DNA of 64,000 nucleotides, taken from positions 2,678,001-2,742,000 of the forward strand of contig NZ_CP141048.1 of NCBI RefSeq assembly GCF_034627025.1, in the 5' to 3' direction. The position numbers were made by a program, and so were the translations under genes. Shown here piece by piece: positions 1 to 64,000 of the stretch. Below the pieces are notes generated by a model, which had not been told where the DNA came from, searched no databases, and was given only the letters and a program-made list of their open reading frames with translations. How positions within the stretch are numbered: the stretch's first letter is position 1; every line of letters starts with the position of its first letter. This DNA comes from Microvirga lotononidis (GTDB taxonomy: Bacteria; Pseudomonadota; Alphaproteobacteria; Rhizobiales; Beijerinckiaceae).

Positions 1-199
1 CCGTATAGCTCATGATCGTGCCCGTGGGGCCGACCGCATCGAGAAGGGCGCCGATCAGAGCATCCGGGCCGTTGAGCAGCCGTCCGACACGGCTCATGGC
101 GGCATGCACCATGACCGTGTCCCCTGCGGCGACACCGAGATCGATGAGGTCCCGCTTCAGAGAGGCGCAGGTGTGAAATACAGGAGGGAGACCGGACAT
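1..199 (-). CDS. AAC(3)-family aminoglycoside N-acetyltransferase-like protein, N-terminal part (runs off left edge)
   Basis: About 66 N-terminal residues are visible; the rest lies beyond position 1. The visible part has the opening pattern of the antibiotic N-acetyltransferase (AAC(3)) family: a short helix (SLKRDLIDLGV), the strand GDTVMVHAAMSRVG, then LIGALLDAVGPTGTIMSYT. In this family the enzyme acetylates the 3-amino group of aminoglycosides with acetyl-CoA, but many chromosomal members have unknown substrates, so resistance should not be assumed. The ATG at 199 lies 54 bases downstream of the HAD gene stop on the same strand, so the two are probably co-transcribed. Family membership is well supported; substrate is unknown. 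Confidence 0.75.
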   Translation of the reverse strand, partial: MSGLPPVFHTCASLKRDLIDLGVAAGDTVMVHAAMSRVGRLLNGPDALIGALLDAVGPTGTIMSYT

Positions 200-253
200 T
201 CGCTCAGGGTCGCGAGACCCGGCAACGGTGTCAACCGGCAGCCCTGCGCCAGA

Positions 254-919
254 TCACGAGCCGGAGCCGGCCCTGTGTTCCAGAATCTCCCAGAGCGCCC
301 GGTCATGGAAGGTCACGATGGCGCCGTCGGCGCCGATCTCCCGCATCTCGTCGGCGGTCAAGCCGGTCAGCACGCCGAAGGAGAAGAGGCCTGCCGCCTT
401 GGCGGCCCTCATGCCTGACGGGGAATCCTCGAAGGCCACGGCTTCCTCGGCCTGAATGCCGAGGCGCTCCAGGGCCGTAAGATAGGGCAGCGGATCGGGC
501 TTGCCGCGCTCGACCTGATCGATGGTGATCTTGATCTCGAAGCGGTCGGTGATGCCCAGAATGTCGAGAACATGGGTCGCGTTCAGAAGCGGCGCATTCG
601 TCACCAGGGCTATCTTGACGCGGTGGTCGTCCGCCCAGTCGAGCAGCTCGGTCAAGCCTTCCAGCGGCTTGAGTTCCCGTGCAAGGCGGCGGAAGGCCGC
701 CTCCTTCCGGTCGGCATAGACTTCGTGCTCTTCGACCGGCAGATGAGGCAGGAGCGACGCGAAGATGGACTCGTTCGTGTGGCCGATGATCCTGGTGCGA
801 TAGAGTTCGTCGTCGATGACGACCCCCTCGGGTCCCAGGACTTCCGCGAAGGCCTTGAGATGGACGGGGTCGCTGTGCACCAATGTGCCGTCCATATCGA
901 AGATCAGTGCTTTGAGCAT
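254..919 (-). CDS. HAD-superfamily phosphatase (beta-phosphoglucomutase / phosphoglycolate phosphatase-like)
   Basis: A 221-residue cytoplasmic HAD hydrolase. Motif I is FDMDGTLVHSD near residues 7-17, with the nucleophile and acid aspartates in DxD. Motif II is the threonine in ALVTNAP, and the motif III/IV region is KPDPLPYL followed by FEDSPSGMRAAKAAG. The helical cap between motifs I and II puts it in subfamily IA with beta-phosphoglucomutase, phosphoglycolate phosphatase and sugar-phosphate phosphatases. The start at 919 was chosen over an in-frame ATG at 946 because an AAGAGG ribosome site precedes it and the DMDGT motif then sits at the usual distance from the N-terminus. It is co-directional with the AAC(3)-like gene downstream. 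Substrate unknown. Confidence 0.85.
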   Translation of the reverse strand: MLKALIFDMDGTLVHSDPVHLKAFAEVLGPEGVVIDDELYRTRIIGHTNESIFASLLPHLPVEEHEVYADRKEAAFRRLARELKPLEGLTELLDWADDHRVKIALVTNAPLLNATHVLDILGITDRFEIKITIDQVERGKPDPLPYLTALERLGIQAEEAVAFEDSPSGMRAAKAAGLFSFGVLTGLTADEMREIGADGAIVTFHDRALWEILEHRAGSGS

Positions 920-1099
920 GGGAACGCCTCTTAGTGAATGTCGCATCTTGGCGTACAGGAATAGAACGTTCGGCCCCGGAAGGCACCCCGTTGGAATTGC
1001 AGCCCAGCTCTATAGATAATCGAGGACCTGTGAAACTGTATAAAGCGTGATCCCACCGATGGTTCGCATTCTTTCCCGCCGCACCGACGAGATTTTCCG

Positions 1100-1867
1100 A
1101 TGCGGATGATCGACCGACTCCGGCTTTTCTACGAGGGGGACACGCCGGAGGCGCATCAGTTCCGCTACGGCCTCCTGGTGTTCGATGCGGCCACGATCCT
1201 CTTCATCGTTCTGTCGTCGTTCCTGCCGCGGTCCCCGGCCTTCGAGTGGATGGACGTGATTATCGGTCTGATCGTTCTGGCCGACTTCTCGGCTCGCATC
1301 GCCATCAGCCGGACACCCTGGCGGGATCTGGCTCATCCGACGACGCTGGCGGATGTTGCGGCCATCGTGTCCTTTCTCGCTCCGGTGGTCGGGGAAGGCA
1401 TCGGGTTCCTGAGGATTCTGCGCACGCTTCGTCTGCTGAGAACTTATCAGCTGCTTGCCCGCCTGCGGTCCGACAGCGTCTTCTTCCGGCGCAACGAGGA
1501 TCTCATCATCGCTGCCGTCAATCTCTGCGTCTTCATCTTCGTCATGACCGGCTTCGTTTATGAGACGCAGCGCTGGACGAACACGAACATCGGAAATTAC
1601 ATCGATGCGCTGTACTTCACCATCGCGGCGCTGACCACCACCGGCTTCGGCGACATCACGCTGACGGGAACGCTGGGACACCTGATTTCCGTCATCATCA
1701 TGATCTTCGGCGTCACGCTTTTCCTGCGCCTCGTGCAGGTGCTGCTCAGGCCCGACAAGGTCCGCTTCCCATGCCCCGTCTGCGCCCTTCAGCGGCACGA
1801 CCGGGATGCAGTGCACTGCAAAGCCTGCGGCACGGTCCTCAACATTCCGGATGAAGGGGCGATCTGA
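1100..1867 (+). CDS. Voltage-gated-type potassium channel with C-terminal zinc ribbon
   Basis: A 255-residue membrane protein of the six-segment ion-channel family. An arginine-rich S4-like segment (RILRTLRLLRTYQLLARLR) precedes S5, the pore loop TTTGFGDI and S6. The filter is GFGD rather than the common GYGD, a substitution tolerated in K+ channels. After S6 the chain does not enter an RCK/TrkA domain. It ends in a short cytoplasmic tail with C-x2-C-x11-C-x2-C (CPVC...CKAC), a rubredoxin-like zinc ribbon. That tail could sense metal or redox state or help assembly, which is inference. The gene stands alone on the plus strand, divergent from the HAD gene and convergent with the ABC operon. 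Confidence 0.85.
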   Translation: MRMIDRLRLFYEGDTPEAHQFRYGLLVFDAATILFIVLSSFLPRSPAFEWMDVIIGLIVLADFSARIAISRTPWRDLAHPTTLADVAAIVSFLAPVVGEGIGFLRILRTLRLLRTYQLLARLRSDSVFFRRNEDLIIAAVNLCVFIFVMTGFVYETQRWTNTNIGNYIDALYFTIAALTTTGFGDITLTGTLGHLISVIIMIFGVTLFLRLVQVLLRPDKVRFPCPVCALQRHDRDAVHCKACGTVLNIPDEGAI

Positions 1868-1868
1868 A

Positions 1869-1930
1869 CGCTTCAAGTTTCGGCTTCACGCGTCGAGCGC
1901 AAAACCGGCTCCCGCTTTTGCGTTCGATGC
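1869..1930. repeat. Dispersed intergenic repeat, copy A
   Basis: It lies between the convergent ends of the K+ channel and the ABC ATPase. The core at 1901-1930 (AAAACCGG...TTTTGCGTTCGATGC) matches 16851-16880 at 28 of 30 positions, and similarity continues leftward more weakly. The core contains CGCAAAA...TTTTGCG arms, so it can form a stem and may act as a two-way terminator. It looks like one member of a genome-wide intergenic repeat family. Confidence 0.7.
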
Positions 1931-1931
1931 G

Positions 1932-3050
1932 TCACGGGTTCGGAACGATCGCGACGCCACGCAGGTTCGCGAACGAGATCGACACAGGCGTGCCCGGAGC
2001 AATCGGCTCCTTGCGTCCGTATTGAACCACGAACAGGTCCCCGATGGCGCTGTCCACCTCGTATTCCACCTGGGTGCCGAGATAGGACGCCTTTCGCACG
2101 GTGCCGGTCAGCGCGCCGGAGGTCGTGGCTGCCGTCTCGTCGAGGAAGATGGCATCGGGCCGCACGGCGAGCTTGACGGTGCCTTGGCGGGCGTTCCTGT
2201 GCGGGAGCTGGAGGCTCACATTGCCGATCTTCACCTCGGCGGTCGGCCCGGCAACGCTCACGAGATCGCCGGAGATGATATTGGCGTCGCCGATGAAATC
2301 GGCCACGAACAGGTCGGCGGGCTCCTCGTAGAGCTCTCGCGGCGTGCCGGTCTGCGCGATACGGGCATTCGACATCACGATGATGTGGTCCGAGACCGCA
2401 AGCGCCTCCTCCTGGTCGTGCGTCACGTAGGCCACGGTGAGGTTGAGGCTCTGCTGGAGCTCGCGGATATCCTCGCGCACGCGGCGGCGCAGCTTCGCGT
2501 CGAGATTGGACAGGGGTTCGTCGAACAGGAGAACCTGCGGCTCCAGCACGAGGGCGCGGGCCACGGCTACGCGCTGCTGCTGCCCGCCCGAAAGTTCGGA
2601 CGGCGCGCGCTTCTCCAGTCCCTTGAGGCCGATCAGGGACAATTTCTCCATGGCCATCTCGTAGGCGTCCTTCTTCGAGGCGCCTTGTACGGAAGGTCCA
2701 TACGCGACGTTCTCCAGCACCGACATGTGCGGAAAGAGCGCGTAGGACTGAAACACCATGCTCACGTCACGGTCCGCAGCGGAGAGGTTCGTCACGTCGC
2801 GCCCGCCGATCAGAATCTGGCCTTCGCTCGCCATCTCAAGCCCTGCGATCATGCGCAAAGTCGTGGTCTTGCCGCAGCCGGAAGGGCCGAGCAGGGTCAC
2901 GAGCTGGCCGGGCTCGATGGTGAAGGAGACGTCGTCCACCGCCGTGACGTTGCCGTAGCGCTTCGTCACGTTGCGGAACTGAACCGAAGCCGCCTGCTTC
3001 TTGGATGTCCCGGGGCGGGACAGGGAATGGACGGATGACATCTTGTTCAT
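1932..3050 (-). CDS. ABC importer ATP-binding protein (FbpC/PotA type)
   Basis: A 372-residue ATPase with an N-terminal nucleotide-binding domain and a C-terminal TOBE-type regulatory domain. Walker A is GPSGCGKTTT, the signature is LSGGQQQRVAVARAL, Walker B is LLFDEPLSNLDA, and the switch histidine is in VAYVTHDQ. It energises uptake through the two-domain permease encoded immediately upstream; its ATG overlaps the permease stop (ATGA at 3047-3050), so translation is coupled. The frame stays open far upstream inside the permease gene, but only the region from 3050 has ATPase sequence. A second ATG three codons in (3041) is also possible. The family transports Fe3+, polyamines, phosphonates or phosphate esters. 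Confidence 0.9.
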   Translation of the reverse strand: MNKMSSVHSLSRPGTSKKQAASVQFRNVTKRYGNVTAVDDVSFTIEPGQLVTLLGPSGCGKTTTLRMIAGLEMASEGQILIGGRDVTNLSAADRDVSMVFQSYALFPHMSVLENVAYGPSVQGASKKDAYEMAMEKLSLIGLKGLEKRAPSELSGGQQQRVAVARALVLEPQVLLFDEPLSNLDAKLRRRVREDIRELQQSLNLTVAYVTHDQEEALAVSDHIIVMSNARIAQTGTPRELYEEPADLFVADFIGDANIISGDLVSVAGPTAEVKIGNVSLQLPHRNARQGTVKLAVRPDAIFLDETAATTSGALTGTVRKASYLGTQVEYEVDSAIGDLFVVQYGRKEPIAPGTPVSISFANLRGVAIVPNP

Positions 3051-5236
3051 GGGACAGCCTGCACGGCAACGGGGGAGGGGGCGGTGCTCGCGCTGCGGCG
3101 CCCGAGGCGCCGCTCGCCGACGGCCAGCTGGATGAGCGCGATGGCGACCAGCATGACGAGGATGAGCACGGTGGAATAGGCGATCGCGAGGCCGAACTCG
3201 CCGGCCTCGACACGGCCGACGATATAGGTCGTCGCCATGTTGTATTCGGCGGTGACCAGGAAGATCACGGCGCTCACGGCGGTCATGGCGCGGACGAAGG
3301 AATAGACCAGGGAAGCGACGATGGCCGGACGCAGCAGCGGCAGCACCACGCGGCGCATGGTCGTCGACGAGCGGGCTCCCAGCGTCAACGAAGCCTCGTC
3401 GAGGCTCTTGTCGATCTGGCTCAGGGTTGCGATGCCCGAGCGCACGCCCACCGGCATGTTGCGGAACACGAAGCACATCACGAGGATGAAGCCCGTGCCG
3501 GTGATCTCGATGGGCGGCACGTTGAAGGCGAGGATGTAGGACACGCCGACGACCGTGCCGGGGATCGCGAAGCTCAGGAGCGTGCCGAACTCGAAGGCGC
3601 GCTGCCCGGAGAAGCGCTGGCGGGTGAGGAGATAGGCGGTGAGAAGGCCGATGGCCGCCGTCAGCGGTGCCGAGAGCGCGGCCACTTTCACGGTGGCGAA
3701 GAATGAGTTCCAGGCCGAACCCGAGAAGTAGAAGCCCCAATCGGCGCGCTCGACCCGGAAGGCGGTGAGGAAGTGCTCGAAGGTCGGCGTGTAGTCGCGG
3801 CCCATGGAGCGGACGAAGGCGCCGACCACGATGATCGCATAGACGGCGACAGTGAAGAGCGCCCACGGAATGGCCGTGAGGTAGGAGGCGAACGCCACGC
3901 GCCGCGGAAGCGGCAGGGGAATGCCGGCGTCGCCCTTGCCGGTGACGGTCGTGTAGACCTTCTTGCCGAGCCAGGCGTGCTGGAGCCAGAAGGCGCCGAG
4001 GGTGAACGCGAGCAGGATGATGGACAGAACGGCCGCGCGGCCCTGGTCCTGCTGCGCGCCGACGACCGCGAAGAAGATCTTGGTGGAGAGCACTTCGTAA
4101 TTGCCGCCGAGCACCAGCGGATTGCCGAAATCCGCGAGGCTTTCCACGAATCCAAGAAGGAAGGCGTTGGCGAGACCCGGGCGCATGAGCGGCAGCGTCA
4201 CGGTCCAGAAGGTCGTCCAGCTCTTGGCGCGCAAGGTCTGCGAGGCTTCCTCGAGCGTCGGGCTGATGCCCTGCACAACGCCGATCAGGACGAGGAATGC
4301 GATCGGCGTGAAGGCGAGAAGCTGCGCGATGAAAACACCGGGAAGGCCGTAGATCCAGCGCGAGCGCGGCACGCCGAACCACTCCCACAGCACGGCGGAG
4401 AGCGCTCCTGAACGGCCGAAGAGCAGGATCAGAGCCAAGCCGATCACGAAGGGCGGCGTGATGATGGGCAGAACGCTCATCAGGCGCAGGAGCTTCTTGA
4501 ACCGGAAGCCCGTGCGCGTTGCGATCAGCGCGAAGGCGAGGCCGAGGGCCGTGGTGCCGACGCCCACGAGCAGCCCGAGAAAGAGCGTGTTCCACGCCAC
4601 GCCGCAGCGCAGGTCGCTCGACAGGCAGTCGAGCCCCCAGATCGAGCGGTCCATGAATTTCGCGAAGAATTCGTAAGGGGCGAAATTGCCGTCGTTGTCG
4701 GCGAAGGCGCTTGCGAGAATGGTCGAGACCGGGAAGAACACGAAAACGATGATCAGCGCGATGACGACGCCGATGGACGAGGTGACGAACGCATCGCCCC
4801 GGCACCAGCCATGAGCCGCAAGGCCGTGACACAGGATAATGAGGAAGGCGGCCGCGGTGAGAGCCGCACCGTAACCCATGCCCGCCTGATGAGGGCCCGG
4901 CGCGCCGAAAAAGCTTCTGAGGATGTCCAGTGTCCATCCATTGAGGCCGATGGAGAAGCCCTGAAGAACCACGAGAGCAAGGCCGAGGATCCCCGACGCG
5001 ATGAGCCAGTTGCCCTTGGATTCCGCCGATGGGCGGATCACTGGAACCAGAGCCAGGCACAAGGGCGCCAGGATCGGCAGGAGCCACCACGCACCTCTGA
5101 GACCATGGATCAGAGCCGAGCCGCTGACGAAGTAATCGGCCAGGGTGGGGACGGTGCTGCGGTCGAAGCCGTACCAGGGCAGGAGGGCAAAGCCGACCCA
5201 GCCCAGAACGATCCAGCCAAGGGTTGCCCGTGACAT
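3047..5236 (-). CDS. ABC importer permease, fused two-domain (FbpB type)
   Basis: A 729-residue inner-membrane protein with about twelve predicted helices. It carries two tandem binding-protein-dependent permease domains, so one chain forms the whole channel, as in FbpB/AfuB iron and related importers. Each half has an EAA-type coupling loop: EEASQTLRAKSWTTFWTVTLPLMRPG is the first and DEASLTLGARSSTTMRRVVLPLLRPA the second (each quoted here in part of a longer helix). It follows the binding-protein gene after a 112-base gap holding a strong hairpin and overlaps the ATPase start by four bases. Confidence 0.9.
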   Translation of the reverse strand: MSRATLGWIVLGWVGFALLPWYGFDRSTVPTLADYFVSGSALIHGLRGAWWLLPILAPLCLALVPVIRPSAESKGNWLIASGILGLALVVLQGFSIGLNGWTLDILRSFFGAPGPHQAGMGYGAALTAAAFLIILCHGLAAHGWCRGDAFVTSSIGVVIALIIVFVFFPVSTILASAFADNDGNFAPYEFFAKFMDRSIWGLDCLSSDLRCGVAWNTLFLGLLVGVGTTALGLAFALIATRTGFRFKKLLRLMSVLPIITPPFVIGLALILLFGRSGALSAVLWEWFGVPRSRWIYGLPGVFIAQLLAFTPIAFLVLIGVVQGISPTLEEASQTLRAKSWTTFWTVTLPLMRPGLANAFLLGFVESLADFGNPLVLGGNYEVLSTKIFFAVVGAQQDQGRAAVLSIILLAFTLGAFWLQHAWLGKKVYTTVTGKGDAGIPLPLPRRVAFASYLTAIPWALFTVAVYAIIVVGAFVRSMGRDYTPTFEHFLTAFRVERADWGFYFSGSAWNSFFATVKVAALSAPLTAAIGLLTAYLLTRQRFSGQRAFEFGTLLSFAIPGTVVGVSYILAFNVPPIEITGTGFILVMCFVFRNMPVGVRSGIATLSQIDKSLDEASLTLGARSSTTMRRVVLPLLRPAIVASLVYSFVRAMTAVSAVIFLVTAEYNMATTYIVGRVEAGEFGLAIAYSTVLILVMLVAIALIQLAVGERRLGRRSASTAPSPVAVQAVP

Positions 5237-5300
5237 CTTCTGTTCTCGCTTCGAGGCCGGTGCTCATGCCCGGCCGTCATATGATCAGGATATCGATGCG

Positions 5301-5332
5301 CGACGGCGAGGCGGTGAGCCGCCTCGCCGTCG
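5301..5332 (-). other. Perfect intercistronic hairpin between binding-protein and permease genes
   Basis: CGACGGCGAGGCGG, a TGAG loop, and the exact complement form a 14-bp GC-rich stem in the gap between the binding-protein stop (5349) and the permease start (5236). No T-tract follows on the minus strand, so a complete intrinsic terminator is unlikely. In such operons this kind of stem usually stabilises the upstream binding-protein mRNA or partly attenuates transcription. Confidence 0.85.
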
Positions 5333-5348
5333 GTTGTCTTGCGCCCGA

Positions 5349-6395
5349 CTATTTCGGCAGGTTCTTCACCTCGTTGTCCCACTTGGACAGGAGGCGCTTG
5401 CGCTCGGCGGAGGAGCCGTATTTCGCGAAGTCGAAATTGATCAGCTTGATGTCGTTGAGCTTGGGGGCCTGGGGCGGAATCGGCGTGTTCTTGTTCGACG
5501 GCACCTGATAGGACTTCGCTTCCGCGCCGAGCTTCTGCGCATCGGCGGTGAGAGCCCAGTCGTAGAATTTCTTGGCGTTGTCCAGATTCTTGGCGCCCTT
5601 GATGATCGACATGGAGCCGATCTCATAGCCCGTGCCTTCGCAAGGCGCGACCACCTTCACGGGCGCCTTGTCGACGACCATCGTGACGATATCGTGCATG
5701 AAGGCGATGCCCGCGGTCGTCTCTCCAAGCGCCATGGCCTTGGCCGGGGCGGCGCCCGACTTGGTGTATTGATTGACGTTCTTGTGCAGGGCCTTGAGGT
5801 ACTCGAAGCCTTTGTCCTCACCCATGATCTGCACGATGGTGGCGAGAAGCGTGTAGGCGGTACCGGAGGAGTTCGGATCCGCGACCTGCACTTCGTCCTT
5901 CAGTTCGGGCTTCAAGAGATCCGCCCAGCATTTCGGCTCGCCGATCTTCTTCGATTGGGCGAGGTCGGTGTTGTAGCCGAAACCGAGCGCGCCGGAGTAG
6001 ATGCCCACGGTGCGGCCCTTGGACTGCTCCCACTGGCGCACGGCCCAATCCTGGAGCTCACCCATCTTCGGAGACTTGTACTCGTCGGTGATTCCCTCTT
6101 CCGCCGCCTGCATGTGCGGGTCGCCTGTGCCGCCCCACCAGATGTCGGCGCGGGGATTGGCCGCTTCCGCCTTGACCTGGGCGTAGACTTCGCCCGCGCT
6201 CTTGCGCGTCATGGAGACCTTGATGCCGGTTTCGCGCTCGAAGGCAGTGGTCATGGCGCGGCACCATTCTTCCTGCACGCCGCAATACATGACCAGCGCG
6301 CCCTGCGCCTGGGCTGCGCCAGCCGACATGAAGGACAGGGCCGTCATGGTGCCTGCCAGCATGGTCGCCGCAGCGAGGTTCTTCTTCATTGTCAT
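5349..6395 (-). CDS. ABC importer periplasmic binding protein (FbpA / class-II solute-binding family)
   Basis: A 348-residue secreted protein. The signal peptide starts MTMKKNLAAATMLAG and probably ends at the AQA-Q junction near residue 28. The mature part starts LVMYCGVQEEWCRAM and continues with GIKVSMTRKSAGEVYAQV and ADIWWGGTGDPHMQA, typical of Fe3+/phosphonate/putrescine-type binding proteins. The two early cysteines might form a disulfide. The start at 6395 has a GGGAGG ribosome site seven bases upstream; an in-frame ATG at 6467 would put the signal peptide internally. The upstream co-directional inositol-phosphatase gene hints that the cargo may be a phosphorylated compound, but this is inference. 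Confidence 0.88.
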   Translation of the reverse strand: MTMKKNLAAATMLAGTMTALSFMSAGAAQAQGALVMYCGVQEEWCRAMTTAFERETGIKVSMTRKSAGEVYAQVKAEAANPRADIWWGGTGDPHMQAAEEGITDEYKSPKMGELQDWAVRQWEQSKGRTVGIYSGALGFGYNTDLAQSKKIGEPKCWADLLKPELKDEVQVADPNSSGTAYTLLATIVQIMGEDKGFEYLKALHKNVNQYTKSGAAPAKAMALGETTAGIAFMHDIVTMVVDKAPVKVVAPCEGTGYEIGSMSIIKGAKNLDNAKKFYDWALTADAQKLGAEAKSYQVPSNKNTPIPPQAPKLNDIKLINFDFAKYGSSAERKRLLSKWDNEVKNLPK

Positions 6396-6514
6396 ATCAT
6401 CCTCCCAAGATGTCGTTCTTGTTATTGGTTGGTCGGCTAAGCTCTCCCCAATGGGACGGCGGGTCAAGTGCCTAGCCTGTGCATCAAATCTGAATCTTTA
6501 GAATAAGATGCCCC

Positions 6515-7309
6515 TCATGGTTCCCTTGCGATTCCCGTGGCCCGGGTGAGCGCATCAGCCAGTTCAGGCGTGCAGGCCAGAATGGGATTGCCCTTCCTGA
6601 GGCCGTCATTGGCCAGGAAATCGTTGGTCCAGCCGCCCGCTTCTTTGATGATCAGAAGTCCCGCGAGGGCATCCCAGGAGTTGATGTGGAGCTCGCAATA
6701 GGCGTCGATGCGCCCGTCCGCGACATAGGCCAGGCCGAGGGTTCCCGATCCTGCGCGACGCACATTGGCGCCGGCCTTCTTCAGATTGTCGACGACGGTT
6801 ACGTAAGGTTCCGGCGGCAGGCGAGACGACCAGCCTGCCTCAACGGTAGCTTGGTTCATCTGGGCCAGACCGCTCACCCGGATCGACTCGCCGTTGAGGA
6901 TGGCGCCCCGTCCACGCTGAGCGGTGTAGAGCTCGGCATGCATCACGTCGTAGATCACGCCGATCTCGACGCGGCCCTCGCGGACGAAGGCGATGGAGAT
7001 CGCGAAGTGCGGGATCCCTCGGGCGAAATTCGCCGTGCCGTCGATGGGGTCTACCACCCAGACGTTGCGCTCGAAGGAGCCGCCGCCTTCCTCGCCGAAG
7101 AACGAATCACCGGGAAACAGCTCGCTCAGGCGGCTGCGGATCAGCTCCTCGACCTCCGCGTCGGTCGCCGTCAGGAAATCCTGTGGTCCCTTGAAATCGG
7201 GGCGCTGCGAGCGGGGCCGCTCCAGGAAGCGCTTGCGCGCCAGCACGCCCGCCTCGCGGGCGATCGCGCAGGCCGCGGCGAATCTCATATCCAGACTTTC
7301 TGTTGTCAT
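6515..7309 (-). CDS. Inositol monophosphatase family phosphatase
   Basis: A 264-residue Mg2+-dependent, Li+-sensitive-type phosphatase. The metal-binding motifs are GEEGG (near residues 72-76), VVDPIDGTANFARG (about 86-99) and, near the C-terminus, INSWDALAGLLIIKEAGG. The family hydrolyses inositol-1-phosphate, fructose-1,6-bisphosphate, histidinol phosphate or PAP; the sequence does not settle which. It ends 119 bases before the binding-protein gene on the same strand, so a shared transcript with the importer is plausible and would suit hydrolysis of an imported phosphate ester. Confidence 0.88.
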   Translation of the reverse strand: MTTESLDMRFAAACAIAREAGVLARKRFLERPRSQRPDFKGPQDFLTATDAEVEELIRSRLSELFPGDSFFGEEGGGSFERNVWVVDPIDGTANFARGIPHFAISIAFVREGRVEIGVIYDVMHAELYTAQRGRGAILNGESIRVSGLAQMNQATVEAGWSSRLPPEPYVTVVDNLKKAGANVRRAGSGTLGLAYVADGRIDAYCELHINSWDALAGLLIIKEAGGWTNDFLANDGLRKGNPILACTPELADALTRATGIAREP

Positions 7310-7501
7310 CGCGTGGGGGCGTCCTTCTGGATCAAATTCGGGCTGTCCATTGTTATGAAGCGGTCATGGATCCGTGAGAGAATGGAGAATCGTTCGGCCT
7401 GAGGCCGATAGCGGTCACACCTTTCTCAAATTGACCCTTTATTAGCCGGCTCAAATCATCTACGTTACAAACTATCCTGATAGGAATTCTACTCTCGTCG
7501 A

Positions 7502-7945
7502 ATGCCCCAGACACCTAAAGAAGAACTCAGCCAGGTTGCGGCCCTCCCTTTCCGGATCAAGAACGGCAAGGTCGAGGTGCTTCTCGTCACGTCCCGCGAG
7601 ACCAAGCGCTGGCTGATTCCGAAGGGTTGGCCCATGAAGGGCAAGAAGCCTCACAAGGCGGCCGCGCAGGAGGCCGAGGAGGAGGCCGGCGTCAAGGGCG
7701 AGATCGGAAGCCGGCCCCTGGGCTCCTACGATTACTGGAAGCGCCGCGCCGCCCATTTCGACCTGTGCCGCGTCAACGTCTATCCGCTCGAGGTCTCCAA
7801 GCAGCTCAAGTCGTGGCGCGAGAAGGGGCAGCGCCAAGCGCGATGGTTCGACGTCGAGGAGGCTGCCCATCAGGTGCTTGAGCCTGCTCTGGCCGAACTT
7901 ATCCGGAGTTTGCCGGAGCATGTGCAACCGCTCGCGGCGGAGTAG
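7502..7945 (+). CDS. Nudix hydrolase (diphosphoinositol polyphosphate phosphohydrolase-like)
   Basis: A 147-residue single-domain Nudix protein. The Nudix box runs from GWPMKGKKPHKAAAQEAEEE to AGV (about residues 40-63). The metal-binding glutamates of EAEEEAGV are intact, but the box's first glutamate is replaced by lysine, as in many bacterial relatives of eukaryotic DIPPs. WLIPKGW before the box is characteristic of that group. The enzyme removes a nucleoside-diphosphate-linked or polyphosphate moiety; substrate unknown. A small 6-bp stem at 7945-7961 overlaps the stop. Confidence 0.85.
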   Translation: MPQTPKEELSQVAALPFRIKNGKVEVLLVTSRETKRWLIPKGWPMKGKKPHKAAAQEAEEEAGVKGEIGSRPLGSYDYWKRRAAHFDLCRVNVYPLEVSKQLKSWREKGQRQARWFDVEEAAHQVLEPALAELIRSLPEHVQPLAAE

Positions 7946-8058
7946 CGGCAGTTTTTGCCGCCTAGAAGGGAACGCAAAGCCCCCCAAGAAGTCTTTCCAC
8001 TGACGAACGCGGTCGAGCGGCGGAGCTTGGCTATCTGCAGGCATGTGAGGAGATTTCA

Positions 8059-9231
8059 ATGAAGGCGCTTGTTTGGCATGGCACCACCGATATCCGTTGC
8101 GATTCGGTTCCCGATCCGCAGATCGAGCATCCCCGCGACGCGATCATCAAGGTGACGAGCTGCGCCATTTGCGGCTCCGATCTCCATCTCTACGACCACT
8201 TCATGCCGGGCATGAAATCCGGCGACATCATGGGCCACGAGACCATGGGCGAGGTCGTCGAGGTCGGCTCCGAGACCAAAGGCAAGCTGAAGGTCGGCGA
8301 CCGGGTCGTCATCCCCTTCACGATCATCTGCGGCGAGTGCGATCAGTGCAAGCGCGGCAATTTCTCCGTCTGCGAGCGAACCAACCGCAACGGTCACATC
8401 GCCGCCAAGGCCTTCGGCCACACCACGGCGGGCCTCTTCGGCTACACGCATCTGACGGGCGGCTATCCCGGCGGGCAAGCCGAGTACCTGCGGGTGCCCT
8501 TCGCCGACACCACCCACATCAAGGTGCCGGACGGCATTCCCGACGAAAAGCTCCTCTTCCTCAGCGACATCTTCCCCACGGGCTGGCAGGCGGCCGTCCA
8601 GTGCGACATCCAGCCGACCGACACGGTCGCCATCTGGGGCGCAGGGCCGGTCGGTCAGATGGCGATCCGCAGCGCCATTCTTCTCGGCGCCAAGCAGGTG
8701 ATCGTGATCGACCGGATTCCCGAACGCCTCGCCATGGCGGAGGCGGGCGGCGCCGTGACCATCAATTTCGACGAGGAGAGCGTGATCGAGCGTCTCAACG
8801 AGCTCACCAACGGCAAAGGCCCCGAGAAATGCATCGACGCGGTCGGCATGGAGGCCCATGCCGCCGGCACGGTGGATGCCATGTACGACCGGGTGAAGCA
8901 GGCGACCATGATGGAGACGGACCGTCCGCACGTTCTGCGCGAGATGGCCTATGTCTGCCGCCCCGCGGGCACGCTGTCGGTTCCAGGCGTCTATGGCGGC
9001 CTGCTCGACAAGATCCCCTTCGGAGCCATCATGAACAAGGGCCTGACCATCCGCACGGGCCAGACCCATGTGAACCGCTGGACCGACGACCTCCTGCGCC
9101 GCATCGAAGAGGGCCAGATCGATCCGTCCTTCGTCATCACGCACACCGTGTCCCTCGATGAGGGGCCGGACATGTACAAGATCTTCCGCGACAAGCAGGA
9201 CGGCTGCATCAAGGTCGTCCTCAAGCCCTGA
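8059..9231 (+). CDS. Zinc-dependent alcohol dehydrogenase (MDR, formaldehyde-dehydrogenase-like)
   Basis: A 390-residue medium-chain dehydrogenase. The catalytic zinc site is CAICGSDLH (about residues 36-44) with GHE in IMGHETMGE. The structural zinc site is the four-cysteine lobe [15 protein letters not shown] (about 95-109). A Rossmann fold follows ([14 protein letters not shown]). The inserted loops and length resemble the glutathione-independent formaldehyde dehydrogenase-like branch, so an aldehyde or alcohol is the likely substrate with NAD(P). The start has a GAGGAG ribosome site. A small membrane-protein gene follows after 11 bases and is probably co-transcribed. Confidence 0.9.
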
Positions 9232-9242
9232 CAGGTGAGATC

Positions 9243-9818
9243 ATGCGCTACGAAACCGAAAGAACGCGCCGCCGTGGTCACGCCGACACGGCAACCGACA
9301 CTCTGGCCCGTGGGCTCGGGCTGTTCTCCATTGCTCTCGGGATCGCCCAGATCGCCGCGCCTCGCGCATTGGCGCACACGCTCGGCATGAAGGGGCAGGA
9401 GGGGCTGATTGCCGGCTATGGCCTTCGCGAGATCGCCACCGGTATCGGCATTCTCGCCTCGAAGGATCCGACGCCCTGGATCTGGGGGCGTGTCGCGGGC
9501 GACGGGCTCGACCTTGCAACGCTCGCCACGGCTCTCGAAGGCAACAACCCGAAGAAGGGCAATGTCGGCGTCGCCATGGCGGCTGTGGCCGGCGTGACGG
9601 CGCTCGATGTCTACTGCGCCCAGACCCTGAGCCGGGAGAGCCCGCATCCGCTGCCGCCGCTGCAGGATTATTCGAACCGCACCGGCTATCCGCGCGGTCT
9701 CGAACAGAGCCACGGCGTTGCCCGCGATTTCGAAGTGCCGCGGGACTTCCGCACGCCTGAGGCCCTGCGCCCCTACACGCAACCGGAAGCACCTCGACAT
9801 CCGCAGCCGTCCATGTAA
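9243..9818 (+). CDS. Conserved hypothetical membrane protein
   Basis: A 191-residue protein with an arginine-rich N-terminus, then about three to four hydrophobic segments between residues 20 and 125 (LGLFSIALGIAQIAAPRALA; LIAGYGLREIATGIGILA; VAMAAVAGVTALDVYCAQTL). The C-terminal tail of about 60 residues is proline-rich and polar. Small proteins of this kind occur beside zinc alcohol dehydrogenases in Methylobacterium and relatives. Function unknown; an envelope-stress role is only a guess. It follows the dehydrogenase by 11 bases. Confidence 0.75.
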   Translation: MRYETERTRRRGHADTATDTLARGLGLFSIALGIAQIAAPRALAHTLGMKGQEGLIAGYGLREIATGIGILASKDPTPWIWGRVAGDGLDLATLATALEGNNPKKGNVGVAMAAVAGVTALDVYCAQTLSRESPHPLPPLQDYSNRTGYPRGLEQSHGVARDFEVPRDFRTPEALRPYTQPEAPRHPQPSM

Positions 9819-9827
9819 CTTCGCGGC

Positions 9828-10277
9828 ATGGCAAAGCCGCAGGTTTTTACGATCGGGTACGAGGGAGCGGACGTGGACCGCTTCCTCGCCACCTTGAAGG
9901 ATGCAGGAGTCGGAACGCTCGCGGACGTGCGCGCGGTCGCACTCTCGCGCAAGCGGGGGTTCTCCAAGTCCGCCCTGCGCGATGCCTTGGCGAACCAGGG
10001 CATCGGCTATCAGCATTTCATCAAGCTTGGAACGCCCAAGGAAGGGCGCCAGGCGGCGCGCGCCGGGGATGGCGACCTGATGCGCCGGATCTATTGCAAC
10101 GAGGTCCTGGTGACCGAACCGGCCCAAGAGGCCTTTCGGGAACTCGAGGCGCTGGCCGAGGCCCAGCCGATCTGCCTTCTCTGTTTCGAGCGTGATCCTG
10201 CCAACTGCCACCGCCGCGTTCTGGCGCAGCACCTCGCGGAGAGAGGCTTCGAGACGGTGGATCTGACCGTTCTCTGA
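9828..10277 (+). CDS. DUF488 family protein
   Basis: A 149-residue protein with the DUF488 hallmarks: an N-terminal FTIGYEGADVDRFLATL, the DVRAVALSRKRGFSK segment (about residues 32-46), and the C-terminal LLCFERDPANCHRRVLAQHL carrying a conserved Cys/His pair. The family is widespread and uncharacterised; the conserved arginines and CHR motif suggest binding of a nucleic acid or phosphorylated ligand. It lies nine bases after the membrane protein gene and 30 before the MOSC gene. Confidence 0.85.
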   Translation: MAKPQVFTIGYEGADVDRFLATLKDAGVGTLADVRAVALSRKRGFSKSALRDALANQGIGYQHFIKLGTPKEGRQAARAGDGDLMRRIYCNEVLVTEPAQEAFRELEALAEAQPICLLCFERDPANCHRRVLAQHLAERGFETVDLTVL

Positions 10278-10307
10278 GGCTACACAAGACAGGGCAGGGG
10301 GACAGTC

Positions 10308-10850
10308 ATGCAGGCAATCGTCACGGCCGTGAGCAGCAGCGCGAGCCACAGCTTCAGCAAACCCAACCGCGACGTCATCCGGCTTCTCGCCGGTCTCGGC
10401 GTTGAGGGCGACGCGCATCTCGGTACGACCGTCAAGCATCGTTCGCGCGTGGCCAAGGATCCGAGCCAGCCGAACCTGCGGCAGGTTCATGTGATCCACG
10501 CGGAACTCCACGATGAGCTGCGCGAGGCCGGATTCGATGTGTCCGCCGGCGACCTGGGCGAGAACGTCACCATGCGCGGAATCGATCTGCTCGGCCTGCC
10601 GGCGGGCACTCGCCTTCGCTTCGGCTCGGGCGCCGTGATCGAGGTGACGGGGCTGCGCAATCCCTGCATCCAGATCGACCGTTTCCAGAAAGGCCTCATG
10701 AAGGCGGTGCTCGGCAAGGACGAACAGGGCAATCTCATCCGCAAGTCCGGCATCATGGCGATCGTCCTGGAGGCCGGGGAGGTAAGGCCGGGCGATGCCG
10801 TTCAGGTCGAATTGCCGCCCGCGCCGCATCGACCGCTCGAGGTCGTCTGA
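10308..10850 (+). CDS. MOSC-domain protein
   Basis: A 180-residue stand-alone MOSC domain, the sulfur-carrier domain of molybdenum cofactor sulfurases. The key cysteine lies in GLRNPCIQID (about residue 122), preceded by the conserved GDLGENVTMRGIDL. Stand-alone members resemble YiiM, which reduces N-hydroxylated compounds with molybdenum cofactor. A GGGGGACAG ribosome site precedes the start. Substrate and partner proteins cannot be read from the sequence. Confidence 0.85.
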   Translation: MQAIVTAVSSSASHSFSKPNRDVIRLLAGLGVEGDAHLGTTVKHRSRVAKDPSQPNLRQVHVIHAELHDELREAGFDVSAGDLGENVTMRGIDLLGLPAGTRLRFGSGAVIEVTGLRNPCIQIDRFQKGLMKAVLGKDEQGNLIRKSGIMAIVLEAGEVRPGDAVQVELPPAPHRPLEVV

Positions 10851-10946
10851 AAGCGTCGATCTCGCTGAAACAAAACCACGGTTGCCAAGTTGAACGAACT
10901 GCACTACGTTTGTGCATAGGTTTAATTTCTAGAGAGGGAGGACTGC

Positions 10947-10994
10947 ATGGCTTCTATCCGCTTGCTGAACGTTCCTCCCGCGTCCAAACTTTAG
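10947..10994 (+). CDS. Candidate 15-residue leader peptide
   Basis: A short ORF (MASIRLLNVPPASKL, stop at 10992) sits behind an unusually good ribosome site, GAGGGAGGACTGC. It is followed by a small GC stem (GGGCT-CCGA-GGCCC) and lies about 160 bases before the ABC exporter gene. That arrangement would suit a translated leader, but there is no run of one amino acid and no clear terminator, so it may be chance. Confidence 0.3.
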   Translation: MASIRLLNVPPASKL

Positions 10995-11152
10995 TTCGGA
11001 CCGTGCGGGGCTCCGAGGCCCGGCAAACCTTATCAAGCCTTCACAATTTATGATCTTCGAGCGATCTTGGGCGCCGTCAACGGGTGTTCCTTCTGTCGCT
11101 CCTTGAAATTCCGGGGAGAGGTGCGCGCTCCGAGTGCCGCCTGTTCGCTTCC

Positions 11153-12964
<1,812 letters not shown>

Positions 12965-13006
12965 GGCATCTGGACAAGATCCTTTTGGAATCTTAAGGAA
13001 AATCCC

Positions 13007-13504
13007 ATGTTCGAAGTCAAAGACATTCCCCTTTCCGACAACAAGCGGGACTTCTATGCCTCGCTCGCCCAGCAGCTCACCGGACTTCTGGAGGGCGAGC
13101 CGGATGCGATCGCGAATGCGGCCAACATGTCGGCCCTGATCTATCAGTTCCTGCCGGATCTGAACTGGGCCGGATTCTATTTCATGCGTGGCCCGGAACT
13201 CGTTCTCGGTCCCTTCCAGGGCAAGACGGCCTGCGTGCGCATCGCCGTCGGGCGCGGCGTGTGCGGGACCGCCGTCGAGCGCAAGGAATCCATCGTCGTT
13301 CCCGACGTCCATGCGTTTCCGGGCCACATCGCCTGCGACAGTGCCTCCCGGTCCGAGCTTGTCGTGCCTCTCGTCAAGGACGGTCGCGTCCTCGGTGTGC
13401 TCGATCTGGACAGCCCGAACCCGAACCGGTTCGACGAAGAGGATCGCGAAGGCTGCGAGACGCTCGTGCAGATCTATCTCGCGGCTTCCGAGCTGGCGCT
13501 TTAA
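13007..13504 (+). CDS. Free methionine-(R)-sulfoxide reductase (GAF domain)
   Basis: A 165-residue single GAF domain of the fRMsr type, which reduces free L-methionine-(R)-sulfoxide with thioredoxin. The three redox cysteines are present: C76 (TACVRIA), C86 (GVCGTAV) and C110 (IACDSAS). The substrate-pocket motifs WAGFYF and LDLDSPNPNRFDEED are also present. The gene ends seven bases before the FAD oxidoreductase start and complements msrA at 16018. Cytoplasmic repair of oxidised methionine is the expected role. Confidence 0.92.
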   Translation: MFEVKDIPLSDNKRDFYASLAQQLTGLLEGEPDAIANAANMSALIYQFLPDLNWAGFYFMRGPELVLGPFQGKTACVRIAVGRGVCGTAVERKESIVVPDVHAFPGHIACDSASRSELVVPLVKDGRVLGVLDLDSPNPNRFDEEDREGCETLVQIYLAASELAL

Positions 13505-13511
13505 CCGACAC

Positions 13512-14801
13512 ATGCAGCCCGCCTATACCGACACCTATTACAGCCGCACCACCGCCACGCCGGAACGTTATCCGGCGGCAGCGGGACGCATCGAGGCGGA
13601 TGTCTGCATCGTCGGCGGTGGGCTCGCCGGCCTGACCGCGGCATTGAAGCTGGCGCGCAGCGGGCGCAAGGTCGTGCTGCTCGAAGCCCAGCGCGTGGCG
13701 TGGGGCGCCTCCGGCCGCAACGGCGGGTTCGTCTCCGCCGGCTATGCCACGGGGCTTGTCGCCATAGAACGCCGGGTCGGGCCCGATCAGGCGCGGGAGC
13801 TGTTTCGTCTCTCCATGGAGGGCGTGGAGATCGTCCGCAACACGATCGACGTGCTTGGGATCAGAGATGCGCATTCTGTCCCGGGCATCGCGAAGGCGCT
13901 GCGATATGACTCGCGCGGAGCCCTCAAACAGACGAGCGAGCGCCAGCAGAGCGAATTCGGGCTGCAGCTCCGCTACTTGCCCAGGGATGAGGTGAGGGAG
14001 CTTTTCATCTCTCCCAAGTATCACGAAGCGGTCCTCGACGAAGGCGCCTTCCACTTCCATCCGCTGAACTATGCACGCGCGCTGGCCCGCGAGGCGTCCC
14101 GGCTCGGGGCGGCGATCCATGAGCACTCGCCTGTGGTGGCCGCCGATCTCGATGGTGCCCGCAAGATCGTGCGCACGAAAAGTGCCGAGATCGCGGCCGA
14201 GCATGTGGTGTTCACGACGGGTGGCTATACCGGTGGCGTGCTGCCCGCGCTGCAGCGTTCGTTCCTGCCGATTGCCACCTACGTTCTGCTGACCGAACAG
14301 GCGCCGGAACTGGTGCAGGGCGCGATCCGGACCCGGGCGGCCATTCTCGACGATCGTCGGGCAGGGGATTATTACCGACTCGTCGACGGCGGAAACCGGA
14401 TCCTCTGGGGCGGGCGCATCACGACGCGCACGACCGATCCACGCGACATTGCGGCTCTTCTCCGGCGCGAGATGGTGACGACATATCCGCAACTGTCGGA
14501 CTTGCAGGTGGAGATCGCCTGGTCGGGCCTCATGGCTTACGCCAGGCACCTGATGCCGCAAATCGGCCAGTGGAAGCCGGGTGTCTGGTACTGCACGGCC
14601 TTCGGCGGCCACGGCATGAACACCACCGCGATCGGCGGCACGGTCATCGCGGAAGGACTAACGGGCGAAAGCGATCGCTATCGCCTCTTTGCGCCCTTCG
14701 ATCTGGCATGGAATGGCGGCATCTTCGGTCGCGCCGCGGTTCAGCTTACCTATTGGAGCTATCAGGCCGCCGATGCGGTCAAGGAATTTCGTGCTCGCTG
14801 A
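13512..14801 (+). CDS. FAD-dependent amine oxidoreductase (gamma-glutamylputrescine oxidase-like)
   Basis: A 429-residue DAO-family flavoprotein. After a short N-terminal TYYSRTT segment comes the dinucleotide fold VCIVGGGLAGLTAALKLA (near residue 32) and the WGASGRNGGFVSAG motif found in PuuB/OrdL-type gamma-glutamylputrescine oxidases and related amine oxidases. Near the C-terminus are WSGLMAYARHLMPQIG and FGGHGMNTT, which close the flavin site. It likely oxidises a secondary or gamma-glutamylated amine with O2. The frame is open upstream inside the GAF gene; the ATG at 13512 is the first sensible start, giving a tight two-gene unit. Confidence 0.85.
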   Translation: MQPAYTDTYYSRTTATPERYPAAAGRIEADVCIVGGGLAGLTAALKLARSGRKVVLLEAQRVAWGASGRNGGFVSAGYATGLVAIERRVGPDQARELFRLSMEGVEIVRNTIDVLGIRDAHSVPGIAKALRYDSRGALKQTSERQQSEFGLQLRYLPRDEVRELFISPKYHEAVLDEGAFHFHPLNYARALAREASRLGAAIHEHSPVVAADLDGARKIVRTKSAEIAAEHVVFTTGGYTGGVLPALQRSFLPIATYVLLTEQAPELVQGAIRTRAAILDDRRAGDYYRLVDGGNRILWGGRITTRTTDPRDIAALLRREMVTTYPQLSDLQVEIAWSGLMAYARHLMPQIGQWKPGVWYCTAFGGHGMNTTAIGGTVIAEGLTGESDRYRLFAPFDLAWNGGIFGRAAVQLTYWSYQAADAVKEFRAR

Positions 14802-14823
14802 AAAACTTGAAAGCGATACTCAA

Positions 14824-14943
14824 TTACATCTTCGCGGCGGATGCGACGACCCATAGACAGCTGACGCTGAACGCGAGAGCGATCATGTTCATCAAATAGG
14901 CCAAGGCATCATTGGCCGGGTGGCGTTTGCCCGTTTCTTCCAT
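14824..14943 (-). CDS. Small single-span membrane protein (39 residues)
   Basis: A short ORF on the minus strand with an AAGGAAG ribosome site seven bases before the ATG at 14943. The polar start (MEETGKRHPANDA) is followed by one hydrophobic helix (LAYLMNMIALAFSVSCLWVV). It is convergent with the FAD oxidoreductase. The good ribosome site and clean single-helix design argue for a real small membrane protein of unknown function. Confidence 0.5.
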   Translation of the reverse strand: MEETGKRHPANDALAYLMNMIALAFSVSCLWVVASAAKM

Positions 14944-15030
14944 CGCGCTTCCTTTCAAGTCGGAAGGTCTTGCGCTTTGGATAATGCCTAAGCTCGCTTT
15001 CTGTCCAGATGGTTAACACATAATTTTCGC

Positions 15031-15168
15031 TCAGCCGCCGATCAGGTCGTGGATCGTGCCGAGACGCTGGCTCTCGCGGGAGCAGTCGTTCCTCTGCCAC
15101 GCCTTCGAGTTCGCCTGCGCCGAGCTCGCCATCGAACACTGGCGTTCAGGCGCTGTGAGGCAGTCCAT
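15031..15168 (-). CDS. Candidate small protein (45 residues)
   Basis: An open frame from an ATG at 15168 to a TGA at 15031, ending QRLGTIHDLIGG. It holds three cysteines and an amphipathic middle. No convincing ribosome site precedes it, and I do not recognise the family. It is the only coding-like signal I see in the stretch 14944-15312, which otherwise appears empty. Confidence 0.25.
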   Translation of the reverse strand: MDCLTAPERQCSMASSAQANSKAWQRNDCSRESQRLGTIHDLIGG

Positions 15169-15312
15169 AACCAAGCGTGGTGGGTTAGCCAGTTATCTAG
15201 AGCGATCTAAAGGCGATCAGCCGAAGCCAAATAGAAACATGGGTCGAGTTGTGGGCTCATTCTGAGAAACTCTCTGAAATTCCACCCAAATCAACGACTT
15301 CTTTTTTGGATA

Positions 15313-15402
15313 TGGCGGAGGGAGCGGGATTCGAACCCGCGATACGGTTTCCCGTATACACACTTTCCAGGCGTGCGCCTTCAACCACTCGGCCACCCCT
15401 CC
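15313..15402 (-). tRNA. tRNA-Ser (anticodon GGA)
   Basis: Read on the minus strand the gene begins GGAGGGGTGGCCGAGTGG (acceptor and D-arm). It has the anticodon loop C-T-GGA-A-A, a long variable arm typical of class II tRNAs (TATACGGGAAACCGTA) and the T-loop GGTTCGAATCC. The 3' end is TCCCTCC-G-CCA, so the CCA is encoded. It reads UCC and UCU serine codons. Confidence 0.95.
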
Positions 15403-15608
15403 AGCATGAGCCTCTTAAGGCTCCAGAAACCTCGGCCCGTCGTGCGGAACGGACAGGTTCTCCCCGATATCATCGGCAGAGCGCTCGTGTATCGCCAAAC
15501 CGGGGGGAAAGGCAAGACCGAACTTGTGACAAATTAGCCGGAATCGCCTTTGCCATTGCGGCAAAACGCTCTAGATAATTCCCCCTCTGTTCATAGAGGT
15601 ATCTTCCT

Positions 15609-15929
15609 TTGAAGTTCCTAGCGCGTAGCCTTGGCCTCCTGCTTATCGCGGCAGGGTTCGTCGGACTGGTGATCGACGGCACCCGATCCATCGTCAACAA
15701 TGCTGTATCGTTCGAATCCATCGGGAAGGTGGCGGGCGTTCTTTCTCCCAACGGGCTGGCTGAGCTCGAGGGAAGCATCGCTCAGCGCGGATATCCCTGG
15801 CTGTGGGATCCGATTGCTACCTATGTCCTGCAGATGCCCGCTTCGGTCACGGCCTTCTTGCTGGGTGCGCTTCTGATGTGGGTCGGCCAGAAGCCCCTGG
15901 AGCCGATCGGTTATCTCGCGGGCCGTTGA
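15609..15929 (+). CDS. Conserved small membrane protein
   Basis: A 106-residue protein with two hydrophobic segments: [17 protein letters not shown] near the N-terminus and [15 protein letters not shown] near the C-terminus. Between them lies a conserved-looking periplasmic loop containing [16 protein letters not shown] and [10 protein letters not shown]. The pattern is familiar from hypothetical inner-membrane proteins of Hyphomicrobiales; no function is assigned. Confidence 0.7.
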
Positions 15930-16017
15930 GCCTGTTCTTTCACGGGAAGGTGACGGTGGGGCTCTCGCGCTCACGCGCAGGAGTGCTTACATCAGCGAGG
16001 TCACGCGAGGGACCTCC

Positions 16018-16677
16018 ATGTTCAGCTTCCGCAAACGACTCGACCTGCCCAACGCCGCTGAGGCGCTGCCCGGCCGCACCAGCCCGATCCCGACGGCTGA
16101 AAAGCACTTCATCAACGATCGCCCCCTCCAACCGCCCTATCCCGACGGAATGGAAAAGGCCGTATTCGGCCTCGGCTGCTTCTGGGGCGCTGAGCGCAAG
16201 TTCTGGCAGCTGGGCGACGGTATCTGGATCACTGCCGCGGGTTATGCCGCAGGCCTCACGCCGAACCCGACCTACGAGGAGGTCTGCTCCGGCCTGACTG
16301 GGCACAATGAGGTCGTGCTGGTGGTTTACGACCCGAAGGTGGTCTCCTACGAGACCCTGCTGAAGACCTTCTGGGAGAACCACGATCCGACGCAGGGCAT
16401 GCGCCAGGGCAACGATACGGGCACCCAGTACCGCTCCGGGATCTATGTGTTCGATGAGGCTCAGAGAAAGGCTGCCGAGGCCTCCAAGGCGGCTTACGAC
16501 GAGGCACTCGCGGCCAAGGGCTACGGGCCGATCACGACGGAAATCCTCGATGCGGGGCCGTTCTACTTCGCTGAGGACTACCATCAGCAATATCTGGCCA
16601 AGAACCCGAACGGCTATTGCGGTCTCGGCGGCACGGGCGTGTCCTGCCAGATCGGCGTCGGGGTCGCGGCCGAATAG
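16018..16677 (+). CDS. msrA: Peptide-methionine (S)-S-oxide reductase
   Basis: A 219-residue MsrA. The catalytic cysteine is in [14 protein letters not shown] (about residue 54), and the family motifs [28 protein letters not shown] and GTQYRSGIY follow in order. A C-terminal GGTGVSC supplies the resolving cysteine for thioredoxin recycling. It reduces S-epimer methionine sulfoxide in proteins; with the GAF-type reductase at 13007 the cell covers free R-sulfoxide as well. Confidence 0.95.
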
Positions 16678-16780
16678 GCGCGGCTTCTAGGCAAGATGGT
16701 AGAGCGGCCTGCGTCTACGTGGATGCGGGCCGCTTTCCTCAACATGTCTCCAAACTGCGACGCAGGACCCGGGTCGAGCT

Positions 16781-16884
16781 AGAGCATCGGACGTGCAATC
16801 GAACGCACGTCCGATGCTCTCACTTTCGGGTTTGACGCATCTTTCCACACAAAACCGGTTCCCACTTTTGCGTTCGATGCTCTA
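16781..16884. repeat. Dispersed intergenic repeat, copy B, with 16-bp perfect inverted repeat
   Basis: AGAGCATCGGACGTGC (16781-16796) pairs exactly with 16805-16820 across an eight-base loop. A second part (16821-16882) repeats copy A near 1901, with a core at 16851-16880. The motif AGAGCATCG occurs three times: once forward and twice inverted (ending at 16820 and 16882). The distal end overlaps the stop codon of the LacI gene (TAG on the minus strand at 16882-16884), so the element reaches into the gene's last codon. Confidence 0.8.
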
Positions 16885-17892
16885 GCGGACGATAAGCGTG
16901 TGCGGGAGAAGCTGCTCGGAGGGGTATTCACCGGCCCACAGGGATTGCAACTGATCCAGGACCTTGGCGCCGAAATCGGCATAGGGGATGTGGACCGAGG
17001 TCAGCCAGGGGGCGATCCAGGCATTGAGCTTGTTGTCGTCGACGCCGACGACCCTGCAATCTTCAGGGATGCGGACCTTGGTTTCCAGAGCGAGACGGTA
17101 AGCGCCATAGGCCATGAGATCGCTCGGACAGAACAATCCCTGGGGCCAGGAGTGTCCGTTCACGAGCCTCTGAGCGGCAGCGTAGCCAACCTCCAGATGC
17201 GACAGCCCGGGCGCCTCGGCTTGCCGGACGGCTTCATCGGACAGGCCAAGCTCCTCAAGGCGTGTGATGAATCCTCCCACGCGATCGCGCGTCGCCGATG
17301 ATCCCTGGGTTGGGTAGATGACCCCGAATTCCTCGATCCCGCGTGCCCAAAGATGGTCGGCCGCATCCCGCCCGGCGCGGCGGTTGTCGATGCCCACGAA
17401 GGCTCCCCCTCCGTCGGGGTTTCGGCGTCCGACGAACACGATGGGGTCGCCGCGGCTCACGGAGGCCGACAGTGCCTCGCTGCGTACCGGGTTGACGACG
17501 ATATAGCCCTGAACGACCTGCGACCGCATCACGTGCAGATATTCATCCTGAAGATCGGCACGATCATGCGTGTCGCACAGGATCATGACGTAGCCCGCCG
17601 AGCGGAGAGCCGTCTCGACCGAGGCCGCGATGGCGGCCATGGCCGGGTTGTCGAGGTTGGGAGAAAGCATGGCGACGACGCGGCTTTCCCGCCTGCGCAA
17701 CGTCCGGCCTACATGGTTCGGCCGATAGCCGAGCGCTGCCACGATCTTTTGAACCCGCTCGACGGTCTCGGCAGAGGCTCGACGGGTTTCGCCGTTCACA
17801 ATGCGTGATACAGTAGCAACGGAGACCCCGGCTTGAGCCGCTACCGTCGCCAGTGAAACAGGTTCTTGGCCGATGAGCTTCTGCTTGTTCAT
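16882..17892 (-). CDS. LacI-family transcriptional regulator of the sulfoquinovose operon
   Basis: A 336-residue repressor. The helix-turn-helix is VSLATVAAQAGVSVATVSRI near residues 12-31, with the hinge helix YRPNHVGRTLRRRES. A periplasmic-binding-protein-like sensor domain follows (VVAMLSPNLDNPAMAAI, VVGVDDNKLNAWIAPWLTSV). The start at 17892 has an AAGGTGG ribosome site; the frame is open 43 codons further upstream but that part is unlike the family. It is divergent from the transport and catabolic operon starting at 18224, with a palindromic operator between them, so it most likely represses that operon until an inducer (a sulfoquinovose derivative) binds. Confidence 0.88.
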   Translation of the reverse strand: MNKQKLIGQEPVSLATVAAQAGVSVATVSRIVNGETRRASAETVERVQKIVAALGYRPNHVGRTLRRRESRVVAMLSPNLDNPAMAAIAASVETALRSAGYVMILCDTHDRADLQDEYLHVMRSQVVQGYIVVNPVRSEALSASVSRGDPIVFVGRRNPDGGGAFVGIDNRRAGRDAADHLWARGIEEFGVIYPTQGSSATRDRVGGFITRLEELGLSDEAVRQAEAPGLSHLEVGYAAAQRLVNGHSWPQGLFCPSDLMAYGAYRLALETKVRIPEDCRVVGVDDNKLNAWIAPWLTSVHIPYADFGAKVLDQLQSLWAGEYPSEQLLPHTLIVR

Positions 17893-17980
17893 GCCACCTT
17901 GTTCACCACATTCGCGGGTCCTGTCGAGAGCTCCGATGCACTCACCAGGATGCTTATACCAAAGAATGATAGACAGTTTA

Positions 17981-17994
17981 GGCAAACGTTTGCC
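17981..17994. promoter_or_regulatory. LacI-type operator palindrome
   Basis: GGCAAACGTTTGCC is a perfect 14-base palindrome with the central CG typical of LacI-family sites. It lies 89 bases upstream of the LacI start and 230 bases upstream of the binding-protein gene, in the divergent promoter region. It probably controls both directions. No second copy was seen in the gap. Confidence 0.75.
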
Positions 17995-18223
17995 AAAGTC
18001 CAAGTGCAGGATGGGCATCATGGCGGATGTGCCGCCCGCAAGCAGTCACTGATTGATGCATGGGTAGAGCGGAATCTCGCCCAACCCTGGCTTCAGCGAA
18101 CTTCTCCGCTGGAGGGATGACGTCGACTACCAGAGAAGGGGTTCAATGAGATCTGATGCCCCTGTGGCGCCACAGATCCGAGCAAATCTGGACGTTCGAT
18201 AAGAATACATAAGGGAGGAAACC

Positions 18224-19504
18224 ATGAAGGGTACAACGATGCTCCTGGGCTGCGCCTTATTCGCAGCAAGCCTTGGGGTCGGCCATGCTCAAGCACAAAC
18301 AACGCTGCGGATGACCTGGTACTCGGACGGGAACGAGGGGGAGGTCATGTCCGATCTTCTTCGCCGATTCGAGGAGCAGAACAAGGGCATCAAGGTCGTT
18401 CTTGATCAGGTCCCGTTCAAAGCCATCAACGAGAACCTCCCTGTCCAGCTCGCGGCAGGGCAGGGGCCGGATCTTGCGCGCGTCGCGGATCTCGGAGGCG
18501 TTGCCCGTTACATGCTCGATCTGCGTCCTCATCTGAAGGATGCAGCCTATTTCGAGACCAATTTCGGCCCCTTCCTCGAATGGATGCGGGTCCCGGGCGA
18601 CACGAGCTCGATTCCGGGCTTCATGACCCAGCTCACCCTGACGGGCCCCTTCGTGAACAAGACCTTGTTCGAGCAGGCCAATGTTCCCATGCCCGGTCCG
18701 AAGGCGACCTGGGAGGAATGGGCGAAAGCCGCGAAGGATGTCGCGGCCAAGGTGCAGGCGCCATTTCCGATCGCCATCGATCGGTCCGGACATCGGTTCT
18801 TCAGCCTTGCCATCACGCAGGGCGCGAAGGTGTTCAACGACAAGGGCGAGCCCGCCGTCGTCGATGAAGGATTCAAGAAGGGCGCGCAGCTCGTTTTCGA
18901 CTGGCACAAGAATGGCGTGATGTCGAAGGAGCTCTGGGGCTCGGTCGCCGGCACGGCCTACCGCGGTGCCAATGACGAGTTCAAGAACGCCCAGGTCGTG
19001 ATGTACGAGTCCGGCTCCTGGCAGATCGGGCAATTCGACAAGACGATCGGCGACGCCTTCGACTGGGTGGCGGTTCCGACGCCCTGCGGGCCCGCCAACT
19101 GCTCCGGCATGCCCGGTGGCGCCGCGCTCGTGGCCATCAAGACGACGCAGCATCCTCAGGAGGTCGCGCGCCTCATGGAGTTCCTCGCCAGCGAGCCGAT
19201 CGCAGCGGAGTTCTATGAACGCTCCCTCTTCGTGCCGGGACACCTGGGCATTGCCAAGAAGGGCCTCGAGTACAAGAGCGCCACGCCGCAGGGCAAGGCC
19301 GCGTTGAAGGTCTTCAACGAAGGCGTCTCTCAGCTCTCGCCGGTCGCAACCAAGCTTCAGGGCTATGTCCACAACCGCGTGATCTTCAATGCGGTGATCA
19401 GCCGTCTCGGCCAGGCCATCGCCGGCGAGTCCACGCTCGACGAGGCCTACCAGCGCATCGAGTCGGATGTGCAGCAGCAGATTGCTGAGCGTACCAGGAA
19501 GTAA
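18224..19504 (+). CDS. Sugar ABC importer binding protein (sulfoquinovose operon)
   Basis: A 426-residue periplasmic protein of the family-1 carbohydrate binding proteins. A signal peptide (MKGTTMLLGCALFAASLGVG, cleavage near AQA-Q) precedes the mature LRMTWYSDGNEGEVMSDLLRRFEE. An internal pair of cysteines (PCGPANCSG, about residues 287-293) may form a disulfide. A GGGAGG ribosome site precedes the ATG. As first gene of the operon and partner of the two permeases and ATPase that follow, it should bind sulfoquinovose or its glyceryl glycoside; the substrate is inferred from the sulfoquinovosidase in the same operon, not from binding-site residues. Confidence 0.88.
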   Translation: MKGTTMLLGCALFAASLGVGHAQAQTTLRMTWYSDGNEGEVMSDLLRRFEEQNKGIKVVLDQVPFKAINENLPVQLAAGQGPDLARVADLGGVARYMLDLRPHLKDAAYFETNFGPFLEWMRVPGDTSSIPGFMTQLTLTGPFVNKTLFEQANVPMPGPKATWEEWAKAAKDVAAKVQAPFPIAIDRSGHRFFSLAITQGAKVFNDKGEPAVVDEGFKKGAQLVFDWHKNGVMSKELWGSVAGTAYRGANDEFKNAQVVMYESGSWQIGQFDKTIGDAFDWVAVPTPCGPANCSGMPGGAALVAIKTTQHPQEVARLMEFLASEPIAAEFYERSLFVPGHLGIAKKGLEYKSATPQGKAALKVFNEGVSQLSPVATKLQGYVHNRVIFNAVISRLGQAIAGESTLDEAYQRIESDVQQQIAERTRK

Positions 19505-19515
19505 AGCCTGCAACC

Positions 19516-19541
19516 TGCTCCGGGCGACTGCGCCCGGAGCA
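19516..19541 (+). other. Perfect intercistronic hairpin between binding-protein and permease genes
   Basis: TGCTCCGGGCG, an ACTG loop, and the exact complement make an 11-bp stem in the 60-base gap after the binding-protein stop. It has no following T-run. It is positioned as a 3' stabiliser or partial attenuator for the first cistron. Confidence 0.85.
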
Positions 19542-19564
19542 TTCCCGCTCTGGCTGAGGACACC

Positions 19565-20602
19565 ATGACCCTCACGTCGAAGACCTCTCCGGCGACATCG
19601 CCGGCTCCGGCAGCAAGCCTCGCGCCATCGGGCGGAACGAACCCCGTCCTGAAACTGGTCACCCGGGTTCTCGACTGGCCGATGGCGGGTCTGCAGCGCC
19701 TCATCGGCGAGCGGCGGATGCCCTATGTCTTCCTTCTGCCGAACCTCGTGTTCTTCGGCCTCTTCGTGTTCGTGCCGATCGCTATCAACTTCGTCTATTC
19801 GGTCACCGGCGGTCCGGCCCTGTTTCCGTCCGAGCGTCCCTATGTCGGTGCCGGCCAGTATTCGTATCTGTTCGATTGCGGGTCCTACGTGGATCCGAAC
19901 ACCTGCCGCGAGGACCATTTCTGGCGCGGCGTCTACAACACGCTCTTCTTCTCCTTCTTCCAGGTCGTCGCAATGGTAGGGCTGTCGCTCCTGACGGCCG
20001 TCGTGCTCAACATGAAGATCCGCGGCCGCGGCTTCTTCCGCGCGGTCTATTTCTTCCCCGTGCTGCTGTCTCCCGTCGTGGTGGCGTTGATCTGGAAGTG
20101 GATCCTGCAGCGGGACGGCCTTTTGAACGCCGCCATCATGGGCCTGGGCGGCGACAGGACGCTCTTTCTGGCGGAGCCCGGCTGGGCGATGTTCTGGGTC
20201 ATCTTCGTATCGGTCTGGGCTCATATGGGGTTCTACACCCTCATTCTGCTGGCGGGGCTCCAGGCCATTCCGACGGATATCTACGAGGCGGCCGAGATGG
20301 ACGCGACGCCCCGGTGGCGCGTGTTCTGGCGCCTTACCCTGCCGCTGCTCTGGCCCAACCTCATCGTCGTGATCGTCCTGTCCCTGATCCGCGCCGTGCA
20401 GACCTTCGACGAGGTCTTCGTGCTCACCGGAGGCGGACCGGGAACATCCACCCTCATGGTCGTGCAGTACATCTACGAGACGGCATTCTCGAACCAGGTT
20501 CAGAATTTCGGTCTCGCGGCGGCGGCATCCGTTGTCCTCGGCATCGTGCTCTTCGCCCTGACACTGGCGCAGCTCGCCTTCACGCAACGCAAGTCCTCGT
20601 GA
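19565..20602 (+). CDS. Sugar ABC importer permease 1
   Basis: A 345-residue inner-membrane permease of the MalF/UgpA type with six predicted helices preceded by a cytoplasmic tail of about 45 residues rich in Ser, Pro and Ala. A periplasmic loop after the first helix contains FDCGSYVDPNTCREDHFW with two cysteines. The EAA coupling loop is DIYEAAEMDATPRWRVFW followed by RLTLPLLWPN. The downstream permease starts seven bases after its stop, so the two form the heterodimeric channel. Confidence 0.9.
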   Translation: MTLTSKTSPATSPAPAASLAPSGGTNPVLKLVTRVLDWPMAGLQRLIGERRMPYVFLLPNLVFFGLFVFVPIAINFVYSVTGGPALFPSERPYVGAGQYSYLFDCGSYVDPNTCREDHFWRGVYNTLFFSFFQVVAMVGLSLLTAVVLNMKIRGRGFFRAVYFFPVLLSPVVVALIWKWILQRDGLLNAAIMGLGGDRTLFLAEPGWAMFWVIFVSVWAHMGFYTLILLAGLQAIPTDIYEAAEMDATPRWRVFWRLTLPLLWPNLIVVIVLSLIRAVQTFDEVFVLTGGGPGTSTLMVVQYIYETAFSNQVQNFGLAAAASVVLGIVLFALTLAQLAFTQRKSS

Positions 20603-20609
20603 GGCCGTT

Positions 20610-21659
20610 ATGAACATCGCTCATCTCGTCTCCGCCCGCCGCAATCCCAAGGGATGGCACTGGACCGACATCGCCGCCTACGCGTACCTGCTGCTCGGCG
20701 TGGTCCTGATGTTCGGGCCCGTGTTGTGGCTGGTCCTGTCGTCGTTCAAGACGCAGGCGAGCCTTCTGGAGTTTCCTCCCTCCCTTCTGCCCCTGTCGCA
20801 GAAGGAGGTTGTCGTGACAGGCTATCCGCAGCCGCTGCCTTTGTTTACGGTGACGATGGAGGACGGGACCAAGCGCGAGCTCGCGCAAGTTCGGCGGATC
20901 GGCATCCAGGCGCAGATGATTGATCCGGCCAATCCAAGTCAGCAATTCAGGGTCCCCATCGACAAACGCACCCCCGTCCGCCAATTCTCCCTGGCGACGG
21001 AGAATTATTCGGAGCCGCTGCAACGGTTCGCTTTTCCGCGGTTTCTCGCCAATTCGGTTTTCGTGACCGTGGTCGCGACCCTGATCACGCTTCTGATCAA
21101 CTCCATGGCGGCCTATGCTCTTTCGATCTATGAGTTCAAGGGCAAGAACGCCGCCATGCTCATGGTGATCGGAACGCTCATGATCCCGATCACCATCATC
21201 TTGGTGCCGGTCTATCTCGTCGTGACCAAGCTCGGGCTCGTCAATTCGCTCTGGGCCGTGATCCTGCCGGGCGCGGCGACGCCGACGGGCGTGTTCCTCC
21301 TGCGTCAATATATGCTGACCTTGCCGCGCGATCTCATCGAAGCGGCCCGCATGGACAAGGCATCAGAGTGGCAGATCTACTGGCGGATCGTGATGCCCCT
21401 GACCCTACCGGCACTTGCGGTCCTGACGATCTTCTCGATCATGTGGCGTTGGAACGAGTTCCTGTGGCCGCTCGCCGTGCTGACGAAGACGGAATCCTAC
21501 ACGCTGCAGATCGGCCTCAATGCCTTCCAGGGCGAATTGCAGACCCAGTGGCAGTATCTCCTGGCGATGACCGTGATGACCCTGACCCCAGTCGCTCTCG
21601 TCTTCGTGTTCCTGCAACGCTTCATCACCACCGGTATCGCCAATACCGGGATGAAATAA
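20610..21659 (+). CDS. Sugar ABC importer permease 2 with enlarged periplasmic loop
   Basis: A 349-residue MalG/UgpE-type permease. It is about 70 residues longer than usual: between helix 1 and helix 2 (about residues 60-135) it carries a polar, beta-rich insert containing VTMEDGTKRELAQVRRIG and PANPSQQFRVPIDKR. The coupling loop DLIEAARMDKASEWQIYWR is normal. The insert faces the periplasm and could contact the binding protein. It is followed 16 bases later by the ATPase gene. Confidence 0.9.
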   Translation: MNIAHLVSARRNPKGWHWTDIAAYAYLLLGVVLMFGPVLWLVLSSFKTQASLLEFPPSLLPLSQKEVVVTGYPQPLPLFTVTMEDGTKRELAQVRRIGIQAQMIDPANPSQQFRVPIDKRTPVRQFSLATENYSEPLQRFAFPRFLANSVFVTVVATLITLLINSMAAYALSIYEFKGKNAAMLMVIGTLMIPITIILVPVYLVVTKLGLVNSLWAVILPGAATPTGVFLLRQYMLTLPRDLIEAARMDKASEWQIYWRIVMPLTLPALAVLTIFSIMWRWNEFLWPLAVLTKTESYTLQIGLNAFQGELQTQWQYLLAMTVMTLTPVALVFVFLQRFITTGIANTGMK

Positions 21660-21675
21660 CCGGACTGGATGAATC

Positions 21676-22752
21676 ATGGCAGAGCTGCAACTCACCGACA
21701 TCAAGAAATCCTACGGCGCCACTACGATCATTCATGGCATCGATCTTGCTATCGACGACGGCGAGTTCGTGGTGTTCGTCGGTCCGTCCGGCTGCGGAAA
21801 GTCCACGCTTCTGCGCATCATCGCCGGGCTGGAGACGGTCAGCGGCGGTGATATCCGGATCGACGGGAAGAGCGTGACGAACGTGCCGGCCTCAGACCGC
21901 GGACTGGCGATGGTGTTCCAGTCCTATGCGCTCTATCCGCATATGAGCGTTTACAAGAACATGGCCTTCGCTCTCGAGAACATGGGCCTCGGCCAGCCTG
22001 AAATCGATCAGCGCGTCCGCCGCGCGGCTCAAATGCTCCGGCTGACCGATTACCTCGACCGCAAGCCAAAGGCTCTCTCGGGGGGGCAGCGCCAGCGCGT
22101 TGCGATCGGACGCGCCATCGTGCGCGATCCCAAGATCTTCCTGTTCGACGAGCCACTGTCGAATCTCGACGCGGAGCTGCGTGTCGCGACGCGCAAGGAG
22201 CTCGCCGCCCTGCACGGGGAGATCGGTGGCACCATGATCTACGTCACGCACGATCAGGTCGAGGCCATGACTCTGGCCGATCGCATCGTGGTGCTGCATT
22301 CGGGGCGTATCGAGCAGATCGGCACGCCGCTCGAAGTCTACAATCATCCGGCCAACCTTTTCGTGGCAGGTTTTATCGGCTCGCCCCGCATGAACCTGCT
22401 CCCGGGCCGCGTGGCGGCGTCGGGTCAAGTCGTGATAGGGGCCGACGCGCGGACAATTTCCGTGCCTTCGACCGGGCATGCGTCCGCGGGGGACAGCGTC
22501 ACGCTGGGTGCACGTCCCGAACATATCGATGTCGTAGACGAAACCGAGGCGGATCTCGCCATCACGATCGACTTGGTGGAGCAGCTCGGTGGCGAGACAT
22601 ACCTGTATGGGTCTGGTCCTGGCCTGCCGCAGATCACTGTGCGCCAGAATGGTCAGGCCACATACGACCGGAGCCACAGGATCGGGCTGCGGCTCAAGCG
22701 CGATGCGCTTCACCTGTTCGACGCAGACGGAAACGCGATCCGGATTCGCTGA
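21676..22752 (+). CDS. Sugar ABC importer ATPase (MalK/UgpC type)
   Basis: A 358-residue ATPase. Walker A is GPSGCGKSTLLRI, the Q-loop MVFQSYALYPHMSV, the signature LSGGQRQRVAIGRAI, Walker B IFLFDEPLSNLDAEL and the switch MIYVTHDQVEAMTLADR. The C-terminal 120 residues form the OB/TOBE regulatory domain (LGARPEHIDVV). In this family one ATPase may serve several sugar importers. It lies 24 bases before the GH31 gene within the same operon. Confidence 0.92.
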   Translation: MAELQLTDIKKSYGATTIIHGIDLAIDDGEFVVFVGPSGCGKSTLLRIIAGLETVSGGDIRIDGKSVTNVPASDRGLAMVFQSYALYPHMSVYKNMAFALENMGLGQPEIDQRVRRAAQMLRLTDYLDRKPKALSGGQRQRVAIGRAIVRDPKIFLFDEPLSNLDAELRVATRKELAALHGEIGGTMIYVTHDQVEAMTLADRIVVLHSGRIEQIGTPLEVYNHPANLFVAGFIGSPRMNLLPGRVAASGQVVIGADARTISVPSTGHASAGDSVTLGARPEHIDVVDETEADLAITIDLVEQLGGETYLYGSGPGLPQITVRQNGQATYDRSHRIGLRLKRDALHLFDADGNAIRIR

Positions 22753-22775
22753 TATTCCTGAGGAGACCTTTTTCG

Positions 22776-25154
22776 ATGAAAGCATTGACTGAGGGCCGCT
22801 ATAGCGGCCGCGACGGAATCTGGGCCGTGTTCGAATTGGGCTGGAACACGCAGATGCGCATCGGGATTCTCGAGCATGACATCGGACGGGTCATCCTGAA
22901 GCGTGACGGCGGCCATCGTCTCGATCGGGGCTGGAGCATCGCGCCCAACGGGGGCGAGCCGTCGTACGAAGGCAGAGCAAGGGATTCCGTGGAGGGGTTT
23001 GCCTGCCCGGAAGCATCCGTCACGGAACAGGACGGTACCGTGGTGCTTGCCGCTAAAGGCCTGACGGCTATCGTCACCTTGTCTCCCTTCGGAATTGCCT
23101 GGCACCGGACCGGCGAGAATCGTCCCTTCCTGCAGGATCGTCGGACGCAGGCTTATTTCGTGTCGCGCAAGACCGGCGCGCTTCAGCACGTCATGGCGCG
23201 CGATGATCAGGAGCGCCATTACGGCCTGGGCGACAAGGCGGGGCCTCTCGATCATACGGGCCGCCGCTTCAAAATCGACGCCGTCGACCCCTGCGGGTTC
23301 GATGCGGAGCTCAGCGACCCGCTCTACAAGATGATCCCGTTCCTCATGGTCGACGGGCCAACGGGCGCTCACGGCATCTTCTACGACAATCTCGCCGTCG
23401 GCGAGATGGACCTCGGCTGCACGATCGACAACTATCACGGGCCGTTCCGGTCCTACAGCGCGCAGGACGGCGACCTCGACTTCTATGTGATGGCGGGCCC
23501 CAGCGTGCCGGATGTGGTGCGGCGGTTCTCCTGGCTCACGGGCGGTCAGGCCTTCGCACCGAAATGGTCTCTCGGCTTCGCCACCACGTCGATGACCATC
23601 GCGGATGCGCCCGACGCCGATGCGAGGATCACCGACTACATCGAGAAGTGCCGCCATCATCAGATCCCCTGCGACAGCTTCCATTTCGGCTCGGGCTATA
23701 CCTCCATCGGCCATCGCCGCTATGCCTTCAATTGGAACCGCGACAAGTTTCCCGATCCGGCAGGCACCATGCGCCGGCTGAAGGAAGCCGGCATGCAGCC
23801 GGTCACCAATCTCAAGCCTTGCCTCCTGGACGATCATCCTCGGCTGAACGAGGCGATGGAGCAGGGGATCCTCGTCAAGGACGGCGCGACGGAGCAGCCG
23901 GCCGTGGCTCAGTTCTGGGACGGCCTGGGCTTCCACGTCGACTTCACCAATCCCAATGGCCGCACCTGGTGGCGGAACGGCATTCAATCCGCCCTCCTGG
24001 ATTATGGTGTCGTCACGATCTGGAACGACAACAACGAATACGAGATCTGGGACGAGGATGCAGTGTGCAACGGCGACGGGCGCCCGTTCCCGCAGGTTTT
24101 GGCGCGGGCCGCGCAGCCGCTTCTCATGACGAAGCTGTCCTACGAGGCGCAGGCGGCCCATACGCCAGGAAAGCGACCCTATGCCATCACGCGCGGGGGA
24201 GCGGCGGGCCTGTGGCGCTATGCGCAGACATGGTCCGGCGACAACGAGACCGCCTGGAAGACTCTTCGGTTCAATCTGACTCAAGGGCTCAACATGAGCC
24301 TGTCCGGCATGTTCAACATCGGGCATGACGTGGGCGGGTTCCACGGGCCCAGCCCGAATGCTGAGCTGTTCTGCCGCTTCGTCGAGTTCTGCGCGCTCTG
24401 GCCACGCATGGTCATGAATTCCTGGAAGGACGACGGCATCGTCAACCTTCCCTGGATGCACGAGAGCGTCATTCCGCAGGTTCGGGACGTGATCAAGCTG
24501 CGCTATCGGCTGATGCCCTATCTCTACACCCAGATGTGGCGTGCCTCACGCGAGAACGAGCCGGTCGTGCGCCCGCTGTTCTACTCCTTCCCTGAAGATC
24601 GTTCGGCTCTCGATGTGCAGGACAGCTTCATGATGGGACCGGATATTCTGGTAGCGCCCGTTCTCGAGGAGGGGGCCCAGGACCGACAGGTTTATCTGCC
24701 GGAACATGCGGGCGGCTGGTTCGACTTCCACGACGGCCGCCACTTCGAGGGCGGGCAGATCATTACGGTCCAGGCTCCTCTCGGGCGCCTGCCTGTTTTC
24801 GTGCGCTGTGGCGCCATCATCCCTGTGACGCGGCAGATCGACGGGATCAAACCGAGCACCGATACGCAGCGCGAGTTGATCGTCTTCGGGGCTCCGCAGG
24901 ACGTCACCCACGCGGATCTCTATGAGGATGATGGCGATACATCGGACTGGCAGGGTAAAGGCCGGTTGGAGCTTCGCTTCCAGCTCCAGAGAAGCGGTCG
25001 GGATTTCGTGATGTCTCTCGACACGAGCGGTGCCTACCGGCCAGCTTTCGACACGGTCTCGATTCATCCTGTCGGCATCGAAGGGCAGATCCGGATTGAA
25101 ACGCCGGCGGGATCCATCAAAGTCGTGCAGGGTAAACCGGCCTTTCAGGACTGA
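22776..25154 (+). CDS. GH31 family alpha-glycosidase, substrate unknown
   Basis: A 792-residue cytoplasmic glycoside hydrolase family 31 enzyme without signal peptide. An N-terminal beta-sandwich (about residues 1-230) precedes the (beta/alpha)8 barrel. The nucleophile is D418 in TIWNDNNEYEIW and the acid/base D489 in WSGDNETAW; HYGLGDKAGPLDHTGRRF and GCDIGG-like GHDVGGFHGPS are also present. C-terminal beta domains follow. It does not show the R-x-x-W sulfonate-binding motif of the other GH31 in this operon, so it probably acts on a different alpha-glycoside. A GAGGAGACC ribosome site lies just before the ATG. Confidence 0.88.
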   Translation: MKALTEGRYSGRDGIWAVFELGWNTQMRIGILEHDIGRVILKRDGGHRLDRGWSIAPNGGEPSYEGRARDSVEGFACPEASVTEQDGTVVLAAKGLTAIVTLSPFGIAWHRTGENRPFLQDRRTQAYFVSRKTGALQHVMARDDQERHYGLGDKAGPLDHTGRRFKIDAVDPCGFDAELSDPLYKMIPFLMVDGPTGAHGIFYDNLAVGEMDLGCTIDNYHGPFRSYSAQDGDLDFYVMAGPSVPDVVRRFSWLTGGQAFAPKWSLGFATTSMTIADAPDADARITDYIEKCRHHQIPCDSFHFGSGYTSIGHRRYAFNWNRDKFPDPAGTMRRLKEAGMQPVTNLKPCLLDDHPRLNEAMEQGILVKDGATEQPAVAQFWDGLGFHVDFTNPNGRTWWRNGIQSALLDYGVVTIWNDNNEYEIWDEDAVCNGDGRPFPQVLARAAQPLLMTKLSYEAQAAHTPGKRPYAITRGGAAGLWRYAQTWSGDNETAWKTLRFNLTQGLNMSLSGMFNIGHDVGGFHGPSPNAELFCRFVEFCALWPRMVMNSWKDDGIVNLPWMHESVIPQVRDVIKLRYRLMPYLYTQMWRASRENEPVVRPLFYSFPEDRSALDVQDSFMMGPDILVAPVLEEGAQDRQVYLPEHAGGWFDFHDGRHFEGGQIITVQAPLGRLPVFVRCGAIIPVTRQIDGIKPSTDTQRELIVFGAPQDVTHADLYEDDGDTSDWQGKGRLELRFQLQRSGRDFVMSLDTSGAYRPAFDTVSIHPVGIEGQIRIETPAGSIKVVQGKPAFQD

Positions 25155-25199
25155 GAGCGGGTCCTATCGGCTACCGAGCGACGAGAAAGGACATTACCC

Positions 25200-25253
25200 A
25201 TGAGACAGGCTTGGCGACGGTTCGATCCTGACGATCCGATCTGTTCGAAATGA
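25200..25253 (+). CDS. 17-codon ORF coupled to the dehydratase, resembling the start of mannonate dehydratase
   Basis: The ORF reads MRQAWRRFDPDDPICSK and stops at an ATGA overlap with the dehydratase start at 25250. A GAGAAAGGA ribosome site precedes it. The pattern MxQxWRxFxPxDP matches the first residues of UxuA-type mannonate dehydratases, but nothing else of that gene follows. It may be a fossil of a displaced gene that now serves to feed ribosomes into the dehydratase gene, which has no good ribosome site of its own. Confidence 0.4.
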   Translation: MRQAWRRFDPDDPICSK

Positions 25254-26983
25254 CACGCCGATCCATCGGAGAGTTGCGGAGCCAGCGCTGGTTCGCCTCG
25301 GACGACATGCGCGGCTTCGCGCATCGCCAGCGCACGCAGCAGATGGGCCTGCGGCGGGAAGAGTTCCTCGGCAAGCCCGTCGTGGCCATCATCAATACTT
25401 GGAGTGACCTGAGCCCGTGTCATTCGCATCTACGTGACCGCGCCGAGGCCGTGAAGCGCGGTGTCTGGCAGGTGGGCGGCTACCCGGTGGAGCTGCCGGC
25501 GCTCTCGGTCGGCGAGGTGATGGTGAAGCCTACCACCATGCTCTACCGCAACTTTCTCGCCATGGAAGTGGAGGAGCTCCTGCGCTCGCATCCCATCGAC
25601 GGGGCCGTTCTGCTGGGTGGTTGCGACAAGTCCACGCCCGGGCTTCTCATGGGAGCGATCAGCATGGACATCCCGGTCATCTATTGCCCGGCGGGTCCGA
25701 TGTCCAACGGGCAGTGGCGCGGCCAGAAGACCGGCGCGGGAACTCACACCAAGAAGTATTGGGACGAACTCCGGGCCGGCAACATCACGCAAGACGACTG
25801 GGTCGATCTGGAAAGCCGGATGACCCGCTCCATCGGTACCTGTAACACCATGGGAACGGCTTCCACCATGACGTCCATCGTGGACGCCATGGGTCTCACG
25901 CTTCCCGGCGCGTCCTCGATCCCGGCCGCCGACAGCGGTCATCCGCGCATGGCTTCCCTCTGCGGCGAGCGCATCATCGAGATGATCTGGGAGGACTGGA
26001 AACCGTCGCGGTTTCTCGACGCGAGGAGCTTCCGCAACGGGCTCGTTACATACATGGCGCTGGGCGGCTCCACCAACGCCGCCGTGCACCTGATCGCGAT
26101 GGCGCGCCGGGCCGGCGTCGACCTGACCCTCGACGACATGTCCGACATGGCCGGGAGGGTTCCGGTTTGCGCCAATCTCTTCCCGTCCGGCGCATACTTG
26201 ATGGAGGATTTCTATTTCGCCGGCGGATTGCTCGCGCTGCTCAGGAAGCTGGAGAGCCATCTCGACCGGGAGGCCATGACGGTGAACGGCAGGACGCTCG
26301 GTGAGAACATCGCCGGGGCCGAGTGCTGGAACGACGATGTCATTCGCGGCGAGGACAATCCCGTCGTCCCGCTCTCGCGCGGCAAGACGCTGGCGCTCCT
26401 GCGGGGCAACCTCGCCCCGAACGGCGCCGTCATGAAGTCCTCGGCGGCGAATCCGAAATTCCTCAAACATGTCGGGCCGGCCCTCGTTTTCGACAGCCCC
26501 GCTGAGATGAACAAGGCGATCGACGATCCGGATCTCGACATCACGGAAGACACGGTTCTCGTGCTGCGCAATGCCGGCCCCGTCGGGGCGCCGGGCATGC
26601 CGGAATGGGGCAATCTGCCGATCCCGAAGAAGCTTCTTCGCCAAGGAGTGCGTGACATGGTGCGCATCTGCGATGGGCGCATGAGCGGCACCCATTACGG
26701 CACCTGCATCCTGCACGTTGCCCCGGAGGCGGCCGTGGGCGGCCCTCTGGGATTGCTCAGAACGGGCGACCTCGTCGAGCTCGACGTCGCAGCCGGTCGC
26801 CTCGACATGAAGGTCGATGGGGACGAGTTGGAGCGCCGCCGTGCTGAATGGAAGCCGACCGCGCACGTCTATGGCCGGTCCTTCGCGGCCCTCTACCAGC
26901 GCCATGTCTCGCAGGCCGACCAGGGCTGCGACTTCGATTTCCTCAGCGCGCCCGGCCCGGTGGTCGAGCCGTCCATCTTCTAG
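25250..26983 (+). CDS. IlvD/Edd-family dehydratase, probable sulfogluconate dehydratase
   Basis: A 577-residue iron-sulfur dehydratase of the dihydroxy-acid/sugar-acid branch. The cluster and Mg2+ motifs are SDLSPCHSHL, LLGGCDKSTPGLLMGA and SIGTCNTMGTASTM; near the C-terminus is VRICDGRMSGTHYGTC. The length and sequence style fit the sugar-acid dehydratases (L-arabonate, D-xylonate type) rather than IlvD of valine synthesis. In the sulfo-Entner-Doudoroff route this class converts 6-deoxy-6-sulfogluconate to 2-keto-3,6-dideoxy-6-sulfogluconate. The role is inferred from the sulfoquinovosidase and KDG-type aldolase in the same operon. Confidence 0.85.
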   Translation: MTRRSIGELRSQRWFASDDMRGFAHRQRTQQMGLRREEFLGKPVVAIINTWSDLSPCHSHLRDRAEAVKRGVWQVGGYPVELPALSVGEVMVKPTTMLYRNFLAMEVEELLRSHPIDGAVLLGGCDKSTPGLLMGAISMDIPVIYCPAGPMSNGQWRGQKTGAGTHTKKYWDELRAGNITQDDWVDLESRMTRSIGTCNTMGTASTMTSIVDAMGLTLPGASSIPAADSGHPRMASLCGERIIEMIWEDWKPSRFLDARSFRNGLVTYMALGGSTNAAVHLIAMARRAGVDLTLDDMSDMAGRVPVCANLFPSGAYLMEDFYFAGGLLALLRKLESHLDREAMTVNGRTLGENIAGAECWNDDVIRGEDNPVVPLSRGKTLALLRGNLAPNGAVMKSSAANPKFLKHVGPALVFDSPAEMNKAIDDPDLDITEDTVLVLRNAGPVGAPGMPEWGNLPIPKKLLRQGVRDMVRICDGRMSGTHYGTCILHVAPEAAVGGPLGLLRTGDLVELDVAAGRLDMKVDGDELERRRAEWKPTAHVYGRSFAALYQRHVSQADQGCDFDFLSAPGPVVEPSIF

Positions 26984-26992
26984 GGACCCGCC

Positions 26993-27799
26993 ATGATCGA
27001 CATTGAGAACCGCTTCAAGGGCTGGCTGAAGGGCGAGGGGCCACGCCCGCCGCTGGGCACTTGGCTCATGGCGGCGGCTCCCGCAAGCGCCGAGGCGATG
27101 GGCTACAGCGGCTTCGACTTCCTCGTCGTCGACATGGAGCATGTGCCGATCGAAGTGTCGGATCTCGCCCATATCCTGCGCGCCATCGGCTGCACGCCCG
27201 CCGATGCGGTGGTACGCCTCGCCTGGAACGACCAAGTGCTCGTGAAGCGCGTGCTCGATGCCGGGGCTCAGACGATCATGCTCCCGTTCGTTCAGACCGC
27301 CGAGGAGGCCCTGCAAGCGGTCTCGTTTGCGAAGTATCCCCCGGAGGGCGTTCGCGGCGTCGCCGCAGTGCATCGCGGGTCGCGGTTCGGCCGCGCCGTG
27401 GATTATCTCAAGCGTGCCAACGATCAGGTGGCTGTGATCGTCCAGCTGGAGACGCCGGAGGCCGTCGATCGGCTGCCGGACATCGCGGCCGTTCCTGGCA
27501 TCGACGCTCTGTTCGTCGGGCCTGGCGATCTCGCGGCTACCCTGGGCCATATCGGCAATATCGCGCATCCCGAAGTTCAGGCGCTGATCGAGAAGGCTGC
27601 CAAGATGGCCCGTGCTGCGGGCAAGCCCGTTGGCATCGTTGGCCCCAACCCTGACATGGTGCGCCGCTTCATCGATTATGGCTACAGCTACGTCGCTGTG
27701 GCGTCCGACATCGCTATGATGACGAGCCGCGCCTCCGAGTGGCTGGGCGCCCTGCGCGATCAACCTGCACCTTCGGATGCTCCGACCGCAGCCTATTGA
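26993..27799 (+). CDS. HpcH/HpaI-family class II aldolase, probable KDSG aldolase
   Basis: A 268-residue metal-dependent pyruvate aldolase. The catalytic histidine is in FLVVDMEHVPIE, the pyruvate-binding arginine in AVVRLAWND, and the metal ligands in VQLETPEAV and FVGPGDLAATLG. The family splits 2-keto-3-deoxy acids into pyruvate and an aldehyde. Here the expected substrate is 2-keto-3,6-dideoxy-6-sulfogluconate, giving pyruvate and 3-sulfolactaldehyde; that assignment rests on context. The ATG is ten bases after the dehydratase stop behind AGGGACC. Confidence 0.87.
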   Translation: MIDIENRFKGWLKGEGPRPPLGTWLMAAAPASAEAMGYSGFDFLVVDMEHVPIEVSDLAHILRAIGCTPADAVVRLAWNDQVLVKRVLDAGAQTIMLPFVQTAEEALQAVSFAKYPPEGVRGVAAVHRGSRFGRAVDYLKRANDQVAVIVQLETPEAVDRLPDIAAVPGIDALFVGPGDLAATLGHIGNIAHPEVQALIEKAAKMARAAGKPVGIVGPNPDMVRRFIDYGYSYVAVASDIAMMTSRASEWLGALRDQPAPSDAPTAAY

Positions 27800-27817
27800 G
27801 ATTGAATTTAAGTCCCC

Positions 27818-28588
27818 ATGGCAATGGCATCCGATTATACAACCGTCCAGTACCATTCTCTCCAGGGCCGCTCCGTCGTCATCACGGGTGGTGCGTCGGG
27901 GATTGGCGAGGAGATGGTGAAAGCCTTCGTGTCGCAAGGTGCACGCGTATCGTTCATCGACATTGCGAAGGAACCGGGAGGGGCGCTGGCAAGTGCAACG
28001 GGCGCGACCTTCCAGGCGTGCGATGTCACCGACATCCCGGCGCTCCGCGAGGCGCTGGCCAGGATCGAAGGCGATCACGGCGGCATCGATGTTCTCGTCA
28101 ACAATGCGGGCAAGGACGATCGGCACGATATGGCCGAGATCGAACCCGATTACTGGCGCCAGGCGCTTGCGCTCAATCTCGATCATCAGTTCTTCGCCAC
28201 GCAGGCGGTCTCGAAAGGGATGGCGGCGCGAGGTTCCGGCTCCATCATCATGCTGGGGTCCATCTCGTGGATGCGGGGCCGTCCCGGCATGGTCGGGTAC
28301 ACGACTGCGAAGGCTGCGATCAATGGCATGACCCGGACCCTCGCCCGCGAGCTCGGGCCGTCCAACATCCGGGTCAACTGCATCGTCCCGGGTGCCATCC
28401 TCACGGAGCGCCAGAGACAGCTCTGGCTGACGCCCGAACTGAACCAGCAATTTCTCGATCTCCAGGCTTTGAAGTTCCGGCTCGACGGCAGCCATGTGGC
28501 GAAGATGGCTCTGTTCCTGGCCTCCGACGAGAGCATCGGCTGCACGGGGGCGAACTTCATCGTCGACGCAGGCCTGACCCAGAACTGA
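27818..28588 (+). CDS. SDR-family dehydrogenase, probable sulfoquinovose 1-dehydrogenase
   Basis: A 256-residue classical short-chain dehydrogenase. The nucleotide motif is TGGASGIGEEM (about residues 23-33), with D64-type CDVTD, NNAG, the catalytic serine in MLGSISW, and YTTAK. FIDIAKEP after beta-2 carries an aspartate that favours NAD over NADP. In the sulfo-ED route an SDR of this size oxidises sulfoquinovose at C1 to the lactone. The alternative is a general aldose dehydrogenase; only the operon context decides. Confidence 0.85.
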   Translation: MAMASDYTTVQYHSLQGRSVVITGGASGIGEEMVKAFVSQGARVSFIDIAKEPGGALASATGATFQACDVTDIPALREALARIEGDHGGIDVLVNNAGKDDRHDMAEIEPDYWRQALALNLDHQFFATQAVSKGMAARGSGSIIMLGSISWMRGRPGMVGYTTAKAAINGMTRTLARELGPSNIRVNCIVPGAILTERQRQLWLTPELNQQFLDLQALKFRLDGSHVAKMALFLASDESIGCTGANFIVDAGLTQN

Positions 28589-28597
28589 GAGTGTCCC

Positions 28598-30601
28598 ATG
28601 CAGATTCTGACGACCGACGGCGGCTTCGATATCGTTCTCGATGGAAGGCTGATCCTGCGACATCGCATCGATGCGCCGTGTCTTTTCGTGGGGCACGGCG
28701 ATGCACGGATGGACATGTATCGCGGCAACTTCGACATCGAGGACTATGTCGTCGAACGTACGCCGCTCGCCCATGCGGTCGTCGTCGGATCCGAGATCGG
28801 TTTCTCTGCGGCCTCGGGGCAGAAGACCCGTTTGAGCCTTCAGGTCTCGGGCGACGATCAGAACGGCGCCATCGCCTTCCGTTCGGAGGATGGTGCTCTC
28901 AACCGGATCTGGATCCGCATCGCGACGGAACAGGGCGAGCATGTCTGGGGCGGCGGCGAGCAGATGTCGTACTTCGACATGCGTGGTCGCCGCTTTCCTC
29001 TTTGGACATCGGAGCCAGGGGTCGGCCGCGACAAGACCATGGAAATCACCTTCAAGGCCGATGTTTCCGGCAAGTCGGGAGGCGACTACTGGAACACCAA
29101 TTATCCGCAGCCGACCTATCTCTCGTCCCGACGCTATGCGCTGCATGTCGAGACGACAGCCTACTCGGCCTTCGACTTCCGCCGAGGGGACTTCCACGAG
29201 ATCGAAGTTTGGGCCATCCCGGAGCGGATCGAATTCACGGCGCGGCCTTCCTTCGTATCGCTCGTCGAAGCCATGTCCGAGCGCTTCGGCCGCCAACCGC
29301 CGCTTCCGGAATGGGTCTATAACGGTGCGATCATCGGCCTGAAAGATGGCGCCCGCTCCTTCGAGCGGCTCGAGGCTATCGTTGCCGCCGGAGCGAAGGT
29401 ATCCGGCCTCTGGTGCGAGGACTGGATCGGCTTGCGCCACACTACATTCGGGGCGCGTCTATTCTGGGACTGGAAGGCGAACGATGACCGCTATCCTAAT
29501 CTGCGCGGGCGGATTGCGGAGCTGGAGGAGCGCGACATCCGTTTCCTGGGCTACGTGAACCCCTATCTCGCCGTCGACGGCTCACTGTTCCCGGAAGCAG
29601 AGGCTGCGGGCTACTTCGCCAAAGATGAAAACGGAAAGACGGCACTCGTGGATTTCGGCGAGTTCGATTGCGGGGTGGTCGACTTCACCAATTCGGATGC
29701 GGCCGCCTGGTTCGCCGAGCGGGTGATCGGGAAGAACATGCTCGATTTCGGGCTCTCCGGATGGATGGCCGATTTCGGAGAGTACCTGCCGATCGACGTG
29801 AAGCTATCCAATGGCATCGACGCGAAGCTGATGCACAATGCGTGGCCGACGCTCTGGGCCGAGGTGAATGCGCGTGCGGTCGCCAGCCGTGGCAAGACCG
29901 GCGAGGCTCTCTTTTTCATGCGTGCCGGCTTCACGGGCGTTCAGAAGCATTGCCCGCTCTTGTGGGGCGGGGACCAGTCGGTCGACTTCACACGACACGA
30001 CGGCCTTGTGACGGTGATCTCGGGAGCGCTTTCGTCGGGGCTTCTCGGCAATGCCTATCACCATTCGGATATCGGCGGCTACACGAGCCTCTTCGGCAAT
30101 GTGCGCACGGCGGAGCTCATCATGCGTTGGGCCGAGATGGGCGCGTTCACGCCGGTCATGCGCACCCACGAAGGCAATCGTCCGCGCGACAACCTGCAGA
30201 TCGACGAGGACCCTCAGGTCCTCGCACATTTCGCCAGGATGACGAGAGTTTACGTCCATCTCTCGCCTTACCTGAAATCGCTCGTGGCGGAGGCCTCGAC
30301 GCGAGGCCTGCCGGTACAGCGTCCGCTGTTCCTCCATTTCGAGCAGGATCCCCGAACCTACGCCATCCAGGACGCCTATCTCTACGGTTCCGACCTTCTC
30401 GTGGCGCCTGTGTGGCAAGCGGGGAAATCGGAGTGGAGCCTCTATCTTCCGGAAGGGGCGGAATGGGTCCATGTTTGGTCCGACAGGACGTTCAGGGGAG
30501 GGCAGGACGTCACGGTACCTGCGCCCTTCGGCGAGCCGCCGGTCTTCCATCGGACCGTGTCGGAGTTCGCGGAGCTTTTTGCAGGATTGCGAACTCTCTG
30601 A
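28598..30601 (+). CDS. yihQ: Sulfoquinovosidase (GH31, KERWY type)
   Basis: A 667-residue GH31 enzyme strongly resembling E. coli YihQ along its length (GEQMSYFDMRGRRFPLWTSE, GWMADFGEYLP, FFMRAG, HHSDIGGYT, FTPVMRTHEGNRP). The nucleophile is D392 and the acid/base D459, 67 residues apart as in YihQ (405 and 472). The sulfonate-recognising residues are all present: K249, E274, R287, W290 and Y495, i.e. the KERWY pattern of the Agrobacterium-type sulfoquinovosidases instead of the QQRWY pattern of YihQ. It releases sulfoquinovose from sulfoquinovosyl glycerol or the plant and cyanobacterial sulfolipid head group, in the cytoplasm since no signal peptide is visible. Confidence 0.93.
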   Translation: MQILTTDGGFDIVLDGRLILRHRIDAPCLFVGHGDARMDMYRGNFDIEDYVVERTPLAHAVVVGSEIGFSAASGQKTRLSLQVSGDDQNGAIAFRSEDGALNRIWIRIATEQGEHVWGGGEQMSYFDMRGRRFPLWTSEPGVGRDKTMEITFKADVSGKSGGDYWNTNYPQPTYLSSRRYALHVETTAYSAFDFRRGDFHEIEVWAIPERIEFTARPSFVSLVEAMSERFGRQPPLPEWVYNGAIIGLKDGARSFERLEAIVAAGAKVSGLWCEDWIGLRHTTFGARLFWDWKANDDRYPNLRGRIAELEERDIRFLGYVNPYLAVDGSLFPEAEAAGYFAKDENGKTALVDFGEFDCGVVDFTNSDAAAWFAERVIGKNMLDFGLSGWMADFGEYLPIDVKLSNGIDAKLMHNAWPTLWAEVNARAVASRGKTGEALFFMRAGFTGVQKHCPLLWGGDQSVDFTRHDGLVTVISGALSSGLLGNAYHHSDIGGYTSLFGNVRTAELIMRWAEMGAFTPVMRTHEGNRPRDNLQIDEDPQVLAHFARMTRVYVHLSPYLKSLVAEASTRGLPVQRPLFLHFEQDPRTYAIQDAYLYGSDLLVAPVWQAGKSEWSLYLPEGAEWVHVWSDRTFRGGQDVTVPAPFGEPPVFHRTVSEFAELFAGLRTL

Positions 30602-31090
30602 GCGATAAAGAGCGTATGGCCAGTCCGTATTCGCGTGCTGCCAGACCCATTCCATCAGCCTTGGGCTGCCATTCACTGCGAAGCCTTTGCTCCCAACCCG
30701 GCTCCATCAATCAACGCTCGATCGCCATTCTCGAACAGAGGGCGTAGGGTGTCACTTGGACGAGAGCGGCCGTCGCGTTTGCGCGAAGTGTTGGTTTATC
30801 CAGCACTGTGCCGTTGAGGCCCAATCGGCAGAAGCGGCGCTAAGTTAGGCTCTCGTCGGCTTCTTCCCGAAACCAGCCTGCACTCTCCCAACGGCACTGG
30901 CTGATCCTGCGAACGCCATCCTCGAAAGCTCAAGCTTACTCTCCCCCTCGGTTTGGAAAATGGGTCACTCCCGCGCCAAACCGAGACAGCCCTCGAATCT
31001 CTTGTTTCGGCGTTCCAATTGGATCGCAGGGGCAAGCTGGAAGATAGTTGACACGTTCATCCGTCTATGCAACGTAATTATATTGATAAA
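30602..31090. other. Intergenic stretch without a supported gene
   Basis: Between the sulfoquinovosidase stop and the next operator I see no convincing coding region on either strand: the short open frames lack ribosome sites and have Arg/Pro/Ser-rich translations. No strong terminator hairpin was recognised after the operon. Confidence 0.5.
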
Positions 31091-31104
31091 CGAAAACGTT
31101 TTCG
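31091..31104. promoter_or_regulatory. LacI-type operator palindrome
   Basis: CGAAAACGTTTTCG is a perfect 14-base palindrome 31 bases before the LacI-2 start codon, in an AT-rich promoter stretch. Its central ACGT matches LacI-family operators, and it is unlike the arms of the site at 17981. Since LacI-2 heads the operon, this suggests autoregulation of the whole unit. Confidence 0.75.
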
Positions 31105-31135
31105 GCTCTGAACGAAACGATACCGGGAGGGACAC

Positions 31136-32194
31136 TTGGGTGTTCGCAGGCTGGCGCAGGAGCTTCGCATCTCCGTGACCACCGTGTCGCGCGCCCTCAA
31201 CGATTATCCCGATATCGCTCCTGATACGCGTCGCCGGGTGTTGGAGGCCGCGGAGCGCATCGGATATTCGCCCAATGCCGTGGCCCGCTCCCTGCGGCAG
31301 GGCCGAGCGAATGCCGTAGGCATCGTTCTTCCGACCCCTGAGGGCAATTTCAGCGACCCGTTCCTGAGTGCGCTGCTCGCCGGAATCTCAAATCGCCTGC
31401 GTTGCGACGGTCTGGATCTCATCGTGACGTCCTGTCCTCCAGGGCCGGACGAAGAGCCGAGCTATAAGCGGCTCTTCGCAGGACGAAAGGTGGATTCAGT
31501 CATCGTCACACGCACCCGCGTTGACGATGATCGCATCCGTCTTCTCTTGGCCGAGAATTTTCCTTTCGTCGCCTTCGGCCGGTCCGATGCCATAGCCGAT
31601 CCTTTTCCGTGGGTCGATCTCGACGGCCATGCTGCCTTCTTCTCGATGACCCGGCGATTGATCGAGGCCGGGCACCGACGCATTGGCCTGATTCACACAG
31701 GACGCAACCTGAACTTCGTGCGCCACCGCACCGCCGGCTGGCGGGATTGTCTGGTCGCCGAGGGGATTCCCGCGGAGCTTTGCGGAAAATGGATGGCAGA
31801 GGCTGCGCCAGATGCGGAAGGCGGGCGGAGGGCAGCCTTTTCTCTCCTGTCCCAATCCGACGCTCCGACGGCTTTGGTCTGCATCAGCGATGATATTGCC
31901 TTTGGAGCAATCGAGGCCTGTCGCGAGCTATCTCTTCCAGTCGGCGACGGCGGCATCAGTATCGTCGGCTTCGACGATAATCCCTATGCACGCTTCGCAA
32001 GTCCTCCGCTGACCTCACAGCGCCAGCCGGTTCGGGACATCGGGTGCACTCTGGTCGACATGCTTCAGCGCCGTTCGACCGGCGCACCGGCTTCACAGCT
32101 GAACTGTCTCATGCAGGCGGAGTTCGTAACGCGATCCTCCCACGGCCGTCCGCCGTGTCAGGCCACCTCGGGCAGAAGCGGCTTGAGGCAGTGA
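31136..32194 (+). CDS. LacI-family regulator of the second sugar operon
   Basis: A 352-residue repressor with a TTG start preceded by GGGAGGGACAC. The helix-turn-helix begins at once (GVRRLAQELRISVTTVSRAL), with the hinge YSPNAVARSLRQGRA, so no longer start is needed. The sensor domain follows (AVGIVLPTPEGNFSDPFLS; GISIVGFDDNPYARFASPPLT). It is transcribed with the importer and hydrolase downstream. The effector is probably the imported glycoside or its sugar. Confidence 0.88.
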   Translation: MGVRRLAQELRISVTTVSRALNDYPDIAPDTRRRVLEAAERIGYSPNAVARSLRQGRANAVGIVLPTPEGNFSDPFLSALLAGISNRLRCDGLDLIVTSCPPGPDEEPSYKRLFAGRKVDSVIVTRTRVDDDRIRLLLAENFPFVAFGRSDAIADPFPWVDLDGHAAFFSMTRRLIEAGHRRIGLIHTGRNLNFVRHRTAGWRDCLVAEGIPAELCGKWMAEAAPDAEGGRRAAFSLLSQSDAPTALVCISDDIAFGAIEACRELSLPVGDGGISIVGFDDNPYARFASPPLTSQRQPVRDIGCTLVDMLQRRSTGAPASQLNCLMQAEFVTRSSHGRPPCQATSGRSGLRQ

Positions 32195-32250
32195 TGACTA
32201 CAAAATCAACAACGAAAAGCAAATCAGAGAGAATTCCTAGGAGGGGCGGC

Positions 32251-33525
32251 ATGAAAACAGTTCTGGCATCGGCGTTCATCGCCTCGATCGCAATTTCAGG
32301 AACGGTCAAGGCACAGGATGTGGTATTCCTGTCCACTCAGTTCCGCCCCGTGGAGGAAGCGCAGAAGGTCCGCTCCGTCCTGCTCAAGAACGCGCCGCAC
32401 AAGGTGGACTTCGTCGGCGAGGACGATAGCCTTATGGTGACCCGCGCTATCGCTGAGAAGGAGGGCAAGAAAGTCTCCGTTGCCCTTTACGGTGCGCTGC
32501 ACGGGCAGATGGCGCCTATGGTTGCCGCCGGAGTCATGAAGCCTGTCGACGACATAATCGGCAAGTTGGATGGCGTTCAGTTCGACAAGGCGTTGATCGA
32601 TCTCGGCAAGTTCGGGACGGACAAGCAATATTTCGTCCCGTGGATGCAGGCGACCTTCATCATGGTCGCGCACAAGGATGCGCTGAAACAGCTGCCGCCG
32701 GGGGCCGACCTCAGCAAGCTCACCTACACGCAACTCATCGAGTGGGGTCGAAACCTCGAAAAGGCAACCGGCAAGAAGCAGATCGGTTTGCCGGCGGGCC
32801 CGAAGGGGCTGCTTCACCGCTTCCTGCAGGGCTACACGCTTCCCGCTTACAGCGGCTCAGCACTGAAGAAATGGCGTTCGCCCGACGCCCAGAAGATGTG
32901 GGCTGATCTCAAGGCGCTTTGGTCCGTCACCAACCCGGCCTCGACCAATTACGGCTTCATGAACGAGCCGCTGATGGCGGGCGACGTAATGGTCGCCTGG
33001 GATCACGTGGCGCGCCTGTTGCCGGCGCTCAGCGACATGCCGACCGACTTCGTCGCCTTCCCGGCGCCGGCAGGTCCCAAGGGGCGCGCCTTCATGCCGG
33101 TTTTGGCCGGCTTCTCCCTGCCAGAAGGCGGTCCTGCTGCCGAGAAGGCCGTCGACGTGATGCGCCACTTGCTTTCGCCGAAGATTCAGGCTGCAACGCT
33201 GGTCGAGACGGGCTTCTTTCCAGTCGTGAAAATGGATCTGCCGAGCGACCTTCCGGCGGGCGTGCGAAACGCGGCAGGCGCGATCACCGCCATGCAGGGT
33301 TCAGCCGATGCGCTTCCTGCGCTCATCCCAGCAGGCCTCGGCTCAAAGAACGGCGAATTCAACAAGGTCTTCTTCGACACCTTCACTCAGATCGTGGTGC
33401 AGAACCAGGATATCAGTAAGGTTCTGGACGATAGCATCAAGATCCTGAACAGCATTGTGGCCGAGACCAAGGCACCCTGCTGGGCTCCTGATCCGGCAGG
33501 CAGCGCTCCCTGCATGCTCGACTGA
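32251..33525 (+). CDS. Carbohydrate ABC importer binding protein (second operon)
   Basis: A 424-residue periplasmic binding protein. Signal peptide MKTVLASAFIASIAISG with cleavage near VKA-QD, then VVFLSTQFRPVEEAQKVR. The C-terminus ends in a two-cysteine tail (CWAPDPAGSAPC). The ATG at 32251 has an AGGAGG ribosome site seven bases upstream; an earlier in-frame ATG at 32194 overlaps the LacI stop and would bury the signal. Cargo is likely a glycosylated glycerate or similar compatible solute, judged from the hydrolase at 36328. Confidence 0.85.
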   Translation: MKTVLASAFIASIAISGTVKAQDVVFLSTQFRPVEEAQKVRSVLLKNAPHKVDFVGEDDSLMVTRAIAEKEGKKVSVALYGALHGQMAPMVAAGVMKPVDDIIGKLDGVQFDKALIDLGKFGTDKQYFVPWMQATFIMVAHKDALKQLPPGADLSKLTYTQLIEWGRNLEKATGKKQIGLPAGPKGLLHRFLQGYTLPAYSGSALKKWRSPDAQKMWADLKALWSVTNPASTNYGFMNEPLMAGDVMVAWDHVARLLPALSDMPTDFVAFPAPAGPKGRAFMPVLAGFSLPEGGPAAEKAVDVMRHLLSPKIQAATLVETGFFPVVKMDLPSDLPAGVRNAAGAITAMQGSADALPALIPAGLGSKNGEFNKVFFDTFTQIVVQNQDISKVLDDSIKILNSIVAETKAPCWAPDPAGSAPCMLD

Positions 33526-33541
33526 TGTCGCTGAGCGACCG

Positions 33542-33563
33542 AGGGCGGCCTTGTCGCCGCCCT
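33542..33563 (+). other. Perfect intercistronic hairpin between binding-protein and permease genes
   Basis: AGGGCGGC, a six-base loop, and GCCGCCCT lie 16 bases after the binding-protein stop and 45 before the permease start. There is no T-run. The position is the same as in the other three importer operons of this window. Confidence 0.8.
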
Positions 33564-33607
33564 AGGCCTTAAGCCTTCTCTCAGACCTCCGCTCCGAGGC
33601 TCCGCCT

Positions 33608-34459
33608 GTGTCCGATCGCACGTCCCTTCCCTTCCTGCTGCTCGCGCCAAGCGCGCTGTTTCTCGTGGCGTTCTTCCTCTGGCCGATGCTCGATGCCGCA
33701 ATTCTTGCTTTCCAGGACGGTCAGGGACACTGGTCACTCACGAACTTCGTCCGTATGGCGCAAGATCTCCATTTCATACCTGCTCTGGGCAATACCTTCC
33801 TGATCGTTGGCATCGTCGTGCCCCTTCAGGTGATGCTCGCGCTTGCCATGGCGCTGCTGCTCACGAAGCTGACCCGTGGGCGCGATACGTTCCTTTACAT
33901 TTTCGCCATGCCGCTCGGGATCTCCGATCTCGCCGCGGGCATCGTTTGGCTTGCGATCTTCACCGAGCGTGGATTCCTCAACTCCTTCCTGTTCGAACTT
34001 GGTGTCATTCAGGGGCCGCAGCTTCTCCTGAGCCACGAGAACCTCGGCATGCTGTTCACCGCCGTCGTGGTTAGTGAAGTCTGGCGTGCCACGGCGATCG
34101 TGCTCGTCATTCTTTTCGCGGGTCTTCAGATGATTCCGAGGGAATATTATGAGGCCAGCGAAGTATTCGGTGCAGGCCCTTTGACGCGCTTCTTCAAGGT
34201 CACACTGCCTCTGCTTCGCCCTAGTCTCCAGACAGCTTTGATTCTGCGCACCGTCATGGCCTTCGAGATGTTCTCTCTCGTCATGGCGCTTGCTGGACGC
34301 AATCTCCCGATGCTCGTCGGCGAGGCGTATCTCTGGCAGGGCGCCTATCAGAATTCGGGGGTTGCCGCAGCCTATGCGGTTCTGATCCTCGCGATCTCAG
34401 TTATCGCTGTGCTTCTCTATTTGCGCCTCTTGCGCGTCCACGAGGAGATGCTGCCATGA
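33608..34459 (+). CDS. Carbohydrate ABC importer permease 1 (second operon)
   Basis: A 283-residue MalF-type permease with a GTG start, six predicted helices and the coupling loop EYYEASEVFGAGPLTRFF followed by KVTLPLLRPS. Its stop overlaps the start of the next permease (ATGA at 34456-34459), so they are made in equal amounts. Confidence 0.9.
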   Translation: MSDRTSLPFLLLAPSALFLVAFFLWPMLDAAILAFQDGQGHWSLTNFVRMAQDLHFIPALGNTFLIVGIVVPLQVMLALAMALLLTKLTRGRDTFLYIFAMPLGISDLAAGIVWLAIFTERGFLNSFLFELGVIQGPQLLLSHENLGMLFTAVVVSEVWRATAIVLVILFAGLQMIPREYYEASEVFGAGPLTRFFKVTLPLLRPSLQTALILRTVMAFEMFSLVMALAGRNLPMLVGEAYLWQGAYQNSGVAAAYAVLILAISVIAVLLYLRLLRVHEEMLP

Positions 34460-35259
34460 ACCGCAATCGCGCCGTCTATTACTCCGCAGCGGTTTTCCTG
34501 GCGGCTTGGTCTCTGCTTCCGGTGTATTTTCTTGTCGTCAGCGCTCTCCAGGAGCGTCGGTCGACCTTCAAATGGCCGAAGGAGATTTTCCCCCAGCAGT
34601 TCAGCTGGACGTCGGTGGCGTTCTTCTTCGAGCTGCCCGGCATGCTGAATGCCGCAATGAACTCAGTCATCGCCGCCTCGATCACTATGGTTCTCGCGCT
34701 CGCGCTCGGTGCACCCGCCGGCTATGCCCTGGCGCGCTTCACCTTCCCAGGCAAGAATGGCTACCGAGTGCTTGTACTGTTGACCCGCGCTTTCCCGGTG
34801 CCGATTCTTGCGCTGCCTTTGGCGGTTCGGTTCATCGAGATCGGATTGTACGATACGCCCTATGCTGTCGCCATCGTCCATGCCTGCTTGGCGCTGCCCT
34901 TCGCCGTGCTGGTGACATCGAGCCTCTTCGTTGGAATTCCGCGCGAGCTGGAGGAGGCTGCCTGGATTCTCGGCTGCTCGCGCTTCAAGGCTTTCTGCAA
35001 GGTTCTTCTGCCGCTCGCGCTGCCGGGGCTCACGGCGACGGCGGTATTCGCTTTCGTTGTATCGTGGAACGAGGTATTCGCGGCAACCCTCCTGACACTG
35101 CGCGAGCGTACACTCACGGCATTTCTGCTTTCCATGCTCGATGAAGCGCCGATTTTCGTGAAGTTCGCGGGCGGCTTCTTTCTCGTTGTTCCGGCGGTCG
35201 TGTTCATCTTCACGGTTCGCCGCTATCTCTTCAGCCTTTGGGGCGTCACCAGCCGATAG
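34456..35259 (+). CDS. Carbohydrate ABC importer permease 2 (second operon)
   Basis: A 267-residue MalG-type permease of normal length, without the enlarged loop of the permease at 20610. The coupling loop is ELEEAAWILGCSRFKAFC followed by KVLLPLALPG. It ends nine bases before the ATPase gene. Confidence 0.9.
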   Translation: MNRNRAVYYSAAVFLAAWSLLPVYFLVVSALQERRSTFKWPKEIFPQQFSWTSVAFFFELPGMLNAAMNSVIAASITMVLALALGAPAGYALARFTFPGKNGYRVLVLLTRAFPVPILALPLAVRFIEIGLYDTPYAVAIVHACLALPFAVLVTSSLFVGIPRELEEAAWILGCSRFKAFCKVLLPLALPGLTATAVFAFVVSWNEVFAATLLTLRERTLTAFLLSMLDEAPIFVKFAGGFFLVVPAVVFIFTVRRYLFSLWGVTSR

Positions 35260-35268
35260 GAGTTCGTA

Positions 35269-36309
35269 ATGGCCGATATTGTTGTCGACCAGGTGAGCAA
35301 GAGCTTCGGCTCCATCAACGCCCTGAAAGAGATCCGTCTTGAGATCAAGGACCAGGAGTTCGTCGTACTTCTGGGGCCTTCGGGTTGCGGGAAGACGACG
35401 CTTCTGCGCATCATCGCCGGACTTGAAACAGCTAGCTCCGGCAGCATCCGTATCGGTGGGCGCGACGTGACCCGTTTGCCGCCTCGCCAGCGGCGCATCG
35501 CCATGGTGTTTCAGAACTATGCAGTCTTTCCGCATCTGACGGTGTTCGAGAACATCGCCTTCGGGCTCCGCATGGCCAAGAAGCCAGATGGCGACGTCAA
35601 GCGGCAGGTCGGCCGCGTTTCGCAGCTCATGCATATCGACCATCTGCTCGAACGCTATCCCGCGCAGCTCTCGGGCGGGCAGCGCCAGCGTGTTGCGGTT
35701 GCGCGTGCCCTGGCTGTTGAGCCGGAGGTGCTGCTGATGGACGAGCCCTTGTCAAACCTCGATGCGCTGCTGCGCCTCGAGATGCGTACGGAATTGAAAA
35801 AGCTCCTTCAGGAAAGCCGCACGACGACGATCTATGTGACCCACGATCAGGTCGAGGCGATGAGCCTTGCCGATCGCATCGCCGTGATGCGCAATGGGGA
35901 TGTGGAGCAGTATGACGTTCCGATGGCCGTCTATCAGCGCCCTGCTACCCGTTTCGTCGGATCCTTCATCGGTAATCCTCCCATGAACTTCCTCAATGTG
36001 CGGCGAGGGAGTGGACAGGTTCTGATAGGGGAGGCTGCCATCGCGGCCTTAGTCGACCTGCCAAGCGAGCCCGTCATGGGCGTCCGACCGGAGGATCTGA
36101 GCGTCGTCACTCCGAATTCACCGAATGCGTTCCCGGCGCACGTGATGGTGATCGAGCCGCTCGGCCCGCACCTGCTCCTGAGTCTTGACGTGGACGGGCA
36201 GATGCTGCGTGCAACGGTGCCGCCCGATCTTGAGGTGAAGGCCGGCGCTACGCTGTGGCTCAGGCCCCATTCCGACCGTCTGTGCTGGTTGCCTCGGGCC
36301 GCAGCTTGA
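35269..36309 (+). CDS. Carbohydrate ABC importer ATPase (second operon)
   Basis: A 346-residue MalK/UgpC-type ATPase. Walker A is GPSGCGKTTLLRI, the Q-loop MVFQNYAVFPHLTV, signature LSGGQRQRVAVARAL, Walker B VLLMDEPLSNLDALL, switch TIYVTHDQVEAMSLADR. The C-terminal regulatory domain is short (MGVRPEDLSVV onward). A GGAG ribosome site precedes the ATG. Confidence 0.92.
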   Translation: MADIVVDQVSKSFGSINALKEIRLEIKDQEFVVLLGPSGCGKTTLLRIIAGLETASSGSIRIGGRDVTRLPPRQRRIAMVFQNYAVFPHLTVFENIAFGLRMAKKPDGDVKRQVGRVSQLMHIDHLLERYPAQLSGGQRQRVAVARALAVEPEVLLMDEPLSNLDALLRLEMRTELKKLLQESRTTTIYVTHDQVEAMSLADRIAVMRNGDVEQYDVPMAVYQRPATRFVGSFIGNPPMNFLNVRRGSGQVLIGEAAIAALVDLPSEPVMGVRPEDLSVVTPNSPNAFPAHVMVIEPLGPHLLLSLDVDGQMLRATVPPDLEVKAGATLWLRPHSDRLCWLPRAAA

Positions 36310-36327
36310 ACGAATAAAGGACATGAC

Positions 36328-37605
36328 ATGCTGGACCAGGGCAGCTCCGTAACACGTGAGAACGCGCAACGGGTTTTGCGCGACAACGACCGAGGTGGCT
36401 ATACGGTGCCGACTGCCCGGCTCTACCCCTATCAGTGGCTATGGGATTCCGGCTTCTCGGCTCTGGGGTGGCAGACTTTCAACGAGCCGCGCGCCTGGGA
36501 GGAACTGAGGCGCCTCGCGACCGGGCAATGGCCCGACGGCATGATCCCTCATATCATCTTCCACAAGGTCGATCCGAATTATTCCCCCGGCCCCGGAGCC
36601 TGGGGCACATCGCATCAGCCGCCGACCTCGGGCATCTCGCAGCCGCCGGTTCTCGCGACCCATCTGCGCTGGATGCTCGAGTGTACGTGCGACCAGGCCC
36701 TCGCCGAAAAGACCGCCCGTGAGCTCTACCCCGTGCTCGTTCGCGCACATCGCTGGTGGCGCGCAGCTCGCGATCCCGAAAGAACGGGCCTTGTCGCAAT
36801 CTACCATCCGTGGGAATCGGGGATGGACAACAGCGCCATGTGGGACACGCCCATGGCAAATGTTCCAACCGATATTCTCGACCCTTACGAGCGCCGGGAT
36901 ACCGCCTACATCGCCGTCGACCAACGTCCGCAAAAGAGCGATTACGACCGCTACATGGCTCTCGTGACGCGTTTCAAACGCGCGGGCTGGGATCCCGAAG
37001 TTCTGTGGGCAGAAACGCCATTCAAGGTCCTCGATCCCACCACCAATTGTGTGCTGCACCGCGCCGACCGAGACCTCCTAGCTTTGAGCGATCAACTCGG
37101 CATAGAGAATGATCGGGCTGAAATCGAAGGCTGGATTGCACGAGGTCGGACTGCATTCAGCCGCCTCTGGAGTGAGACACAGGGCTGCTATGTCCCTCTC
37201 GACATGCTGACCGGAGAGAAGATCGAGATCGGCACATCCGGCGGCATGCTCGGCTTCTATGCAGGTGTCGCGGATGATGCTCAGGCCAAGCGCATGGTGC
37301 AGGCGCTCGAAGAGTGGGGCAGGGCGGTACGATACCTCGTGCCCTCCACTTCGCCGCTGGACCTGCGCTTCGAACCACGTCGCTACTGGCGCGGTCCCGT
37401 GTGGCCGAACGTCAACTGGATGATCGGCGTGGGCCTCGCCGAATACGGTTTCAGCGATCTCGCGCGCCGGGTCCGCGAAGACCTTCGCTCGCTCATACAA
37501 TCTTCCGGATTCTACGAATATTGGGAACCGACTACGAGTGAAGGGTTAGGTGGCGCGCACTTCTCCTGGACGGCAGCGACGTGGCTGGCTTGGATCGATC
37601 GCTGA
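36328..37605 (+). CDS. GH63-type glucosylglycerate / mannosylglycerate hydrolase
   Basis: A 425-residue cytoplasmic (alpha/alpha)6-barrel hydrolase resembling bacterial mannosylglycerate hydrolase and mycobacterial glucosylglycerate hydrolase. Markers in order are YPYQWLWDSGFSALGW near the N-terminus, HPWESGMDNSAMWD (general acid aspartate), RRYWRGPVWPNVNWM, and YEYWEPTTSEGLGGAHFSWT (base glutamate). It would cleave 2-O-alpha-glycosyl-glycerate into hexose and glycerate. The exact sugar cannot be told from sequence. It stands after the ABC importer with an AAAGGA ribosome site. Confidence 0.85.
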   Translation: MLDQGSSVTRENAQRVLRDNDRGGYTVPTARLYPYQWLWDSGFSALGWQTFNEPRAWEELRRLATGQWPDGMIPHIIFHKVDPNYSPGPGAWGTSHQPPTSGISQPPVLATHLRWMLECTCDQALAEKTARELYPVLVRAHRWWRAARDPERTGLVAIYHPWESGMDNSAMWDTPMANVPTDILDPYERRDTAYIAVDQRPQKSDYDRYMALVTRFKRAGWDPEVLWAETPFKVLDPTTNCVLHRADRDLLALSDQLGIENDRAEIEGWIARGRTAFSRLWSETQGCYVPLDMLTGEKIEIGTSGGMLGFYAGVADDAQAKRMVQALEEWGRAVRYLVPSTSPLDLRFEPRRYWRGPVWPNVNWMIGVGLAEYGFSDLARRVREDLRSLIQSSGFYEYWEPTTSEGLGGAHFSWTAATWLAWIDR

Positions 37606-38486
37606 AAATATCCCCGGGCGGCGTCTCCGTGGGCATACAGGGATCTCTCTGGATGATTGGCTGCATGGCGTGCTTTACGCTTCTTGCTGCAATAGCGAAA
37701 ACGCTCGCGGGGCATATCGGTGCGCTTGAAATCGCGTTTGTCAGGGTGACGATCGGCTGTCTCTTCCTGACACCTTTCATCGTCCGGTATGGACTCGCGA
37801 TCCTTCGCCCCAATCGCCCATGGTTGTCGTGGGCCCGAGCGCTGCTCGGCGTTGGCGGGATGACTTTTGGCATGGCGTCCGTGATGAACATGCCCATGGC
37901 CAATGCTATCGCCATTGCCTTCACAGCACCTTTCTGGACGGCGGTTCTCGCATCCGCTTTCCTGAAAGAAAAATTGACGCGCGCGACCGTGTTGGCACTG
38001 TTCCTAGGCTTCGTGGGTATGCTGGTCGTGATGCGGCCATCCGCCGAGGGAATCCATGCAATGGCGCTCGTCGCGCTCTTGGGAGCCATCTGCAATGGCG
38101 CCATGGGAGCGATGATGCCGTCTCTGACGAGGCATGAAACGCAGCCCGTATTGCTGGCTCATTTCAACATCGTGATGGCTGGCCTGCTGGCGTCGCCGGC
38201 TCTGTGGACTTGGATACCACCACGATGGGGATGGGATTTGGCAGCCCTCCTCCTGATCGGCCTTCTTGCCGTCGTCGGTCAATGGATGAGCCTTAGGGCC
38301 TACCAGATTACACCGGCTACGACTTTGGCACCGGTTTCCTATGTGCAGCTCCCTTTTGCTTTGTTCTTCGGATACGTCCTCTTCGATGAGGTTCCTGATC
38401 TTTTCGGCTTCGGCGGAATGGCTGTGATTGCTGCGGCGCTGGCTCTTTCGTTGCGTGGCGAGGCCCGCCAGTACGCCGGGTCCTGA
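37581..38486 (+). CDS. EamA/DMT-family permease
   Basis: A 301-residue membrane protein with ten predicted helices in two EamA repeats, typical of drug/metabolite transporters that export amino acids or other metabolites. The GTG start at 37581 overlaps the hydrolase end by 25 bases and lacks a good ribosome site; starts at a GTG near 37630 or an ATG near 37652 are also possible. It is the last gene of the second operon; its cargo is unknown. Confidence 0.82.
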   Translation: MAGLDRSLKISPGGVSVGIQGSLWMIGCMACFTLLAAIAKTLAGHIGALEIAFVRVTIGCLFLTPFIVRYGLAILRPNRPWLSWARALLGVGGMTFGMASVMNMPMANAIAIAFTAPFWTAVLASAFLKEKLTRATVLALFLGFVGMLVVMRPSAEGIHAMALVALLGAICNGAMGAMMPSLTRHETQPVLLAHFNIVMAGLLASPALWTWIPPRWGWDLAALLLIGLLAVVGQWMSLRAYQITPATTLAPVSYVQLPFALFFGYVLFDEVPDLFGFGGMAVIAAALALSLRGEARQYAGS

Positions 38487-38573
38487 AAGCACAATGCGGT
38501 CGAGCTGCAACCGCTGATGCCCAGATCCAGTTTTGGGAACGCCTGTCGCAGATCGCCCAGTTCAGCACCTCCG

Positions 38574-38614
38574 GTACGCTGCTCTTGAGAGCGTACATCT
38601 CAAGAGCGGCGTAC
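38574..38614. terminator. Strong 17-bp hairpin between convergent genes
   Basis: GTACGCTGCTCTTGAGA (38574-38590) pairs with 38598-38614 across a seven-base loop with one G-U wobble. It sits between the DMT permease stop (38486) and the response regulator stop (38631), so it may block read-through from both sides. There is no long T-run, so a factor-dependent or processing role is equally possible. Confidence 0.65.
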
Positions 38615-38630
38615 CCCTGCCTCCTCGTCG

Positions 38631-39698
38631 TCACGCGGCGACTTGCAGGACAGGGGCACTGATCGAACTCCGCATCAGCAAAGCCACCAGATCGCTCTGC
38701 CGGGTCGTTCTCGTCTTACGAAAGAGGTTCTGGACATGAAATGATACAGTCGCCGAAGACACATTGAACTGTTTTGCAATTTGGTCGAGCCTATTCCCAT
38801 CCGCCAAGGCAACAGCAATCCGCGCCTCTGTGCGCGTGAGGTCGTAGATCTTCGCGATGATTGATGCGGACAGAGGCGGGTTCACGGACAGATCGATAAC
38901 CACGACAGCTACGGTCGGTAATCCTGTCCCAGTTTTGATATCCAGAGGGCAGACATGAAGAACAAGTGGCGCTTGTGTTTCGCGAGGAATCGGTACGACG
39001 CTAGCGGTTGGCTGATCCCTCGTGGCGGCGCGAATGGCCTCCCGCAAGGTACGAGCTGGCGGCGCTTGCATTACACAGAGCCGGCCGGACGCGACCTTCA
39101 AGAAGCTGCCTTCAGAGACAATAGCTTCAGCAGTCCGGTTCATGTTCTTTATATTGCCGGAGCTATCAAGGTAGATGATCCCTCGTGACATTCCGTCCAA
39201 TGTTCCGGCAAGGTTCGAGAAGGAGACTTGGACGTCGACCGTGTAACGTCCATAGCGTTCTGGATCCGCGGGTTTCCAAGCGTGTGCGTTACTCCGCTGC
39301 AGGCGTTTGACCTGTGCAAGACATGCTTGAAGCGTCAGCTTCATGGTGCGTAAGTCGATAGGCTTCAAGATGACATCGTCGGCACCGAGTTCTCTCAGAC
39401 TGAGCACACTTTCGGAATCTGCATAATCGGAGACCAGAATGAATGGCGTTCCGTCCAAGGTGTCGTATCTTTCACGGACGACCCTCAGCAGCTCCGTCGC
39501 GGCCATGTTGGGCAATGCGCTATCGCAGATAATAAAGTCGGGAAGAATATTCGATAAAGATGCGATTGCGTCATCCGCATTTGCCGCCTCTTTTACGTAG
39601 TAACCAATGTCTCGCAGAGATGACGCGAATGATGCTCGACTGAAATCATCCTGATCCACATAAAGAATCGTCTGGGCGTCTACTTTACTCACAGGCAT
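38631..39698 (-). CDS. Response regulator with receiver, PAS-like and LuxR-type HTH domains
   Basis: A 355-residue regulator. The receiver (residues 9-130) has D59 (ICDSALP) as phospho-acceptor, S90 and K112 (LKPID). The middle (about 150-275) resembles a PAS sensor: GIIYLDSSGNIKNMNRTAEAI. The C-terminal LuxR/GerE helix-turn-helix (about 285-345) is LTRTEARIAVALADGNRLDQ followed by FNVSSATVSFHVQNLFRKT. No kinase gene is adjacent. A truncated copy of its own start lies just upstream at 39777. Confidence 0.85.
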   Translation of the reverse strand: MPVSKVDAQTILYVDQDDFSRASFASSLRDIGYYVKEAANADDAIASLSNILPDFIICDSALPNMAATELLRVVRERYDTLDGTPFILVSDYADSESVLSLRELGADDVILKPIDLRTMKLTLQACLAQVKRLQRSNAHAWKPADPERYGRYTVDVQVSFSNLAGTLDGMSRGIIYLDSSGNIKNMNRTAEAIVSEGSFLKVASGRLCVMQAPPARTLREAIRAATRDQPTASVVPIPRETQAPLVLHVCPLDIKTGTGLPTVAVVVIDLSVNPPLSASIIAKIYDLTRTEARIAVALADGNRLDQIAKQFNVSSATVSFHVQNLFRKTRTTRQSDLVALLMRSSISAPVLQVAA

Positions 39699-39776
39699 TT
39701 TCTACCCCAAACCGGCAGCCCGAAACTGGACAAGCGAAAGCCTTAGGTGACAGCACGTCGCTGACACCTCCACGAG

Positions 39777-39917
39777 TTAGACAGTTTTGAGGGTCGCCGC
39801 TTCATGCAAATGGATGATGCCTTTCTCGTTCAGAAGGGATGCCGCGAACGCTGCTGGGCTGCTCTCGTTATGATCGATGACAAGAATTGTTTGGGCGACT
39901 ACTTTACTCTCAGGCAT
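39777..39917 (-). pseudogene. Truncated copy of the response regulator N-terminus (46 codons)
   Basis: It starts MPESKVVAQTILVIDHNESS and stops after 46 codons. Over the first 28 residues, 17 equal the response regulator at 38631, and the similarity extends upstream through the shared GGGGTAG before the ATG. The phospho-acceptor region and everything after it is missing. It is a remnant of a tandem duplication or the stump of a deleted paralogue; it might still be translated because its ribosome region is retained. Confidence 0.75.
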
Positions 39918-40816
39918 TACCTACCCCAACCAGTCTGATTAAATTCGAACACACGAAAGACTTTGTCTGCCGAGGCATGATGACATCATGAAGTCGTCAC
40001 GGTTTATGAGATGACGATATTAAGGCTATGACGAACAGTTCCCGAATTCGTAACCTCTAGCCAATTGAGAAGACCTTACTCAAAGCCGATCATCTCTGAT
40101 CTCCGCATAGGATAATGACGATAGCTGATGATGTCATGTTGATGGTATATATAATATAGTTTGACTGTTTGGGACAAAGGACATTAGTTGCAGATTTGAG
40201 GTTAATTTTCGTAGAAGGCGTTGCGTATCAATCCTTGTGGCCATGAATAAGCTTATCTTTTATGGAGTATCATTCCCTGCCAAAACGTCTTTTTGTCGAA
40301 AAGCAGGGACCCTCGAAAGTCGTAAAGCCTTTCCGGTCCAACATTCCGTAGATTCCAATCAATTTTTATAATGTTCTGTGGTGGGGATCCGACATCATTC
40401 GGAACAGCGGCGGTCCTCAGACGCTCAAGCGTTTCCATGATCCGGTTCTCTCGCGCGAGAACGGATTAGCGCACCAATCATCGGCCGGCCAACAGAGCTT
40501 GATCCTGCAGATCTTTCATTGGCCCGACGGGCTGCTGAGCGGCATGGTTCGCGCGACACTGTGAACCAACGGGACAGGGCCGACTCTTCAGGGGGGCTCA
40601 ACGGGAAGAAGGTCCATACGAGTGGCACTGGAGGACGCGGGCACGGATGAGTGCGTCAGCACACATCGGTAGAGGTAAAGCGCGTTCGCCCCGCATTTCC
40701 TAGTTGTTCGCCTAGGGAGGCCCTCCGTCGATCGTGCCAATTTCATTCTCACACAAGCCGGATCTCGATTCGATCGCAAGTGGATCGAGCCCGGTTAGAG
40801 ATGGGAAGGATGAGAT
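39918..40816. other. AT-rich intergenic region without a supported gene
   Basis: This stretch, above all 39950-40420, is visibly richer in A+T than its surroundings. A 61-codon minus-strand ORF (40253-40438) and other short frames lack clear ribosome sites and recognisable domains. I see no gene I can support; it probably holds promoters for the flanking genes and perhaps debris of earlier insertions. Confidence 0.5.
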
Positions 40817-41369
40817 ATGACGTTCAGGATCTGGCACGACGAGAGTATCGTCTTTGCGAAGTCGAATATCGGAAAAAGCAACATCACAAATCTGCCGAAC
40901 GGGGGATACGTCGTATCCTGGAGCGATTCAACGGAAGGCCGGGTCTATTTCCAGCAATATGATGGCGCTGGACAAATGGTCGGCACCAGAACAGCCGTCG
41001 AAACGGCAGGCGACAGGCAATACGATCCCGAAATCCAGGCTTATGGGTCCGAGGGCGACTTCGTTGTGAGCTGGCAGGAATCAGCCGGGTCCAATCTATG
41101 GAGCGTCAAATCCCGCGTCTTTAAGGCAGATGGGACAATCAAACAAACACAGACCCTGGCCTCGGGTTTGTCTATCGGTGACTGGGACCGTCCTGCGGTT
41201 GCAAGCAGGTCCGACGGTGGATTTGTCACGGTTTACCGTACAGGCACCGGCGTCAGTTTCGCGGTACACAATTCCGATGGTGAGATCCTCTCTAACCAGC
41301 CGGTCACATCCGTATCTGCCGCTCAGTACGTCGATGTTGCCATCGTGAACGACAACCAGTTTGTGGTTA

Positions 41370-42420
41370 AAGCGCTTTTGGTTTCAGTGTAGGGCATAGC
41401 CGGCGTGCCTGAACCAGCCTTGGGCATCTTTTGCAGTGATGGTGTCGAGGGCGGGTTTGAGTTCTGCTTCCAAAGCTTCGAGAGTGCGCGCCGCTTTCGC
41501 CTTGAGCCGCTCTTTCACCTTGGCCCAGGCGGGCTCGATCGGGTTGAACTCCGGGGAGTACCGCGGCAGGTACAGCAGTCCAATCCCAGCCTGATCGAGC
41601 AGATCCCGCACCTCCGTGGCGTGATGCGGGCGCAGGTTGTCCATCACCAGAATGGCATCCGGCTTGGCGCGTTTGAGAGCCGGCACTAGAATCTGCTCGA
41701 GATAAGCCAGCAGCACGGAAGTAGAAGTCGAGGCCTCGATGCTCATCGTGGCGACTAGACCCTCACAGGCGAGTGCTCCTAACACCGTCAGCCGCTGCCA
41801 GGAGCCGAGCGGGATGGACCCATAGGCCCGCTGCCCGCGTGGAGCGCGCGCATGGGTTCGCGCCATCTTGGTGGTGACGCCGCTTTCATCCAGGAATACC
41901 AAGCGTTCCGCGGGAAGCACGCTCATCTGCTGGCGGTAAGCCTCGCGCTCGGCGGCAACCTCGGGCCGCTCCTGCTCGGCCGCCCGAAGGGTCTTTTTTT
42001 AGGACGCAGCTTGAGGCGCTTGAGCGCCTCGCAGATCACCGCCAGGCACACCGTCACGCCAGTGCGCTCGGCCAGGCGCTCACGGTACTCGCGCAGCAGT
42101 GCGTCACTGTCCTCGATCACGAGCTGACGCAGCACCTCGAGAGCTGCCGCATCCAGGCGCGAAGGCACGCCGCCGCTGTGCGGCTTGGCAGCACGCCGGC
42201 CTTCCTCGCGTTCTTGGCGGCGCCAGTTCGACACGGTGGCCGGGCAAACTTGGAAGCGGCGGGCGATCTCGACCTGAGGAAGGTCGCCGCGTGCGCAGGC
42301 GACCAGAACGCGCTCACGCAGATCAGGAGAATAGGGCTGGGGCATGGCTCGCCTCCTGGGCCATATCCCAGTCAACGCGCAGCCCACCCGAATGGCTTCA
42401 AGCCCAGATCAAAAACGCTT
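41370..42420 (-). mobile_element. IS630-family insertion sequence
   Basis: The element is 1051 bp. Its ends are imperfect inverted repeats (AAGCGCTTTTGGTTTCAG at the left; AAGCGTTTTTGATCTGGG read inward from the right). It is flanked by TA on both sides (41368-41369 and 42421-42422), the target duplication of IS630/mariner elements. It lies inside the RTX gene in the opposite orientation. Confidence 0.92.
41384..42345 (-). CDS. IS630 transposase, two frames joined by a probable -1 frameshift
   Basis: The first frame begins at 42345 (MPQPYSPDLRERV, AGGAGG ribosome site) with a helix-turn-helix and runs to 41923. The second frame ends at 41384 and holds the DDE residues: FLDESG, VMDNLRPHH and SPEFNPIEPAW. 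Shifting back one base on the A7 run at 41994-42000 joins LRPKK to TLRAAEQERPEVAAEREAYR, a normal IS630 sequence, giving about 320 residues. Such programmed shifting is known in this family, so the element is probably active. Confidence 0.88.
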
Positions 42421-45162
42421 TAGTTACTCTATTAGCGGTACCCAGTACTACCGTGTCATGTCCTTCAACGGCAATCATGACGCTCAGACCAGTATCGGCC
42501 CGGGGGCTCGGTCCGATGTCGTTGCCCTGAAGGATGCCGCGGGCAATCCCAATGGTGACTTCGTCGTCATCTATAACCAAGGGAGCATCCTCAGAGCAAA
42601 GTTCGATACGATCGGCGGCACTGGTGTTCAGATCTCATCCAGCGGCTTGAACGAAAACGACTTCGTTGGCGCGACGGCGCTCAGGGGAGGTCGGATTGCT
42701 ATTCTATTTAGTGAAACCACTCGCGACGGAAATGGCAGGGTCGATAACGGCGACATATTCCTGCAAATCGTCAATGCGGATGGAACGCTGGGCGAGAAGG
42801 CTCTCATCAACGACTTAGGCTTTAAGGAATTCTCCCAGCAGAAAGCGCCGGAGATTTCGGAGATGGCCGACGGTCGCTTGGCCATCACTTGGCATGATCC
42901 GACCTATCCCGGAGGGTCAGCGATCAGGACCTCGATCTTCGATCCTCGCATTGCGCCTGTCACAGTCGAAGGCACCGCACGCAACGATATCTATTACGGC
43001 TCCGAATATAGCGGGGACGTCCTGCGCGGCCATGGCGGAAACGATAAGCTCTATGGCGACGCTGGGAATGACACACTGCATGGCGGTACAGGCGCGGATC
43101 TTCTCGACGGCGGCGCAGGTGACGCCGATCTGGCCGATTATTACGGCGGTAGAGGTCTGGCGGCGAGCCTCGGCGGCGATTTCGCCAATACAGGAGATGC
43201 ATTGGGCGACACCTATTTCTCAATCGAGAACCTGCGCGGCACCAGCGAGAATGATGTCCTGGGCGGCAACGCGGTTGCAAACCGCATCATGGGCGCCGAG
43301 GGCGACGACCGGCTCTATGGCGGCGCGGGCATAGCCGCCGATACTCTTGATGGCGGATCAGGCTGGAATATCGCAACCTATGAGTATTCCAAGGCAGGTG
43401 TGGGCATAACACTGAACTTGAAGGATACGAACCAGAGTACGGGTGAGGCGAAGGGCGACGTCTTTATCAACATCCTGGCCTATGGCGGAACTCACTATGC
43501 CGATACCTTCATCGGCGTCGATACCTACAACGAGTTCTTCGGCTATAACGGCAACGATACCCTGATCGGTGGTGCAGTCGCCGACTTCTTGGATGGCGGC
43601 AATGGCGACGACGTCCTGCAGGGGGGGGCGGGCGCCGACACCATGGTCGGCGGCGCCGGGATCGACTTCGCATCCTACGAGAACGCGAGAACCGGCATAA
43701 CGGCATCGCTCGCAGACCCTACCCAGAACACAGGCGAGGCGGCCGGCGATCGTTATAGCCGCGATGGCATGGCAATAGAAATCGAGGGGCTTATCGGCGG
43801 ATCCGGGAACGACACGCTGATCGGTGACAACAATGCCAATACCCTCGAAGGCGGGGCGGGAGCAGACACGTTGCGTGGTGGAGGAGGTATCGATACCGTC
43901 TCCTATGCCAGGTCAACGGCTGGCGTCATGGTGAACCTCGCTGCCAAATTCGGCGCCGGCGGTGACGCTCAAGGGGATACCTATGACAGCATCGAGAATG
44001 TCATCGGCTCCAACTACAACGATATATTTGTCGGCGATGCGGGCGCGAATGCGTTTTATGGCGGAGCTGGAATCGATACGGTCGACTATTCGGGTTCGGC
44101 TGCGGGTGTGACGGTGGTGCTGGGTGGAATGAGCTCAGGCGGTTACGCCGAGGGTGACACCTACAGCAGCATCGAGAATGTCGTCGGTAGTAACTCTGCC
44201 GACGTTCTGTACGGCGATGGCGGCAATAACGTTCTTCAAGGCGGAGACGGAAACGACATCCTCATTGGCCAGGGTGGCAGCGACGTCATGTATGGCGGAG
44301 CGGGCGACGACACGTATTATGTCGACGGTACCGACTTCATTAGCGAAGCAGGCGGGTCGGGCTACGATACAGTAGTGACGACGGAAAGTTTCATGCTTGG
44401 TGCAGATTTCGAGGCGCTCGCCGCAACTGGCTTCGGAGCCCTTTCCCTCACAGGCAATGGGTTGAACAACACCATCATAGGGAATGATGCCGGCAACTGG
44501 ATCGATGGCGGCGAAGGGGCCGATACGATGATCGGCGGTATGGGCGATGACATCTTCGTCATCGACAATCCCGGCGACGTGATCATCGATGCCGGGGGAG
44601 CCAACATGGTCCTCTTGAAGACGGCCTATGATCTGTCGAGACTTCCCTCGTCCGTCAGTGTGTCTCTCGCAGACGGCACCAACGCTCCCCTGGTAGGAAG
44701 CAATGGCGCCAATGTTCTTCGCGGCAATGCTGCCGCCAATGTTCTGAAGGGGCAGGGCGGCAACGACAAGCTCTACGGCTTGGAAGGGAATGACAAGCTG
44801 TACGGTGGGTCGGGTAAGGACGCGTTCGTCTTCGACACACGCCTGCACAAGACCAAGAACGTCGATAAGATATACGACTTCAAGTCATCGGATGACAGTA
44901 TCTGGCTCGATAACGCCATCTTCACCAAGTTGGGCAAGGGAACGCCAACCAAGCCGGTGAAGTTCAAGTCGGGTATGTTCTATGAGGGGAAAAAGGCGCA
45001 CGACAAGGATGACCGGATCATCTACGACAAGAAGACCGGTGACCTGTACTACGATGCCGATGGCACAGGAAAAACGGCCCAGGTGAAGTTTGCGAATATC
45101 AGCAACAAGGTGAAGCTTTACTACCATGATTTCTATGTGATCTGATTAGAGGTATGGGCATG

Positions 45163-45202
45163 AAAAGGTGCCGCTCGGGGAAAGTCCCGGCGGCACCTTT
45201 TT
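45163..45202 (+). terminator. Intrinsic terminator after the RTX gene
   Basis: AAAAGGTGCCGC and GCGGCACCTTTT form a 12-bp stem around a loop of about 15 bases, ending in TTTTT, starting 18 bases after the RTX stop. This is the clearest intrinsic terminator in the window. Confidence 0.88.
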
Positions 45203-45541
45203 CGCTTTGTGAATGTCAGCGGGACGTGCCGCGCTTCAGCCTTGGCCGGATCTTGAGATGCCGGTTGCACGTGGTTTTTCCGGCCGACGACATCCGCAAC
45301 TGCAAGTCCCTGTTGGATCGCAGGACAGTTTTTCGGGAGTTCACCGATGTCTGCTTATCATTCTGATTCGGGGTCCATCGAAGCATATGCCGAACGAAGT
45401 TGCGCCCAATTTGGGACAGAGCGAGAGGCCGGAGTTCAGGCGACTTTATGATCTGCCGAAAGAGGACCTGCGCTTTCGCCTCATATCGTTAACTTGACGG
45501 TTCTCTCGCGGAAGCTATTCTGGCTCTCGTTGGAGCCAAGC
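45203..45541. other. Intergenic stretch without a supported gene
   Basis: About 340 bases between the RTX terminator and the beta-propeller gene. Short frames on the plus strand have no ribosome site. It presumably carries the promoter of the next gene. Confidence 0.4.
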
Positions 45542-46723
45542 ATGTTGCAGCGGATCCGATTAGATCCCATGGCCTTGTGCCTGATGGCACTCCTGCTCTG
45601 TGCGCCGCACGGAACAACGGCCCAGAGCGCGACGGAACCCGCCGCCATCGACGTCCTTCCCGGGATGCCGTCGGTCATCAATCCCTCCAATCTCTACAGT
45701 GAAGCTTCTGCCGGGCAACTGAACCCGGCCACCGGATCGGCTTTGCCGAGGGTCTATGTGCCCAATGTAAAATCCGGCATCGTGGATGTCATCGATCCAG
45801 AGACCTTCAAGGTCGTGAGCCGTTTCAAGGCGGGACATAACCCACAGCATGTGGTGCCGTCCTGGGATCTCAGGACCTTATGGGTGGCGGGTAGCGCGGA
45901 AAAGCGACACGGGCGGGGCAGCCTCCTGCCGATCGATCCCGTCAGCGGCCAGCCTGGTCGCCCGATCCCGGTGCCCGATGCGTACAACATGTACTTCACG
46001 CCGGATGGCCGCTCGGCCATCGTCGTAGCCGAGGCCTATCGCCGACTCGAATTTCGCGATCCGAAAACGATGGCGCTGCAGCACAGCCTGCCGGTTCCGC
46101 AATGCGCGGGGATCAACCATGCCGATTTCTCCATCGATGGGCGCTACGTCATTTTCACCTGCGAGTTCGGCGGCAGCCTCGTCAAGATCGATCTGGTTAG
46201 GGATGCCGTCGTCGGGTTCCTCCGGCTCTCGAAAGGCGGCATGCCCCAGGACATTCGGATATCGCCGGACGGCAATGTCTTCTACGTAGCCGATATGCTG
46301 GCCGACGGGGTGTTCCTGGTGGATGGCGCCTCTCTGACCGAGGTCGGGTTCATTCCCACAGGCCTTGGCACGCACGGTCTCTATCCCAGTCGAGACGGCA
46401 CGAAGCTCTACGTAACAAACCGCGGCTCCCATAGGCCCGGTGGCCCGCCACACGGCCCGGGAAGCGTTTCTGTGATCGACTTTGCGGTGCGCAAAGTCGA
46501 GACGACATGGCCGATCCCTGGTGGCGGCAGTCCCGACATGGGTAATGTCAGTGCGGACGGAAGAAAGCTCTGGCTGTCTGGCCGCTACGACGGCGTGGTT
46601 TATGCGATTGACACCGCAACCGGCGAGATGACGAGCGTACACGTTGGCCAGAGCCCGCATGGCCTTACCGTCTGGCCCCAGCCCGGGCGCTATTCGCTCG
46701 GGCATACGGGGAACATGCGCTGA
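45542..46723 (+). CDS. Secreted YVTN-type beta-propeller protein
   Basis: A 393-residue protein with a signal peptide (MALCLMALLLCAPHGTTAQS region) and about seven repeats of the YVTN/cytochrome-d1-like propeller: VYVPNVKSGIVDVIDPET, AYNMYFTPDGRSAIVV, DIRISPDGNVFYVAD, GLYPSRDGTKLYVTNRG, PDMGNVSADGRKLWLSG. No haem-binding motif is seen. Such proteins occur in surface or periplasmic roles, including quinoprotein-linked systems; function here unknown. The ATG at 45542 has GGAG upstream; a TTG at 45494 is an alternative. Confidence 0.82.
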   Translation: MLQRIRLDPMALCLMALLLCAPHGTTAQSATEPAAIDVLPGMPSVINPSNLYSEASAGQLNPATGSALPRVYVPNVKSGIVDVIDPETFKVVSRFKAGHNPQHVVPSWDLRTLWVAGSAEKRHGRGSLLPIDPVSGQPGRPIPVPDAYNMYFTPDGRSAIVVAEAYRRLEFRDPKTMALQHSLPVPQCAGINHADFSIDGRYVIFTCEFGGSLVKIDLVRDAVVGFLRLSKGGMPQDIRISPDGNVFYVADMLADGVFLVDGASLTEVGFIPTGLGTHGLYPSRDGTKLYVTNRGSHRPGGPPHGPGSVSVIDFAVRKVETTWPIPGGGSPDMGNVSADGRKLWLSGRYDGVVYAIDTATGEMTSVHVGQSPHGLTVWPQPGRYSLGHTGNMR

Positions 46724-47050
46724 CTGGAAACTATCTTACGAGGGTTCCAAGGATGGGGATCGGCGGCACAAAGGTTCCGCTCCTCCCAGTCCACGCCCTT
46801 GCGCAATCAAAGGCATTTCTCACTGCATCCTCAATTCCCAAGTAGGTATTGCATACGAGCGAGCAGAGTATCGGGTGAAATCAAGCAAAAACTAGTTCTT
46901 TGAATGGGGTATGACGCCTCGAAGCATGGAATAGAGAAAGCGTATTGCTTCCATGCTCGACATACAAGCGTTCAAAGGTCGAGGATCGGGACATGGAGCA
47001 GCTTTCGACGATGGTTGTCGACTTCACTCTATGTCGAGGACGAATTCAGA
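46724..47050. other. Intergenic stretch without a supported gene
   Basis: The reading frame of the following gene is open back to 46904, but that extension is unlike the family and lacks a ribosome site. Nothing else coding is visible. Confidence 0.4.
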
Positions 47051-47527
47051 ATGATGCCGCTCTTTAAACAGGACGCCGATCCAGATGTTGACGAACTCGA
47101 GCGGATGGCCGAACAGCGTTGCATGAAAGAGAACTTCGAGTTCACCTCTCTAAGGCGTCGCGTGTTTCGCGAGATTGCGCTGCGTGGCGGGGCAATCGGC
47201 GCCTATGATATCGCCTCTTACATCAGCACCGAGGGACGTCGGGTAAATGCCGCTTCTGTTTACAGGGCTCTCGACTTTCTCGTGGAGTCCGGTCTCGTAC
47301 GCCGGATCAAGTCGAGTCGCGCATTTGCATTGGCCGATTTGACGGCACAACCAAAGAGAGATGAAACGAGCATATCGTTTGTCTGCCGAAAATCAGGCAC
47401 CGTCAGAGAGATCCAGTCACCTCTGGTGGCGATGATCCTTCAAGAGGCGGGAAAATCGGTGGGCTTCAAGGATCTCAGCACTCTCATCGAGGTCGAGGGG
47501 GTTTTTGCTCCTGCAGAGTTGGGTTGA
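47051..47527 (+). CDS. Zur/Fur-like winged-helix protein lacking the metal ligands
   Basis: A 158-residue protein whose DNA-binding half matches Zur: FTSLRRRVFREIALRGGAIG then AYDI, and AASVYRALDFLVESGLVRRI. The metal-binding half is eroded: the CxxC of the usual MFICDRCG has become SFVCRKSG, and the distal CxxC (HGLCAAC in Zur) has become EGVFAPAE. There is no His-rich segment. It may therefore be a metal-independent DNA-binding protein. An upstream in-frame start at 46904 exists, but 47051 or 47054 (MMPLFKQ) fits the family better. Confidence 0.7.
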   Translation: MMPLFKQDADPDVDELERMAEQRCMKENFEFTSLRRRVFREIALRGGAIGAYDIASYISTEGRRVNAASVYRALDFLVESGLVRRIKSSRAFALADLTAQPKRDETSISFVCRKSGTVREIQSPLVAMILQEAGKSVGFKDLSTLIEVEGVFAPAELG

Positions 47528-47856
47528 ACGAAGGAGGACGGATGGTGCTGCCTCTGGGATCTCTCTTCATATGACTGCCTTCGATTCAATCGGTCTCTGC
47601 GGACAATTTGAGTTCAAGTATACCCGATAGAAGCAACAAGACCGCCCCCTTGCATCGACGAACAAAGTATCGGGCTTCACACAGGGATTTTGTTCGAAAT
47701 ACCTATTTCGAACTACCTCATTGGAAACCAAAGGCCATATTGAGACTTATGTCTTTGACTGACCTCGTATCCTGATAGCGGGTGCGTCTTCAATCAGGGT
47801 CAAGGGCATGGTCATCGTACCCAATTCCGTCTCAGGTCCCGATTGAGCTCAAACCT
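47528..47856. other. Intergenic stretch without a supported gene
   Basis: About 330 bases, AT-richer than the flanks, between the Zur-like gene and the membrane-fusion gene; presumably the promoter region of the polysaccharide operon. No clear operator or hairpin was recognised. Confidence 0.4.
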
Positions 47857-49062
47857 ATGAAATTCGTTCGTATCTTCTTGGGGGCCATCCTGCTCCTCGG
47901 AGGGCTCTATGTGGTCGTCGGCGAGTACCTTTCCGGGACCAGCGCCGATGCCGCGATCAATGCCCGAACCACGGTGCTCCGGGCGCCGATTCAAGGGCTG
48001 GCGGAGTTCTCGGTGCGCAGCATCGGCGCGCGGGTCTCGCCTGAAGAGGCAGTGGTGCGCATCACCGACAACCAGTTCGACGACGCCCGCCTGATCGACC
48101 TGGAACGCACGCGCTCCACCCTTGAGGCGGATCTCACTCGGCTGCGAGCCCAGACCCTTGCCGTCGACGAGGCCCGCAAGGTCTTGGATGCCCAAGCCAA
48201 AAGCTATCAGGAAGGCCGGGTGCGCCAGATCCGATCCCGCATCGCCGACGCGCAGACCGCGGTGAATTCCGCGGAGGCTCGGTTCCGCGAGGCGGACAGC
48301 GCCCTGGACCGAACCCGCGAACTCAACTCACGCGGCGTCCAGACTGCCATCACGCTGGACCGTGCCCAGGCGCAGTACGACGTTGCGAAGCAGGATATCG
48401 CCAGCGCCCGCGAGCGCATCACCTATCTCACAGCGGAACTCTCTTCGGCACAGAATGGAGTCTTCATCGGGGACTCGTACAACGATGCGCCGTTCTCGAT
48501 CCAGCGGATCCGGGAGTTCGATCTCCGACTGGCCGAACTCAAGGCGGAGGCCGACAATGTCGGCAGCCGCCTGAAGGTGGTCTCTGAGCAGATCGCAGCC
48601 GAGCGGGTTCGGGTCAACCGCCTGACCTCGGCGGAACTCTCTGTCCAGAACCCCGGCATCGTCTGGAACTTCCTCGTCAGCAGCGGAGAGCACGTCAACC
48701 AGGGGCAGGATCTCGTTCGGTTCGTGGATTGCTCGGCCGTGATGGTCACGGCCAGCGTGAGCGAGCGGGTTTATTCCAGTCTCCGGATCGGCATGCCGGC
48801 GCAGTTCCGGCTGATCGGGGACGACCGGGTCATGCAGGGAACCATCACACGCCTCGGCGGGTCCGGTGCGGCCGGCCTCTACAGCACCCTCGCCATCGGC
48901 CCGAGCCCCGAGCATTTGACCCGCTTCGACGTTGCCTTGAGCATTCCTGAACTCGCGGGTGATCCGGATCTGTCCTGCGCCGTCGGACGCACAGGCCGCG
49001 TGGTCTTCATGGGCGGGCCGCTTGCGGACATCAGGCAGAGGCTCGCGGATTTCGGACTGTAG
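47857..49062 (+). CDS. HlyD-like membrane-fusion protein of a glucan synthesis operon (BgsB-like)
   Basis: A 401-residue protein with one N-terminal membrane helix (FLGAILLLGGLYVVVGEY). It is followed by a biotinyl-lipoyl half (VLRAPIQGLAEF), a long coiled coil (about residues 75-250, with heptads rich in Arg, Glu and Ala), the second lipoyl half (NPGIVWNFLVSSGEHVNQGQ) and a beta-barrel. The glycosyltransferase gene starts directly after its stop. In rhizobia the same order (membrane-fusion gene then GT2 synthase) forms the bgsBA operon for mixed-linkage beta-glucan. It probably spans the periplasm to help export the polymer. Confidence 0.78.
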   Translation: MKFVRIFLGAILLLGGLYVVVGEYLSGTSADAAINARTTVLRAPIQGLAEFSVRSIGARVSPEEAVVRITDNQFDDARLIDLERTRSTLEADLTRLRAQTLAVDEARKVLDAQAKSYQEGRVRQIRSRIADAQTAVNSAEARFREADSALDRTRELNSRGVQTAITLDRAQAQYDVAKQDIASARERITYLTAELSSAQNGVFIGDSYNDAPFSIQRIREFDLRLAELKAEADNVGSRLKVVSEQIAAERVRVNRLTSAELSVQNPGIVWNFLVSSGEHVNQGQDLVRFVDCSAVMVTASVSERVYSSLRIGMPAQFRLIGDDRVMQGTITRLGGSGAAGLYSTLAIGPSPEHLTRFDVALSIPELAGDPDLSCAVGRTGRVVFMGGPLADIRQRLADFGL

Positions 49063-51039
49063 ATGCTCGTCCTTGACCAATCCCTGTCGAGCCTGGCAGG
49101 CGTCGCCATCGTCGTGGGCCTTGCCTTGCTGCTGCTGCCGCTCGCGACGCCGAAAAGCGCCTGGATGCGCGTCCTCTTGCTCGGCCTGACGACCGTGCTG
49201 GGCTGGCGCTATATGATCTGGCGCATCACGGAAACAGTTCCGCCGGCGGTCGACGGGCTCACCTTCGACGTCATCGCCGGATGGACTTTCGTCGCAATCG
49301 AAGCCCTGGCTCTTGTATCTTCGACGTCTGCCTATCTGTTCCTCACGCGTCGTAAGGACAGACACGAGGAGGCAAGCCGGAACATTGCCTGGTGGGGGGG
49401 AGACCCGCCCCGCGTCGATCTTTACATTGCGACCTACAACGAGGAGCTGGAGGTTCTCGAACGCACCCTCGCCGGTGCGCAGGCGAGCGACTATCCGAAC
49501 CTGCGCGTCTTCGTGCTCGACGATGGGCGAAGGGAATGGCTGACCGATGTGTGCCGCCGCTACGGTGCCGAGCACAGGACGCGACCCACCAACGAGCACG
49601 CGAAGGCCGGCAACATCAACTACACGCTGACACAGCGCATGAAAGACGCGGACGCGCCCGACTTCGTCGCCGTTCTCGATGCAGATTTCGTCCCGCACCG
49701 CAACTTCGTACGCCGGGTCGTTGCCCTGTTCCACGATCCGAAAGTCGGCCTCGTTCAGACGCCGCAGCATTTCTTCAATCCCGATCCGATCCAGCATAAT
49801 CTCTACATCGCCTCCGCCTATCCAGACGAGCAACGCTTCTTCTTCGAGCATCTGGAACCTGCACGCGACGCATGGGGTATCGCCGTATGCTGCGGAACCT
49901 CCTCGATGGTGCGCGTCTCGGCTCTGCGCGAGATCGGCGGACTTCCGACGCAAAGCGTGACGGAAGACTTCCTGCTGACCATCCGCCTCGACAGCCATGG
50001 CTATCGCACTGTCTATCTCAACGAAGCGCTCACCGAAGGTCTCGCCCCGGAGGGGCTGCATGAATATGTGGTGCAGCGCGGTCGGTGGTGCCTGGGCATG
50101 ATGGAGATCGTCCGCAACGTCTACAATCCCTTCGGGGCCAATGGCTTGCGCTTCATGCAGCGCCTGAGCCTCGTCGACTCCCTATTGTTCTGGACGACAA
50201 CCTTTCCGTTTCGTCTCATCGCTCTCATCGGCCCGCTGCTCTACTGGTATTTCGGCATCATCGTCGTGAATGCCTCGCTGACGGACATCACCTCGTACTA
50301 TCTACCGTATTATGCGGCCGTTCTGATCACGTTGAACTGGATCTCCCACGGAATGATCTGGCCTGTGCTCAACGACGTGTCCCAGCTCATTGCCGCGTGG
50401 CCCATTACGCGTGCGGCAACCATGGGTTTGTTGACCAAAGGACCGCATAAGTTCCGCGTGACGGCAAAGGGTGGCGACCGGACGAAGACGATCGTGCAAT
50501 GGCCGATGATGAGGCCCTTCGCGCTCCTTTTTGGCCTGACCCTCCTGGGGATACTCCTGCCCCTGGTCTTTCCGGATCATTTCGGCCATGTGGCCAAGGC
50601 CGGTGATGGTATCAGGATCATCCTGTTCTGGACGATCTACAATCTGGTCGTGCTCGCCATCACCATGCTGGTCTGCGTCGAGAGACCTCGCGTCAACCGG
50701 CCCCAACGCGAGAATGTCGAACTCGCCACGATCTCTGTCGGTTCGCAACGATTGCCTTCGTGGGTCCTGGAACTCGGTGTGGACCATGCCCGCATCCGCG
50801 GATTGTCGGGGCTGACGGTAGGCGCTCTTGGAACGATCGCACTTGCGGATGTCGGCGATGTCGCCATCCGTATTTCGAACGAGACGAACGACGGCTATCG
50901 CTTGTCCCTGCGGCCGTCTCCGGAACAGCGGGACGGGATTCTGCGCAAGCTCCACACGGCCGATGCCAGGCCGGGAACCGGGCGGGGGGATCTTCCTGAG
51001 ATGATCAGAGGCTGGATGCGCGGCCTCGCGTCGCGGTAG
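49063..51039 (+). CDS. Processive GT2 beta-glucan synthase (BgsA/BcsA-like)
   Basis: A 658-residue inner-membrane synthase with two to three N-terminal helices and several helices after the catalytic domain. The cytoplasmic GT2 domain (about residues 115-360) has all processive-synthase motifs: DDG, the DxD in AVLDADFVPH, TED in SVTEDFLLT, and QRGRW for QxxRW. The C-terminal 110 residues follow RPRVNRPQRENVELA; this area resembles a c-di-GMP-responsive tail but lacks a clear PilZ motif, as described for BgsA. The product is likely a beta-glucan; cellulose or curdlan cannot be excluded. No BcsB, BcsZ or BcsC gene is nearby. Confidence 0.8.
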   Translation: MLVLDQSLSSLAGVAIVVGLALLLLPLATPKSAWMRVLLLGLTTVLGWRYMIWRITETVPPAVDGLTFDVIAGWTFVAIEALALVSSTSAYLFLTRRKDRHEEASRNIAWWGGDPPRVDLYIATYNEELEVLERTLAGAQASDYPNLRVFVLDDGRREWLTDVCRRYGAEHRTRPTNEHAKAGNINYTLTQRMKDADAPDFVAVLDADFVPHRNFVRRVVALFHDPKVGLVQTPQHFFNPDPIQHNLYIASAYPDEQRFFFEHLEPARDAWGIAVCCGTSSMVRVSALREIGGLPTQSVTEDFLLTIRLDSHGYRTVYLNEALTEGLAPEGLHEYVVQRGRWCLGMMEIVRNVYNPFGANGLRFMQRLSLVDSLLFWTTTFPFRLIALIGPLLYWYFGIIVVNASLTDITSYYLPYYAAVLITLNWISHGMIWPVLNDVSQLIAAWPITRAATMGLLTKGPHKFRVTAKGGDRTKTIVQWPMMRPFALLFGLTLLGILLPLVFPDHFGHVAKAGDGIRIILFWTIYNLVVLAITMLVCVERPRVNRPQRENVELATISVGSQRLPSWVLELGVDHARIRGLSGLTVGALGTIALADVGDVAIRISNETNDGYRLSLRPSPEQRDGILRKLHTADARPGTGRGDLPEMIRGWMRGLASR

Positions 51040-51062
51040 ACGCAGGATAGGGGAACACGCGA

Positions 51063-52181
51063 ATGCGCATTGGGATCAAGACACTTGTATTTGTCATCGG
51101 CGCCTTGCTCATGCTCGTGCCCGCTGTCGTGGCCGGCGCCATGTTCACGAACGCGATCCAGCGCCGCGCGGAGGTTGCCAACAGCGCCCGCCTGGGGCTT
51201 CTTGGCGAGATCGTTGCCGACCAGCTCGGACGGCGCATGCACGAGCTCTGGCAGGACGTCGAAGGGATGGCCCGCGTCATTCGTCTGGCGGACCCCGAGG
51301 AGGTCCGCCGCCAGTTCACGCTGTTGAGCCAAGTGGATCGCCGTTATACCTGGATCGGTGTCGCCGACGTGCAAGGAAATGTGATTGCCGCCTCGCAGGG
51401 CCTACTGGAAGGAGCAAGCGTTGCGGAGAGGCCGTGGTTCCGCCGAGGTCTCAACGGCCCTGCCGCCGTCGATGTACATGAAGCGGTACTTCTGGCGAAG
51501 CTTCTCCCCGCGACCCGAGAGCCGCGCCGCTTTCTCGACTTCTCTGCCCCGATAAGGAACGAACAAGGCGCGGTGATCGGCGTCATCGGAGCGCATTTCG
51601 ATTGGAACATGATCAGGGACATCATCCAGGGCGTGAGAGGGCAGGGGGTGGATGCTCTTCTCGTCTCCCGCGATCGTGTCGTCCTCTCAGGCCCTCCCGA
51701 GCTTCAGGAGACCAGGTTGTCCCAGAGTTCTGCTGTCGCCGCCGGCCAGGGAACATCCATCGCGCTTCGCGAAAGATGGCCGGACTCCAAGGATTACATG
51801 GCGGCGGTCATTCCCTCGATCCAGTTCAAAGACATGCCCAGCTTCGGGTGGAGCCTCATCGTGCGTGCGAACCTGAATACGGTGCTCGATCCCACGCGCG
51901 CCATCGCGCAGGCCTTCTGGTTGCTTCTCGGCGCCGGTGCACTGGTGGGTCTGATCCTGCTTTACCTGTTCTCGGCGTGGCTCGCCAAACCCCTCCGCCG
52001 GCTGGTCGCGACCACGGAGGCGCTCGCCAGCGGCCACACCAACCAGCCGCCCCACGATGAGACACGCTACGAGGAGGCAGCCCGTCTGAGCGCGGCTCTC
52101 GTGCGTCTTCAGACGTTCTCGGTCAGACCCTACCAACCGTCTCGTGCCGAGAAGGGGCAGCCATCGACGCTCGCGCCTTGA
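51063..52181 (+). CDS. Cache-domain sensor with HAMP but no output domain
   Basis: A 372-residue membrane protein. The first helix (about residues 5-28) and the second (about 285-307, LLLGAGALVGLILLYLFSAW) enclose a periplasmic double-Cache sensor (YTWIGVADVQGNVIAAS; FLDFSAPIRNEQGAVIGVIG). A HAMP-like segment follows (LAKPLRRLVATTEALASG), and the protein ends about 60 residues later. There is no kinase, GGDEF, EAL or methyl-accepting domain. It follows the glucan synthase by 24 bases and may tune polymer synthesis through a partner. Confidence 0.78.
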   Translation: MRIGIKTLVFVIGALLMLVPAVVAGAMFTNAIQRRAEVANSARLGLLGEIVADQLGRRMHELWQDVEGMARVIRLADPEEVRRQFTLLSQVDRRYTWIGVADVQGNVIAASQGLLEGASVAERPWFRRGLNGPAAVDVHEAVLLAKLLPATREPRRFLDFSAPIRNEQGAVIGVIGAHFDWNMIRDIIQGVRGQGVDALLVSRDRVVLSGPPELQETRLSQSSAVAAGQGTSIALRERWPDSKDYMAAVIPSIQFKDMPSFGWSLIVRANLNTVLDPTRAIAQAFWLLLGAGALVGLILLYLFSAWLAKPLRRLVATTEALASGHTNQPPHDETRYEEAARLSAALVRLQTFSVRPYQPSRAEKGQPSTLAP

Positions 52182-52362
52182 AGCGTGCCGGATGGCGCGC
52201 GCGTGATCGAAGGTTCGCGAGATCGGCAGGTGAGTAATCCTCCCGCGCCTGCGGGCACGTTGGAACCTAGACGGATCGCGCGGGTTCAGCCTGAGGTGCT
52301 CGGAAACCTGTCGCCTTCAGGTGCTGAGGATCGATGCGCCAGTCCACCAGCGGAGATTGCAT

Positions 52363-52944
52363 ATGTCCAAGGCTCCCTCATCACGGAAATCCACCAGGAC
52401 AAAGGGCGCGACCAACATCGTCGCCGAGCGCAAGAGCCGTCCCTTGCCCCGGCTTGAGACCCCAACCTTCCTGTCATCGCAAGCTACCGACGAGATTGCA
52501 GCGGCGCTGACCGCACTTCTTGCGGATAGCTTTGCGCTTTATCTCAAGACCAAGAACTTCCACTGGCATGTCAGCGGGCCTCACTTCCGCGATTATCACT
52601 TGATGTTCGATGAACAGGCGGCCGAGATCTTCGCCATGAGCGACCCCTTGGCGGAGCGGGCCCGCAAGGTCGGCGGAACCACCCTGCGCTCGATCGGCCA
52701 TATCGGGCGTCTGCAACGGCTTCTCGACAACGATGCCGGCTATGTCGAACCTGCCGATATGCTCGCCGAGCTGATGGAGGACAACAAGCAGTTGGCTGCC
52801 TTCATGCGGCAGACGCACGACCTGTGCGACGAATACGACGACGTCGCGACCGAGAGCCTGCTCGAGGAGTTCATCGACCAGACCGAAAAGCGCGTCTGGT
52901 TTCTGTTCGAAGCCAGTCGTGGAATGCAAACCTCCGGGCACTGA
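52363..52944 (+). CDS. dps: Dps-family DNA-binding ferritin
   Basis: A 193-residue protein. The N-terminal 40 residues are Lys/Arg/Ser-rich (SSRKSTRTKGAT...), suited to DNA binding. The ferritin-like four-helix fold follows with the ferroxidase motif KNFHWHVSGPHFRDYHLMFD and EQAAEIF. It should form a dodecamer that stores iron, removes peroxide and coats DNA. An ATG at 52363 with CGGAG upstream was chosen over an in-frame ATG at 52321. Confidence 0.92.
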   Translation: MSKAPSSRKSTRTKGATNIVAERKSRPLPRLETPTFLSSQATDEIAAALTALLADSFALYLKTKNFHWHVSGPHFRDYHLMFDEQAAEIFAMSDPLAERARKVGGTTLRSIGHIGRLQRLLDNDAGYVEPADMLAELMEDNKQLAAFMRQTHDLCDEYDDVATESLLEEFIDQTEKRVWFLFEASRGMQTSGH

Positions 52945-52980
52945 GCAGGAGAGGAACGCCCGCAGCGGCATCCGCCCGGT

Positions 52981-54282
52981 TCAGGCCACTGGCGACGAAG
53001 CCGTCTCGGATATCAGCCAGGCGCCCGCGGCCGCGAGCATCGCCTCGACGCCGGTCCGCAGGGTGGGGTGGATCACCGGCGCGAAGTCCGGGGCATGGTT
53101 GGCCGGGATCGCGTCCAGGGTGCCGGCCTGCTCGGCCGCGCGGTAGCGGTCCGGGTCGATACCGCCTATGACCCAGAACACCACTGGCACGTCCCAAGCC
53201 GCCCCGAACAGGCTGAAGTCTTCGCTGGCGGTCGCCGGCTCGATCTCATGGATCCGATTTGAGCCGAAATGATGTCCCAGGGCTGCGACCACACGGTCCA
53301 TGGCGGCCTCGTCGTTCTGAGTCCGTGGGTACTCGCTGAGCACCGTGTAGTCGGGCGGTTTCGATGCTCCTGAAGCGGCGGCTTCCGCATCCAGTATCCG
53401 GCGGATCGCGGCGAGGGCCCGGGTGCGGACCTGATCCTTGAAGGTGCGAACGTTGAGCCGCAGCAGGGCGCGATCAGGGATCACATTCTCGCTCATGCCT
53501 GCCCGCAGAGTGCCGACGGTGACCACGGCACTATCGGTCATCGCGACCTCCCGCGACACCACCGTCTGGAGACGCATGACCGCGGCGGCGGCCATCACGA
53601 CAGGATCGATGCTCTTCTGCGGCATCGATCCGTGCGCGCCGCGGCCATACAGCGTCACCTCCCAACTGTCTCCGGCCGAGAGCATGGTGCCCTTGCGCCA
53701 GCCGATCTGCCCGGCGCTGAGCGGCATCACGTGCTGGCCGAGCGTCACGTCTGGCTTCGGGAAGCGCTTGACCATTCCATCCTCGATCATCGCGCGGGCG
53801 CCCTGGGCGGTCTCTTCGCCCGGTTGGAACACGGCGATCACGGTGCCGTGCCAGCGGTCGCGGTTCTCGGAGAGGATCCGTGTCGCGCCCATCAGCCACG
53901 CCACGTGCATGTCGTGGCCACAGGAATGGGCGATGGCCGTGGATTGGCCGAAACGGTCAATGCCGCTTTCCCGACTGGCATAGGACAAGCCTGTGCTTTC
54001 CTCGATCGGCAGCGCGTCCATATCGGCGCGCAGCAGCACCGTTGCTCCCTCGCCGTTCCTCAGAAGCCCCACGACTCCCGTCCCCCCGATTCCCTCGGTG
54101 ACCTCGTAGCCGTGCCGGCGCAGCCAAGCGGCGGAGAGGCCGGCGGTCCGCGTCTCCTGCATCGAGAGTTCGGGATGGGCGTGGATATCCTTGTACATCT
54201 CCTCGAGCTCGGCCAGCAGCTCATCCGATAGATCAAGCCAGGACTGCTGTGCTGGGGCTCTCTTCGTGGCATCTGCGCTCAT
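52981..54282 (-). CDS. M20-family metal-dependent amidohydrolase
   Basis: A 433-residue cytoplasmic enzyme of the hippurate hydrolase / N-acyl-amino-acid amidohydrolase group. Metal-site motifs are DIHAHPELSMQE, LLRADMDALPIEE, SCGHDMHVAWLMG and FQPGEETAQGARAM, with a dimerisation domain (YGRGAHGSMPQKSIDP) and a late TASEDFS. It removes an acyl group from an amino acid or related amide; substrate unknown. Its start overlaps the stop of a small upstream ORF by four bases. Confidence 0.9.
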   Translation of the reverse strand: MSADATKRAPAQQSWLDLSDELLAELEEMYKDIHAHPELSMQETRTAGLSAAWLRRHGYEVTEGIGGTGVVGLLRNGEGATVLLRADMDALPIEESTGLSYASRESGIDRFGQSTAIAHSCGHDMHVAWLMGATRILSENRDRWHGTVIAVFQPGEETAQGARAMIEDGMVKRFPKPDVTLGQHVMPLSAGQIGWRKGTMLSAGDSWEVTLYGRGAHGSMPQKSIDPVVMAAAAVMRLQTVVSREVAMTDSAVVTVGTLRAGMSENVIPDRALLRLNVRTFKDQVRTRALAAIRRILDAEAAASGASKPPDYTVLSEYPRTQNDEAAMDRVVAALGHHFGSNRIHEIEPATASEDFSLFGAAWDVPVVFWVIGGIDPDRYRAAEQAGTLDAIPANHAPDFAPVIHPTLRTGVEAMLAAAGAWLISETASSPVA

Positions 54283-54506
54283 GGCGGTCTCTCCGCGTCG
54301 GCTGCGGAATCGGTCGGCGAGGCGATCTCCTCACAACGGCATATGGTATCATTGGATTGAGTCAGTCTCAGGATCTCTTGGGCGAGGCGGAATGCGGTGG
54401 AGGCCGGCAGCGCATCGGGGTGCTCGACAAGTGCCAGAAGGTGGAGCACTCGACTTCGCCGTGCCGGAACTTGGTCGGCTGTCTCAGCCGGACACCAGAG
54501 GCACAT
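54279..54506 (-). CDS. Small hypothetical protein coupled to the amidohydrolase (75 residues)
   Basis: The start at 54506 has a GGGAG ribosome site seven bases upstream and the stop overlaps the amidohydrolase start (ATGA at 54279-54282), which is good evidence for translation. The protein begins MCLWCPAE and later carries CRCEE, so it might bind a metal through its four cysteines; the middle is an amphipathic helix (LLALVEHPDALPASTAFRLA). I do not recognise the family. Confidence 0.45.
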   Translation of the reverse strand: MCLWCPAETADQVPARRSRVLHLLALVEHPDALPASTAFRLAQEILRLTQSNDTICRCEEIASPTDSAADAERPP

Positions 54507-54799
54507 CGCGCCACTCCCACATCGAGGAGGCCTGATAGAGTCCTCGGCAGGACGTGAGCCCATCGGGACGGATCAGTGATGTCAACACCGGGCGCAGGAG
54601 AGGGGTTCCCGGGCGGCGCCATCCGGTTGCTGGGGAATGTCATGCCGGATCTTGTTAGGGGTGAGCTGCGGAGGTGCTTCCCAGCTGCGTGATCCATGCG
54701 CCGTTGCCGACCCGTTGCTTCTTCAGCGATGGCTGTCGGTCACGAACAACTCTCGGGCGAATTCCGGACGGCGGCAACGGCGCAAACCAGGGGGCAAAC
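54507..54799. other. Divergent promoter region
   Basis: About 290 bases between the small ORF and the autotransporter gene, without a supported gene. It presumably carries the promoters for both directions. Confidence 0.4.
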
Positions 54800-57441
54800 A
54801 TGGACCGAAAGCGATCGGCAGCAGGACGTATGCGGCGGAACCTGTCCTCTTCCACGGCTATCACCGGATTTGTTTTACTGGCATCGCTGCTGGGTGCTGC
54901 AAAGGCGCATGCGGGCGGTGAATCTGGTGGCGCAGGTGCTGCGACCTCTCCCGGCGGGGCGGGCGGTGCCGGATTTACCGGCAACCCCGGCGCAAGCGGA
55001 TATACAGGACCACGACTTTCAGGAGGTGGTGGAGGCGCAGGGGGCTACGGAGCCGTCTTGCCGGTTCCGGGCAGGATCGTGACCAGCTACGTCTATCGGG
55101 GCGGGAACGGCGGTCATGGCGGCAACAGTGACGGATACCAGGCCGGCGGAGGCGGAGGCGGAGATGGCGGGGTGGGGCTGTTCTTCGATGCGTATGGCGG
55201 CTCTGCGACGATTGCTGGTGCCGGTCAGATCCTTGGCGGCAACGGCGGCGACGGTGCTTATGCGTATTGGCGAGGCGTCGGTGCGATGGGGGGCAACGGG
55301 GGGCACGGAATCCAAGGCAACGGCCTCACCATCGTCAACAAAGGCACGATCCAAGGTGGCATGGCGGGTGCCGGAGGAGCCGGCTCCGCACGTCGGGGCG
55401 GCACGACGGGCCCCGACGGTCTCGCCGGCGCGGGGATTTTCGGGTCCGAGCTTTCCATCACGAATTCCGGCATCATCAGTGGAGGCTTGAACGCTGACAG
55501 TTACGGGCGCGCCAACGCCATCACATTCACAGGCGGCGCGAACCGTCTTGAGCTTCAGGCAGGATCCGTCATCACCGGCAACGTCGTCGTACAGAGTGGT
55601 ACAGGAACCCTGGCCTTGAGCGGAACGGCCGACGGCACCTTCGATGCGTCGGCTCTGGGAGCCACGCCCCAGTACCAGGGCTTCACCTCTCTCGAGAAAA
55701 CAGGCTCAGGCACCTGGACGGTCACAGGGGCCAGTTCGTTCTCGGGTCAAACCACCATAGGAGCCGGCCAGGTGGCTGTGAACGGCTCGCTCGTCAATTC
55801 GGATGTGCGGGTGACAGGCGGCTCGCCCGGCCGAACCGGAGCCGTAGGAGGCATCGTGGTCGAGAATGGCGGCATCCTTGCACCGGCTCGACAGCCATCG
55901 GCCGGCTCGATGCGTCGCGCAATGTCGTGTTCAACCCCGGCTCGATCTATCAGGTGAGTGTCAATTCGTCCGGCAGCGACCTTCTGCGGGCCAATGGCGC
56001 GGCTGCTCTCAACGACGGCACCGTGCGGGTGCTGGCGGAGACTGGCAGTTACCAACCTTCTACCACCTACACCATTCTGACCGCCGCCGGAGGCGTGAGC
56101 GGCAGCTTTGCCGGCGTGAGTTCCAACTTCGCCTATCTCGAGCCATCATTGCGCTACAGCGCCAATGATGTGCACCTGACACTCGCGCGCAAGACCGAGC
56201 CGCAGCCGGAACCTCCAACGCCTGAGCCGGAGCCTCCGACGTCTCAGCCTGAGCGGCCAGCACCGCCGCGTCCGGATCCGAAGCCTCTCCCCTTCCATTG
56301 GGTGAGCGTGACGCCCAACCAGTACAACGTGGCCAACGCCGTGGAGGCGCTGGGCTCAGGAAACGCGGTTTTTGACGCCATTATTGGTCAAAGCGTATCG
56401 GGAGCCAGGCAAGCGTTCGTTGCCTTGTCGAGCGAGGCGCACGCGTCCGTCGGTACAATGGCGATTGGTAGCGCCAGCTTGGTGCAGAACACCCTGATGA
56501 GCCGAATGCGGGGCGAGACGATGTCCAGCTTTGCTCAAGTGCAGGGCGCCTATGCAGCCGATGCGCGTGGCGTCGCACCCGAGCCGGTGGCGATCGACCT
56601 GTCTACGCTCGATCAACGGCGCTTTGCTCTGTGGGGCGATGGCTTCGGCTCCTGGGGGCGCTCCCGCTCCAACGGCGATGCCGCCGGCCTCGACGCATCC
56701 ACGGGCGGGTTCATCCTCGGTGCCGACGCTCTGGTGTCCGACACTTTACGGCTCGGCGTGGCGGGCGGCTTCACCCGCACCAGCTTCGATGTGGACGGCC
56801 GTCTCTCTTCGGGCTCGAACGAGACCGTGTTCGGCGCACTCTACGGGTCGGCCTCCTGGGGCCGGATCCGCCTGCGTCTGGGGGCGTCCTATGCGCGGCA
56901 CGACATCGACACCCAGCGGCAGGTGCAGTTCCCCGGCTTCCGCGATCAGCTCGGCGCCTCCTATGGCGGCTGGACGGCGCATGCTTTCGGCGAGTTGGGC
57001 TACCGCGTCGATCTGAACGGCGCGCAGGTGGAGCCGTTCATCGGTGCCTCGGTCCTGCGGCTGCACACCGATGCCTTCCAGGAGAAGGGTGGGGCCGCGG
57101 CGCTTACGGGCTATGCGCGGGATCAGGATCTGGCCACCACCACGCTGGGCCTGCGGGCCGAAGCCCGTTTGAGCGACACGGTCCCGCTGATCGTGCGTGG
57201 TCTCGTCGGCTGGCGCCATGCCTATGGCGATGTCGAGCCAGAAGCGCTGCTCGCCTTCAGCGGCGGCGCAAGTGCTTTCACGGCGGCGGGAACGCCGATC
57301 GACCGTAATGCGCTGGTGGTGGAGGCCGGCCTCGACTGGTGGATTGCCCCGGACATGACGCTCGGCGTGGCCTATGCCGGGCAGATCGAATCGCACGCCC
57401 AGGAGCACGCCCTCAAGGGCAGCTTCACCTGGAGATTTTGA
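54800..57441 (+). pseudogene. Glycine-rich autotransporter adhesin with one frameshift
   Basis: Two frames, 54800-55957 and one open through to 57441, make one autotransporter of about 880 residues. The first has a long signal peptide and a very Gly-rich passenger (GGNGGHGG, GGGGGGDGG blocks), then beta-helix repeats ending GGIVVENGGILAP. The second resumes with TAIGRLDASRNVVFNPGSIY, a Pro/Glu linker (about 56200-56290) and a 12-strand beta-barrel ending in FTWRF. The break is at 55881-55886 (CACCGG), where one more G would restore the usual LAPGS. It is a real mutation or a sequencing slip. Confidence 0.85.
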
Positions 57442-57465
57442 CGCTCCAGCGCTCCTCGCTTCGTA

Positions 57466-57493
57466 AACTCCGCCGAGCTGTCTCAGCGGAGTT
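57466..57493 (+). terminator. Possible terminator after the autotransporter
   Basis: AACTCCGC and GCGGAGTT form an eight-base-pair stem with a 12-base loop, 25 bases after the autotransporter stop and before the convergent GntR gene. The following GTTCTT is only weakly T-rich. Confidence 0.55.
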
Positions 57494-57532
57494 GTTCTTG
57501 CCGCGGGAGCCTTGCCCGGGGACCGAGATTCC

Positions 57533-58225
57533 TCACGGCTGCGGCGAGAGTCGGGCCAGTCGCATGCGCTCCATGATATGACGACCGGAACCGCTGACGT
57601 GCTGGGCGATCACTTGAGCGGCTCCCTCGGCGTCCTGCGCCTTGATGCAGGCGATCAACTCGCGATGTTCCTCCAGCACGTTCCCCTGCCGGCTGAGCGA
57701 AGTCGGGAAGCGGCGGCTGATGGCCCAGAGGATCTGACGGTGGCGCACCCAGAGGTCGACCGCATGCCGATTGTAGTGGCGGTCGTACATGAGCTGATGA
57801 AACTGTAGATCGAGATTGGAGTGCTTCATCTCGTCCGCGAAATTGAGAGCCTCGATTTCCGCCTGGATGCGTTCCAGCTCCTCGATCTCGGTCTTGGTCA
57901 CGATCCCGACGAACCAGCGGGTCAAGGCCGGTTCGATGAGAACCTCGATTTCGCAGATGTCGCGTACGAACTCCTCGTCGATAGGGCGAACGCGCGCGCC
58001 GCGGTTCGGCGTCATGATGACGAAGCCTTCACCGCGCAGCTGCTGCAAAGCCTCCCTCACCGGATTGGTGGAGGTGCTCATGCGGATTGCAAGCTCGGAC
58101 ACCTTGAGGCGCTCGTTCGGCTTGACGCGCCCATGGATGATGTCGTCCCGCAGCCGGTCATACACCGAGGACCCCGTGTCCTCATCCTCGGGAGCCGTTT
58201 GTCTGATGGTTGCGATCTGTCTCAT
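57533..58225 (-). CDS. GntR-family regulator (FCD subgroup)
   Basis: A 230-residue repressor. The winged helix (about residues 18-88) contains VYDRLRDDIIHGRVKPNERL and VREALQQLRGEGFVIMTPNR. The all-helical FCD ligand domain follows with metal-type residues in HSNLDLQFHQLMYDRH and EEHRELIACIKAQD. It is divergent from the peptide-type importer that begins at 58393, so it most likely controls that operon in response to its cargo or a metabolite. Confidence 0.88.
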   Translation of the reverse strand: MRQIATIRQTAPEDEDTGSSVYDRLRDDIIHGRVKPNERLKVSELAIRMSTSTNPVREALQQLRGEGFVIMTPNRGARVRPIDEEFVRDICEIEVLIEPALTRWFVGIVTKTEIEELERIQAEIEALNFADEMKHSNLDLQFHQLMYDRHYNRHAVDLWVRHRQILWAISRRFPTSLSRQGNVLEEHRELIACIKAQDAEGAAQVIAQHVSGSGRHIMERMRLARLSPQP

Positions 58226-58392
58226 GGAAATGTTTCTTTATTCACTTTCCTCAGCATTGCCAAGGTCGAACTATCTTAAACCATACATTCAGATTGACAA
58301 ATAATGTACGATTTGAAAACTTTACCGTACGACAGCCAAGAGGCCGTTGTTTGGGAGGAACCGGCAAAAAGCCGGCCAAGAGGAGAAACGCT

Positions 58393-60333
58393 ATGGGCTT
58401 TCAGCACAAGCTGCCCGGCCTCGTCATGTCGACAGGCTTGTTAGGCGCCGCGCTTTTGGGGGCACTGACATCGGCCAAAGCGGCGGACTACAAGCAAGCA
58501 CCGATGCTCGATGACAAGGTGAAATCAGGAAAGCTGCCCGCCGTCGCCGACCGGCTTCCCGAACATCCCTATGTGGAGACGATGGTCGACGGGGTGGGCA
58601 AATATGGCGGCACCCTGCGCACGACGATCCTTGCCAACGGCGACCAATACAATTTGACCCGCACCATCGCCAACGAGCTCCTCGTGCGGTGGGATCCGCA
58701 GTGGAAGAAGGTCATGCCGTCGCTGGCGGAGGAATTCAGTGCCTCCGAAGATGCGACCACCTATACGTTCAAGCTCCGCAAGGGCCTGAAGTGGAGCGAC
58801 GGCCAGCCCTTCACGGCCGACGACATCATGTTCTGGTACGAAGACGTGTTCATGAACAGCGCGTTGTCTCCGGCCAAGAACCCGACTTTCACGGTGGCGG
58901 GCAAGCCAGTAAAAGTGAGGAAGATCGACGACCAGACCGTGGAGTTCAAGTTCGAGTCTCCCTACGGTCTCTTTCTCCAGCAACTCGCCTACGGTCAGGG
59001 GCACCTGCCGGTCATCTATCCCAAGCACTATCTCAGCCAGTTCCATGAGAAGTATAACAAGGAGGGCATTCCGGCGCTCCTGAAGGCCAATCCCGCGGCC
59101 GGCGACTGGGTGGCGCTGTTCAATTCCAAGATCTCGCTGACCTTCCAGCCGCCCTTCTGGCAAAACCTCGAACTGCCGACCCTCAATCCCTGGGTGCTGA
59201 CCGTCCCCTACGCGGATAGCGAACGCGTAGTCGCGACCCGCAATCCCTATTACTGGAAGGTGGACACGGCAGGAAACCAGCTCCCCTACATCGACGGAAT
59301 CACCTGGGCCAAGCTCGACGACCCGCAGCTCATGGCTCTCAAGATGACGTCCGGCGAGTTCGACTTCGCATTCCGCCACATCAACAATTCCACCTTCAAG
59401 TCCGTGCTGTTCGATGGCCAGAAGACCGGAAACTACCACTTCGTGGACGTGAAGGACCTGCCGGCGAACGACGCCGTCATCCTGCTCAACTTGAACTCGA
59501 CCGATCCGGTCAAGCGCAAGATCTTCCAGAACAAGGACTTCCGGATCGCGCTCAGCCATGCGATCAATCGGCAGGAGATCATCGATCTCGTCTATGTGGG
59601 GCAGGGTGCTCCCGCGCAGGTGGCCGTCCAACCGGAGCACGAGCTCTTCAACGAGCGCGAGGCGAAGCAATACACCGAGTTCGATCCGAAGCGCTCGGCC
59701 GAGATCCTCGACAAGATCATGCCCAAGAAGGATGCCGAAGGATTCCGCCTCGATGAAACGGGCAAGCGCTTCACCATCAACTTCATGGTGGCCGACGTGT
59801 TTGGCCTGTCGTATCCGGACGTGATGCAGATGGTGCAGCAATATGCCAAGGATGTCGGTATCGATATCCAGCTGCGCACCACCGACCGCGCGCGCCTCAA
59901 CACGATGTGGTCGGCGAACGAGCAGGATGCCTATATCTGGAACTGCGTGGGCGGGCTTTCGGAAGTCTATACGGATCCGCGCTGCTACATGCCGTTCCAG
60001 AAGGCCGACATCTTCTTCGCGATGAAATGGAGCGAGTGGTATTCGAACCATGCCACGGGCGAGGAGCCGCCGGAGAAGATCAAGGCCTTGATGGCGGCTT
60101 ACGACAAGGTCAACGCTGCCGTCACGGACGACGACCGCCGCGAGAAGATGAAGGAATTTCTCAACCTGTCGGCTGACAACTTCCTCAACATCGGCATCTC
60201 GCGTCCCATGCCAAAATACATGATGACCTCGAACAGCCTGAAGAACGTGGTCAACGGCATTCCGATCACCGGCAACCTCTGGCACCCGGCTCCCACGCTG
60301 ACCCAATGGTATTTCGACAAGCCGGCCAAGTAA
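58393..60333 (+). CDS. Peptide-type ABC importer binding protein (SBP family 5)
   Basis: A 646-residue periplasmic protein, longer than usual DppA/OppA. Signal peptide MGFQHKLPGLVMSTGLLGAA with cleavage near AKA-AD, then a mature GKYGGTLRTTI and the family motif TYTFKLRKGLKWSDGQPFTA, typical of oligopeptide and related binding proteins. VRKIDDQTVEFKF and a late RIALSHAINRQEIIDLV also fit. Large members of this family can bind oligosaccharides or other solutes, so the substrate is open. An AGGAG ribosome site supports the ATG at 58393. Confidence 0.9.
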   Translation: MGFQHKLPGLVMSTGLLGAALLGALTSAKAADYKQAPMLDDKVKSGKLPAVADRLPEHPYVETMVDGVGKYGGTLRTTILANGDQYNLTRTIANELLVRWDPQWKKVMPSLAEEFSASEDATTYTFKLRKGLKWSDGQPFTADDIMFWYEDVFMNSALSPAKNPTFTVAGKPVKVRKIDDQTVEFKFESPYGLFLQQLAYGQGHLPVIYPKHYLSQFHEKYNKEGIPALLKANPAAGDWVALFNSKISLTFQPPFWQNLELPTLNPWVLTVPYADSERVVATRNPYYWKVDTAGNQLPYIDGITWAKLDDPQLMALKMTSGEFDFAFRHINNSTFKSVLFDGQKTGNYHFVDVKDLPANDAVILLNLNSTDPVKRKIFQNKDFRIALSHAINRQEIIDLVYVGQGAPAQVAVQPEHELFNEREAKQYTEFDPKRSAEILDKIMPKKDAEGFRLDETGKRFTINFMVADVFGLSYPDVMQMVQQYAKDVGIDIQLRTTDRARLNTMWSANEQDAYIWNCVGGLSEVYTDPRCYMPFQKADIFFAMKWSEWYSNHATGEEPPEKIKALMAAYDKVNAAVTDDDRREKMKEFLNLSADNFLNIGISRPMPKYMMTSNSLKNVVNGIPITGNLWHPAPTLTQWYFDKPAK

Positions 60334-60360
60334 GGTCTGCCTGTAAGGCTCCTCCCGGTG

Positions 60361-60388
60361 CCGGTGGCGGCCTCAGTGCCGCCACCGG
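60361..60388 (+). other. Perfect intercistronic hairpin between binding-protein and permease genes
   Basis: CCGGTGGCGGC, a six-base loop (CTCAGT), and GCCGCCACCGG form an 11-bp stem in the 88-base gap. It has no T-run. It is the fourth such hairpin at the same place in an importer operon of this window. Confidence 0.85.
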
Positions 60389-60421
60389 ACACCCCTTCGA
60401 TCTCGTCGAACGGTCAGACTT

Positions 60422-61408
60422 ATGCTCCGCTACATCGCCAAGCGAATAGTGCTCGCAATCCCGACGCTGTTTGCCGTCTCCGTCGTGGCCTTCATCATCA
60501 TCCAGCTCCCGCCGGGCGACTATCTCACGACCTTGATGGCCGACTGGGCAAGCCAGGGCGGCGCCGTCGAGGCCGGCACCGTCGCGGCCATGCGCGAGCG
60601 CTACGGCCTCGATCAGCCGATCTACTTCCAATATTACAAGTGGATCGCGGGAATCCTGACACGGGGCGATTTCGGGATCTCCTTCGAGCTCGGAAAGCCC
60701 GTCACGGAACTCATCTGGAACCGTCTCGGCTTCTCGCTGCTGCTCTCGCTCCTCACGCTCTGCTTCGTATGGGCCATCGCCATTCCGATCGGCATCCTGT
60801 CGGCAGTGCGCCAGTACTCGATTTCCGATTACACGGCGACCTTCCTGGCCTTCTTCTTCCTGGCCGTACCCGACTTCCTGATGGCGCTTTCCGCCATGTA
60901 CATCATGTCGGCATGGTTCGGTCAGAGCGTCGGCGGCCTGTTCTCGCCCGATTATGTCGATGCGCCATGGAGTCTGGGCAAGCTTGTCGACTTCGCCCAG
61001 CATGTCTGGCTGCCGGTCGTCGTGATCGGCCTCGGCTCCCTTGCAGCTCTAGTCCGCATCATGCGGGCCAATCTCCTCGACGAGCTGTCCAAGCCCTATG
61101 TCACCACGGCTCGGGCTAAAGGCATGTCGGAACTCGAGCTGTTGCTGCGCTATCCGGTGCGCCTTGCCCTCAACCCGCTGATCTCGACCCTCGGCTGGAT
61201 CCTTCCGGCGGTCATTTCCGGCGAGATCATCGTGTCCGTCGTCATGAGCCTGCCGACCACCGGGCCGCTGCTGCTCCGGGCGCTGCTGGCCCAGGACATG
61301 TATCTCGCCGGCTCGCTCATCCTGCTGATCTCGGTGCTGACCATCATCGGCACGCTGATCTCCGACATCCTGCTCGCCATCACCGATCCGCGGATCCGGC
61401 TCCAATGA
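60422..61408 (+). CDS. Peptide-type ABC importer permease 1 (DppB type)
   Basis: A 328-residue permease with six predicted helices. The N-terminus MLRYIAKRIVLAIPTLFAVS and the coupling loop YVTTARAKGMSELELLLRYP are standard for DppB. Its stop overlaps the next start (ATGA at 61405-61408). Confidence 0.92.
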   Translation: MLRYIAKRIVLAIPTLFAVSVVAFIIIQLPPGDYLTTLMADWASQGGAVEAGTVAAMRERYGLDQPIYFQYYKWIAGILTRGDFGISFELGKPVTELIWNRLGFSLLLSLLTLCFVWAIAIPIGILSAVRQYSISDYTATFLAFFFLAVPDFLMALSAMYIMSAWFGQSVGGLFSPDYVDAPWSLGKLVDFAQHVWLPVVVIGLGSLAALVRIMRANLLDELSKPYVTTARAKGMSELELLLRYPVRLALNPLISTLGWILPAVISGEIIVSVVMSLPTTGPLLLRALLAQDMYLAGSLILLISVLTIIGTLISDILLAITDPRIRLQ

Positions 61409-62559
61409 CAGACATCACCAGCCTTCCGCCCGAGACAGCGACCTCACTCGACCTGCACGGCAGGGACATGGCCGTCGCCGGCCAATGGCGTCTGTTCTGG
61501 CTCAAGTTCAAGAAACACAGGATCGCGCTCCTGAGCCTCGTGGTGATCCTGTTCATGTATCTCGTCGCGGCTTTTGCGGATTTCATCGCTCCTTCCGATC
61601 CTAACGCCACGAACTCACGCTTCACGTACGCGCCGCCCCAGGTTCTGTCGCTGTTCCAGGACGGTTCGTTCAGGCCGCATGTAAGCCAGCTCAAAATGAC
61701 TCTGAACACCGAATCGATGCGCCGGGAGTTCTCGCCCGACCCGTCGAAGCCGCTTCCGGTGTCCTTCTTCGTGCCGGCGCAGCAGCCTTATTACCTGCTC
61801 GGCTTCATTCCGATGCAGACCAAGCTCTTCGGCCTCACGAACCCGAAACCGGGCGACAGTCTGTACATTTTCGGTGCCGACCGCCTCGGTCGCGACATCT
61901 TCTCGCGCGTCGTTCACGGAGCCAAGATTTCGCTTTCCATCGGGCTCGTGGGGGTCTTCGTCAGCTTGATCCTCGGAGTGACGATCGGCGGTATCTCCGG
62001 CTTCTTCGGCGGCTGGATCGATCTTGCGATCCAGCGTCTGATCGAGCTGCTGCGATCGATTCCGACCATTCCTCTCTGGATGGGCTTCGCGGCCGCAATC
62101 CCCGTGGGTTGGCCGCCGCTTCGGACCTACTTCGTCATCACGCTGATCGTATCGTTGATCGGCTGGACCAGCCTTGCGCGTGAGGTGCGCGGAAAGTTCC
62201 TGTCCCTGAGGAACGAGGATTTCGTCATTGCCGCGCGTCTCGACGGCATGAGTGAGATCGGCATCATCTTCCATCACTTGGTTCCGTCCTTCATCAGCCA
62301 CATCATCGCGACACTGACGCTGGCCATTCCCTCGATGATCCTGGCCGAGACGGCGCTTTCCTTCCTCGGCATCGGTCTGCAACCACCGATCATCTCCTGG
62401 GGCGTCCTGTTGCAGGAGGCGCAGAACATCCGCGCGGTCGCTCAGGCGCCCTGGCTGCTCTTCACGCCTGCCGCCGCCATTGTCATCTCGGTTCTCGCCC
62501 TCAACTTCCTCGGCGATGGCCTCCGCGATGCCGCAGATCCTTACGAGTCGGTGTCATGA
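61405..62559 (+). CDS. Peptide-type ABC importer permease 2 (DppC type)
   Basis: A 384-residue permease, longer than typical DppC because of a periplasmic stretch of about 85 residues between helix 1 and helix 2 (about residues 60-145) that contains SRFTYAPPQVLSLFQDGSF and the SLYIFGADRLGRDIFSR motif at its end. The coupling loop is DFVIAARLDGMSEIGIIFHH. The next gene overlaps its stop by four bases. Confidence 0.92.
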   Translation: MTDITSLPPETATSLDLHGRDMAVAGQWRLFWLKFKKHRIALLSLVVILFMYLVAAFADFIAPSDPNATNSRFTYAPPQVLSLFQDGSFRPHVSQLKMTLNTESMRREFSPDPSKPLPVSFFVPAQQPYYLLGFIPMQTKLFGLTNPKPGDSLYIFGADRLGRDIFSRVVHGAKISLSIGLVGVFVSLILGVTIGGISGFFGGWIDLAIQRLIELLRSIPTIPLWMGFAAAIPVGWPPLRTYFVITLIVSLIGWTSLAREVRGKFLSLRNEDFVIAARLDGMSEIGIIFHHLVPSFISHIIATLTLAIPSMILAETALSFLGIGLQPPIISWGVLLQEAQNIRAVAQAPWLLFTPAAAIVISVLALNFLGDGLRDAADPYESVS

Positions 62560-64000
62560 GCATGACGAAGGATACTATTCTCGAAGTGCGGGACCTCAGG
62601 ACGGTTTTCCCGACCCGCACCGGCCCCTTCATGGCAGTCGACGGCGTGTCGTTCGAACTGAAACGTGGCCAGACGCTCTGCGTCGTGGGCGAATCCGGTT
62701 CCGGCAAGTCGGTGACGGCTCGGTCGATCCTGCAGATCGTCGACAGGCCCGGGCGGATCGAGAGCGGGACCGTGCTGCTCACGCGGGCGGACGGCTCCAC
62801 CACCGATCTCGCCAAGCTCGACCCACGAGGAAAGGAGATCCGCAGTGTTCGCGGCAAGGAGATCGCCATGATCTTCCAGGAGCCGATGAGCTCGCTCTCA
62901 CCGGTTCACCGCATCGGCACGCAGATCGGCGAGGCGCTACGCATCCATTTCGGCACGCCCAAACACCAGCAGCGCGAGCGCGTTCTCGAACTTCTGCGAC
63001 AGGTGGAGATCCCGCGGCCGGAATCCGCCATCGACCGCTACACCTTCGAGTTCTCAGGCGGCATGCGTCAGCGCGTGATGATCGCCATGGCGCTCGCCTG
63101 CAACCCATCCGTGCTGATCGCCGACGAGCCGACCACGGCACTCGACGTCACGACCCAGGCCGAAATTCTGGACCTCATCAAGAAGCTGCAGCAGAGCCAC
63201 GGCATGGCCGTGCTCTTCATCACCCATGACATGGGCGTCGTCGCCGAAATCGCCGATGAAGTCCTCGTCATGTATCGTGGCAAAGTGATGGAGCGCGGAA
63301 CCGTCGAGCAGATCTTCCACGCGCCGCAGGATGCGTATACTCGCCGGCTGATCGGCTCCGTGGTGAAGCTTGAGAAAAAGGCCGAGATACGCCTGTCGCG
63401 TCCAGCAATACCGGCTGAGACCCCGCCGCTTCTCGACGTGCGAAATCTCTCGTTGACATTCCCCTCGGGCCTCAGGGCGGTCGACGACGTTTCGTTGATC
63501 GTGCGTCCCGGCGAGACGCTCGGTATCGTCGGAGAATCCGGATCCGGCAAGACCACGATGGGACGCTGCCTGCTGCGCATCTACGACGCTCAGTCGGGCA
63601 CCATCGATTATCGTCGAACCGATGGTCAAACGGTCGATATCCGCACGACCGACAAGGGAACGCTGGTCAAGATCCGCCGTGAAGTCCGCATGATCTTCCA
63701 GGATCCTGTGGGGTCACTCAGCCCGCGCAAGACCGTGGGAGATATCATTGCCGAGCCGCTGAAGATCGCCGGCATGAAGGGCGGGGTCCTCAACGAGCGT
63801 GTCGCCGATCTGATGCAGCAGGCGGGGCTCGAGCCGGCCTGGCGTGAGCGCTATCCGCATGCCTTCTCCGGCGGTCAGCGGCAGCGCATCGGCATTGCCC
63901 GGGCGATCGCCTTGAATCCGAGGCTCATCATCGCCGACGAGGCGACGTCGGCGCTCGACGTCTCTCTGCGGTCGCAAATGCTCGACCTCATGATGAAGCT
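62556..64000 (+). CDS. Peptide-type ABC importer ATPase, fused DppD-DppF type (runs off right edge)
   Basis: The visible 481 codons contain one complete ATPase domain and most of a second. Domain 1: Walker [14 protein letters not shown], signature [15 protein letters not shown], Walker [14 protein letters not shown], switch ITHDMGVV. Domain 2: Walker [14 protein letters not shown], signature [15 protein letters not shown], Walker [14 protein letters not shown]. The fused chain replaces the separate DppD and DppF subunits. The ATG at 62556 overlaps the permease stop (ATGA); a second ATG lies at 62562. The C-terminus is beyond the window. Confidence 0.92.

Follow-up and report, generated by a model that had tools for sequence, protein, structure and literature searches.

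Organization of the locus

The window (the whole stretch analysed, 64,000 nucleotides of the Microvirga lotononidis genome) contains, between positions 16882 and 30601, a minus-strand LacI gene and nine plus-strand genes that fill 18224-30601 with intergenic gaps of 7-95 bases. All the genes named there in an earlier note on this DNA are intact open reading frames and lie where it had placed them. Pfam and NCBIfam calls identify LacI, a solute-binding protein (SBP), two BPD permeases, an ABC ATPase, a GH31 enzyme (GH31a), an IlvD/Edd dehydratase, an HpcH/HpaI aldolase, an SDR and a second GH31 enzyme. Two features absent from the earlier note, a relic of uxuA and the scar of a lactonase gene, are included in the following list.

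16882..17892, minus strand: LacI-family repressor of the GH31a module (Pfam LacI and Peripla_BP_3; 336-aa ortholog in M. ossetica)
17981..17994, no strand: perfect palindrome GGCAAACGTTTGCC, candidate operator of the GH31a-module LacI (from its occurrence across loci)
18224..19504, plus strand: solute-binding protein of a CUT1-type ABC importer (Pfam SBP_bac_8/1)
19565..20602, plus strand: ABC permease 1 (Pfam BPD_transp_1)
20610..21659, plus strand: ABC permease 2 (Pfam BPD_transp_1)
21676..22752, plus strand: ABC ATPase, UgpC/MalK type (NF008653, 484.7 bits, cut-off 432)
22776..25154, plus strand: GH31a, GH31 glycosidase, predicted cytoplasmic alpha-glucuronidase (Pfam GH31; uxa/uxu neighbours; -1 subsite Asp replaced)
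25200..25238, plus strand: uxuA relic, first 13 codons, MRQAWRRFDPDDP (aligned with intact uxuA N-termini)
25250..26983, plus strand: IlvD/Edd dehydratase, predicted sulfogluconate dehydratase (PF00920; PRK13016, 931.8 bits)
26993..27799, plus strand: HpcH/HpaI aldolase, predicted KDSG aldolase (PF03328)
27800..27817, plus strand: excision scar of an SMP-30/SGL lactonase gene (comparison with loci L045 and L048)
27818..28588, plus strand: SDR, predicted sulfoquinovose 1-dehydrogenase (best solved relative PpSQDH, 9gwu)
28598..30601, plus strand: GH31 sulfoquinovosidase (SQase), KERWY type (best solved relative 5ohy, yihQ; KERWY)

The LacI reading frame runs to 18021 and is about 43 codons too long; we take 17892 as its likely start, because it matches the 336-residue annotation in M. 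ossetica. The palindrome lies upstream of this start.

The four distal genes

The 28598 protein had been said to carry the residues with which sulfoquinovosidases recognize the sulfonate, the KERWY motif. In our alignment K249, E274, R287, W290 and Y495 are all found at these numbers, with identical letters in four other SQases. A PDB sequence search returned 5ohy (yihQ) as the best solved relative with 1167 bits; the six best sequences range from 1167 to 753 bits, and the next one scores 170. Four of the six are named yihQ or sulfoquinovosidase, and the matches 8r56 and 6pnr are labelled just GH31 or alpha-glucosidase. The NCBIfam model PRK10426, labelled alpha-glucosidase and presumably the YihQ model, is matched with 958 bits (cut-off 553). 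Residues and scores thus argue for a KERWY-type SQase, in agreement with the earlier proposal.

The assignment of IlvD, HpaI and the SDR to the sulfoglycolytic Entner-Doudoroff (sulfo-ED) pathway is likewise upheld by family calls, the SDR pocket and the gene order in rhizobia. The best PDB match of the SDR is PpSQDH (9gwu, 304.8 bits; next 227.2), of which it keeps Asp99, Arg101, Ser147, Arg152, Arg154, Tyr160, Lys164 and Gln198 (PpSQDH numbers, transferred to the alignment with a 13-residue chain offset); the roles of these residues in binding sulfoquinovose (SQ) are those given in the excerpted text of PMC12133307. Identity to the operon of Rhizobium WSM4643 is 84% for the dehydratase and 76% for the aldolase, and 72-84% at the protein level over the last four genes. 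The order IlvD-HpaI-[lactonase]-SDR-SQase recurs in plasmid operons of Rhizobium, Shinella and Ensifer.

Automatic names suggest something else. The dehydratase is called L-arabinonate dehydratase by NCBI and exceeds the cut-off of PRK13016 (882 bits), and the best NCBIfam model of the SDR is D-xylose 1-dehydrogenase, with a score below its cut-off; IlvD, HpaI and SDR could then act on a sugar acid that lacks the sulfonate, such as L-arabinonate or D-xylonate by the Dahms route, with the SQase incidental. This is contradicted by the two sulfonate arginines of the SDR, both lacking in the next-best SDR, 7wwx, and by the occurrence in rhizobia of the same four genes together with a lactonase, TauE and a dehydrogenase of succinate-semialdehyde type, where the name araD is used too; we give this explanation hardly any chance. 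Taken as readings of the last four genes, both the L-arabinonate/D-xylonate route and an ordinary alpha-glucoside operon were ruled out by KERWY, the SQ dehydrogenase pocket and rhizobial synteny. To judge from their sequences, these genes belong to the already known sulfo-ED pathway.

Gene loss and selection

One part of this pathway, the SGL lactonase, was not found in the nine-gene operon. It is present in 27 of the 28 Microvirga SQase loci, the window being the only one without it, and at the scar the final ..TTTAAG of the lactonase gene is retained. A move of the lactonase to another place in the genome was considered; five SGL-family matches are present, four of which do not exceed 40% identity with the excised gene, while the remaining one yields no hit to it. 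The uxuA relic, between GH31a and IlvD, was recognized by comparison with the N-termini of intact uxuA in loci L046, L048 and L125; 11 of 13 positions agree with L046.

Relative to related loci the window locus is without lactonase, TauE and uxuA, as would be expected if the pathway had been dead since the lactonase was lost and its genes were on their way out. The four sulfo genes, however, are free of internal stops, and ω for pairs that include the window (four genes, 11 partner loci each) is 0.039-0.117; the other pairs span 0.025-0.139, which encloses these values. The genes are still under purifying selection despite the loss. Orthologs of TauE and of sulfolactaldehyde (SLA) dehydrogenase are also encoded elsewhere, the former at C1:3993150 (80% identity) and the latter, a candidate with 81% identity to its counterpart in the Rhizobium operon, at C1:818294-819673. 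A decaying remnant is accordingly an improbable description of the locus. No sulfo gene accompanies the dehydrogenase candidate in its 4.4 kb locus. Its best PDB match is 8c54 (884.5 bits), labelled succinate-semialdehyde dehydrogenase and presumably RlGabD, compared with 672.1 bits for 3jz4, a succinate-semialdehyde dehydrogenase; from sequence it could be an SLA dehydrogenase or a general succinate-semialdehyde dehydrogenase.

The LacI-importer-GH31a module

The regulator and the importer, which the earlier note had placed in the service of sulfo-ED, are not those of the rhizobial type. LacI, ABC importer and GH31a form a conserved module, which Bosea, Bradyrhizobium and Azospirillum carry without sulfo genes. 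The operon SBP is 24% identical to that of the rhizobial sulfo operon. The sulfo-ED reading stands for IlvD, HpaI, SDR and SQase; LacI, importer and GH31a are a separate module.

The Microvirga SQase loci are of two types: in 19 of 28 the SQase is accompanied by a rhizobial-type importer and LacI (type A), and in 9, window included, the sulfo genes lie behind the GH31a module (type B). Four type B loci keep a fossil of the last permease of the deleted importer. A second SQ importer was seen in M. ossetica, one of the other type B genomes. The gene glpK occurs in two type A and three type B loci; we had considered it as a hint that the aglycone of GH31a is glycerol and dropped this idea, since its presence in both types means that it bears on SQ-glycerol only.

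The palindrome GGCAAACGTTTGCC occurs in 47 of the 56 loci L045-L100, in none of the 24 loci L101-L124, in all 8 other type B loci and in none of 23 type A loci; it is likely to be the operator of the GH31a-module LacI. No wider regulon can be claimed for this LacI, because the genome holds no further exact copy and matches with up to two mismatches are as frequent as in the control (36 vs 38, both strands counted).

An SQase is present in 12 of 13 Microvirga genomes with GH31a, compared to 15 of 35 without (Fisher p = 0.003, phylogeny not corrected). The two modules are apart in genomes G154, G163 and G172, which would fit a plain juxtaposition: GH31a would be a common alpha-glucosidase or alpha-xylosidase served by a glucoside importer of its own, sulfo-ED would lie behind it by chance, and SQ would be taken up by an unlinked transporter. 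It speaks against this reading that the genome has no close relative of the SBP encoded in rhizobial SQ operons (best 33% identity). The gene tree speaks against it too. A single fusion event as the origin of type B was rejected: a quick tree of 32 rows needs at least three label changes by its starred branches (fewest five). The junctions are other ones in type B genomes G157 and G170. The history of the fusion is not simple, as type B is not one clade; the tree suggests that it arose repeatedly or was spread by recombination.

The substrate of GH31a

The Pfam domains of GH31 are found in GH31a, as are the regions of the nucleophile and of the acid/base. At the five KERWY places it has A276, D300, R314, F318 and F522, and so is not an SQase. 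The solved proteins closest to it are alpha-glucosidases and an alpha-glycosidase, again in favour of juxtaposition. The -1 subsite Asp, however, is replaced in 19 of 19 aligned sequences; GH31a reads WNDNNEYE and, where the LDIE/ADID region has its Asp, carries Gly or Ser.

The neighbourhoods of GH31a hint at glucuronate. In several Microvirga uxuA follows GH31a, as its relic does in the window, and some relatives adjoin uxaC, uxuB (fructuronate reductase), uxuA, TRAP transporters and beta-glucuronidase-like GH2 genes; on these grounds GH31a is predicted to be an alpha-glucuronidase, and the importer to be shared by anionic alpha-glycosides. In eight distant relatives the gene has glucuronate genes and TRAP transporters next to it, and the three enterobacterial relatives checked have an MFS gene of acid-sugar type. 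Overall, uxaC, uxuA or uxuB is found in the examined flank of 13 of 80 GH31a loci and of none of 23 type A loci (Fisher p = 0.04). DctM-like matches (13 of 80 vs 1 of 23) indicate that TRAP genes alone are not specific. For the nearest clade the link is indirect, because 47 of the 48 loci L052-L100 outside Microvirga (56-73% identity; several end at contig ends) and 16 of the 24 GH31a loci at 43-49% identity have no uxa/uxu gene in the examined flank. The former count speaks for juxtaposition, which on balance we consider unlikely, though by some way the most serious of the alternatives.

Alpha-glucuronidase is missing from the list of characterised GH31 activities in the excerpt of PMC9061262 (2022), and a literature search gave no report of a GH31 alpha-glucuronidase among the matches listed, as far as their excerpts go (including PMC9061262, PMC10755693, PMC9460063 and the reference list of PMC4491172). 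The search found no paper on sulfoquinovose in Microvirga.

A probable composite operon

Gene identities, active-site residues, synteny, relics, lactonase loss, the missing rhizobial-type importer and purifying selection, all established by sequence comparison, are in our opinion probably best accounted for by a composite operon, in which a working sulfo-ED set sits behind the GH31a module and the importer carries both kinds of anionic alpha-hexoside. The reactions, the substrates of GH31a and importer, the export and the induction are those that we infer. An imported alpha-sulfoquinovoside would be cleaved by the SQase to release SQ, the SDR would oxidize SQ to sulfogluconolactone, and the lactone would open spontaneously or through a paralogous lactonase. 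IlvD would make KDSG, which HpaI would split into pyruvate and sulfolactaldehyde; the candidate at C1:818294 would convert the latter to sulfolactate, probably exported by TauE (C1:3993150). The sulfo set would have become separated from the LacI and ABC importer that belonged to it, and today would follow a LacI-ABC-GH31a module. For this module an alpha-glucuronoside is the most likely ancestral substrate; GH31a would have cleaved it and fed the product to UxaC, UxuB and UxuA. Import of SQ or SQ-glycerol by the ABC system of the window is possible, even likely, judging from linkage.

In plants one synthase, SQD2, makes both of the anionic glycolipids SQDG and GlcADG, and GlcADG accumulates under phosphate starvation. 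A more tentative proposal, about which we have more doubt than confidence, is that GH31a is the founding member of a clade of cytoplasmic alpha-glucuronidases within GH31, and that the fused operon handles alpha-sulfoquinovosyl-glycerol (from SQDG) and alpha-glucuronosyl-glycerol (from GlcADG) with one ABC importer, two GH31 enzymes and the sulfo-ED and Uxa/Uxu routes. If this were true, shared import would have left its trace in the recurrent fusion and in the disappearance of the dedicated SQ importer. GH31a is a candidate for alpha-glucuronidase activity in GH31, and plant-associated bacteria might have here a route for using glucuronosyl glycolipids along with sulfolipids. The locus also shows that a sulfo-ED operon can stay under selection after losing importer, regulator and lactonase, so that gene-cluster rules requiring these parts will overlook such loci or misinterpret them; here the NCBI names (alpha-glucosidase, L-arabinonate dehydratase) hide the pathway.

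Relation to known systems

Among the closest known systems is the sulfo-ED operon of Rhizobium leguminosarum SRDI565, reportedly described by Li in 2020, whose plasmid relatives examined here are loci L126-L129. The order IlvD-HpaI-SDR-SQase is common to both; the R. leguminosarum type has its own LacI and ABC importer, replaced in the window by the GH31a module, and a lactonase with linked TauE and SLA dehydrogenase, whereas the window operon is without lactonase and the other two are unlinked, the SLA dehydrogenase ortholog lying elsewhere in this genome. With the GH31 sulfoquinovosidases of YihQ type the 28598 protein shares KERWY, with no notable difference. The sulfo-ED pathway of Pseudomonas putida SQ1, as presented in the excerpt of PMC12133307, has the same sulfonate pocket in its SQ dehydrogenase; the window operon differs in having no lactonase gene. 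Finally, the sulfofucose ED pathway of Paracoccus wurundjeri has in common with the window the ED logic and the SDR and HpaI families, but its dehydratase is from PF13378/PF02746 according to the excerpt of PMC12421959, while that of the window is from PF00920.

Locus layout and the regulator

The window (contig C1, 2678001-2742000, of a 7.3 Mb genome) was read by ORFs, Pfam and NCBIfam, and the nine + strand genes and divergent LacI gene are where the earlier note placed them. The LacI ORF is overlong: the M. ossetica ortholog has 336 aa, and an in-frame ATG at 17892 matches that length. With this start, a palindrome falls between lacI and the importer genes:

17981-17994, no strand assigned: palindrome GGCAAACGTTTGCC
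22776-25154, + strand: GH31a, the first GH31 gene
28598-30601, + strand: second GH31 gene, sulfoquinovosidase (SQase)

GTDB species were scanned for GH31a, and the best 80 of at least 585 matches were kept as loci L045-L124; the eight most identical named relatives among them are all Microvirga (75-92%), which marks the host as Microvirga-like. The exact palindrome occurs in 47 of the 56 loci L045-L100 from this set, in none of the 24 loci L101-L124, and in 0/23 sulfo loci of type A (SQase loci with a rhizobial-type LacI and importer). Sites with one mismatch lie at C1:256910 and 424751 of the window genome, where totals at ≤2 mismatches equal the control. A second operon follows directly (31136-38486: LacI, SBP, two permeases, ATPase, an MGH1-type, mannosylglycerate hydrolase-like glycosidase and an EamA transporter), and at 42344-45145 a 933-aa protein has nine stretches of RTX calcium-binding repeats, with lower GC (about 0.57).

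Sulfoquinovose genes

The 28598 protein scores 958 bits (cut-off 553) against NCBIfam PRK10426, labelled alpha-glucosidase, which we take to be the YihQ model. Among solved structures the top six reach 1167-753 bits, followed by one at 170; four of these six carry the name yihQ or sulfoquinovosidase, and 8r56 and 6pnr are labelled only GH31 or alpha-glucosidase. In alignment, the sulfonate-recognition residues K249, E274, R287, W290 and Y495 are the same letters in the Rhizobium, Shinella, M. ossetica and M. brassicacearum SQases. The best solved relative of the SDR is P. putida sulfoquinovose (SQ) 1-dehydrogenase (304.8 bits; runner-up 227.2), whose SQ contacts, according to PMC12133307, are Asp99, Arg101, Ser147, Arg152, Arg154, Tyr160, Lys164 and Gln198. 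The window SDR retains them in DDRH (Asp99, Arg101), SISWMRGRP (Ser147, Arg152, Arg154), YTTAK (Tyr160, Lys164) and TERQ (Gln198); 7wwx, the next SDR by score, has neither sulfonate arginine. Identity to the Rhizobium WSM4643 plasmid operon is 84% for IlvD, 76% for HpaI, 77% for SDR and 72% for SQase. The proposed sulfo-ED pathway is thus borne out by the SQase residues, the SDR contacts and the WSM4643-like enzymes. In the 12.3 kb Acinetobacter plasmids NZ_CP127897.1 and NZ_CP127912.1, an SDR is ~50% identical to the SQ dehydrogenase.

A separate GH31a module and the exchange of importers

LacI, SBP, two permeases, ATPase and GH31a occur together in 49 of the 56 loci L045-L100 (among the best 80 of at least 585 matches), the other seven being without a LacI match or ended by contig edges. 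High-identity IlvD, HpaI, SDR and SQase lie within the fetched 10 kb of GH31a in only 5/80 of these best matches, all Microvirga (L045, L046, L048, L050, L054). The assignment of importer and LacI to SQ in the earlier note is not supported in that form: they belong to a separate module found without sulfo genes. Nothing in the window genome exceeds 33% identity to the rhizobial SQ-binding protein, which leaves the operon's own ABC importer as the sole linked candidate for transport of SQ glycosides.

An SQase occurs in 27 of the 48 Microvirga genomes surveyed, at 28 loci, all of which were mapped (for the M. ossetica plasmid, from its public record L125). Type A accounts for 19/28. In the nine others, type B, the window included, the sulfo genes come immediately after GH31a or GH31a-uxuA, and the mapped stretch contains no importer of the rhizobial type. 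M. ossetica retains both types. In G181, G158, G151 and M. ossetica a decayed type A permease C-terminus is encoded before IlvD (for example VPVAVLIVILQEHVVSGLTSGSIKG vs VPVAVLIVIFQERVVSGLTSGGIKG), and shorter traces are present in G185 and perhaps G167, so in these fossil-bearing loci a type A operon was placed behind GH31a and its importer deleted. In the window the fossil is gone; it instead retains the first 13 codons of uxuA. Junctions differ in G157 and G170, and a quick tree of four joined proteins (32 rows) has at least three type changes by starred branches, five at the fewest; together these point to a fusion that was repeated, or relocated by recombination. On L125 (20971-28317) the fused operon goes on with glpK, glpD, a fructuronate-reductase-like gene, glyceraldehyde-3-phosphate dehydrogenase and a DMT transporter.

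Loss of the lactonase

The window is the sole one of the 28 SQase loci without a lactonase (27/28); TauE lies 3' of SQase in 24/28, and 10/28 carry an aldose-epimerase gene. At the HpaI-SDR junction, 18 bases link the HpaI end to the final bases of the lost lactonase. No close copy was found elsewhere in the genome, where five SGL-family matches comprise four at most 40% identical and one with no hit. Omega is 0.039-0.117 for window pairs over the four sulfo genes (simple Nei-Gojobori counts; 11 partner loci, eight type B and 3/19 type A), and internal stops are absent: the genes are still under purifying selection. Since selection persists with the lactonase gone, lactone opening would be spontaneous or served by a paralog. 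At L001 (C2 near 318 kb) a lactonase gene adjoins an SDR 47% identical to the SQ dehydrogenase; the pair probably represents another sugar oxidation pathway, and its lactonase is a possible stand-in.

Elsewhere in the genome there are orthologs of TauE (80%; C1 near 3993150) and of the Rhizobium sulfolactaldehyde dehydrogenase (81%; C1:818294-819673). The best solved relative of the latter is 8c54 (884.5 bits; next 3jz4, 672.1), labelled succinate-semialdehyde dehydrogenase and presumably RlGabD. Because no sulfo gene adjoins it within its 4.4 kb locus, it may have a general role instead.

Possible substrates of GH31a

A uxaC, uxuA or uxuB gene is found in the fetched flank of 13/80 GH31a loci (best 80 of at least 585 matches) vs 0/23 type A loci (Fisher p 0.04, loci counted as independent of phylogeny). 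Four of the 13 belong to Microvirga and one to Salinarimonas; the remaining eight come from Alpha- and Gammaproteobacteria, at 43-49% identity. A TRAP transporter, UxaC and UxuA accompany GH31a in all eight, UxuB in seven and a GH2 gene in six. The best models, all below cut-off, are beta-glucuronidase for GH2 (three scanned), fructuronate reductase for UxuB (two scanned) and, for the MFS transporter, of acid-sugar type, beside three enterobacterial relatives, the D-galactonate family. M. ossetica has uxaC upstream and uxuB downstream; in the window genome uxaC (91% to M. ossetica), uxuB (79%) and a distant uxuA (49%) lie together at C1 3966-3976 kb, and a second UxuA-family frame (337 aa, weak match) is at C2:364767-365570. 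Against a link to glucuronate, such genes are absent from the fetched flanks, several of them cut short, of 47/48 loci L052-L100 outside Microvirga and 16/24 distant loci L101-L124, and TRAP genes are common (13/80 GH31a loci, five without uxa/uxu genes; 1/23 type A loci).

Of 22 GH31a proteins chosen, three had no clustered ORF; in the 19 aligned, Gly or Ser always replaces the Asp of the alpha-glucosidase LDIE/ADID region. By alignment this Asp may be the −1 Asp, Asp443 of CtGII in PMC9061262, where the list of GH31 activities does not include alpha-glucuronidase. The GH31a relatives are a candidate for a new alpha-glucuronidase clade of GH31. Plant SQD2 makes both SQDG and GlcADG (PMC9460063). 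The glycerol head group of each would be an alpha-linked hexoside negatively charged at C6, so one importer may serve both; GH31a could just as well act on alpha-glucuronosyl residues from xylan, gums or sphingolipids.

Comparison with known operons

The order in Rhizobium WSM4643 is LacI, ABC, IlvD, HpaI, lactonase, SDR, SQase, TauE and a succinate-semialdehyde-type dehydrogenase, and the Shinella and Ensifer operons are similar. We take the WSM4643 operon to be the sulfo-ED operon reportedly described for R. leguminosarum by Li in 2020. The sulfo-ED part of the window locus is of this known kind; what is new is the importer swap with its fossil evidence, and that the lactonase was lost while selection on the sulfo genes continued.
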